DNA of 36,394 nucleotides from Pararhodobacter sp. (GTDB taxonomy: Bacteria; Pseudomonadota; Alphaproteobacteria; Rhodobacterales; Rhodobacteraceae). The position numbers and the translations under genes were made by a program. The stretch's first letter is position 1, and every line of letters begins with the position of its first letter. This document shows positions 1 through 36,394 of the stretch, in pieces. The notes below the pieces were generated by a model, which did not search any database, was not told the origin of the DNA, and saw only the letters and a list, made by a program, of their open reading frames with translations. The DNA is taken from positions 1 through 36,394 of the forward strand of contig JAFIED010000234.1 in the NCBI GenBank assembly GCA_020832805.1, given 5' to 3'.

Positions 1-321
1 CGGCTGCAGAACGAGGCCCGCGAGGCCGAGGCTGCACTGGCGCGGGCGGACGAAACCCACGAGGTGCTGGAGATCCATCCGGCCTCAATCGAGCGTTACA
101 TCGGCGCGCTCGCCGACCTCGCTGGCCGGTTCCACACCGCCGATCCGGACGCGGTCGCCATAATCCGCGAACTTGTCAGCGCCGTGGTCGTGACACCGAC
201 CGAAACCGGGCTGGACGTGGTCGTCGAAGGCTTTCTGGGAGCTATCCTGGGAGACAACCCGAAGTGTCGGGTTTTGATGGTAGCGGAGGAGGGACTTGAA
301 CCCCCGACACGCGGATTATGA
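1..321 (+). CDS. Serine-type site-specific recombinase, C-terminal end (5' partial)
   Basis: The frame is open from base 1, so the gene begins outside the window. The visible part starts with an acidic/alanine-rich coiled-coil stretch (residues about 1-20). It continues with an arrangement typical of the C-terminal tail of large serine recombinases: a HPASIERY helix, then a helix with IIRELVSAVVVTP, then a short strand pair (LDVVVEGFLGAIL). In this family the tail follows the recombinase zinc-ribbon and coiled coil and helps DNA binding and synapsis. The natural C-terminus probably lies near GAILG. The last residues, ending EEGLEPPTRGL, are the antisense translation of the tRNA gene, and the stop codon lies inside that gene. 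This suggests the 3' end was reshaped by integration, or that gene and tRNA simply abut. Family assignment is fairly sure; activity cannot be judged from a fragment. Confidence 0.7.
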   Translation, partial: RLQNEAREAEAALARADETHEVLEIHPASIERYIGALADLAGRFHTADPDAVAIIRELVSAVVVTPTETGLDVVVEGFLGAILGDNPKCRVLMVAEEGLEPPTRGL

Positions 322-354
322 TTCCGCTGCTCTAACCAACTGAGCTACTCCGCC
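278..354 (-). tRNA. tRNA-Met (CAU), elongator type
   Basis: On the minus strand this 77-nt segment folds as a complete cloverleaf. The acceptor GGCGGAG pairs with CUCCGCU (G1-U72 wobble), discriminator A is followed by an encoded CCA, and the D arm reads AGCUCAGUUGGUUAGAGC. The anticodon stem GCGGA/UCCGC encloses loop AUCAUAA with anticodon CAU, and the T arm has GGGGGUUCAAGUCCC. The A-U and G-C pairs at the top of the acceptor and the GGUUAGAGC D loop fit elongator tRNA-Met better than initiator tRNA, which has an unpaired position 1 and three GC pairs at the base of the anticodon stem. An Ile2 (k2CAU) identity cannot be fully excluded. A good promoter lies directly upstream at 366-394. The 3' end overlaps the end of the recombinase reading frame. 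Confidence 0.95.
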
Positions 355-365
355 AACGCCCGCGC

Positions 366-394
366 TGGATATGTCAGTGGTTTTTTTGCGTCAA
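366..394 (-). promoter_or_regulatory. Sigma-70-type promoter of tRNA-Met
   Basis: On the minus strand there is a -35 box TTGACG (389-394), exactly 17 bases of spacer rich in A, and a -10 box TATCCA (366-371). The mature tRNA 5' end is at 354, so transcription would start about 5-6 bases before it. This is an unusually good housekeeping promoter and leaves almost no 5' leader. Confidence 0.7.
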
Positions 395-726
395 GCGGGA
401 AATTGCGTCGGAGATGCCTCAGTGCGGGTCGGCCAAACCAGCATGCGGGCGATGTTTCGTCCTTTGCCTGTTGCCGGCGGCCATTGGCGAGGGCTGTCGA
501 GAGAGGGGAATCGCCATCGACCTTTGCCCCCAGAAAGCGGAGCGATGCAAGCGTGGCATCCGCGACGCGATGCGGCCCTGTTGCCACGCCCCGTCTCCCC
601 GCCCCGTCGTTTCTGCCTGCACGGCGCCGGGCGGTGTCGCAGGTTGCTTGTCGCGCGGCGCATTGCAGGGCACCCCGGTACCAGAACGCACAGGGGGCTG
701 CCGTGGTGGCGCGGGCAGAAGGTGGT
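395..726. other. Gene-free interval between tRNA-Met and the hydrolase gene
   Basis: About 330 bases of GC-rich sequence without a supportable gene. The reading frames here overlap each other on both strands, are rich in Arg/Ala/Pro/Cys, and show no domain or ribosome binding site. The interval lies 3' of the minus-strand hydrolase gene and upstream of the tRNA promoter. I see no strong hairpin-plus-T-run terminator. It may be decayed sequence next to the integration site. Confidence 0.5.
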
Positions 727-1407
727 TCAGGTCGTGCGCCAGCGGGCCAGGATGACATCAGACTGCATCACCAGGCCAGTATGCAGCGAGATGATCTTCA
801 GTGCCGCGTCCTCGATCTCGGGGTTCGAGCCGCGCACCAGATCAGCGGCCACACACACGCGATAACCCAGGTTCGAAGCGTCAAAGCTGGCATTCAACAC
901 GCAGCAGTCGGTCATGCCCCCGTTCAGCACAAGCCGCCTGACCCCCATAGAGCGCAGCAGGAAATCCAGATCGGTGGGGTAAAAGGGCGAAAGCCGGCGC
1001 TTGGTCTGGACGATCAGGTCGTCGTCCAGGACCTCGGTGGCGAATTCGGTCCAGCGGCTGCCCTCGATCGCGTGCTGATCGATGCCGGGAATCGGCGCTG
1101 CGTACAGCGTGACAAGGCTGCGCCAGGCGGCGGGAAAGGCGCCTTTCAGATCATCCTCGCCGCCACGGCGCAGCACCGAGCGCACATGCACGATGGGCAC
1201 CCCCAGTGCCCTTGCCGCGCGGTGAAAGCTGTTCACGGGCGCGATGATCGCGCGCCCGCGCGGGGCAGGGCAGGGGCACAGCGGGTCCTCTGACAGGTGC
1301 CCCTGGTGCATGTCGATGGACACGATCGCGGTATCTGCACGTGACACCCAGTCGCCGAAGATATCCAGCGACACGTCCTTTTCCTCGCCATAGACGATGG
1401 CGCGCAT
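727..1407 (-). CDS. Isochorismatase-family cysteine hydrolase (amidohydrolase)
   Basis: 226 residues, the usual length for the isochorismatase-like amidohydrolase fold. The catalytic triad can be read directly: Asp32 in SIDMHQGHL, Lys136 in QTKRRLS, and a cysteine in TDCCVLNASFDA (Cys169 by alignment with the usual TxxCV motif, Cys168 next to it). The family hydrolyses C-N bonds in ureido or amide compounds such as maleamate, N-carbamoylsarcosine and biuret, releasing ammonia. The start chosen is ATG 1407, six bases after GGAG; a GTG one codon earlier is possible. It is the last gene of the importer/oxygenase operon, 32 bases after the VOC gene. Because a NicX-type dioxygenase lies in the divergent operon, a NicF-like maleamate amidohydrolase role is attractive. 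That is inference from context; the sequence alone does not fix the substrate. Confidence 0.85.
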   Translation of the reverse strand: MRAIVYGEEKDVSLDIFGDWVSRADTAIVSIDMHQGHLSEDPLCPCPAPRGRAIIAPVNSFHRAARALGVPIVHVRSVLRRGGEDDLKGAFPAAWRSLVTLYAAPIPGIDQHAIEGSRWTEFATEVLDDDLIVQTKRRLSPFYPTDLDFLLRSMGVRRLVLNGGMTDCCVLNASFDASNLGYRVCVAADLVRGSNPEIEDAALKIISLHTGLVMQSDVILARWRTT

Positions 1408-1439
1408 CACGGTCTCCTTTCCTGCTGGTATTGCCGCCG

Positions 1440-1829
1440 TCAGGGGGTGGTACAGGCAAGGCGGATGGCATTGCCGTCGGGGTCGCGCAGAACGGCCATG
1501 TACCAGTTGTAATAGGTCATGAACTGCGCCTTCTGCAGGGTCGCCCCCCGGGCGACGGCGCTGTGTACCGTCTGATCCAGTGCCTCCTTGCTGGGCATCT
1601 GAAAGGTAAAGGCCGTCTGATCGCCCGAATCCGGCTGGCGCGGCGTCAGCGACAGCATGTCATAGGCGGCCGGCGCGGAAAATCCGATCATGCAGTCGCC
1701 GGACATGTAGCCGCGAAACACATCCGAGCGCAGGGCTTCGTTCTCGGTCAGATCGAATATGTCCCGGTAGAATTCAGACAGGCCGATAAAGTCCTCTGAA
1801 AAGAGGCTCACCTGCATCAACAATGCCAT
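1440..1829 (-). CDS. VOC-superfamily (glyoxalase/bleomycin resistance/dioxygenase fold) protein
   Basis: A 129-residue single-domain protein with the vicinal-oxygen-chelate pattern. It begins with a short strand followed by EFYRDIFDLTE (helix of the first beta-alpha-beta-beta-beta module) and ends with the hallmark WYMAVLRDPDGNAIRLA strand of the second module. VOC proteins use a metal to act on small molecules with neighbouring oxygens, or simply bind them. The expected metal ligands are not obvious here, so it could be an isomerase, a lyase or a binding protein. The start ATG 1829 follows GGGGG at a spacing of five. It lies 10 bases after the 2OG oxygenase gene in the same operon, which suggests it processes a product of that oxygenase or of ring cleavage. 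Function unknown. Confidence 0.8.
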   Translation of the reverse strand: MALLMQVSLFSEDFIGLSEFYRDIFDLTENEALRSDVFRGYMSGDCMIGFSAPAAYDMLSLTPRQPDSGDQTAFTFQMPSKEALDQTVHSAVARGATLQKAQFMTYYNWYMAVLRDPDGNAIRLACTTP

Positions 1830-1839
1830 GTCAGCCCCC

Positions 1840-2823
1840 TTACGCTGCCTTGCCGAAGGTTTTTTCGAATTGCGCGCGCAAGTGCTCGCCAGCGGTCATG
1901 GGCGGGTGTTTCGGCTCGCCTTCGGCCGGCATGCAGGTGGCGGCGCAATGGACCTGATAGAAATATTCGGGGTCAACGAAGGTGGCGCAGGAATACCGGT
2001 CGCGGTCAGAGCTGTTGTTCAGCACGCGGTGCATGGTGGCCTTGTACAGGTCGTTCGTGATGACCGGGAACATTTCACCCAGATTCACGATGAAGGCGCC
2101 GGGCACCGGCGGCGCGTTCAGCCATTCACCGGCGGCGTTGCGCACCTCAAGCCCGCCGACATCGTCCTGCAGCAGGATCGTCAGCAGGCCCCAGTCGGTA
2201 TGCGCGCCGGCACCAAGCTGGTTGGCGGCGGCGTCCTTTGGCATCGGCGGATACTTCAGGATGCGGCAGTAATGAAGCGGCTCTTCCAGCCCCTGGGCAA
2301 AGTAATCCTCGGGCAGTTCCAGGCTGAGCGCCACGATACCGGCAAGATGGCGGCCAAGCTGCAGGATGCGGTTGGCATAAGCCTCGTACTGGGGCTTGAA
2401 CGCGGGAAAGCTGGGCGGCCACTGGTTGCGGCCGGTACCGGGCACCTGCAGCTTGGTATAGCGGTGGTTCTCGTCGGCATCGACGCTGGACATGAACCCT
2501 TCCTTCAGGTCGGGCGGCGAGCCTTCGTCAAGCGTCTGGGCAGCCATGGGCTCATAGCCGCGCGTGGAATCCTCGTTCTTGGAGTCCAGCGCCAGCTTTT
2601 CTTCCAGCGGCAGGTCGAAGAACTGCTTTGCCAGTGCCAGTTGACCGTCCATCACCTCTTGCGGGACGCCGTGCCCGGTGATGTAGAAGAAACCGACATC
2701 GACGCAGGCCTTGTGGATTTCCCAGGCCACGGCCTTTCGTTTTTCCAGATCATCCGAGAAACTGTCGGTCAGGTCGATCAAGGGCACTTCGCGGGCAGGG
2801 TGCGGGGGTTCATAGATGATCAT
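1840..2823 (-). CDS. 2-oxoglutarate/Fe(II)-dependent oxygenase, isopenicillin N synthase-like family
   Basis: 327 residues with both domains of the IPNS-like family: an N-terminal DIOX_N region (residues about 12-125, with the GFFYITGHGV motif) and the 2OG-FeII_Oxy jelly roll (about 180-300). The iron ligands are His208 and Asp210 (HTDWGLLT) and His265 (MHRVLNN). The 2OG/substrate carboxylate pair appears as Arg276 and Ser278 in RYS. Members hydroxylate or desaturate small molecules, including pyrimidines. The start ATG 2823 has an excellent AGGAGG at a spacing of eight. The gene directly follows the second ABC permease, with 73 bases between. It is therefore likely to act on the molecule imported by that transporter. 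It could replace the flavin monooxygenase of known pyridine pathways, but that is inference. The soluble enzyme has no signal peptide. Confidence 0.88.
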   Translation of the reverse strand: MIIYEPPHPAREVPLIDLTDSFSDDLEKRKAVAWEIHKACVDVGFFYITGHGVPQEVMDGQLALAKQFFDLPLEEKLALDSKNEDSTRGYEPMAAQTLDEGSPPDLKEGFMSSVDADENHRYTKLQVPGTGRNQWPPSFPAFKPQYEAYANRILQLGRHLAGIVALSLELPEDYFAQGLEEPLHYCRILKYPPMPKDAAANQLGAGAHTDWGLLTILLQDDVGGLEVRNAAGEWLNAPPVPGAFIVNLGEMFPVITNDLYKATMHRVLNNSSDRDRYSCATFVDPEYFYQVHCAATCMPAEGEPKHPPMTAGEHLRAQFEKTFGKAA

Positions 2824-2896
2824 CGGGATATCCTCCTGTGGTCATGGAAAAGCGGCCGGAAAATGGCCTGGCGGGATAGGGTGATGCGGGTTGCGG

Positions 2897-3787
2897 TCAT
2901 CCGCGGGCCTCGCGCACATGGTGGCGGCCCAGTGCGGCGGGCTGGGCGCTGGATGTCGGGCGGCGCCATGCCGTCCAGATCATCACGCCAAGCGTCGCCA
3001 GATAGGGCGTGGCCTGCATCAGATAGCGCGGCACGTCGAAACCTGCGGCCGATATCCGGGGGATCAACGCCTCGATCCCGCCGAAAAGAACCGCGCCAGC
3101 CAGTGCACGCCAGGGGTACCAGCGCGCAAAGATGACCAGCGCAATGGCGATCCAGCCGCGCCCGCCGACGACATTGTCTACCCAGACCTGTGTGACCGCG
3201 ACAGTCAGATAGGCACCGGCCAGACCCACCAGCGCGCCGCCCAGCAGAACGGCGGCAAAGCGCATGGTGGTCACATCGATGCCGGCTGCATCGGCGGCGG
3301 CGGGGTTCTCGCCCACCGCCCGCAGTGCCAGGCCGAAACGCGTGTGAAACAGCAGCCAGGTGACGGCAAGCACCAGCACAGGTGTCAGGAATACCATCGC
3401 ATCCTGCCCGTACAGGACCGGCCGCAACCCCTCGAACGCGTTGTTTGTCCAGCGCTGGCTGGTTGCAATATAGCTTGTCAGCGCCTGCGCCAGAAACACC
3501 ATCGACAGGCCGGCGATCACATGATTGACCCGCATGCCCACAGCCAGCAGCGCGAACACGAAAGACAGCGCCACCCCCGCCAGCGCGCCGCCCATCAGCG
3601 CCACGGGCGCGCCCGTGCCGTTCAGCGTCAGGCCCACACCTGCCAGGGCGCCCATCAGCATGAACCCCTCGGCGCCCAGGTTCAGCACACCCGCACGTTC
3701 GCACAGGATCAGCCCGATGGCTGCCAGCGCAAAGGGCACGGCGAAACCCGGCAGGCTGATCAGCCAGAAGCCCATGAGGTCGATCAT
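2897..3787 (-). CDS. ABC transporter permease, nucleoside/BMP type (second permease)
   Basis: 296 residues, almost entirely hydrophobic helices, of the BPD_transp_2 permease family that works with BMP binding proteins (BmpA/NupP-NupQ, YufQ class). Typical family segments are seen: LCERAGVLNLGAEGFMLMGA near the N-terminus, HTRFGLALRAVGENPAAADAAGI in the cytoplasmic coupling loop, and GRGWIAIALVIFARWYPWRA after it. The start ATG 3787 overlaps the stop of the preceding permease by four bases (ATGA), which marks tight translational coupling. An upstream extension of the frame is only overlap with the neighbour. It should form a heterodimeric channel with the gene at 3784-4923. Imported substrates of this family are nucleosides, purines and similar heterocycles. 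Confidence 0.9.
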   Translation of the reverse strand: MIDLMGFWLISLPGFAVPFALAAIGLILCERAGVLNLGAEGFMLMGALAGVGLTLNGTGAPVALMGGALAGVALSFVFALLAVGMRVNHVIAGLSMVFLAQALTSYIATSQRWTNNAFEGLRPVLYGQDAMVFLTPVLVLAVTWLLFHTRFGLALRAVGENPAAADAAGIDVTTMRFAAVLLGGALVGLAGAYLTVAVTQVWVDNVVGGRGWIAIALVIFARWYPWRALAGAVLFGGIEALIPRISAAGFDVPRYLMQATPYLATLGVMIWTAWRRPTSSAQPAALGRHHVREARG

Positions 3788-4923
3788 GCGGCGCGCCTCC
3801 AGTGCATGCGATAGCCGAGAAAGAATTCGGACCCGGCCACACTGATGATGAAAATCGCCTGGATCAGACGGATCAGTGCAAAGGGAATGCCAAAGAAGAC
3901 CTGCAGGCTCTGGCCCAGCATCATCAGCGTGGCCAGAAAGAACGCCGCGACGACCACGCCGACGGGGTTGTTCCTGGCCAGAAAGGCAATCAGAATGCCG
4001 GAAAACAGGTAGCCGACAAAGAAATCCTGTGTCAGGCGGCTTTCGATGCCGGCGACGATGGTAAAGCCGGCAAGCCCGCCCACCGCACCGGAGCCCAGCA
4101 CTGCCGCAATCGATATGCCGGCCACGGGCACGCCCAGGGCATGGGCCATGTGGCGGTTGTGGCGCAGCAGGTCCAGCAGATAGCCCAGCCGGCTTTTCGA
4201 CATCACCCACCACAGCGCCAATGCCAGGCCGGCCGCCAGAGGCACCGACCAGGTCAGGTTCTGCCAGCCCAGACGCGGCAACCGTTCTGCCGCGGCGAAT
4301 TGCTCGGAATGGGGAAAGCGGCTGGCCGGGTCCTGCCAGGGGCCGTACAGCAGATGCAGCAGCAGGTTGAAGGCGACGTAATTCAGCAGCAGCGTGGTGA
4401 TGACCTCGCTCATCGACAGGCGCGCCTTCAGCCAGCCGGGCCCGGCGATCCAGGCCATCCCGCCCAGGCAGGCAGCCAGGGCCATCAGGGGCAGCCGCAG
4501 AGGCTCTGGTCCGATGTCGTAAACGGCGACCGCCGTGGCCAGCACCGCCCCCAGGATCATCTGGCCCTCGATGCCGATGTTCCAGAAACCCACGCGAAAT
4601 GCGATGGATGTGGCCAGGCCCGCCACGACCAGCGGCGCCGTCTGGGCCAGAACCGAGGCCAGCGCGCGGGGGCTGTTAAAGGCGACCGATGACAGCTCGC
4701 GCCACAGATCGCCCGCGGGCACCCCGGCCCAGACCAGCAGCGCCACCGACAGCACCCCGGCCAGAAACAGTGCCGACAGATAGACGGTCGCACGCATGGC
4801 GCGCGAGACGGTCTGACGGGGTTCCAGCAGGGGCACGATGCGCAGGGACTGCCAGGCGGCGCGCGCGCGCCCCGTTCGGGGGACGATGGCAAAGGCCCCG
4901 GTTGCGGTTTCAGGCGTGCTCAT
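3784..4923 (-). CDS. ABC transporter permease, nucleoside/BMP type (first permease)
   Basis: 379 residues from ATG 4923, which overlaps the ATPase stop by 14 bases; a longer frame to 4953 is possible but would run further into the ATPase gene. After about 45 hydrophilic residues come several membrane helices of the BPD_transp_2 family. Family segments are FRVGFWNIGIEGQMILGAV, MSEVITTLLLNYVAFNLL and the loop MAHALGVPVAGISI. This is the longer of the two permeases found in BMP/nucleoside importers (NupP-like), and it pairs with the gene at 2897-3787. The operon order binding protein, ATPase, permease, permease is the standard one for this importer class. Confidence 0.9.
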   Translation of the reverse strand: MSTPETATGAFAIVPRTGRARAAWQSLRIVPLLEPRQTVSRAMRATVYLSALFLAGVLSVALLVWAGVPAGDLWRELSSVAFNSPRALASVLAQTAPLVVAGLATSIAFRVGFWNIGIEGQMILGAVLATAVAVYDIGPEPLRLPLMALAACLGGMAWIAGPGWLKARLSMSEVITTLLLNYVAFNLLLHLLYGPWQDPASRFPHSEQFAAAERLPRLGWQNLTWSVPLAAGLALALWWVMSKSRLGYLLDLLRHNRHMAHALGVPVAGISIAAVLGSGAVGGLAGFTIVAGIESRLTQDFFVGYLFSGILIAFLARNNPVGVVVAAFFLATLMMLGQSLQVFFGIPFALIRLIQAIFIISVAGSEFFLGYRMHWRRAA

Positions 4924-6403
4924 GGTGCACCATGGCCGCGCCGATGGCGGCACGATCTGCGGGGGCGTCGAACTCGGCGGCGATGCGCCCGGCGTTCAGC
5001 ACCCCGATACGGTCTGACAGCAACAGGATCTCGTCCAGATCCTCGCTGATCACGATCACGGCCGCGCCGGCGTCGCGTGCCTGTCGCAGCCGGTCGTGCA
5101 CTGCTGCGGCAGCCCGTACATCCAGCCCGCGAGACGGGCTGTGTGCCAGCACCACGCGCGGCTTTCCCTGAAACTCGCGTGCGATCACCAGTTTCTGCGC
5201 ATTGCCGCCGGACAAGAGCGAGGCGGGCTGGCCCGTGCTGCGCACGCCCTGAACGTCGTTGCGCGCGATGGCATCGCGGGTCTGCCGCCGCATGATGCCA
5301 CGGTTGAACCAGGCCCAGGGCCCATAAGCCCCGGCAAGGGCGCCGGGCACGGCAAAATTGTCGGCAACCGACGCGCTGCCGGCCAGCGCGTGGCGATAGC
5401 GGTCAGCCGGGATTGCGGCCAGCCCCTGCCGCCGCCGGTCGGCAGGCCCCTGATGCGTGATGTCGCCCCGGTCTGCCATCATGATGCGCCCCTGAGTGGG
5501 TGTGCCGATGCCGCAGATCACCGCCGCCAGTTCGGCCTGCCCGTTGCCTGACACGCCGGCAACGCCATAGATTTCACCCGCTTTCAGTGACAGGCTGGCA
5601 CCGGCCAGCCCACGCTGCCGGCCTTCGCCGGGTACGAACACATTTTCCAGCCACAGCACGGGCGCGCCGACCGCACCAGAGGGGATGAACGCTTCGGCAA
5701 CATTGGCACCCACGATCAGATGCGTCAGTGTCTGCGGTGTCATGTCTTGTGGCAGGGCCTCGGCAACCCGCTTGCCGCCACGCATCACGGTGATCCGGTC
5801 GCTATGGGCCAGCGCCTCGTGCAGCTTGTGGGTGACCAGCACCACCGCCCGGCCTGACTGCGCCAGGCGGCGCACCAGTTCCATCAGCATGGCGCCTTCC
5901 GCATCGCTCAGGATAGCGGTGGGTTCATCCAGGATGACAAGACGCGCGCCGGAAACGATGACTTTCAGAATTTCCAGCCGCTGCTGATCGGCAACGCCCA
6001 ACTGGCCCGCCAGCCTGCCGGGCGCGATCTCGAATCCCAGATCGCGGGCAGCGGCCTGTGCGTCGCGCATCACATCGTCCACCGGCCTGCCCGGGTTGAA
6101 CAGGGCCAGATTGTCACGCACCGTAAAGGCCTCGACCAGCCGTGAATGCTGATGCACGATGCCGATGCCAAGTTCGACAGCGCGTCTGGCGCCATCGATC
6201 TGCACCGGGCGGCCATCAACCTCTATTTCCCCGGAATCCGGGGCATAAAGCCCGCATGCCACGCTCATCAGGGTTGACTTGCCGGCACCGTTCTCGCCCA
6301 GAAGGGCGTGAACCTCGCCGGGTCGGGCTTCGAAATCGACCTTGTCGAGGGCCTTGAAGCCCCCGAAGCTCTTGTCGATGCCGCGCATGCGCATGCTGCC
6401 CAT
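4910..6403 (-). CDS. ABC transporter ATP-binding protein, two-domain nucleoside/sugar type
   Basis: 497 residues carrying two nucleotide-binding domains in one chain, as in RbsA/NupO-type ATPases. The first has Walker A GENGAGKS (residues 36-43), a signature-like GVADQQRLEI and Walker B LVILDEPTAILSD. The second has a degenerate Walker A (GVSGNGQAEL), the signature LLSGGNAQKLVIAREF and SPSRGLDV. A degenerate second P-loop is normal in this family, in which one site hydrolyses ATP. I chose ATG 6403 because the annotated domain begins MRMRGIDKSFGG and the binding-protein stop lies just upstream at 6409; the longer frame to 6451 would overlap that gene. ATG 6394 is an alternative. It drives the importer formed with the two permeases downstream. 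Confidence 0.92.
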   Translation of the reverse strand: MGSMRMRGIDKSFGGFKALDKVDFEARPGEVHALLGENGAGKSTLMSVACGLYAPDSGEIEVDGRPVQIDGARRAVELGIGIVHQHSRLVEAFTVRDNLALFNPGRPVDDVMRDAQAAARDLGFEIAPGRLAGQLGVADQQRLEILKVIVSGARLVILDEPTAILSDAEGAMLMELVRRLAQSGRAVVLVTHKLHEALAHSDRITVMRGGKRVAEALPQDMTPQTLTHLIVGANVAEAFIPSGAVGAPVLWLENVFVPGEGRQRGLAGASLSLKAGEIYGVAGVSGNGQAELAAVICGIGTPTQGRIMMADRGDITHQGPADRRRQGLAAIPADRYRHALAGSASVADNFAVPGALAGAYGPWAWFNRGIMRRQTRDAIARNDVQGVRSTGQPASLLSGGNAQKLVIAREFQGKPRVVLAHSPSRGLDVRAAAAVHDRLRQARDAGAAVIVISEDLDEILLLSDRIGVLNAGRIAAEFDAPADRAAIGAAMVHHEHA

Positions 6404-6408
6404 CTGCC

Positions 6409-7491
6409 TTATTGGCCTGTCACGCCGGCCACGAACCAGTCCATGCCCCACAGCGCGCCGTCATCCAGCACCGCACCCTCTGCAACGCGCAGGGTGCCGT
6501 CACGGTCGTACAGCGGGCCGGCGAAGACATGCATGCCGCCGATGATAGCCTCGCGTGCCTCCATGACGCGCGCAGCCAGGTCGTCCGGTACGGCGGGGCC
6601 GCAGCATGCGACATCGACTGCGCCATCGGCGATCGACAGGAATGCCCCGTAGGGCGCGGGCTCGAACGTGCCCGCCGAGACCGCCTCGATCGCCGAGCCC
6701 AGATAAAGATCCCATGTCCAGACTGAAGAGCATTGCGTGGCGGCGCTGAATTCCGACAGGTCACGGTGATGCCCGGTGGCAAAAATGCCGGCCTCGGCGG
6801 CAACGATCTGGGGTGTCGGCGTATCGACATGCTGGCCGATCACATCGGCGCCCTGTTCGATCAGCGCCTGGGTGGCCGCGCGTTCGCGCACCGGATCACC
6901 CCATGAGCCGGTAAAGACAACCGACAGTTCGACATCCGGGTTGATCTGGCGCGCACCCAGCAGATAGGCGTTTACGGTCCAGTTCACCAACCCGAACGGA
7001 TTGGCCGCAACAAAACCGATGCGGCCGGACTCGGTCAGCCCGCCCGCCACCATCCCGCACAGGTAATGGGTTTCATAGGTTCGTCCATAGACGCTTTGCA
7101 GATTCTGCGCGTTGGTGGTGCCGGCCGGATTGAAGAACATGATCTGCGGAAATTCGGCCGCCAGTTCTGCAAAGGTGTCGGAGTATCCGAAGGCCGAACC
7201 GATGATGATGTTTGCGCCGCGCTCGATGAACAGTTCGGCGGCGGGCCGGATCGCCGTTGCGGTTTCAGGGATTTCCGCCGCTTGTGCAATCCGTGTGCCA
7301 AGCGTTTCTTCCAACAGCTGGCGCGCCTCGTCGATCGATTGTGACCAGCCGCCGTCATTCGTCGGCCCATACAGGATTACCGCCGGGCGCGGGTTACCCA
7401 CAGCTGCCAGTTCGGCCTGCGCAGCGGGCGCAAGACCCAGCATTATGGTGCTGGCAGCGAGCGTCGGCATGACGCCTTTCAGTGCTTTCAT
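6409..7491 (-). CDS. BMP-family ABC substrate-binding protein (periplasmic)
   Basis: 360 residues of the basic membrane protein (PnrA/BmpA-like) family. The N-terminus is a Sec signal peptide ending in AAQA, without a lipobox cysteine, so the protein is probably free in the periplasm. The mature part begins with the family motif VILYGPTNDGGWSQSIDEAR and later has NIIIGSAFGYSDTFAELAAEFP and the AANPFGLVNWTVNAYLLGAR region. In known members these loops bind a purine nucleoside between two lobes. The start ATG 7491 is preceded by AGGGAAGG at a spacing of seven; the frame open to 7956 is upstream noncoding DNA. It is the first gene of the seven-gene minus-strand operon, and its neighbours suggest a heterocyclic ligand. 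Confidence 0.9.
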   Translation of the reverse strand: MKALKGVMPTLAASTIMLGLAPAAQAELAAVGNPRPAVILYGPTNDGGWSQSIDEARQLLEETLGTRIAQAAEIPETATAIRPAAELFIERGANIIIGSAFGYSDTFAELAAEFPQIMFFNPAGTTNAQNLQSVYGRTYETHYLCGMVAGGLTESGRIGFVAANPFGLVNWTVNAYLLGARQINPDVELSVVFTGSWGDPVRERAATQALIEQGADVIGQHVDTPTPQIVAAEAGIFATGHHRDLSEFSAATQCSSVWTWDLYLGSAIEAVSAGTFEPAPYGAFLSIADGAVDVACCGPAVPDDLAARVMEAREAIIGGMHVFAGPLYDRDGTLRVAEGAVLDDGALWGMDWFVAGVTGQ

Positions 7492-7551
7492 GGTCGATCC
7501 TTCCCTGATGACATTTTCTGCGGGCGTTCTTTCGGCATGGCGATTTCTCGG

Positions 7552-7592
7552 CTTGTGCCTGTCCTGGACCTTGTGCCTGGTCCGGCACGGAC
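7552..7592. repeat. Direct repeat and palindrome in the BMP promoter region
   Basis: CTTGTGCCTG occurs twice at exactly 18-base spacing. The second copy overlaps an inverted pair GGACC/GGTCC (7566-7583) and abuts the perfect palindrome GTCCG-gca-CGGAC. The cluster is 60-100 bases upstream of the BMP start codon, where a regulator would bind. This is seen in the sequence; the regulatory role is inferred. Confidence 0.45.
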
Positions 7593-7960
7593 AAGTTCGG
7601 ATGAATAGAGCTTGCACCGGGCCGGTGGTCGCACCAGCGCAACACGATGCCGGCAGGCGCTGTGGCGATTGTTTTTTTCCAAACGGACAAAAAATGAGCG
7701 AAAAACCCGCTGCAAATCCAATCCGGCGGCTGTTCCTTGCCGCGCAACCCCCGGGACGGGCGCAAGCGACGACCCAGATGCCGGCACGAAAATGGAATCG
7801 GCGCGGGTGTCCGCGTCGCGGATCACTCAGGGCGGGCAGGGCAGGGCAGGGCGGGCCAAGGCGCCTTTCAGCGCCGCTGAACGCGTTCGCCCCATATGAC
7901 GCGGGCTGCCGGCATCGCGCGGTCGAACGCGGCGCGCGCAAACCGGCGCAGGCCACCTAA

Positions 7961-7991
7961 AAAAGAATGGACTTCTCTAATCATTCCTTTT
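7961..7991. promoter_or_regulatory. Inverted repeat upstream of the TetR gene (candidate operator)
   Basis: AAAAGAATG (7961-7969) is mirrored by CATTCCTTTT (7982-7991), with a single-base indel between the arms and 12 bases in the centre. It stands about 40 bases before the TetR start in otherwise GC-rich DNA, the classic place for an autoregulatory operator. The arms are farther apart than in many TetR operators, so confidence is moderate. Confidence 0.4.
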
Positions 7992-8029
7992 CAGATGGGC
8001 CGCTACAGCAAGGGCTGCGGTGAGGACAC

Positions 8030-8668
8030 ATGGCACAGGTCAAGAAAGCCGAGGTGCGCGACGCAATTCTGGATGCAGCCTTCCAGCTGTTTTCGGAAAA
8101 GGATTATGCCAGCACCACGATTGCCCAGATCGCGCGGGCGGCCGGCGTTTCGCAGGGCAACATCTATGTCTACTTTGCGTCCAAGCTTGATATCCTGTGG
8201 GCCGTGATGTCGCCCTGGTTGTATCGGCAGGTCGAATTGCTGGACCTGGAACTGGCACGAATCCCTGATCCCCACACCCGGGTAGAGCGTCTGTTGCTGG
8301 CAATCTGGGGCGAGATTCCGGATGCAGACAACAATCTGGCGGTAAACCTGGTGCAGGGTCTGGCGCTGTCGAAGCCGGGCGACAGTTACAGCCGGGATTT
8401 GCTGCGATTTCTCGAACTCCGCTTGACCCGCATGCTGCGCGATTGTCTGCCCCCCGAAAGATGGCACCTTTTGCAAGAGGACGATGCGCTGGCGCATCTG
8501 GTGTTCATGGCGTTCGACGGCTTTGTGCTGGGCGCACGGGTAAAGGGGCGCTCTGACCGCCTGGCCCAGACCGCGCGGCTGACAGCCAGCATGATCCTGG
8601 GGGTACCGGGCCCGGTGCCGCCAGCCGGCGTGCAGCGCCAGGAGGCCGTGATCAATAAAGATGTATAA
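8030..8668 (+). CDS. TetR/AcrR-family transcriptional regulator
   Basis: 212 residues. The N-terminal DNA-binding domain is clear: VRDAILDAAFQLFSEKDYASTTIAQIARAAGVSQGNIYVYFASKLDILWAV forms the three-helix HTH of the family (residues about 9-57). The remaining about 150 residues are the variable ligand-binding and dimerisation domain. Members are usually repressors released by a small molecule related to the genes they control. The start ATG 8030 follows GTGAGGACAC. The stop codon overlaps a 19-base inverted repeat that sits against a -35 box for the next gene, and another inverted repeat lies upstream of its own start. It probably controls the catabolic genes to its right, and perhaps the divergent importer operon. 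The effector is unknown. Confidence 0.9.
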   Translation: MAQVKKAEVRDAILDAAFQLFSEKDYASTTIAQIARAAGVSQGNIYVYFASKLDILWAVMSPWLYRQVELLDLELARIPDPHTRVERLLLAIWGEIPDADNNLAVNLVQGLALSKPGDSYSRDLLRFLELRLTRMLRDCLPPERWHLLQEDDALAHLVFMAFDGFVLGARVKGRSDRLAQTARLTASMILGVPGPVPPAGVQRQEAVINKDV

Positions 8669-8714
8669 TGAACAACATTTATTATTGACCGGTCTGCGCC
8701 TTGGCGACTAGCCT
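8666..8714 (+). promoter_or_regulatory. Promoter with overlapping inverted repeat for the catabolic operon
   Basis: The 19-base repeat TAATGAA-caaca-TTTATTA (8666-8684; arms match at six of seven positions) directly abuts a -35 box TTGACC (8685-8690). A weak -10-like TAGCCT (8709-8714) follows at 18 bases. A repressor bound here would occlude RNA polymerase. The repeat is AT-rich inside a GC-rich genome and begins on the TetR stop codon. The -10 box is poor, so an activator may be needed, or the true box may differ. Confidence 0.5.
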
Positions 8715-8755
8715 TCGTTCAAGACGTCCGATTCGTGAAGTTACCGGAGGCTATG

Positions 8756-9835
8756 ATGGAAGCGGCGATCCGTACGCAGGAACTGAACCCTGCCAAGCTG
8801 ACCTATCTGTTCAGAAAGCAGTTCGAGCTGTGCAAGGTGGGCCCGGGCCAGACCGTTGCCATCGTTTCCGACCTGGGCACGCGGCGAGAGTACATTCAGG
8901 CCGCCTTTGCCGCGGCCGACGAGATGGGCTTCGACATCTACGAAATGTGCGTCAACATGATCCCGGGCTGGACCAAGGTTGGCGTTCCGACCATCGGCAA
9001 GTGCAAGGGCACAGTCGATGCCCTGATGAAATGCGACATGATCCTGATCTTCCATGTGCCGCTGTTTGCCAAATGGCTGCGTGAAGTGCAGCAGGCCGGC
9101 GTTCGGGTGCAGATGATCATCGATGCGCCGGATGATCTGGAGCAGCTGCAATCGCCGCCGGGGCTGAAAGAGGCGGTGGTCCATGCGGGCAAGGTATATG
9201 AGCAGGCCAGCAATATTCGCGTCACCTCGCCGCACGGCACCGACTTCACCTATTCCCGCGGCGAATATCCGGTGATGATCCAGTACGGCATGGCTGATGA
9301 ACCGGGGCGGTTCGATCATTGGGGCGTGGGGCTGATCCATACTTTCCCGAACGAGGGCAGCGCGCGCGGGCGTGTCGTGATCAATCCCGGCGATATCGTG
9401 ATCCTGCCCTACTGCCGCTATGTCGTCGACAAGATTTATCTGGACATCGAGGATGGCCATGTGGTGTCGATCGAGGGCGGTGTCGATGCCACCTTGATGC
9501 GCGAATGGCTCAAGCGCGGCGAAGAGTTCGAGGGCGACCGCGACCCCTATGCCATCTCGCATCTGGGCTGGGGTCTGAACCCGCAATGCCGCTGGGATTC
9601 GATTGCGCTGTACGGCGATGCACCCGAGCGCAGCCGGGCAGCCGCGCGCTGTTTCCCGGGCAACTTCCTGTTCTCGACCGGGCCCAACAGCCAGGGCGGT
9701 GGCAAGCGCACCACGCGCGGTCACTACGATGTTCCAATGCGTGACTGCACCATCGAACTGGATGGCAAGGTGGTGGTCGAGCATGGCAATCTGGTCGATC
9801 CGGCCATGATCGTGCCGGCCGTGAACCGCGGTTGA
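8756..9835 (+). CDS. 2,5-dihydroxypyridine 5,6-dioxygenase (NicX)-type ring-cleaving protein, M29-peptidase-like fold
   Basis: 359 residues; the ATG at 8756 has GGAGG at a spacing of five (ATG 8753 and a GTG at 8735 are alternatives). The whole chain resembles Pseudomonas putida NicX, an Fe(II) extradiol-like dioxygenase that opens 2,5-dihydroxypyridine to N-formylmaleamate and is related in fold to M29 aminopeptidases. Shared blocks, recalled from the known protein, include YADEPGRWDHW (here YGMADEPGRFDHW), ISHxGWGL and GNFLFSTGPN. The iron ligands reported for NicX as His265, His318 and Asp320 match His269 (AISHLGWGL), His323 and Asp325 (RGHYDVP) here. It heads the structural genes of a plus-strand operon, followed by the CoxG-like protein and a Mo-hydroxylase. 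The substrate is probably a dihydroxylated N-heterocycle; whether it is exactly 2,5-dihydroxypyridine is not settled. Confidence 0.85.
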   Translation: MEAAIRTQELNPAKLTYLFRKQFELCKVGPGQTVAIVSDLGTRREYIQAAFAAADEMGFDIYEMCVNMIPGWTKVGVPTIGKCKGTVDALMKCDMILIFHVPLFAKWLREVQQAGVRVQMIIDAPDDLEQLQSPPGLKEAVVHAGKVYEQASNIRVTSPHGTDFTYSRGEYPVMIQYGMADEPGRFDHWGVGLIHTFPNEGSARGRVVINPGDIVILPYCRYVVDKIYLDIEDGHVVSIEGGVDATLMREWLKRGEEFEGDRDPYAISHLGWGLNPQCRWDSIALYGDAPERSRAAARCFPGNFLFSTGPNSQGGGKRTTRGHYDVPMRDCTIELDGKVVVEHGNLVDPAMIVPAVNRG

Positions 9836-9848
9836 CCGGGAAAACGCG

Positions 9849-10304
9849 ATGAAACTGGAAGGCTCCTTTCCCGTCTCGGCGCCACGCCCCGTGGTTTGGG
9901 AGGCGATCCGCGATCCCGGCCTGATGGCGCAATGCGTGCCGGGCTGCGAGATGGCCGAGCAGATCGACGATACCAGCTACCGGGCGCGTGTCCTGGTCAA
10001 GTTCGGGCCGATATCGGCGCGGTTCAATCTGGTGATCGAGATCGAACAGGAAATCGCCCTGGAGGAAGTGCGTTCGCGTGCCCGGGGTGAGGAGGGCACG
10101 AGAGCAAGCACCGTGTCCTCCACCAATATCCTGACACTGTCAGAGCCCGAGCCGGGAACCACCCTGGTTGCCTGGAGCACCGATTTCTCCATCAGCGGGC
10201 GGCTGGGGAAATACGGCATGGGCCTGATGCGCAAGAAGGTCGAAAGCCTGAGCGCCGAGTTCGTCAAGGCTTTCGCCGCCCGGCTGGAGGAGAGTGCTGC
10301 ATGA
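9849..10304 (+). CDS. CoxG-like SRPBCC-family protein
   Basis: 151 residues. The start of the chain, MKLEGSFPVSAPRPVVWEAIRDPGLMAQCVPGCEMAEQ, is the signature of the carbon monoxide dehydrogenase subunit G (CoxG) family with an SRPBCC (START-like) fold. Such proteins accompany molybdenum hydroxylases. In the CO dehydrogenase system CoxG helps recruit the enzyme to the membrane. No C-terminal membrane helix is visible here, so it may serve in assembly, substrate handling or membrane contact through another route. It sits 13 bases after the NicX-like gene and overlaps the next gene by four bases (ATGA), so it is co-translated with the hydroxylase subunits. Confidence 0.85.
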   Translation: MKLEGSFPVSAPRPVVWEAIRDPGLMAQCVPGCEMAEQIDDTSYRARVLVKFGPISARFNLVIEIEQEIALEEVRSRARGEEGTRASTVSSTNILTLSEPEPGTTLVAWSTDFSISGRLGKYGMGLMRKKVESLSAEFVKAFAARLEESAA

Positions 10305-11143
10305 GTTTCGTTGTTGCACCGCAGACCGTTGACGAGGCCATCGCCTTTCTTGCCGCCAACCCCGATGCGCGGCCGATGGCTGGCGGCGCCTCTCTGGTGG
10401 CGATGAAGAATGCCCGGCTGATCGAGGCCAGCCATTTTGTCAGCCTGGCCCGGATCGAGGCCCTGCGTGGCATTGGCCCGTCGGCCGCGGGGGGGCTGCG
10501 CATCGGCGGCATGATGCATCATCGCCAGATCGCCGAATGCGCCGATCTGACAGGCGGCTGGCAGATGCTGCGGCAGGCTGCCGGTCTGATTGCCAACCGG
10601 GTGGTGCGCAACATGGGCACCATCGGCGGCGCCATCGCCAATGCCGATCCGGCGGCCGATTACCTGCCGGTTCTGGCTTGCGCCGGGGCCGAGGTCGAAC
10701 TGGTCGGGCCGGATGGCCTGCGCCGCCTCGCTGTCGCCGATTATCTGGTGGACTGGTACGAAACCGCGCTGGAGCCTGGCGAGATCGTTACGGCAATCGA
10801 ACTGCCCGCCGGCGGTGATGGCCCCTCTGTCTATCGCAAGCTGGCGCGCACGCCGGGTGATTATGCAACCGTCTCGGTGGCCTGTGCGCGTGAAGGTGCC
10901 GGGCCTGATTCATCGGTACGGGTGGCGGTGGGCGCCTGCGGGCCCGCGCCGATCCGTGACCGCGACGCCGAGGCGGCGCTGGCAGGCCGGTTGCATGACC
11001 CTGCCGCCATAGCCGCATTCTGTGCAACACTGGCCGAACAGGCAGACCCTATCGACGATGTGCGCGGTTCGGCCGCGTATCGCTTGAAACTGATCCCCCG
11101 GATGGTTGCTGCGGCGATCAGGGATGTAACGGGAGACCGCTGA
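10301..11143 (+). CDS. Molybdenum hydroxylase FAD-binding (medium) subunit, xanthine dehydrogenase family
   Basis: 280 residues, the usual length of the CoxM/NdhM/QorM medium subunit. FAD-binding motifs are visible: MAGGASLVAMKN (residues 26-37) and NMGTIGGAIANADPAAD (104-120), the conserved TIGG loop. The C-terminal CO_deh_flav_C domain follows with YRKLARTPGDYATVSVA. The subunit takes electrons from the iron-sulfur subunit and passes them to an acceptor. The start overlaps the CoxG-like stop (ATGA), and its stop shares one base with the start of the small subunit (TGATG), so M, S and L are made in a coupled series. The M-S-L order is that of quinoline and nicotine oxidoreductases and of CO dehydrogenase. 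Confidence 0.92.
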   Translation: MSFVVAPQTVDEAIAFLAANPDARPMAGGASLVAMKNARLIEASHFVSLARIEALRGIGPSAAGGLRIGGMMHHRQIAECADLTGGWQMLRQAAGLIANRVVRNMGTIGGAIANADPAADYLPVLACAGAEVELVGPDGLRRLAVADYLVDWYETALEPGEIVTAIELPAGGDGPSVYRKLARTPGDYATVSVACAREGAGPDSSVRVAVGACGPAPIRDRDAEAALAGRLHDPAAIAAFCATLAEQADPIDDVRGSAAYRLKLIPRMVAAAIRDVTGDR

Positions 11144-11649
11144 TGGCAGGCAAGGAAGTCTTCGCATTGCAGATCAACGGCACCCGGCGCGAGATATTCG
11201 CACCCGGCGATGCCACGTTGCTGGATGTGCTGCGCGACGATCTGGCGCTGCGCGCCGCCAAGCGCGGCTGCAACCAGGGCGTTTGCGGCGCCTGTACCGT
11301 CATGGTCGACGGGGTGCCCGTGCGCGGCTGTCTGACCCTGGCCGGCGCCTGCACCGGGCGCGAGGTGACCACGCTTGAAGGGTTCGCCGACGACGCCGCG
11401 ATGCAGGCCCTGCAGGAAGCGATGATCCTGTCAGGCGGGGTGCAATGCGGTTTCTGTACATCGGGCATGCTGATCACGGCGCGTGATCTGGTGGCGCAAA
11501 CACCGGTCCCTGACGAGCCTGCCATCCGGTCCGCGCTGTCGGGCAACCTGTGCCGCTGCACCGGCTATGTGCGCATCGTCGAGGCCGTCACTGATGCCGC
11601 GCTGCAGCTTGCACGGCAAAAGGACACCAAGCGGGAGGCCGTTGAATGA
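11143..11649 (+). CDS. Molybdenum hydroxylase 2Fe-2S (small) subunit
   Basis: 168 residues. All eight cluster cysteines are present in family spacing. The plant-ferredoxin-type cluster uses Cys43, Cys48, Cys51 and Cys63 (GCNQGVCGACTVMVDG...GC). The second cluster, next to the Mo centre, uses Cys102, Cys105, Cys137 and Cys139 (QCGFCTSGM and LCRCTGY). The protein carries electrons from the molybdopterin subunit to FAD. No signal peptide is present, so the complex is cytoplasmic, consistent with CoxMSL-type enzymes. The stop overlaps the ATG of the large subunit by four bases. Very secure by motif. Confidence 0.95.
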   Translation: MAGKEVFALQINGTRREIFAPGDATLLDVLRDDLALRAAKRGCNQGVCGACTVMVDGVPVRGCLTLAGACTGREVTTLEGFADDAAMQALQEAMILSGGVQCGFCTSGMLITARDLVAQTPVPDEPAIRSALSGNLCRCTGYVRIVEAVTDAALQLARQKDTKREAVE

Positions 11650-14009
11650 GCATTGCAGTCACCATCCCGCCGGAAAAGCTGACCGGCACCGCCGTTGGCA
11701 AGTCCACACCGAAGCTGGAGAACCGCGAGAAAGTTCTGGGCCGGGCCGAATACATTGACGATCTGTACCGCCCCGGCATGCTGCACGCTGCCATTCTGGG
11801 GTCGCCGCACGCCCATGCGCGCATCCTTTCCTATGACGTGTCTCAGGCATTGGCCGCGCCGGGTGTTGTGGCTGTCATCACCGGCGATGATGTGCCCGAC
11901 GGGCGCATGGGCGCCTTCATCAAGGATGAACACGCGCTGGCCAAGGGCAAGGTGCTTTATCAGGGCGAGCCGGTGGCGGCCGTCGCCGCCGAGACCCTGG
12001 AACAGGCCCGCGCCGCCGTGAATCTGATCGAGGTCGAATACGAGGAACTGCCCGCTGTCCTGTCCCCCGAAGAGGGGCTGGCACCGGATGCGCCGATCCT
12101 GCATGAGAACCTGGATGCCTATTTCAAGGTTTTCGACGCAGGGTCAAAGGGCAATCTGTGTTCGCGTACCGAGTTGTCAGAGGGCGATGTCGACAGCGCC
12201 TGGGCCGAGTGCGCCGTGGTCGTCGAGGGCGAGTATACCACCGAACCGCAGGCCCATGTCGCCATCGAACCCTGCGGCGCCCTGGCCGAGGTCGATGCGC
12301 AGGGTCGTGTCACGCTGTGGTCGGCCAACCAGTCGGTTTTTCGCGTGCAGGCCAATGTCTGCGAAAGCCTGAACCTGCCCATGTCAAGGCTGCGCAGCCT
12401 GACCCCGCGGGTAGGGGCGGGTTTCGGCAACAAGATGGAGGCCCATGTTCAGCCTCTGACCGTGGCGCTGGCGATGAAGACGGGCCGCCCGGTCAAGTGC
12501 ATTCTGACGCGCGAGGAGGATTTCGAGATCGTCCGCGCCCGGCACCCGTTCAAGGTGCGCATGAAAACCGGCGCCGACGCCCAGGGCCGGCTGATTGCGC
12601 GCGACTGCGAGGTGTTGCTGGACTGCGGCGCCTTTGCCGATGACAGCCCCGGTGTGCTTGGCTATGCGCTGCTCATGTCGGGCGGGCCGTATCGCATTCC
12701 GAACCAGCGCGCGCGGGGCAAGCTGGTCTATACCAACAAGCTGCGCTTCGGGGCGTTTCGCGGCTTTGGCAACCCGCAGGTCGGTTTTGCCGGCGAACAG
12801 CAGATCGACCAGATCGCGCGCAAGCTGGGCATCGACCCCATCGAGATGCGACGCCGCAACATGCTGCGCGAAGGGGACGGCTGGTTTGCCGGACCGAAAG
12901 TTGCCTCGAACGGGTTGGCGCGATGCCTTGACGCGGTCGAGGCCGCCTCTGGCTGGGCGCGGCGCGATGCCATTTCGGCGGCACCGGGCAAGCGGCGCGG
13001 CAAGGGTATCGCCATATCGGCGCATATCTCGGGCCTGCTGGGCACCGGGGCGATCGTGCGGATGCTGGAAGACGGCACCATTGCGCTGAACACCGGCGCC
13101 ACCGACATTGGCCAGGGGTCTGATACCGTTCTGGCGCAGATTTGTGCCGAGGCGTTGCAGGTTCCGGTGGAAATGGTCAGCGTGGCCAGCCCCGATACCG
13201 ACGGCTCACCCTACAACTGGGGCACCACGGCCAGCCGCGTGACCTATACCACGGGCCGTGCCGTGGCCGGTGCCGCGCGCGATGTGCTGCGCCAGGCGAT
13301 GGATCACGCCGCCGAGATGCTGGATGTGCCGGTCGATCAGCTGGAACTGCGCGAGGGCGGGCGCATCGCCGTGAAGGGTGCCAATGTCGATCTGCCCTTT
13401 GCAGCGATTTCGGCGCGGGCGCATTGGGCCAAGGGGGGCCCCATCGTGGGCAGCCACTCGCTGGTGTTCGACGAGCCCACCCATGACCCCAAACGCGCCA
13501 TTGCGCTGGGCCTGCCGTTTCCGCGCATCGGGGTGTTCAGCTTTGGCGCCGTCGTCGTCGATGTCGAGGTGGACGAGGTCACCGGCCAGCCGCGGGTGGC
13601 CGAAGCCTGGAGCGCCATCGACGTGGGCCGGGCCATCAACCCGCGGCTGGTCGATGTCCAGATCGAGGGCGGATTCGTGCAGGGGATGGGCTTTGCCCTG
13701 TACGAGGCGATGGTCTGGGATGGTGCGCGCCTGGTGAACCCCTCGCTGATGGATTACAAGATCCCCACCAGTGCCGACACGCCGCCCATTCATTCCATCA
13801 TCGTCGAAGACCCTGAACCGAACGGGCCGTTCGGCGCAAAGGGCGCGGGCGAAATCGGGTTGAACCCCGTACCGGCGGCAATTGCCAATGCACTGACCCA
13901 GGTCGTCGGCGGGCCGCTGCATGCGTTGCCCATGACGCCGGAACGCGTGCTTGACCAGATGACCGGGCAAGCGGATGAACAGCCACAGGGGCAGGGCGAT
14001 GAAGCCTGA
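11646..14009 (+). CDS. Molybdenum hydroxylase molybdopterin-binding (large) subunit, aromatic/N-heterocycle type
   Basis: 787 residues, full length for the CoxL/XdhB large subunit. An Ald_Xan_dh_C domain spans residues about 20-140, and the molybdopterin-binding domain fills the rest. Key sites are GAGFGNKMEAHVQP (257-270), the active-site loop AFRGFGNPQ (370-378) and the catalytic base Glu736 in GAKGAGEIGLNP. The loop is the general hydroxylase type. It is not the AYRCSFR loop with the Cu-binding cysteine of true CO dehydrogenase, so this enzyme should hydroxylate an organic ring or aldehyde with water as oxygen donor. Its pairing with a NicX-like dioxygenase points to an N-heteroaromatic substrate. 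No molybdenum-cofactor maturation gene (XdhC/CoxDEF type) is seen nearby. Confidence 0.93.
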   Translation: MSIAVTIPPEKLTGTAVGKSTPKLENREKVLGRAEYIDDLYRPGMLHAAILGSPHAHARILSYDVSQALAAPGVVAVITGDDVPDGRMGAFIKDEHALAKGKVLYQGEPVAAVAAETLEQARAAVNLIEVEYEELPAVLSPEEGLAPDAPILHENLDAYFKVFDAGSKGNLCSRTELSEGDVDSAWAECAVVVEGEYTTEPQAHVAIEPCGALAEVDAQGRVTLWSANQSVFRVQANVCESLNLPMSRLRSLTPRVGAGFGNKMEAHVQPLTVALAMKTGRPVKCILTREEDFEIVRARHPFKVRMKTGADAQGRLIARDCEVLLDCGAFADDSPGVLGYALLMSGGPYRIPNQRARGKLVYTNKLRFGAFRGFGNPQVGFAGEQQIDQIARKLGIDPIEMRRRNMLREGDGWFAGPKVASNGLARCLDAVEAASGWARRDAISAAPGKRRGKGIAISAHISGLLGTGAIVRMLEDGTIALNTGATDIGQGSDTVLAQICAEALQVPVEMVSVASPDTDGSPYNWGTTASRVTYTTGRAVAGAARDVLRQAMDHAAEMLDVPVDQLELREGGRIAVKGANVDLPFAAISARAHWAKGGPIVGSHSLVFDEPTHDPKRAIALGLPFPRIGVFSFGAVVVDVEVDEVTGQPRVAEAWSAIDVGRAINPRLVDVQIEGGFVQGMGFALYEAMVWDGARLVNPSLMDYKIPTSADTPPIHSIIVEDPEPNGPFGAKGAGEIGLNPVPAAIANALTQVVGGPLHALPMTPERVLDQMTGQADEQPQGQGDEA

Positions 14010-14826
14010 GGATTACCCCGCGCAGGAACCCTTTACCAGCATCGGCGCGGCCTATCACGCCCGCATCATGCCGGCAGCCGCCAGCGTGCCGACCGTGGAA
14101 TGGCAGCATGGGGCCGACCCCTATCAGTCGGTCGCGCTGTATCCCGCGCAGGCGCCCCGGGGCGATACGCTGCTGCTGATCCATGGCGGCGGCTGGACCA
14201 GCGGGTACAAGGAATGGATGGCCTTCATGGCCCCGGCGCTGACTGCGCGCGGAATCACCGTGGCCAGCCTGGGCTATCGTCTGGCCCCGGCGCATGTCTG
14301 GCCCGCCTGTTTCGACGATGTGGCCGCCGGGGTGGCCGCGGTGGCGGCGCGTCTGGCCGCGCATGGCGGTGATCCGGCACGGCTGTTCGTGGGCGGGCAT
14401 TCGGCCGGTGGTCATCTGGCTGCGCTGCTGGCCCTGCGCACCGACTGGCAGGCGGCGCGCGGCCTTTCGCCGGATGTTGTCAAGGGGGCGCTGCCGATCT
14501 CTGGCACCTATCGTTTTGGCGAGGGCTCGGGCCTGTCGATGCGGCCCCGTTTTCTGGGCGATGGGGCGCTTGGCAACGAAAAACCGGCCTCGCCCGTGAC
14601 CTGGCTGCACGCCAAGGCGCCGCCCTTCCTGGTCGCCTGGGGCGAACAGGATTTTCCCCATCTGCGCACTCAGGCACAAGAGTTTGCCCGTGACCTGGCC
14701 AGGCTGGGCGTCAAGGTGGAAACATGCGAACTTTCCGGCGCCGATCATCTGGGCGCCAGCTATGCCTCGGGCGAGGTCGATGGCGTCTGGGCAGGCGCCG
14801 CCGATGCCTTCATCCGCAAGATCTGA
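13999..14826 (+). CDS. Alpha/beta hydrolase, HGGGW esterase / arylformamidase-like
   Basis: 275 residues from ATG 13999, which overlaps the end of the large subunit by 11 bases; the frame also opens at 13975. The catalytic set can be read: oxyanion motif HGGGW (62-66), nucleophile Ser135 in GGHSAGGH, Asp218 in AWGEQDFPH and His250 in GADHLGAS. HGG-x-W with a GHSAG elbow is typical of the hormone-sensitive-lipase and kynurenine-formamidase group, whose members cleave esters or N-formyl amides. In pyridine pathways the step after NicX is deformylation of N-formylmaleamate (NicD, also an alpha/beta hydrolase). This protein is well placed to do the same job, although it is of a different subfamily. 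That role is inferred. Confidence 0.85.
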   Translation: MKPEDYPAQEPFTSIGAAYHARIMPAAASVPTVEWQHGADPYQSVALYPAQAPRGDTLLLIHGGGWTSGYKEWMAFMAPALTARGITVASLGYRLAPAHVWPACFDDVAAGVAAVAARLAAHGGDPARLFVGGHSAGGHLAALLALRTDWQAARGLSPDVVKGALPISGTYRFGEGSGLSMRPRFLGDGALGNEKPASPVTWLHAKAPPFLVAWGEQDFPHLRTQAQEFARDLARLGVKVETCELSGADHLGASYASGEVDGVWAGAADAFIRKI

Positions 14827-14868
14827 GCCCGAAACGGGCCGCTTTCGCCAACTGGGAGACAATGAACA

Positions 14869-16041
14869 ATGATCAGACGTCAGATGCTAGGACTAATGGC
14901 CGGGGTGGCGGCGTTCGCCGGCGCCTGGGCCCCGGCCATGGCCGCCGATCCGGTGCGGATCGGCTATACCATTGCCCGCACCGGGCTGTTCGCGGCCGCC
15001 GCGCCCAGCCAGGAACAGGCCTATACGCTGTGGGCCGAACAGGTGAATGCCGCCGGTGGGCTGAATGTTGCCGGCGAGATGCGGCCGGTGGAATTCGTCA
15101 CCTATGACGACGAAAGCGACCCGTCGATGGCAGCGCAGCTTTATGAAAGGCTGATCACCTCAGACGGGGTTGATCTGCTGGTCGCGCCCTGGGGCACACC
15201 GCATCATCTGAACGTGGCGGGTGTGGTCGAGCGGTATGGCTTTCCGATGGTCGGCAACACCGCCGCGTCGGTCATGATCCGTCAGGTGCAGCCGGGCAAC
15301 ATATGGTTCCCCACCGCCGCCATCCCTGACCGGATAGGGCCGGAACTGGCGCGGATGCTGGCCGAGGCGGATATCGGATCGGTGGCGATCCTGGCGAATG
15401 TGCTGCCCTTCAGCCAGGAAAACCTGCAGTTCCTGACCCCTGCACTGCAGGCCGAGGGAATCGAGATCGTGATGTCGCAGAACTACCCGCCCGACATTAC
15501 CGACATGACCCCGCTGCTGACCCAGGTTCGCAGTGCCGCACCTGACGCCGTGCTGGCGCTGACCTACCCTGCCGATGCGTTCCTTTATGCCGGGCAGGCC
15601 CGCGAACTGGGGCTGGCGCCCAGCCTGCAGTTCATGCTGATCGGGCCGACCATCGATGCGTTCGGACAGGCCTTTGGCCCGCTTGCCGACGGAATCGTGA
15701 CGCTGGCGCATTGGTCACCGGAGCAGGATGCCTGGCCGCGCGCGCGGCCTTTCTTCGACGCCTATGTCGAACGCTTCGACCAGGAGCCCGATTACCTGGA
15801 TTCGGCGCTGGCCTTCATGTCGGTAGAGATCCTGCAGCAGGCCGTGGCCGAGGCCGGGCTGGACCGCGATGCGCTGCGCGCAGCCATTGCCGGCGGCACC
15901 TTTGACACGATCAATGGCGAAGTGCGTTTCGATGGTGTCGAGAATGCCGTGACACCGACGGCTTTCGTGCAGCGTCAGGACGGCCGCATGCAACTGGTCT
16001 GGCCGCCCGAGATCGCCACCGCGCCCCTGATACAGCGCTAG
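14869..16041 (+). CDS. Branched-chain amino acid-type ABC substrate-binding protein (LivJ/K family)
   Basis: 390 residues. The signal peptide MIRRQMLGLMAGVAAFAGAWAPAMA is cut after Ala25. The mature protein is a type I periplasmic binding protein of the Peripla_BP_6 family, with openings DPVRIGYTIARTGLFAAAAPSQEQAYTLWAEQVNAAGG and VEFVTYDDESDPSMAAQLYERLI. It would capture the ligand and deliver it to the two permeases downstream. The family binds amino acids but also many aromatic acids, amides and ureas. Its place after catabolic genes suggests an aromatic or N-containing ligand. The start follows GGGAG in the short gap after the hydrolase gene. A strong hairpin follows the stop codon. Confidence 0.92.
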   Translation: MIRRQMLGLMAGVAAFAGAWAPAMAADPVRIGYTIARTGLFAAAAPSQEQAYTLWAEQVNAAGGLNVAGEMRPVEFVTYDDESDPSMAAQLYERLITSDGVDLLVAPWGTPHHLNVAGVVERYGFPMVGNTAASVMIRQVQPGNIWFPTAAIPDRIGPELARMLAEADIGSVAILANVLPFSQENLQFLTPALQAEGIEIVMSQNYPPDITDMTPLLTQVRSAAPDAVLALTYPADAFLYAGQARELGLAPSLQFMLIGPTIDAFGQAFGPLADGIVTLAHWSPEQDAWPRARPFFDAYVERFDQEPDYLDSALAFMSVEILQQAVAEAGLDRDALRAAIAGGTFDTINGEVRFDGVENAVTPTAFVQRQDGRMQLVWPPEIATAPLIQR

Positions 16042-16048
16042 GCACCTG

Positions 16049-16074
16049 CCGGCCCGCAGCAACATGCGGGCCGG
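16049..16074 (+). promoter_or_regulatory. Intercistronic hairpin between the binding-protein and permease genes
   Basis: A perfect 10-base-pair stem (CCGGCCCGCA, 16049-16058, with TGCGGGCCGG, 16065-16074) encloses a six-base loop, eight bases after the binding-protein stop. There is no T run after it. Such hairpins commonly protect the upstream mRNA or partly terminate, giving more binding protein than permease. The stem is seen directly; the effect is inferred. Confidence 0.55.
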
Positions 16075-16160
16075 GCTGCCCCCATTGACCGGCGGCGGGG
16101 TCGCACCGACCAGACCCATGCGCCAGACACCCCAGCCAGACCCGGCAAGGAAACCGCCCC

Positions 16161-17048
16161 ATGATCGACACGCTGCTTTCCGGACAACTGCTGTTCGCCG
16201 CGGCTGTTCTGGGTGCGCTTTATGCACTGATCGGGCTGGGGCTGAATCTGGTCTATGGCACCATGCGGCTGCTGAACATCGCGCATGGCGATTTCCTGAT
16301 GCTGGGCGCCTTTGCAGCATTCTGGTGGTTCACCCTGACGGGAGTGTCGCCGCTGCTGGCCCTTCCCCTGATTGCGGCGGCGGGGGCGGCCATCGGGCTG
16401 GTGCTTTATGCGCTGATCTTTCGGCACCAACTGGCGCAGGGTCTGGCGCCTGCCGTGATCGAGGCGCGCTCGCTGTTGCTGTTTTTCGGTGTGTCGGTGG
16501 TGATCCAGAACCTGATGGCGATGGCGTTCTCGGCAACGCCGCGTGCCTATCGCCACCTTGATACCGTTTATCACATCGGCCAGACCGCCATGACAGGCAA
16601 CCGCATCGCCTCGTTGCTGGTTGCCAGTGCGATGCTGGTGGCGGTGATGGCCTTTCTGAACCGCACCCTTTTCGGCATGGAGATCAAGGCACTGATCCAG
16701 CACCGTGATGCCGCAAGGATCGTCGGCATCAATGTCGGCCGGGTCCAGGCGGTGGCCATCGGGCTTGGCTTTGCCTCGGCGGCGATTGCCGGCGTCCTGT
16801 TGTCGATGACCGAACAGGTGACGCCCTTCATGGGGTTCCGCTTTACCATCGCCGCCTTCGTGGTGATCATCATGGGCGGGCTGGGCAACATTCGCGGCGG
16901 CATCGTGGCCGGCTTTCTGCTGGCGATCATCGAGGTCTATGCCGTGTCGATCTTTTCCGCCGAGGTCAGGTCGATCCTGATCTACGGCGCCTTTGTCGCG
17001 ATCCTGCTGATCCGGCCCCAGGGCCTGTTGGGACGCGCGCGGTCATGA
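16161..17048 (+). CDS. Branched-chain amino acid-type ABC permease (LivH family)
   Basis: 295 residues, nearly all membrane helices. The N-terminal AALYALIGLGLNLVYGTMRLLNIAHGDFLMLGAF block is the standard LivH opening. The MDIKALIQHRDAARIVGINVGRVQA-like coupling loop (here starting MEIKALIQ) follows, then the FVVIIMGGLGNIRGGIVAGFLLAIIE segment near the C-terminus. It forms the translocation pore with the LivM-type protein encoded next. The start ATG 16161 follows AAGGAAA at a suitable spacing. The stop overlaps an ATG at 17045, although the true LivM start is probably 54 bases further on. Confidence 0.92.
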   Translation: MIDTLLSGQLLFAAAVLGALYALIGLGLNLVYGTMRLLNIAHGDFLMLGAFAAFWWFTLTGVSPLLALPLIAAAGAAIGLVLYALIFRHQLAQGLAPAVIEARSLLLFFGVSVVIQNLMAMAFSATPRAYRHLDTVYHIGQTAMTGNRIASLLVASAMLVAVMAFLNRTLFGMEIKALIQHRDAARIVGINVGRVQAVAIGLGFASAAIAGVLLSMTEQVTPFMGFRFTIAAFVVIIMGGLGNIRGGIVAGFLLAIIEVYAVSIFSAEVRSILIYGAFVAILLIRPQGLLGRARS

Positions 17049-17098
17049 GTGGCGGGACAGGATACACGAACACCCCGCCCCAACACAGGGAGCAAGGC

Positions 17099-18016
17099 AT
17101 GACCGGCATGGTGTCCAGGCAGGATGTGCTGGCCGTGGCAATCACCGTGGCATGCGCGATGGCGCTATATCTGGGCGGCATGCAGGCCGGCCCCTATTGG
17201 CAGATCGTGGCCCTGAACCTGGCGATGTGGATCGCGTTGACCCAAAGCTGGAGCCTGTTTTCAGGTCTTACCGGCTATGTCTCGCTGGGCCATGTCTTTG
17301 CCTATGGGCTGGGTGCCTATCTGATGGCCACGCAGTTTCGCGAATTGCCGGTCTGGTTGCTGGTGCCTCTTGGCGGGCTGCTGGCGGGTGCCTTTGCGCT
17401 GATCATCGCGGTGCCGGTGCTAAGGGTGCGCGGCCCCTATTTCGTGATCCTGACGCTTGGTCTGGCGGAACTGCTGAAATTTGCGCTGCTGAGGCTGGAA
17501 ACGGCGCTGGGTGCCTCGTCACGGCTGCTGTTTGGCGCGCCGGGCACGCCCACGCTGCTGGCCTGGATGGTGGCACTGGCTGTTGCCGCAACGCTGCTGC
17601 GCCATTTTGTCGGGGTGTCACGGTTCGGGCGCGGCCTGGTGGCGATCCGCGAGGATGAGACCGCCGCCGAAACGCTGGGCGTGCCGGTGACACGCTACAA
17701 GGCTTTGGCCTTTGCCCTGTCCGCGGTCATTCCGGGGATGGTGGGCGCGGTGATGGCGCTGCGCTCGACTTATTTCGAGGTGATGCAGGTCTTTTCGCCC
17801 ACGATCTCGTTCACCATCGTCACCATGGCGATCATCGGCGGGGCGGGCGATGCGCGCGGCCCGGTGCTGGGCGCGCTGTTTCTGGTCGGCCTGTCAGAAC
17901 TGCTGCGCGGCGCCTCGCCCCAGCTTTATCTGATCATGCTGGGCTTCAGCCTGATCATCTTTGTGCTGTTCGCCCCCAACGGCATGGTTGGATTGCTGAA
18001 AGGACGGCGCGCATGA
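17099..18016 (+). CDS. Branched-chain amino acid-type ABC permease (LivM family)
   Basis: 305 residues from ATG 17099, chosen because GGGAG lies six bases upstream and the family similarity begins soon after. An in-frame ATG at 17045 overlapping the LivH stop would add 18 poorly conserved residues. The protein has about eight to ten membrane helices, the LivM landmark SLFSGLTGYVSLGHVFAYGLGAYL, the coupling loop GLVAIREDETAAETLGVPVTRYKALAFALSA, and FTIVTMAIIGGAGDARGPVLGAL. It pairs with the LivH-type permease. The stop overlaps the next ATPase start (ATGA). Confidence 0.9.
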   Translation: MTGMVSRQDVLAVAITVACAMALYLGGMQAGPYWQIVALNLAMWIALTQSWSLFSGLTGYVSLGHVFAYGLGAYLMATQFRELPVWLLVPLGGLLAGAFALIIAVPVLRVRGPYFVILTLGLAELLKFALLRLETALGASSRLLFGAPGTPTLLAWMVALAVAATLLRHFVGVSRFGRGLVAIREDETAAETLGVPVTRYKALAFALSAVIPGMVGAVMALRSTYFEVMQVFSPTISFTIVTMAIIGGAGDARGPVLGALFLVGLSELLRGASPQLYLIMLGFSLIIFVLFAPNGMVGLLKGRRA

Positions 18017-18795
18017 CGCTTCTGGTAGTTGACCGGCTGGAAAAGCGTTTCGGCGGGCTGAAGGCGCTGGACGACGTGTCGCTGACCGTTGCCGAAGGCA
18101 CGATCCACGGGCTGATGGGGGCCAATGGCGCCGGCAAGACAACGCTGTTCAGCATCATTGCCGGCAACCAGCGCGCCAGCAGTGGCAGCATCCTGTTTGA
18201 CGGAGAGCAGATCGACCGCAAGCGGCCCGATGCGATTTGCCGCATGGGCATTGCGCGCACCTTTCAGATCGTGCGCCCCTTTGCCCAGTTGAGCGTGCGC
18301 GAGAATGTCGAAACCGCGGTGCTGTTCGGGCGCGTGCCGGCGCTGCCGCGCGGCCAGATGGGGCGGCTTGTGAGCGGGATTCTGGATGAATGCGGCCTGG
18401 GGGCGCTGGCCGACCGGCCAGCGGCCAGCCTGACCCTGTCAGGGCGCAAGCGTCTGGAGGTGGCGCGCGCATTGGGCACCGGGCCACGGCTGCTGATGCT
18501 GGACGAGGTCATGGCCGGGCTGACCCCGGCCGAGGTGGTGGAGATGATGGCAGCCCTGCGCCGGGTCAAGGAACACCATGGCCTGACGATCCTGATCATC
18601 GAGCATGTGATGAGCGCGCTGAACCAGATGTCTGACCGTATCACCGTGCTGCACCGTGGCCGACTGATCGCCGAGGGCAGCCCGGACCAGATCGCCGCTG
18701 ATCCGCAGGTGGCCGAGGCATATTTCGGCATTGATGACGACGAAGAGGATGACGCGGTCAATGGTTCCGGCGTCACGCAGCAGGTGGCGCCATGA
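18013..18795 (+). CDS. Branched-chain amino acid-type ABC ATPase (LivG family)
   Basis: 260 residues. Walker A is GANGAGKT (36-43), Walker B is LLMLDE (159-164), and the switch His lies in IIEHVMSAL. The signature reads LSGRKRLEVARAL (from residue 141) instead of the common LSGGQQ; the RKRLE form is a recognised variant in this ATPase subgroup and is followed by the typical EVMAGLTPAE. The C-terminus carries a LivG-type tail ending in an acidic stretch (DDDEEDDA). It powers the importer together with the LivF-type ATPase. The start and stop both overlap neighbours by four bases. Confidence 0.92.
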   Translation: MTLLVVDRLEKRFGGLKALDDVSLTVAEGTIHGLMGANGAGKTTLFSIIAGNQRASSGSILFDGEQIDRKRPDAICRMGIARTFQIVRPFAQLSVRENVETAVLFGRVPALPRGQMGRLVSGILDECGLGALADRPAASLTLSGRKRLEVARALGTGPRLLMLDEVMAGLTPAEVVEMMAALRRVKEHHGLTILIIEHVMSALNQMSDRITVLHRGRLIAEGSPDQIAADPQVAEAYFGIDDDEEDDAVNGSGVTQQVAP

Positions 18796-19547
18796 CGGCG
18801 GCAGACATCCCCGGCGCGGCAGCGGCAGCGGCGGCGCGGTCGCTGTCGGTGCGCGGACTGCACGCCGGCTATGGCGAGGTGCTGGTGTTGCGCGGGGTCG
18901 ATATCGATGTGCGCGAGGCGGCAATCACCGCCGTCCTTGGGGCGAATGGCGCGGGCAAAAGCACGCTGATGCAGGTGCTGGCGGGGTTGATCGCGCCCAG
19001 CGCCGGACAGATCACCCTGGCTGGCAAGCCGATTGGTGCAACACCGACGCATCAGCGCGTGGCCAGCGGCATCGTGCTGGTGCCAGAGGGGCGCAAGGTA
19101 TTTCCTGAACTGACCGTGCGCGAAAATCTGATGCTGGGCGCGGTGACACCCCACGCCCGCCCCGGACGCGACGCCATGATGGCGCAGGTCTGCACCCTGT
19201 TTCCGCGCCTGCAGGAACGCATGGAACAGGCCGGCGGTACGCTGTCAGGTGGCGAACAGCAGATGTTGGCATTGGGGCGCGGGCTGATGGCCCGGCCAAA
19301 CGTGTTGTTGCTGGATGAACCCACGCTGGGCCTTGCCCCGGCCATCGCGCGCCAGATCTTTCGCATCGTGCCCCGGCTGCGTGCCATGGGCATCACCGTG
19401 CTGATCGCCGAACAGGATCTGCACCGCACGCTCAAGATCGCCGATCATGCCTATGTGCTGGAAAACGGCGTTGTCGTCGCGCAGGGCGCCGGCCGGGACC
19501 TGGAGCGCGACCCGGCCGTGCGGCGCGCCTATCTGGGGCATGACTGA
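18792..19547 (+). CDS. Branched-chain amino acid-type ABC ATPase (LivF family)
   Basis: 251 residues. After an alanine-rich start (residues 8-16) the ATPase core shows LHAGYGEVLVLRGVDIDV, Walker A GANGAGKS (50-57), the family block GIVLVPEGRKVFPELTVRENLMLGA, signature LSGGEQQMLALGRGL (from 151), and Walker B LLLDEPTLGLAPA. These are standard LivF features. It is the last gene of the plus-strand operon, and a GC-rich hairpin follows the stop. The alanine-rich extension before the first strand is longer than usual, so a slightly later start is possible, but the ATGA overlap with the previous gene favours this one. Confidence 0.92.
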   Translation: MTAADIPGAAAAAAARSLSVRGLHAGYGEVLVLRGVDIDVREAAITAVLGANGAGKSTLMQVLAGLIAPSAGQITLAGKPIGATPTHQRVASGIVLVPEGRKVFPELTVRENLMLGAVTPHARPGRDAMMAQVCTLFPRLQERMEQAGGTLSGGEQQMLALGRGLMARPNVLLLDEPTLGLAPAIARQIFRIVPRLRAMGITVLIAEQDLHRTLKIADHAYVLENGVVVAQGAGRDLERDPAVRRAYLGHD

Positions 19548-19549
19548 CG

Positions 19550-19580
19550 GCGCCGGCGTGGCGATGCACGCCGCCGGCGC
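19550..19580. terminator. GC-rich hairpin between convergent genes
   Basis: GCGCCGGCG (19550-19558) and CGCCGGCGC (19572-19580) form a perfect nine-base-pair stem with a 13-base loop, two bases after the LivF stop. It lies between two convergent genes, so it could stop transcription from both sides. No T run is seen, so intrinsic termination is not certain. Confidence 0.45.
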
Positions 19581-19589
19581 ATGGCATGG

Positions 19590-20465
19590 CTACTGGCGTG
19601 CATCGCGCAGGATGATGATGATGCCGCTGAGAACGATGATCGCGGCGCCCAGAACGCTCCATGCCAGGGGCACATCCCCCCAGATCAGCCAGCCCAGCCC
19701 CGTGGCCCAGATCAGCGCGGTATAGTCAAAGGGCGCCACGATGGCGGCCGGGGCAAGCCGGAATGCATGACCGATCAGCGCCAGCCCCATGCTGCCGAAC
19801 ACCGCCAGCGCCAGGAACAGGCCAAGATCGGCAACCTGAAGCGGGCTCCAGCCAGCGATGGCAAAGGGTGCTGCATACAGCGCCGGAAACAGCATGCCGA
19901 ACAGCATCATCGTCCACAGCCTCTCGCCGCGGTCGATCCAGCGCGCGCTCATCATGAACAGCGCATAGCACAACGCCGCGCCCACAGGCAGCAGCGCGGC
20001 CAGCTGGAACGCTGCGCTGCCCGGCCGAACGATGATCAGGACACCCGCAAACCCCAACAGCACCGCCCCCCAGCGGCGCCAGCCCACCTTTTCGCCCAAC
20101 AGGGGCACAGACAGCGCCGTAATGAAGATCGGTGCAGAAAAGACCAGGGCGGTTGCCTCGGCCAGCGGCATGTGGATCAATGCGGTGAAATACAGCCACG
20201 CACCGATCAGCATGGCCAGACCACGCAGCGCATGCAGGCGCAAATGCGCGGTCCGCAGGGTTGCCGGGCCAAACACCGTCACAATCACCGTGGCAATGAT
20301 CGGCACAGCAATCACATTGCGCATGAACAGGATCTGGATGGGCGGGTAGCGGTCGGTCAGCAGTTTGGCCACGGCATCATTGGCAACCAGCAAGGCGACC
20401 CCCGCGCAAATGGTCAGGATCGCCAGGGGCGTCTCGCGGGCATTCATGATGGGGTGAGTGGGCAT
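19590..20465 (-). CDS. DMT-superfamily (EamA) transporter
   Basis: 291 residues with about ten hydrophobic helices arranged as two EamA repeats. The first repeat ends around LSVPLLGEKVGWRRWGAVLLGFAGVLIIVRP, and the second has FDYTALIWATGLGWLIWGDVPLAWSVLGAAIIVLSG. Both carry the typical E-K/W-G...G..L...GV pattern after the fourth or ninth helix. The family moves metabolites, often outwards, in the inner membrane; the substrate cannot be read from sequence. The start ATG 20465 has GGAG five bases upstream; an ATG at 20447 is an alternative. It is convergent with the importer operon and is probably an independent unit. Confidence 0.88.
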   Translation of the reverse strand: MPTHPIMNARETPLAILTICAGVALLVANDAVAKLLTDRYPPIQILFMRNVIAVPIIATVIVTVFGPATLRTAHLRLHALRGLAMLIGAWLYFTALIHMPLAEATALVFSAPIFITALSVPLLGEKVGWRRWGAVLLGFAGVLIIVRPGSAAFQLAALLPVGAALCYALFMMSARWIDRGERLWTMMLFGMLFPALYAAPFAIAGWSPLQVADLGLFLALAVFGSMGLALIGHAFRLAPAAIVAPFDYTALIWATGLGWLIWGDVPLAWSVLGAAIIVLSGIIIILRDARQ

Positions 20466-20545
20466 TCTGGCTCCGGGCTGTGTCGCACCGGGCCTGTGCT
20501 ATCAGACCCGCCACCCGGATACGAGGGACGGGCAGCTGGAACAGG

Positions 20546-20575
20546 CGCATGCCGGGGGCCGCCCCCCGGCATGCG
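20546..20575 (-). terminator. Strong hairpin after the DUF4394 gene
   Basis: A perfect 13-base-pair stem, CGCATGCCGGGGG (20546-20558) with CCCCCGGCATGCG (20563-20575), and a four-base loop. It stands about 45 bases after the DUF4394 stop on the minus strand, and before the DMT start. It lacks a T run but is the strongest hairpin in the area. Confidence 0.55.
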
Positions 20576-20620
20576 GTTTCCAGGCAATCATTCGGCCCGC
20601 CAGCGGTGGTCTGCGCCGGC

Positions 20621-21403
20621 TTATTCGGCCGCCGGCATGACCGTCAGATCACGCAACGTCACATCCAGGCCGTCGATCTGCCAGGAATTGGTGATTGAAC
20701 CCTCTTCCAGCGAGATGGTGTGCAGCGCCCCGTTGGCCGCCAGCCAGCCTGTGTTCATGCCCTCGGCATCGGTGACAATGTCAAAGGCAATCGGCCCGTC
20801 CAGCATTACGCCCAGATCACCGATCCGTTCGTTGTCGCCATCATTCGGTGCGGTCTGGCGCAGCAAGGCGGCGCGCTGGGTGTCGATATTGAACATCGTG
20901 GTCGATTCTGGCTGGCCAAAGGAATTGCTGTAGGCCGTGCCGCCGACCATCGGTGTGCCTTCGGTGCCATCGGTAAAGGTCAGTTCCCCATCGACCATGA
21001 CCGCGCCGCTGGTCAGGTTCACGCGGTGGTTCGTGGTGCCTGACATGAAGCGCAGCGCATCGGCGGCCGGGTTGATGTCAACGATCACGGCTGCGCCATC
21101 GTCGATCGCCATTTCGGTATCCATCTGCACGATCAGCGTCCAGCTACCCGTTTCGGGGTCGATCTCGACAACCTCGAAATCCTGGGTGACGCCGATCAGG
21201 CTGCTGGTGGCGGGGCGGTAATCGATGCCGTGAATGCGCCCTTCGTAGTCGATCTCGGTCATGCCGGTCACCTGGCCGCCGTGCAGATCGATCATCACCA
21301 GGGTTCGGTCACCGGCAAGCCCGATGCCGGTATCAGCCAACGCGGGCAGCGCCAGGGCCGACACCAGGGCAGACGCGAATACGGTTTCCATCGTGCGTTT
21401 CAT
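20621..21403 (-). CDS. DUF4394-domain exported protein
   Basis: 260 residues from ATG 21403, which has GGAG nine bases upstream; the frame opens five codons earlier. The signal peptide MKRTMETVFASALVSALALPALA is cut before DTGIGL. The mature protein shows the DUF4394 pattern: repeated beta-strand blades with GIDYRPATSSLIGVTQDFEVVEIDPETGSW and later GTAYSNSFGQPESTTMFNIDTQ, probably a beta-propeller. Its role is unknown. In alphaproteobacteria such genes are often next to an ECF sigma/anti-sigma pair, as here (divergent, 240 bases apart), so it is a likely target or sensor of that sigma factor. It acts in the periplasm or outside the cell. Confidence 0.82.
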   Translation of the reverse strand: MKRTMETVFASALVSALALPALADTGIGLAGDRTLVMIDLHGGQVTGMTEIDYEGRIHGIDYRPATSSLIGVTQDFEVVEIDPETGSWTLIVQMDTEMAIDDGAAVIVDINPAADALRFMSGTTNHRVNLTSGAVMVDGELTFTDGTEGTPMVGGTAYSNSFGQPESTTMFNIDTQRAALLRQTAPNDGDNERIGDLGVMLDGPIAFDIVTDAEGMNTGWLAANGALHTISLEEGSITNSWQIDGLDVTLRDLTVMPAAE

Positions 21404-21452
21404 CTTTTTCTTCTCCATTCACTGGCCGGCCGGTTCTGGCCTGACCCGGTGG

Positions 21453-21479
21453 AAACGGAACGAACAGGGCGAAAGTTTC
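21453..21479 (-). promoter_or_regulatory. Possible ECF-type promoter for the DUF4394 gene
   Basis: On the minus strand GAAAC (21475-21479) and CGTTT (21453-21457) stand 17 bases apart, about 50 bases before the DUF4394 start. This is the general form of ECF promoters (AAC-rich -35, CGT -10). It is a short match, so it is a weak call. Confidence 0.25.
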
Positions 21480-21643
21480 ACCCAGTCCTGATTTTTCTTC
21501 CGAGTGTTGCTTGTCCCGGTATCTGCCTGGGGGCGGCATGGGGTCGGTCATTGCAGGGTAACTCGCCGGCGGGCGCATTGGCCGGTTGACAGGGCAGGGG
21601 CTTCGCGCACAGGCTGCAGGGCAACCGATACGGGCGTCCGCAT

Positions 21644-22217
21644 GTGACCGAAGAAACCATTTCTGAATTGCTTCGCCAGGTTGCCCGGCAGGATCGCGGG
21701 GCGTTTCGTGACCTCTATCGGCAAAGCGCCTCGAAACTTGTCGGCGTTCTGACCCGTATGCTGAGGGACAGCAACGAGGTTGAGGATGCTTTGCAGGATG
21801 TCTATGTCAGGGTCTGGCAGCGTGCCGTGCAGTTCGATGCGGCGCGCGGCGCAGGCATGGGCTGGTTGATTGCCATTGCGCGCAATGTGGCGCTCGATCG
21901 GTTGCGCGCACGGCCAGAGGCGCGCGGCCTGACCCGGGCCACCGCCCAGCCCGGCGTGTACGGCGATGACCCCATGGACCGCCTGCCCGCCGATGGCCCC
22001 GATGCCGAAGGTCAGATGCTGGCCCGCGCCGAGGTGCAGCGCGTGATTGCCCTGTTTCGACGAGTTGGAAGCCGACCGCGCGGCGGCGGTTCGGGGGGCC
22101 TATCTGCTGGGTCTGAGCTATCAGGAACTGGCAGAACGCCATGCCGTGCCGCTGAATACCATGCGCACATGGCTGCGTCGCAGCCTGCTGCGCCTGAAGG
22201 AGTGTCTGGACAGATGA
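21644..22217 (+). pseudogene. ECF RNA polymerase sigma factor with a one-base frameshift before region 4
   Basis: The first about 135 codons encode sigma region 2 (GAFRDLYRQSASKLVGVLTRML, EVEDALQDVYVRVWQ, MGWLIAIARNVALDRLRAR). After GTGATT an extra C in the CCC run at 22050-22052 shifts the frame. Removing one C restores VIACFDELEADRAAAVRGAYLLGLSYQELAERHAV followed by PLNTMRTWLRRSLLRLKECLDR and a stop at 22217, a normal region 4 with its DNA-binding helix. The repaired protein would have 190 residues, normal for an ECF factor. As written, the frame runs on, in phase, into the anti-sigma gene. This may be a sequencing or assembly error, a fresh mutation, or rarely a programmed shift. The start is GTG 21644, with a weak ribosome site. 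Confidence 0.8.
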
Positions 22218-22909
22218 GGGAGCCGACGCCGCCAGACGAATCCGGCCCCGAGGAGCGTGACGAGCTTCTGGCGGCGGAATATGTCCTGGGCACCCTGCCG
22301 GCCGAGGAGCGGCGCGCCCTGCGCGACCGGGCCGAGGTTGATGGCGCCTTTGCCGCGCGCATTCAGGCATGGGAAGCCAGGCTGGCCCCGCTGAACGATG
22401 CCTATGAAGAAGCTCCTGCGCCCGATCTGCTGCCGCAGATCGAGGCGCGCCTGTTCGGTGCCCTCCCTGTGGCAACTGCCCCCAAACCACGGCAGCGTTG
22501 GGCGTCGTTTGGCTGGCGCGCCGGTGCCGGCGCGGTTGCCGCGCTCGTGCTGTTTCTTGCGGTCGTGTTCTGGCCGCCGGCGCCGGGCCCCATGCTGCTG
22601 CAGGCCGAACTGGCGGCAGAAGAGGCCGACTTGCGCTTTGCCGCGCGCTGGGATGCGTCAGCCGGACAACTGGAACTGACGCGCATCGCAGGCGACGACG
22701 CGCCACAGGGGCAGGATTACGAATTGTGGCTGATCGACGACAGCGGCGTGCCGCGCTCGCTGGGGCTGTTGCGCGCACCGGTGACACAGGTTTCGGCCCT
22801 GCTGGCGCCGGGGGTAACACTGGCTGTCAGCCTGGAACCCGAAGGCGGCTCGCCCGAAGCAGCGCCCACCGGCCCGGTTCTGGCCGCCGCCGCGCTGACC
22901 GAGGGCTGA
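22214..22909 (+). CDS. Anti-sigma factor, RskA-like membrane protein
   Basis: 231 residues. The N-terminal ELLAAEYVLGTLPAEERRALRDR segment is the cytoplasmic sigma-binding domain (no zinc HxxxCxxC motif). A membrane helix spans about residues 101-121 (WRAGAGAVAALVLFLAVVFW). The periplasmic RskA C-terminal domain follows, with QDYELWLIDDSGVPRSLGLL and the ending LAVSLEPEGGSPEAAPTGPV. The ATG 22214 overlaps the TGA of the repaired sigma frame (ATGA), as expected for a sigma/anti-sigma pair. Proteins of this type hold the sigma factor at the membrane until a signal releases it. The gene itself looks intact, so if the sigma frameshift is real it would be an orphan regulator. Confidence 0.87.
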   Translation: MREPTPPDESGPEERDELLAAEYVLGTLPAEERRALRDRAEVDGAFAARIQAWEARLAPLNDAYEEAPAPDLLPQIEARLFGALPVATAPKPRQRWASFGWRAGAGAVAALVLFLAVVFWPPAPGPMLLQAELAAEEADLRFAARWDASAGQLELTRIAGDDAPQGQDYELWLIDDSGVPRSLGLLRAPVTQVSALLAPGVTLAVSLEPEGGSPEAAPTGPVLAAAALTEG

Positions 22910-22933
22910 TGCGGCGACGATGGCCGCAGCATC
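22865..22933 (+). repeat. 69-base segment similar to 35018-35086
   Basis: The last 15 codons of the anti-sigma gene and 24 bases beyond align without gaps with an intergenic segment at 35018-35086. By hand count 54 of 69 bases agree. The second copy reads PTAPVLPATALPES where this gene reads PTGPVLAAAALTEG. Confidence 0.35.
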
Positions 22934-23021
22934 ATCAGGGGTTCGGCACGATGGCATGCGCCACGGGGAAACCCATTGACCGCGAGGTGCCTTGCGCTGG
23001 GGCCTTGCAGGGCACCGGGTA

Positions 23022-23037
23022 CAACCGCGCGCGGTTG
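23022..23037. terminator. Perfect palindrome between convergent genes
   Basis: CAACCGCGCGCGGTTG is a 16-base perfect palindrome between the anti-sigma stop (22909) and the stop of the proline-rich protein (23083), flanked by CCGGG and CCGG. It may form a short hairpin acting in both directions. It has no T run; a weak terminator call. Confidence 0.3.
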
Positions 23038-23082
23038 CCGGCCTCTGGGCGGCGTTTTATCGGCCTTGGCGGGCAAGAAGCT

Positions 23083-23733
23083 TCAGGGGCGCGCCAGGTG
23101 TCGCTGCAAGGCGCCTTGCTGTGAGCGCAGGATGGCACGGGCATCTGATGACAACGCGCCGGGATCAGAGAGGATCTGCGCGATCAGCGCCTGGGCTTGC
23201 AGCGCCTGTTCGGTTGTCAGCGTGTCTATCGGAAAGGTGGCAATCGCCTGGACCGTTGCAGCGGTTTCGCCCCCAGGCCGGGCGTCGTTCAGGGCGCGGG
23301 TCCGATGGCCACCGGCACGCGGTGACGGCCGTGCTGTTCCTTGTGGCGTGGTGGCACCAGGGGCCGCCGTATCCGGTCCCGCTGTCTGGGGCGCTTCTGC
23401 CGGCGGTGCGCTTGGTGGCGGCGACGGGGCTGGCATGGCTGTCGGCGGTGGGTCTGATGCCGAAGGGGCGGATACCGGCGGCGTCGATACAGGTGGCGCG
23501 ATGCCGGGTGGCGCGGGCGGTGGTGTTGGGGCAGGCGCTACGGGGGCAGGCGCTACGGGGGCGGGCGGTATCGGTGGCACCACAACCCCTTGCGGGGGCA
23601 CAACCGAGACCTCACCTGCCCGCAGGGGCATGGCAGAAAGCAGCAATGCCGCGCCCGAACTTGCCCGCATGATCGCCCGGAGCAATGCGCGGGAACGGGT
23701 CTTGCCGGGCCCCTGATTTCGGCGGGTGGTCAT
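23083..23733 (-). CDS. Exported proline-rich protein, function unknown
   Basis: 216 residues. A basic N-terminus and the hydrophobic stretch ASSGAALLLSAMPLRAG look like a Sec signal peptide (cut near LRA-GE). Residues about 45-130 are extremely rich in Pro and Ala (repeated PPAP, APVAPAP), an extended rod-like linker. The C-terminal about 60 residues are helical (LTTEQALQAQALIAQILSDPGALSSDARAILRSQQGALQRHL). The layout of an export signal, a long stiff spacer and a small helical end suits a protein spanning the periplasm or tethered to the cell wall. The start ATG 23733 has GGAG at a spacing of seven and lies 12 bases after the stop of the previous gene, so it is co-transcribed with the outer-membrane-like protein and probably the giant adhesin. 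No family recognised. Confidence 0.75.
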   Translation of the reverse strand: MTTRRNQGPGKTRSRALLRAIMRASSGAALLLSAMPLRAGEVSVVPPQGVVVPPIPPAPVAPAPVAPAPTPPPAPPGIAPPVSTPPVSAPSASDPPPTAMPAPSPPPSAPPAEAPQTAGPDTAAPGATTPQGTARPSPRAGGHRTRALNDARPGGETAATVQAIATFPIDTLTTEQALQAQALIAQILSDPGALSSDARAILRSQQGALQRHLARP

Positions 23734-23745
23734 GCTTTCGCTCCG

Positions 23746-24693
23746 TCAATAAAGATCCCGGGCCACAAGGCTGACCGTCAGATTGACGCGCCCGCGTGAG
23801 ACCCTGCGCGTCACGTCGGCGTATTGCAGGCCGATTTGCACATCCACAGTCTCTGACACTCTGGGAAAGAGATTGATACCGGCAATCCATTCGTCGCCGG
23901 CCCAGCTGGCACCGACCGACAGCCACGCGTTCAAGCCCACGCCGACACCGGCAAAGACCCCCGGATCGCGTTCCTGATTGCGCACGGCGGTGCCGTAGCC
24001 AAAGGTCAGGTTTGTTGGAAAACGCCGCTCACCGACTGTCAGGTTGGCGATGGTCGTTGATGCAATGAAGTAATTGGTCGGCGTTGCGCGGGGATCGCCC
24101 CAGGAAATCAGGTTTCCCGCGCCGACGGCAACCGATGTGACGCTGCCGGGAAACAGAGGGCCGATCTGCCGGAACACCCGAATGTTGATGTTGCCATCCT
24201 CGCCGAACACCGAGTTGTCACCGCGCCGGGCCCAGGGGGGTTGCGTGCTGACAAGGCCGATCACGACATCAACGCCCAGCGCATTCACGGGATCGCCGAA
24301 ACCGAAGCCAACAGCGCCGGATGCATCGGCGTCGCGCATTGTCCTTTCCCGGCGGTTGGTCAGTGCGCCGCCGGCAAAGCCTGTTCCGTGGGGCAGGCCA
24401 AAGCCGCCGATTATGCCAACGGTGGCGGCCCGCGGTGCGCGCTCGGGGCGCCAGCTGCCGGATTGCCGCGCCAAGGCGCGCAACTGGGCCAGATAGGCCT
24501 CGGCATCCGTCAGGGCAGCACCGGTGCCGGTGCCGGCCGGCAGGTGCAAGGCCGGTTGCGCGCGGGCCGGCGCCCATGTGGCAAGGGAAAGCGCGCCTGT
24601 CATGACCACCCCTGCCGCCAACGCGGACAGGGTGGTGCGTGGCAGGGCGCCGGGGCGACGCGGGCTTGCCCGTCGCGCCTTGCTGGATGCCAT
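23746..24693 (-). CDS. Predicted outer-membrane beta-barrel protein, family not recognised
   Basis: 315 residues from ATG 24693, which has AGGAG at a spacing of six; the longer frame runs back into the adhesin gene. A long basic start is followed by a hydrophobic core and the cleavage motif APARA-QPAL (about residue 45). A short helical region (DAEAYLAQLRALARQSG) comes next. The rest alternates glycine-rich turns and amphipathic strands (GFGFGDPVNALGVDVVIGL, SVTSVAVGAGNLISWGD, GVFAGVGVGLNAWLSVGASW, VDVQIGLQYADVTRR) and ends VSLVARDLY with a terminal aromatic, as expected for an outer-membrane barrel. It directly follows the giant surface protein gene (76 bases) and precedes the proline-rich protein gene. 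It could anchor or export the adhesin; this is inferred from order only. Confidence 0.72.
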   Translation of the reverse strand: MASSKARRASPRRPGALPRTTLSALAAGVVMTGALSLATWAPARAQPALHLPAGTGTGAALTDAEAYLAQLRALARQSGSWRPERAPRAATVGIIGGFGLPHGTGFAGGALTNRRERTMRDADASGAVGFGFGDPVNALGVDVVIGLVSTQPPWARRGDNSVFGEDGNINIRVFRQIGPLFPGSVTSVAVGAGNLISWGDPRATPTNYFIASTTIANLTVGERRFPTNLTFGYGTAVRNQERDPGVFAGVGVGLNAWLSVGASWAGDEWIAGINLFPRVSETVDVQIGLQYADVTRRVSRGRVNLTVSLVARDLY

Positions 24694-24729
24694 GCGGTTC
24701 TCCTCTTGCGTGAATGCCGGCAGGTCTTT

Positions 24730-24756
24730 GCCGCCCGCCGAATGCTGGCGGGCGGC
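24730..24756 (-). terminator. Hairpin after the giant adhesin gene
   Basis: GCCGCCCGCC (24730-24739) and GGCGGGCGGC (24747-24756) form a perfect ten-base-pair stem with a seven-base loop, just after the adhesin stop on the minus strand and before the next gene. No T run follows, so it may be an mRNA-stabilising or partly terminating hairpin inside the operon. Confidence 0.5.
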
Positions 24757-24769
24757 GGCGCGTGGCACC

Positions 24770-27700
24770 TCAGTAAGGTTCGAAGTAGCCAAGATGTTGC
24801 GGGCCAAAGAACGACAGGTCTTCCATCCCGATGTAATCATCGGCATCCAGCGCCTGGAACAGGCCCAGCACATCGACACTCGGACCGCCCTCGTCAATCA
24901 GAACCGCGGACAGGGCAGCATGATCACCATCGCCGGCCAGCATGAAGAAGCGATCACCCGTTTCCAGGCCCTGCAACTGATCGACAGCGGCGACAACGTC
25001 TTCCGTATCGACCTGCGGCACGCCCTGATCAATGGTCACAAGGCCTTGCGGCAAAGCTGTCGTGAACACCAGGAAGCCGGTATCGTCGCCCACCGCCCCC
25101 GACTGGTCGAGCATTTCGAACCGCGTGCCGGAACCGCGCAGATCGGCCGGATCGAAGTTGAACAGCTCGATACTGTCGAATTTCTGCGCGGCAAGTGCAT
25201 CGTTCCCGTAGTCCAGGCCAAAGCCGACCACATAGTTCAAGCCGTTGGCATCCGGATCGGCGTTGAACACAACGATATTGGCGCCGGGATTGGCCAGCGT
25301 GATGGTATCAGACCCCGATCCGCCGTAGACGAACTCATCCCAGAAGGCGACGCTTATCTGGTCGTCGTCTGGCGTTCCCTGGCGCAACCGTGCCGCGACA
25401 AGCTCTCCGCTGCCGGCCTCGATCAGCACGCGTGGCGGTACATCGAAACTGCCCAGATTGTCCGGGTCGAACACCGGGGGCAGATCGGCCAGCAGGATGT
25501 TCGGTGCCCAGGTGGATGCGTCGCCATAGTCATTGGCCTGCGCACCGTCCTCGCCGCCAATATCCAGCCGGGCCATCAGGTCGCCAAAGACCGGATGCGA
25601 GGCCGAGACATAGATCGCATAGGCGATCTGGTCCCCGGCGCGATCCTCGAACGCGAGCGTATTCGATACGATGACCGCATCGCCCTGCAGCCCGCCCAGC
25701 AGGCCGATCCCGGTGAAGGGCCCGTCAAAGCCGGACGCCTCCAGCGCCAGCGGCGCCAAGCCGTCCAGAATCGTCTGGGACGAGGTCTGGGCCCAGCCAA
25801 TGGCATTGTCCTCGACCGTCAGGTCGGCAACCATACCCTGGACCTGCACCAACGAGGCCATGTCGCGCGCCGAGAACACCTGATCGACAGCGCCGACGAT
25901 TTCGTTGCCGGTGATGGTCACGCCATCGGCCTGCCCATTCGCCACCGAGACCGAAATCGCCCCCATGAAGCCGGGCAACATGGTCACGCCCTGCGGATCG
26001 GCGTTCACGAAATCGCGGAAGGTGTTACCCTCGATGGTGATGGCGTCGAACCGGAACGGTACGTCGCCCTCGCCGAACAACTGGATACCGCCGCTGTTGA
26101 AGGCCCCGTCATTGCCGGTAATGGCGACGGCTTCGTTCTGCCCCTTCAGCTCGATCATGAAGTTTCGGCCGAAGAATACCGCATCCCCGCCGCCACCATT
26201 GCCATAGCCATAACCCGTCACGCCCTCGAACAGATCGCCCAGTCCGTCGAAATCGGCTTCGCCGGCATGAACGCCATGGTAAAAGAAATTCTCCTCGATC
26301 TCGGCATCGGTCAGCGACGACATGTACAGATGCCCCGCCATGGGCCGCCAGAACATGTTGTCGACCATCGACAGCCCGTCGATGCCGCTGAGATAGAGCG
26401 CGCCAGACGCGCTGTCACCGCTCATGCCGCCGAACAGGTTGCCCTCGAACAGCCAGTCAGAGGCTACCGTGGGGCCATTGTATGTGCCCCGCGCGGCATC
26501 CGAGCCGGCGTTGAAAACGGGCGCACCCGCAGAGCCGTAGCCGGTGACCACGCTGTTGGCCAGTACAAAGCCGTCCAGCGCCCCCGGCGTGTCGGCCAGC
26601 AGCGACTCGTCCCAGGAAAGGGGTTGGCTGCCCGCCAGCTTCAATCCGTCCAGCGTGACATTGGCAGCGGCAATCGTGACATTGCCGCCGATCATGCTGG
26701 TGCCTTCCCCCTCGTGTGCGGCGCGCAGGGCATCCGCATCGACATTGCCGTCAGCATCCGCCAGATTGGCCGACACACCGGCATTGGCCCCGACCAGCGT
26801 GACCGCCTTGTCGATACGCAGATCCTCGTCAAAACTGCCGGCGCTCAGGCGGATCGTATCACCATCGGTGGCAGCCTCCAGCGCGGCGGCGATGGTGCCG
26901 AACGCGCTGCCCTGTGTTTCATTGACCACCGGGGCGGTGCCCAGCACGTCGACCGTGACCGACCGTTCGCCTGGCTCGGATGTGTTGCCGAATACATCGG
27001 TCGCAACCGCCGTTATGGCATAATCGCCATCCTCGGGGATAACCGCTTCGGCGAACTGTGCCGCCCAGCTGCCGTCCTGATCGGCAATCGCGTTGATTGT
27101 CTCGGCGCCGAAGGTCACCGCCACCGTGACGCCGGGTTCGGCGGTTCCGGTGACGCCGACGCCGTCTTCAAGATCGGCGAACGCGATGATGTCATCGCCT
27201 GCGATGGTGTCAATCTGCGGGGGCAGCGGTGCGTCAAGCCCCATATCGAACCCGCGCTGGATCTCGGTCAGCACTGTTCCATCGTCATCAAGCAGGCGCG
27301 CGACGACCAGGTAGCTGCCGCTGATATCGGGCAGTTCGTCTGCCTCGAAGCGTACCGACCAACGCCCGGCATCCGTTGCCGCAACGGTCTTGGTGACGCC
27401 CTCGATCTCTATCTGGACGGTCGATTCCGGGATTGCCAGACCAGAGATGTCGATCCCCTCGGCCCTTTCGGCGATATTCACCCGGTCATCGTCTGCAATC
27501 ACCATGATCGCCAGGTCCGGGAAATCCAGCACGAAATCGACCTCGAAGTTGCTCAGGTCAGGATCGGGCAGATCTTCCAGGCCGATGATGGTGACAGTTC
27601 CCGCGCCGATCACGGTACGACCATCTGCCTGAAGTGCCGTCAAGGTGATCTCGGCATCGTCGACAAGCTCGATCACCACGCCGCGGGGCAATTGCGCGCC

Positions 27701-30700
27701 GCTCAGGTCGATATCCTGATCTGCCACCAGCGTTACCGTTCCGCCGACCAGGACATTGCGCAGATCCGTATCCGGCCCCGGATTGGTGACAATCAGATTG
27801 CCGTTTCCGCGCACCTCGGCCAGACCCAGCGTATCGGCCTCGATGGTCAGTGTCGCCGCCGAACGGATTTCGACGATGGTGCGACCGGCATCGGGCAATG
27901 TGCCAGCGAAAGTCACGCTTTCAGGCACTTCGACCGTTGCCCGGCCCATGACCGTGACAGAACCGAGTTCGGCATCGGCGGTGAGTTCCCGAATGGCAAT
28001 GCTGCCAGCGCCGAAGGCTTCACGCCCGTCGATCTGGGTTGCCTGCGCGGCAAAGACCCGGCCCTCGGCAATGGACAGCGAGAAATTGCCCAGATTGCCG
28101 AAGAACTCGGATGACAGGGTGATGAACGCCGTCATCGTGCCGTCAACCGCCACACCGGCAAGATCGGCGAAGGGTCGTGCACTGAGCCCGGTAAGCGCCA
28201 CATTGCCCGGGCCTGTCACCTGCAGCCCGTCAAGCCGCGCGGCGTTGGCGGTCATGGTGGCGCCTTCCAGCACCTCGAAAACGGCGCTGCCGACAGAGGT
28301 CCATAGCAGCATGTCACCGGCAACCTGCGCCACCAGAGACTCAACCTCTATGTTCGACAGGTCGATCTGCGGCGCCTGCTGCAGATTGGTCAGCGTGACC
28401 GATGTCCCGGCACCGCCGGTGATCTCGCGTTCCAGTGCCTGTGTTGCACTGATCGTCAGGCTGACACCATCCTCGAGCCGCAGATCGAAGGGCCCGAGAT
28501 CAAGTTCGTCAGGCAGTACGACATCCTCGGACAGGGTCAGGACCCTGCCGTCGAAATTGGCCAGCAATCCAAGCCCGCCCAGATCCTCCAGACTGACCCC
28601 GACTATCTCCAGCCGGCCCGCGCCTTCGACCGCGGTTTCGCCCAGATGCTCGCCGGTTATCGTCAGCGTGGCGCCTGCCTGCACGAAGACCGTCATGCCA
28701 TCCGGTAGCGGCCCGTCGAAGAATGTATCGCGCTGCACGATGATGAAGCCGCGTTGATTCGCGGCGATCTGGCCCAGGTCATGGCCCGGCATCAGATCAA
28801 GGATCAGCAACTCACCCAGCCCGTTTGTGGCGACGCCATCCATGAACGAGGAGTCTTCGACCACGAAGGTACGCCCGCGCGGAATGTCCAGCGCATTGCT
28901 GTCCAGATCGCCGGTGAACTGGTCGCGGGCGCCGCCGAACCAGATCGCACTGGTGATGACCTCGATCCCGGCAAGGTCGGTGCCGCTGTCATCGCGCCAG
29001 GGGTTGGTAAAGAGTTGCGCCAGAAACGACCCGTCGCCCACCAGATCGGCATTGGTCAGGCTGCCCGGGCTGGCACGCAGCACCGTGCCTTCCTGCAGTT
29101 CAACGTCATAGGCCCCGAAGCTGGACCAGTAGCTCATTGTCATCGATTCGACGACGGTGACCGAGACCTGCGCGTCAGCTGCGTTCAGCGTATTGAGGTT
29201 GAACCAGAAATCACCGCGCCCGACCTCTATCTCTACCGTGCCCTCGCCGTTGATGGTCTTGCCCGATGCCTGGCGAGGCGTCAGCACCAGCGTGGCGTCG
29301 GCCGGCACGTCAAAGGTCATGCGCGGTGGCAGCAGAATGGTGCCGCCGGTCAGATCCGCGGTCTCGCCCGGGGCCAGCGCCATGGTCAGGCTGGGCACGT
29401 TGATCAACGACAGGTTGACCCCGGCTGCCAGCGCGTCTGCGGTCAGGCCGGTGATCGACAGATCGCCGTTCCAGCCCCAGATCCGCGCCCCGTCGGCGGT
29501 GTCCAGATCCACCGTCAGCGAGACGCCCGAGGCGATCTGGATCTGGCTGCTCCATGAATTCAGGAAACTGATGTCAGCGTCAAACGCGGTCAGATCCAGA
29601 TCCTGGGTCAGCCAGAGCCGGTCGCCGACGAATATCTCGGTGACATCGGAATCGGCCAGCGCCTCAATCAACTGCCCCTGATTGTAGACAACGACCGAGT
29701 CGAATTCGACATTGCTGGCATCGAACCCGCCGACGATTTCGCCACCCACCCGGATGATTGCCGGAAAGGAACTGGGATCAGCCGTCACGGGCAGGCGGTA
29801 ATTCTCGCCTTCTTCAAACCCGGCCGGCAGGAACACCGTGGGTACCCGTACCCCGCCGCTGGTGAAATCGACCTGGTTCAGGTCTATCGTCTGGCCGGGC
29901 AGCAACTGCCCCCAGGGGAAATTGGCGAACACGTCAAGGTTCAGATCGAAGTCCCCGGCAAGCTTGTAGGCCGGCCACCAGGGGAAGTTCTCGCGCATTT
30001 CAAGCGTGTGCGCAAAGCCCCGCGGGGTCCAGTAGACCGCCGAGTTGAACAAGAGTTCATCCACGCCAACAAGCTCGGTATTCTCGCCGATCCCCAGGAT
30101 GCCGCCGCTGCCTTGCAGGATATTGCTTGCATCCGGATTGGCTGCCTGTTCCTCCTCGGATCGCTCGCCCAGGTCGATGGTGCTGTTCTCGATGACGATG
30201 ATCGGCTCGTCGCCATCAGGCAATTCGGTGGTGACGCCGCTGAAATCGAACACCACCCGGTCATTCCCGCCCAAGGTCTGGATGTTCATGCCTGACAGCG
30301 TGGGCGTGGGGTTGGTGTCGGCGTCGTAACTGGCATCAAAGAACGGGGCGACATCGATTATCAGCGTGTTCGCCTCGTCCGTTCCCGTGATTGTCAGTGC
30401 TGCTGCCTGTTCCGGCAGCATGATGAAGGCTTCGGTATCCGGCATGGTCAATGCATCGCGCGTGCCCAGAGAAGCCTCGCGGATATCGACCGCATCGACG
30501 GTGACACTGCCGAAATCGGTGTCGTCAAGCGCCCCGGCCACGGCCAGGGTCCCATTGCCCGAGATGGCACGGCCGTCTACTGCCCCCGCTTGCAGCGACA
30601 GGGTCACGCCCGCCGGGATTACCAGGTCGGCCATCGGTGGCAGCAGACCCTCGAATGCCACCACGTCACCTGCGACCTCTACCGTCAGGCCCCCCCCGGG

Positions 30701-33700
30701 CTGAACCTGTGACAGGTCGACACCGGCGGCATCCTCGTTCAGATCGGTAATGCGCACATCGCCGTCACCCGTGACCGACACGCCGTCAGCCTGTGCTGCG
30801 GTCAGGGTCAAGGTGGCGCCTTCGGCGACCTCATAGGCGCTGATGCGATCCGCGCTGCCGTTGTCGCGCAAGTCCACCTCGCCCGACACCCCGGCGATTA
30901 CCGTTTCCAGATCAAAGCCAGACAAATCCAGCGTCGAGGTCATGCCGGCGATGCGGGCACCACCGTCGCCTGAAACGCGCGCCGCATCCGCCTGGGCGCC
31001 GCTGAAATGCACGGTGACATCGGCGGCAAGCACCAGATCGGCACCCGCAAAATCGGCGTCGTCTGCAAAGGCCAGCACGCCGTCGCCACCCACCGCCACC
31101 GTGGCGCTGCCCAGTGCACCCGTGAACGTGCTGTCGCCATCGATCATCAGGCTGGCGTCGATGATGTTCACGTCAAACTGCGTCAGGTCGCCATCCAGCG
31201 GCAGGCCGGTCACCACCAGCGTTCCGTCACCGACAACGACCACCCCGTCGATCCGTGCGTAATCGACGCTCAGCGTCACGCCTTCGGCCACGTCGACGCG
31301 GCCAATGCCGAACTCGCCCGTAAAGGTCATGTCCTCGGCGATCAGCGCGGTGATCCGGCTCAACCCTTCGGGCAGCGTTGCCGGGATCCCGATACCGGCG
31401 TCATCGGCCATCAGGCGCACGCGCAGTGCACCGCCGCCTGCAAAGACCGCCTCTTCGGCGACTTGACCGGGGTTCACCGTAAGCTGCCTGGAAGCGCTGA
31501 TGGCGATATCGGCCAGATCGGTGACGGTGTCATTACCAGAAATATCGACGGTCGATGTGACCCGCACCGCCAGGGCCACGGTGGCAGCGACGCCGGAAAG
31601 ATCGACATCGTCTGACAGTGACGTGACCAGCAAGCGCCCCGATCCGCCGACGGTGGCGCCCGACATCTGCGCGGCCGCACCGCGCAGCGCCGCTTCGTCG
31701 CCCAGATCGAAGCTGGCATCGGCCACCCTGGCATCCGGCGCGACGATCAGTTCGCCGTCGCCGATTACCTGCAGCATGATCGCGCCCATGTCGCCGGTGA
31801 TTACGGCGGGCGCTGCATTCGTGGTGATGACGGTGCCCTGTGCGGCGGCGGTAACGCCCGAGAAATCCTCGTCCAGCGCGGCCTGCATGTTCTGCAGGAT
31901 CGCCAGACCGTCGCCCGTGATCGACCGGCCCGCCGCCTCGATCGCATCAAGCGTCAGGGTGTTGCCGGCCAGCAGCACATCCGCACTGCCCAGCGTTCCC
32001 GTGAAATCCACGTCAACATCCAGGATGACCTGCACCATCGAACTTTGCGCGTTGGACAGGTCGGAAAGCGGCCCCAGACCCATGATGTCGGTCTGGCCCT
32101 GGCCGATGATCTCGCGCCCGTCGGCCTGTTCGATCCCCAGTGTCAGCGTGGCATCCTCGGCCACCGAAAGCCGCGCAGCGCCCAGCATGGTTTCGGCTGG
32201 CAGCATCACATCCACAGCGACGACCGCGTCGATGATCGCGCCATTCGGCGCCTGGATCTGCGAGAAATCAACAGGCTCGGTGCCGATCCCCAGGATGCGC
32301 ATGCCGATGCCGCCGGCGCCCTGAAGCTCTGCCGCCAGCCCGTCGGCATGTTCGGCATTCAGCGTGACCCGCGCGCCCTGCGCAATCTGCAGCCCGGCCA
32401 GGACAGCCAGTTGCGCCGAGACTGCCTCGCCAGCCTCGCTGATGTCAAAAAGGCCGCCGCGCACGAAGATCGTGTTGCCTTCGGCAGCCACTGCCAGCGC
32501 GCCTTCAAGACTGGCGAAATTGGCCCCCGCCGGGGTGTCGGAATCGACAACGATGGGGTCGACCGCCAGGACCGAGAAATCGGCGGAAACCGGCGCGGCG
32601 GGTGGATTGCCTACGGTGTTCGTCCAGCCCGTGCCCAGAGTGACCGCGCCATCGGCGTCGATATTGCTGGTTGCACGCAGCGTCGCCAGCCAGACCATGC
32701 CCCCGCTGTCGGTGACCATGCGCAGGTTGGTCAGCGTGCCGCCGTCGGCGCTCAGATCCTCCAGTTCCAGCCCTTGAGGCGCGAAATCGAAGCGCAATTC
32801 GACTGTCGCCACGTCGCCGACGGAAATCACCGCCTGTGACACCGAGATTTCTGGCGCCGTCGCAGGCGCGGTGTCCAGCGTGAACGACGCCGTTGCGGCG
32901 GCACTATCCAGCCCCTCGGCGCTACGGGCAATGGCCGTAACCTCGTAGTCGCCATCATCGAGTCCGTCAAAGGCGACCGACCAGACGCCGTCGTCATCGG
33001 CCTCGGTTTCAAGGCTTTCGCCATTCACGCTGACAATCACCGTGACACCGGGGGTTGCCGTGCCCGAGACGATGACGCCGTCCGCCGCTGCCGCCGCATT
33101 CACTATCCCTGCGGCGCCGATCTCGGCGATCACCGGTGTATCGGGCGCAACGGGTTCAACCGGTTCTTCCGGGTCTGTGGGTTCTTCCGGGTCTGTGGGT
33201 TCCTCCGGGTCCGTGGGTTCCTCCGGGTCGGCGGGCTCTTCCGGCTCATCCGTAAAGAATGCGGCGATACTTTCACCCGCCTGCAGGCGCTGCACCAATG
33301 TCCCCTGGACCAGTGCCTGCTGCGCAACCACGCCCGGTACATCCTCTGCGGCGGCGATGCGACCGTTCACAATGGCGGCGCCGGTGGCGATGTCTCCTGC
33401 CTTGCCGTCCAGCCCTTCGACACCTTCTGCCGCCGCCGCTGCTTCGATCGCCGCCTGCAGCACCTCGGCATCGTCAAGTGCGTTCAGGTTCAGTACCGCC
33501 AGTGCCAACTGCTGCGCGATCTCTGCGCTGGCTTCGGCCGGGCTGGTGCTTGCCGCTGCCGTCAGGTTGATCAGCGTTGCGATCTGTGCCGCCGCCTTCA
33601 TCGCAGCCAGACCGACTGCAGCAACGTCGGGGTCGGCGCTGGCCGCCATCTCGGCATAGTCGGTATTCAGCAGGTCGAAATCCTCGGGCAGCCCCAAGGC

Positions 33701-34705
33701 CCCCGGCATGGCCGCCAGCACGCTCTGCTGCGACTGCCCCAAATCGATCGCCGCCTGCACCAGCGTACTGAGGGGCGAGATGACAGTGGCATCACCCGGC
33801 GCGCTCATGACCCCGGTGAAAGCCTCGCCCGTGGCGATATCGATCCCGCCAAAGGAAAACAGTCGCGCGTCGCCTTCGGCGATTTCCGAGAAATCGAAAC
33901 GACCTTCCTGATCGGTCTGGGTGCTCAATTGATCGGTGAACAGCGCACCGGCTTCATCGGTTTGCACACCCAGCGCTTCGATATCACGGAAAACGCTGGC
34001 ATTGGCGACATACCCGTCGATCACCAGCCCCGTTGCCACCGGTTCAGGATCAGGATCAGGTTCCGGCGCCGGATCGCTGCTGCCGCCGGACGCAGCGGCC
34101 AGGCCAAGCCCGGCTATCGCGGCCCCAGCGGCAATTGCGGCCCCGCCCTCGCCGAATGTTCCGGCAGCAGGGTCGGGCGCATCGACGCCGCTCAGCCCCT
34201 CCAGCGCGCTGACGATTCCCTGCGTCACCATGATCGTGCCGTCATCGGCCCGGGCCACATGCTCGCCCGCCACACGCACCGCGCGGCCATCCTCCAGGAC
34301 CACGCGCAATGTTCCGTCACTCATCATCGCGGCGCTGCGAACCCCGGCTACGTCCGAAATGGCAGTCATGCCCTCCTGTGCCAGGGCCGATTGCGCCAGA
34401 AGGGGCAGGATCAGCACGCTTCCCAGGCCGCCGGCGGCGACCCGGCGCTGGTTGCGCCGCACCCAGTCGCGCACGAAGGCAGCACGTTCTGTCGGGTCTG
34501 CGGGAACATCGATGCGCTGCATCCCCGCGCTGCCAGCGCCCTCGGCATATGTGCGAAAATTCACAGCGGTAGCGGCGTCGTCAAGTACAAGGGCCCTGGG
34601 CAGCACCACCCCGTCGACCAGCGCGGGACGCAGTTTTCCCAGTGCTTTTTTGAAAGAAAACTGCCGAATCGCCTTGCCATTTACCGTCTTGTCAAAAACC
34701 GTCAT
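24770..34705 (-). CDS. Giant repetitive surface adhesin-like protein (3311 residues)
   Basis: The start is ATG 34705, six bases after GGGGGAG; an ATG two codons earlier abuts the ribosome site. Domains in order: an N-terminal module with a hydrophobic stretch (residues about 89-110, RRVAAGGLGSVLILPLLAQSALAQ) and a Gly/Ala segment ending GGSS (about 210), recalling the BapA/LapA prefix; a region with GLVIDGYVANASVFRD (about 227-480); an acidic Pro-rich linker of DPEEPT units (about 486-515); bacterial Ig-like domains (about 520-720); about 19 degenerate repeats of about 65 residues with core TLTLTAxQADG...GxGxxxITGL (about 720-2390), split by a Trp-rich insert (about 1450-1700); two more Ig-like domains (about 2400-2590); a right-handed beta-helix (about 2590-3090); and a C-terminal segment with GSGSDTITLAN. 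I saw no cysteine. It is probably a cell-surface or biofilm adhesin, secreted perhaps by a type I system not present in the window. Confidence 0.85.
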   Translation of the reverse strand: MTVFDKTVNGKAIRQFSFKKALGKLRPALVDGVVLPRALVLDDAATAVNFRTYAEGAGSAGMQRIDVPADPTERAAFVRDWVRRNQRRVAAGGLGSVLILPLLAQSALAQEGMTAISDVAGVRSAAMMSDGTLRVVLEDGRAVRVAGEHVARADDGTIMVTQGIVSALEGLSGVDAPDPAAGTFGEGGAAIAAGAAIAGLGLAAASGGSSDPAPEPDPDPEPVATGLVIDGYVANASVFRDIEALGVQTDEAGALFTDQLSTQTDQEGRFDFSEIAEGDARLFSFGGIDIATGEAFTGVMSAPGDATVISPLSTLVQAAIDLGQSQQSVLAAMPGALGLPEDFDLLNTDYAEMAASADPDVAAVGLAAMKAAAQIATLINLTAAASTSPAEASAEIAQQLALAVLNLNALDDAEVLQAAIEAAAAAEGVEGLDGKAGDIATGAAIVNGRIAAAEDVPGVVAQQALVQGTLVQRLQAGESIAAFFTDEPEEPADPEEPTDPEEPTDPEEPTDPEEPVEPVAPDTPVIAEIGAAGIVNAAAAADGVIVSGTATPGVTVIVSVNGESLETEADDDGVWSVAFDGLDDGDYEVTAIARSAEGLDSAAATASFTLDTAPATAPEISVSQAVISVGDVATVELRFDFAPQGLELEDLSADGGTLTNLRMVTDSGGMVWLATLRATSNIDADGAVTLGTGWTNTVGNPPAAPVSADFSVLAVDPIVVDSDTPAGANFASLEGALAVAAEGNTIFVRGGLFDISEAGEAVSAQLAVLAGLQIAQGARVTLNAEHADGLAAELQGAGGIGMRILGIGTEPVDFSQIQAPNGAIIDAVVAVDVMLPAETMLGAARLSVAEDATLTLGIEQADGREIIGQGQTDIMGLGPLSDLSNAQSSMVQVILDVDVDFTGTLGSADVLLAGNTLTLDAIEAAGRSITGDGLAILQNMQAALDEDFSGVTAAAQGTVITTNAAPAVITGDMGAIMLQVIGDGELIVAPDARVADASFDLGDEAALRGAAAQMSGATVGGSGRLLVTSLSDDVDLSGVAATVALAVRVTSTVDISGNDTVTDLADIAISASRQLTVNPGQVAEEAVFAGGGALRVRLMADDAGIGIPATLPEGLSRITALIAEDMTFTGEFGIGRVDVAEGVTLSVDYARIDGVVVVGDGTLVVTGLPLDGDLTQFDVNIIDASLMIDGDSTFTGALGSATVAVGGDGVLAFADDADFAGADLVLAADVTVHFSGAQADAARVSGDGGARIAGMTSTLDLSGFDLETVIAGVSGEVDLRDNGSADRISAYEVAEGATLTLTAAQADGVSVTGDGDVRITDLNEDAAGVDLSQVQPGGGLTVEVAGDVVAFEGLLPPMADLVIPAGVTLSLQAGAVDGRAISGNGTLAVAGALDDTDFGSVTVDAVDIREASLGTRDALTMPDTEAFIMLPEQAAALTITGTDEANTLIIDVAPFFDASYDADTNPTPTLSGMNIQTLGGNDRVVFDFSGVTTELPDGDEPIIVIENSTIDLGERSEEEQAANPDASNILQGSGGILGIGENTELVGVDELLFNSAVYWTPRGFAHTLEMRENFPWWPAYKLAGDFDLNLDVFANFPWGQLLPGQTIDLNQVDFTSGGVRVPTVFLPAGFEEGENYRLPVTADPSSFPAIIRVGGEIVGGFDASNVEFDSVVVYNQGQLIEALADSDVTEIFVGDRLWLTQDLDLTAFDADISFLNSWSSQIQIASGVSLTVDLDTADGARIWGWNGDLSITGLTADALAAGVNLSLINVPSLTMALAPGETADLTGGTILLPPRMTFDVPADATLVLTPRQASGKTINGEGTVEIEVGRGDFWFNLNTLNAADAQVSVTVVESMTMSYWSSFGAYDVELQEGTVLRASPGSLTNADLVGDGSFLAQLFTNPWRDDSGTDLAGIEVITSAIWFGGARDQFTGDLDSNALDIPRGRTFVVEDSSFMDGVATNGLGELLILDLMPGHDLGQIAANQRGFIIVQRDTFFDGPLPDGMTVFVQAGATLTITGEHLGETAVEGAGRLEIVGVSLEDLGGLGLLANFDGRVLTLSEDVVLPDELDLGPFDLRLEDGVSLTISATQALEREITGGAGTSVTLTNLQQAPQIDLSNIEVESLVAQVAGDMLLWTSVGSAVFEVLEGATMTANAARLDGLQVTGPGNVALTGLSARPFADLAGVAVDGTMTAFITLSSEFFGNLGNFSLSIAEGRVFAAQATQIDGREAFGAGSIAIRELTADAELGSVTVMGRATVEVPESVTFAGTLPDAGRTIVEIRSAATLTIEADTLGLAEVRGNGNLIVTNPGPDTDLRNVLVGGTVTLVADQDIDLSGAQLPRGVVIELVDDAEITLTALQADGRTVIGAGTVTIIGLEDLPDPDLSNFEVDFVLDFPDLAIMVIADDDRVNIAERAEGIDISGLAIPESTVQIEIEGVTKTVAATDAGRWSVRFEADELPDISGSYLVVARLLDDDGTVLTEIQRGFDMGLDAPLPPQIDTIAGDDIIAFADLEDGVGVTGTAEPGVTVAVTFGAETINAIADQDGSWAAQFAEAVIPEDGDYAITAVATDVFGNTSEPGERSVTVDVLGTAPVVNETQGSAFGTIAAALEAATDGDTIRLSAGSFDEDLRIDKAVTLVGANAGVSANLADADGNVDADALRAAHEGEGTSMIGGNVTIAAANVTLDGLKLAGSQPLSWDESLLADTPGALDGFVLANSVVTGYGSAGAPVFNAGSDAARGTYNGPTVASDWLFEGNLFGGMSGDSASGALYLSGIDGLSMVDNMFWRPMAGHLYMSSLTDAEIEENFFYHGVHAGEADFDGLGDLFEGVTGYGYGNGGGGDAVFFGRNFMIELKGQNEAVAITGNDGAFNSGGIQLFGEGDVPFRFDAITIEGNTFRDFVNADPQGVTMLPGFMGAISVSVANGQADGVTITGNEIVGAVDQVFSARDMASLVQVQGMVADLTVEDNAIGWAQTSSQTILDGLAPLALEASGFDGPFTGIGLLGGLQGDAVIVSNTLAFEDRAGDQIAYAIYVSASHPVFGDLMARLDIGGEDGAQANDYGDASTWAPNILLADLPPVFDPDNLGSFDVPPRVLIEAGSGELVAARLRQGTPDDDQISVAFWDEFVYGGSGSDTITLANPGANIVVFNADPDANGLNYVVGFGLDYGNDALAAQKFDSIELFNFDPADLRGSGTRFEMLDQSGAVGDDTGFLVFTTALPQGLVTIDQGVPQVDTEDVVAAVDQLQGLETGDRFFMLAGDGDHAALSAVLIDEGGPSVDVLGLFQALDADDYIGMEDLSFFGPQHLGYFEPY
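33162..33251. repeat. 18-base tandem repeat encoding the DPEEPT linker
   Basis: Five units of 18 bases (first GGTTCTTCCGGGTCTGTG on the plus strand): the first two are identical, the third and fourth differ at a few positions, and the fifth is decayed. They encode DPEEPT-type repeats in the adhesin on the minus strand. The near identity suggests recent slippage, so linker length may vary among strains. Confidence 0.85.
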
Positions 34706-34880
34706 ACCCATCTCCCCCTTTGAACTGACAGATCGAGCCTAATTGGAAGCCCTTGTTTATGGCCAATTTTCAATTTCAAGTTGTGTCTGACGACAACGTG
34801 ATTGGCGTTTTTTGCACAGTTAAGCCTGCCGTAACGTCAGTTGTAAATCAAGTTTTGGCTACGTTTCTCAGGCAGAATTT
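34706..34880 (-). promoter_or_regulatory. AT-rich upstream region of the adhesin gene
   Basis: About 170 bases before the adhesin start are clearly richer in A and T than the rest of the window. They hold T runs, TTGAAATTGAAAATT (minus strand) and an inverted pair AATTGG (34741-34746) / CCAATT (34763-34768). Such tracts often bind silencers or surface-lifestyle regulators in alphaproteobacteria. I could not choose a convincing -35/-10 pair. The ribosome site GGGGGAG is clear. Confidence 0.5.
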
Positions 34881-35204
34881 TCCGTCAGCTGCAGGGGGCT
34901 TGGTGTGGGAATGTCATGCCATGCGTGGCGTGGCGGGGGTGGGCGGCGCCAGACAGGTGGCGCATGTCGCGCCTCTGACCGTGGCGCTGGCCGCGACGAC
35001 AAGGCGCCGGATCGGCGCCGACCGCCCCGGTTCTGCCAGCCACCGCGCTGCCCGAAAGCCGACGCGGCGGCAATGGCCGCCACGTCGGATCGGGCACCGG
35101 CGGCTGGTTTCAGACTGTCGCTTTCGCGGTACATCGGGGCGTGTCTGCGTCTTGCCCCGCCCCGTGGACCGGAACGCGGCCTTGTCGACGCCCGGGCGCG
35201 GTGT
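34881..35204. other. Gene-free GC-rich interval with a possible gene remnant
   Basis: About 320 bases between the adhesin promoter region and the UvrB stop. No frame here has a ribosome site or a recognisable domain. The segment 35018-35086 resembles the 3' end of the anti-sigma gene (see 22865-22933) and may be a decayed fragment of a related gene. Near the UvrB end an imperfect hairpin (CGGGGCG at 35135-35141, CGCCCCG at 35158-35164) could aid termination. Confidence 0.4.

Positions 35205-36394
<1,190 letters not shown>

Follow-up and report, generated by a model that had tools for sequence, protein, structure and literature searches.

A variant NicX-type gene set in Pararhodobacter sp. that recurs widely among relatives

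The DNA analysed here (the window) is a stretch of 36,394 nucleotides from Pararhodobacter sp., and it holds a variant NicX-type pathway unit that is widespread among relatives. One gene of this unit encodes NIC, a predicted NicX-subfamily non-haem Fe(II) ring-cleavage dioxygenase whose family, judged by sequence, is a subfamily separate from canonical NicX, with the same iron site and a changed substrate contact. The gene set probably imports, oxidises, and ring-opens a nitrogen-containing ring compound.

All genes of the unit lie on the plus strand. A TetR-family gene (8030..8668; Pfam TetR_N), probably the local operon regulator, precedes NIC (8756..9835), which is followed by a CoxG-like protein that is a probable Mo-hydroxylase helper (9849..10304; Pfam PF06240, 63.9 bits), the Mo-hydroxylase subunits for FAD (M, 10301..11143; Pfam FAD_binding_5/CO_deh_flav_C), 2Fe-2S (S, 11143..11649; Pfam Fer2/Fer2_2), and Mo cofactor (L, 11646..14009; Pfam Ald_Xan_dh_C/MoCoBD_1/MoCoBD_2; nearest solved relative, 4-hydroxybenzoyl-CoA reductase alpha), and an alpha/beta hydrolase, HYD (13975..14826; Pfam Abhydrolase_3/BD-FAE), with Ser143/Asp226/His258 and an HGGGW oxyanion motif. 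The initial annotation had assigned NIC, CoxG, a complete M-S-L enzyme, and an HGGGW hydrolase to one operon that lacks a flavin monooxygenase, and the open reading frames, Pfam domains, and gene content are as it described. It had not included the TetR gene or the five-gene Liv-type ABC importer that extends the operon to 19547. The importer comprises a binding protein (14869..16041; Pfam Peripla_BP_6) and, as assigned from gene order and a reading of the sequence, LivH-like (16161..17048) and LivM-like (17045..18016) permeases and LivG-like (18013..18795) and LivF-like (18792..19547) ATPases; all five are conserved beside NIC. Most aligned HYD homologues begin at Met9 of the window protein, so the true HYD start is probably 13999. 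An operator search upstream of NIC (8669-8760) found no inverted repeat of at least 12 bases.

A PDB sequence search with NIC returned NicX as the only homologue at a meaningful score (E 5e-62); at an E threshold of 0.001, neither Pfam nor NCBIfam gave a match to NIC. When compared using Foldseek, the NIC model (pLDDT 81) gave TM scores of 0.89/0.92 to NicX (7cn3) versus ∼0.5-0.6 to M29 aminopeptidases. The iron ligands claimed in the initial annotation, His269, His323, and Asp325, align with His265, His318, and Asp320 of NicX, and the fourth NicX ligand, Ser302, corresponds to Ser307 of NIC. The four ligands (His, Ser, His, and Asp) and Arg293 are each retained in 85 of 86 aligned sequences, the remaining one being gapped. 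The substrate-binding His189 of NicX is His188 in NIC, and this position is His in 81 of the 86 sequences (otherwise Leu in two, Met in one, Gln in one, and a gap in one). The features common to NIC and NicX/Hpo, the 2,5-dihydroxypyridine 5,6-dioxygenase (PDB 7cn3, 7cup), are the fold, the His-Ser-His-Asp site, the Arg that positions the Asp, and His189. On the basis of the alignment and the model, NIC is a true NicX homologue and a predicted Fe(II) ring-cleavage enzyme. The fold and the retained ligands place it with NicX and rule out an M29 aminopeptidase identity.

NIC and NicX part at one of the known substrate contacts. According to the available portion of PMC7910607, the NicX substrate is bound by Glu177 and His189, the E177A variant retains 2.7% activity, and no NicX substrate besides 2,5-dihydroxypyridine is reported. 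The NicX-type proteins encoded at 12 control loci share 34-39% identity with NIC, and the NIC proteins (n = 88, support 0.91) and the canonical-type proteins (n = 12, support 0.898) form separate clades. In this comparison, only sequences longer than 300 residues entered the canonical-type set, an Ensifer paralogue (outside any nic cluster, with Thr at 177) was excluded from it, and six f33-type paralogues were treated separately. Gln (Gln176 in NIC) replaces the substrate-binding Glu177 in 88/88 NIC-family members, whereas Glu is present in 12/12 canonical-type proteins. C317G, W187F, P191G, L103P, and E108W are fixed in the same way (88/88 versus 12/12), E308Q is found in 82/88 against Glu in 12/12, and Y251W is a further fixed exchange, toward a larger residue.

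The neighbourhood of NIC was compared across 81 loci, including the window, with neighbours counted by tblastn (ORF-based counts undercounted small genes). The loci are of unequal length; 56 extend 6.5 kb or more past NIC in the downstream direction and were treated as usable, and the other 25 stop short of this, so absences across all 81 are lower-grade evidence. The common unit among relatives is TetR-NIC-CoxG-M-S-L-hydrolase-Liv importer, and its recurrence in the same order in many other species indicates that the gene order is not due to chance. In the usable loci, L was found near NIC in 38/56 (34 of these at 49% identity or more; the other four, just 31-38% identical, may be other Mo-hydroxylases), M in 36/56, S in 36/56, CoxG in 34/56, HYD in 40/56, and L together with HYD in 34/56. 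In 36/56, a TetR relative is found no more than 11.5 kb from NIC, usually in divergent orientation to it. HYD occurs without L in six of the 56 (L024, L029, L032, L033, L034, and L075), and in several loci lacking the Mo-hydroxylase it follows NIC immediately. Cultured relatives that have both NIC and HYD include Variovorax and Pusillimonas noertemannii, the second of which has no Mo-hydroxylase near NIC. The pathway is not uniform, as judged from the 12/56 loci with neither L nor HYD, the weak L matches, and a gentisate-dioxygenase-like cupin in 10/81 loci. HYD, CoxG, and TetR were found in 0/12 of the canonical-type control loci.

M, S, and L carry complete cofactor domains and the catalytic Glu, as expected for a xanthine-oxidase-family Mo-hydroxylase. 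The three-subunit layout, the catalytic Glu, and the Arg of the AFRGFG motif are shared with enzymes of the 4-hydroxybenzoyl-CoA reductase/xanthine dehydrogenase type. In contrast to xanthine oxidase, L has Met at the position of Glu802 (xanthine oxidase numbering), and the enzyme scores under every NCBIfam equivalog cut-off listed, including that of xanthine dehydrogenase, so that xanthine dehydrogenase proper is not matched. Esterases and lipases, and no formamidase, appear among the 50 PDB matches listed when the modelled HYD structure was compared. HYD had no significant BLAST match to six NicD-type proteins, in agreement with the earlier suggestion that the hydrolase belongs to another subfamily than the nic/pic deformylase, and NicD-type queries matched 10/81 NIC loci weakly. 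HYD would probably hydrolyse the ring-opened amide.

The divergent gene set, comprising a BMP transporter, a 2OG oxygenase, and a cysteine hydrolase, is not conserved beside NIC in relatives. The cysteine hydrolase (727-1410, minus strand; PF00857) is the last gene of this set, as initially annotated, and it weakly matches three of five NicF-type proteins (27-35%, 48-49 bits); its proposed membership in the pathway was not upheld, with one 28% match in the other 80 loci. The BMP transporter was likewise rejected as a pathway component. ABC importers lie beside NIC in L027, L034, L049, L051, and L079, and their ATPases are 31-33% identical to the ATPase of the window BMP transporter and 46-92% identical among themselves, which indicates a different transporter. 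The binding protein of that importer looks ribose-type from its sequence. A role of the window BMP ATPase in B6 transport was also discarded, as its best NCBIfam name, putative B6 transporter, reached 384 bits where the cut-off is 670.

The window was compared with known nic/pic clusters (flavin monooxygenase-NicE-NicD-NicX-NicF) carried on Caballeronia, Azospirillum, and Pantoea plasmids. The genes are here named NicC-F; the plasmid records call the partners monooxygenase, Asp/Glu racemase, alpha/beta hydrolase, and isochorismatase family protein. As in the window, the NicX-type enzyme of these clusters is accompanied by an alpha/beta hydrolase, and some clusters also carry a Mo-hydroxylase or a Liv-type importer. 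They differ in having a flavin monooxygenase, a maleate isomerase, and a maleamate amidase, of which the window operon lacks the first two and a clear form of the third, whereas the window has CoxG and a hydrolase of another subfamily. The Pararhodobacter assembly is ∼90% complete, which makes absences from it weak; within it, we found one NicX homologue, no canonical nic/pic set elsewhere, and four relatives of NicC-type flavin monooxygenases (33-37% identity). The maleate isomerase that the initial annotation noted as absent was likewise not recognised in this assembly, where the NicE query finds only an arylmalonate decarboxylase gene (23%). The sole PF17645 (Amdase) match (272 bits) was dismissed as a maleate isomerase candidate because it fits the arylmalonate decarboxylase equivalog at 270.5 bits (cut-off, 225).

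Two genome samples were used for co-occurrence. In 25 genomes with NIC, hand-picked from the 80 other loci, mostly for longer contigs and not at random, a canonical-type NicX is also present in 10 (one copy in pieces); PF17645 occurs in 23 of the 25 and is too broad as a co-occurrence marker. Two NIC genomes carry genes read as a NicE-NicD-NicX-NicF set. In 385 sampled genomes of the same class, a NIC member accompanies another full-length homologue in seven, and the second NicX-type copy was read in five of these (G404, G130, G304, G382, and G182, with G210 and G280 left out). The samples are not independent, as G130 is apparently the same genome as G024 (NIC 100% identical).

We lean toward reading the unit as a catabolic operon under TetR control whose substrate would be a small, polar N-heteroaromatic and not free 2,5-dihydroxypyridine. 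The Liv-type importer would take the compound into the cell, and the M-S-L Mo-hydroxylase, aided by CoxG, would put an oxygen derived from water on the ring next to the nitrogen. NIC, with Fe(II) and O2, would break the ring C-C bond adjacent to the nitrogen, in the manner of NicX, to give an N-acyl amide of the N-formyl type, which the Ser-Asp-His triad of HYD would hydrolyse; the remainder would enter central metabolism through enzymes encoded outside the operon. The substrate class, the step order, the bond cleaved, and the action of HYD as an amidase are what we infer. Because canonical-type NicX accompanies NIC in 10 of the 25 genomes, NIC is probably not for free 2,5-dihydroxypyridine, and together with the family-wide substitutions this lends support to the earlier guess that the substrate and intermediates may be new.

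Even so, the unit might serve 2,5-dihydroxypyridine in a route of the 3-hydroxypyridine (hpd) kind: the Mo-hydroxylase would make 2,5-dihydroxypyridine from 3-hydroxypyridine or a related compound, NIC would convert it to N-formylmaleamate, HYD would deformylate the product, and maleamate would be handled elsewhere. We regard this as rather unlikely, although it needs a Mo-hydroxylase and a NicX-type enzyme and no flavin monooxygenase, and the available part of PMC6525221 records just such a conversion of 3-hydroxypyridine by way of 2,5-dihydroxypyridine to N-formylmaleamate, with alpha-hydroxylation and then an Fe(II) dioxygenase, as proposed for the window. Gln can still hydrogen-bond a 2-pyridone, which leaves 2,5-dihydroxypyridine a possible substrate, and the Phe that NIC has at the mobile-gate His105 of NicX may be no obstacle, since H105F NicX is active (PMC7910607, available portion) and Phe also occurs in 7/8 canonical-type plasmid proteins. 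A NicF-like gene is present in L002 and L033 and a NicE-like gene (27%) in L002. Yet L002 is the only one of the 81 loci with NicE near NIC, and the lack of a recognised maleate isomerase in the assembly, the dissimilarity of HYD to NicD-type proteins, the canonical-type NicX already present in other genomes, and the exchanges E177Q, E308Q, and others fixed in the family all count against this route.

A benzo-fused N-heteroaromatic (indoxyl- or hydroxyquinoline-type) is quite unlikely; in that case NIC would yield an N-formyl aryl amide, HYD would be an aryl formamidase, and the aminoaryl or hydroxyaryl acid would proceed to gentisate-, anthranilate-, or CoA-type cleavage. Aromatic-acid breakdown genes do lie near NIC in L039 (salicylyl-CoA 5-hydroxylase equivalog), L033 (3-hydroxybenzoate 6-monooxygenase), and L041 and L077 (benzoate/anthranilate-type Rieske oxygenases, at scores below cut-off), but neither the window nor its closest long relative, L002, showed such sets. 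The ten cupin loci also favour this idea, but only L041 among them has HYD (four of the ten have less than 4.6 kb downstream). C317G, W187F, and P191G shrink residues and, should these positions line the pocket, would make room for a larger substrate, whereas E108W and Y251W go the other way. It is very improbable that NIC gave up ring cleavage for a different metal-dependent reaction, such as the hydrolysis carried out by the M29 aminopeptidases, its distant fold relatives: Foldseek ties the fold to PepS, AmpS, and AmpT (E 8e-15 to 5e-13), but NicX is the nearest fold by a wide margin and its four iron ligands and ligand-positioning Arg are kept. 

The Gln177 subfamily may, with a probability somewhat below even, be a second widespread NicX-type lineage whose own substrate would probably be a substituted or benzo-fused hydroxylated N-heteroaromatic, degraded by a pathway that bypasses maleamate and maleate.

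The NIC subfamily is present in 15 of the 385 sampled genomes, including that of the window, and further loci, by record title, are mostly from alpha- and betaproteobacteria with some from gammaproteobacteria. Searches of open-licence papers, covering listings and the first lines of abstracts, turned up no description of this operon, and paper listings for homarine gave no matching gene set. Plasmid homologues bear names that include 2,5-dihydroxypyridine dioxygenase and leucyl aminopeptidase, so similarity-based annotation may mislead for the NIC family too. The NIC family, a cleanly separated sister subfamily whose iron site is unchanged while a substrate contact differs, and which is tied to a conserved operon, would offer a direct test case for how specificity changes in NicX-type enzymes.

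The NicX-like protein of the window (NIC; 8756-9835, plus strand) gave NicX, the Fe(II)-dependent 2,5-dihydroxypyridine dioxygenase, as its top PDB match by phmmer (E 5e-62, residues 11-349), followed by antibody chains and a designed protein at E values of at least 0.04. The AlphaFold2 model of NIC (mean pLDDT 81) matched NicX in Foldseek with TM scores of 0.89 and 0.92 (E about 1e-37), and M29 aminopeptidases ranked behind it at about 0.5 to 0.6. NIC has all four residues that bind Fe(II) in NicX according to PMC7910607 (His269, Ser307, His323, and Asp325), and Arg298 is the counterpart of NicX Arg293; each of these five positions was identical in 85 of 86 aligned sequences, with one gap, in an alignment that takes in three more distant paralogues. 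The initial annotation had allowed that NIC might instead group with M29 aminopeptidases lacking ring cleavage; because the ligands are kept and both fold and PDB match are those of NicX, that reading is rejected and the NicX identity survives. PMC7910607 also states that a DALI search with the full-length protein yielded no obvious homologue, although Foldseek (model of window 8756-9832) connects the NicX-type fold with M29 aminopeptidases.

NIC lies outside the canonical NicX group. The substrate contact His189 of NicX is retained (His188), and Glu177 is replaced by Gln176. When 88 members of the NIC family were aligned with 12 canonical-type proteins and six further paralogues and placed in a tree, the NIC family and the canonical type formed separate clades with supports of 0.91 and 0.898, respectively. 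The canonical-type sample comprised NicX, eight proteins from clusters with racemase-type NicE, hydrolase, and isochorismatase genes, and three (from Peribacillus, Variovorax, and locus L150) with partial or other surroundings. Differences fixed between all 88 family members and all 12 canonical-type proteins include E177Q, C317G, W187F, P191G, L103P, E108W, and Y251W, and E308Q distinguishes 82 of the 88 from all 12; position 105 does not discriminate, since seven of eight canonical-type plasmid proteins have Phe there. In a sample of 385 genomes of the class, every full-length homologue was either at least 61% or at most 40% identical to NIC; the closer group occurred in 15 genomes, the window's included. 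Loci L039 (6436-7491), L040 (6460-7506), L050 (3130-4191), and L147-L149 hold NicX-related paralogues of a third type, remote from NIC and canonical NicX alike; in three of the aligned sequences, apparently those from L039, L040, and L050, position 177 is Val. The NIC gene of a Ruegeria lacuscaerulensis contig (L005, 10001-11074) contains one internal stop and may be a pseudogene or reflect a sequencing error.

The operon begins with a TetR gene (8030-8668, plus strand), and NIC is followed on the same strand by genes for a CoxG-like protein, the FAD (M), 2Fe-2S (S), and Mo-cofactor (L) subunits of a Mo-hydroxylase, and an HGGGW alpha/beta hydrolase (HYD, ending at 14826); neighboring genes in the stretch between NIC and HYD overlap or are at most 14 bases apart. 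Five genes of a Liv-type ABC importer extend the operon to 19547, past the end initially assigned to it. The divergent set (727-7956, minus strand) encodes a BMP-type binding protein with an ATPase and two permeases, together with a 2OG-Fe(II) oxygenase and a cysteine hydrolase of the isochorismatase type. This importer, oxygenase, and hydrolase set is not conserved beside NIC in relatives and may be an independent system for uptake and degradation; the initial proposal that the cysteine hydrolase is part of the pathway is not supported. Elsewhere in the window are a tRNA gene (281-354, minus strand), a single 3313-residue ORF with bacterial Ig-like domains (24770-34711, minus strand) that probably encodes a giant surface or secreted protein, and a 421-residue ORF (21644-22909, plus strand) that opens with a sigma-70 region 2 and closes with an anti-sigma-K RskA C-terminal domain. 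The latter ORF is either a sigma/anti-sigma fusion or a product of misassembly, and it adjoins a DUF4394 protein gene (20621-21418, minus strand).

By sequence comparison, the operon is conserved among NIC relatives. We sampled the best 80 of 125 relatives from one scan, giving 81 loci with the window, and counted neighbors by tblastn over 11.5 kb around NIC; 56 loci (window included) had at least 6.5 kb downstream. Among these 56, L was found in 38 (identity was ≥49% in 34 and 31-38% in the other four), M and S in 36 each, CoxG in 34, HYD in 40, the importer binding protein in 33, and TetR in 36. Both L and HYD were present in 34 loci, only HYD of the two in six, only L in four, and neither in 12. 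The same query proteins were run on 12 control loci, 11 of them holding a canonical-type NicX and one a divergent paralogue: HYD, CoxG, and TetR were found in none, M in one, S in three, and L in three. Several loci without the Mo-hydroxylase have HYD directly after NIC (e.g., L024, L029, L032, and L034), so HYD would act on the NIC product. In a deeper branch (L140, L142-L144) NIC adjoins HYD and more alpha/beta hydrolases lie nearby; NIC has no Mo-hydroxylase as a direct neighbor there.

The closest PDB relative of L is 4-hydroxybenzoyl-CoA reductase, followed in order by 6-hydroxypseudooxynicotine dehydrogenase, CoxL, quinoline 2-oxidoreductase, and xanthine oxidase, and L fell below every NCBIfam cut-off listed. 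It retains the catalytic Glu and the Arg of AFRGFG and has Met at the position of xanthine oxidase Glu802. In HYD, the HGGGW motif and Ser143, Asp226, and His258, presumed from motifs to be the catalytic triad, are invariant in 17 aligned members; its model (pLDDT 87.7) had HSL-type esterases and lipases among the 50 matches listed. HYD showed no meaningful BLAST match to six NicD-type proteins, and gene order together with the NicX precedent suggests that it may be an amidase or formamidase.

The canonical nic set differs from these surroundings: near NIC, a NicE-like sequence occurred in one of the 81 loci (L002, 27%), NicF-like sequences in five, the window's cysteine hydrolase counted, and weak NicD-like matches in ten. 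The window's genome, whose assembly is about 90% complete, holds one NicX homologue; a NicE query there matched only the gene of its sole Amdase, an arylmalonate decarboxylase (23%), and the NicF-like protein of L002 shares 40% identity with a protein encoded elsewhere. Relatives of the NicC-type flavin monooxygenase also lie outside the operon in this genome, with identities of 33-37% for four of them and 27% for one more, so a flavin monooxygenase encoded at a distance may take part. Canonical-type NicX also occurs in 10 of 25 NIC genomes examined (73-81% identity to the Caballeronia protein, one in pieces), and two genomes, G404 and G130 (the latter apparently G024 of the 25), carry a NicE-NicD-NicX-NicF set in addition to the NIC operon. 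Other second copies that were read (G304, G382, and G182) are of the third paralogue type.

A gentisate-dioxygenase-like cupin lies near NIC in 10 of 81 loci; it matched the structure of a gentisate dioxygenase at E 9e-53, and its score of 238 bits fell short of the 442-bit cut-off. Six members of this group, when compared, shared 55-91% identity among themselves and 30-36% with other cupins seen. At other loci, NIC has as neighbors a salicylyl-CoA 5-hydroxylase, a 3-hydroxybenzoate 6-monooxygenase, or benzoate/anthranilate-type Rieske oxygenases; none of these genes, nor the cupin, was seen in the window. Such neighbors fit a substrate leading into ordinary aromatic-acid breakdown. In L049 (14573-19531), an aconitase-family gene downstream of NIC and the cupin and an apparent PrpF-type isomerase gene, recognized from its sequence, hint at processing of a ring-cleavage product in that branch.

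The core of the initial annotation, a NicX-type protein with a Mo-hydroxylase and a hydrolase, stands, and its suggestion of a related ring-opening route is strengthened, although probably not one for free 2,5-dihydroxypyridine. The proposed chemistry is of a known kind; what is new is a distinct, widespread NicX-type subfamily whose substrate is probably not the canonical one.
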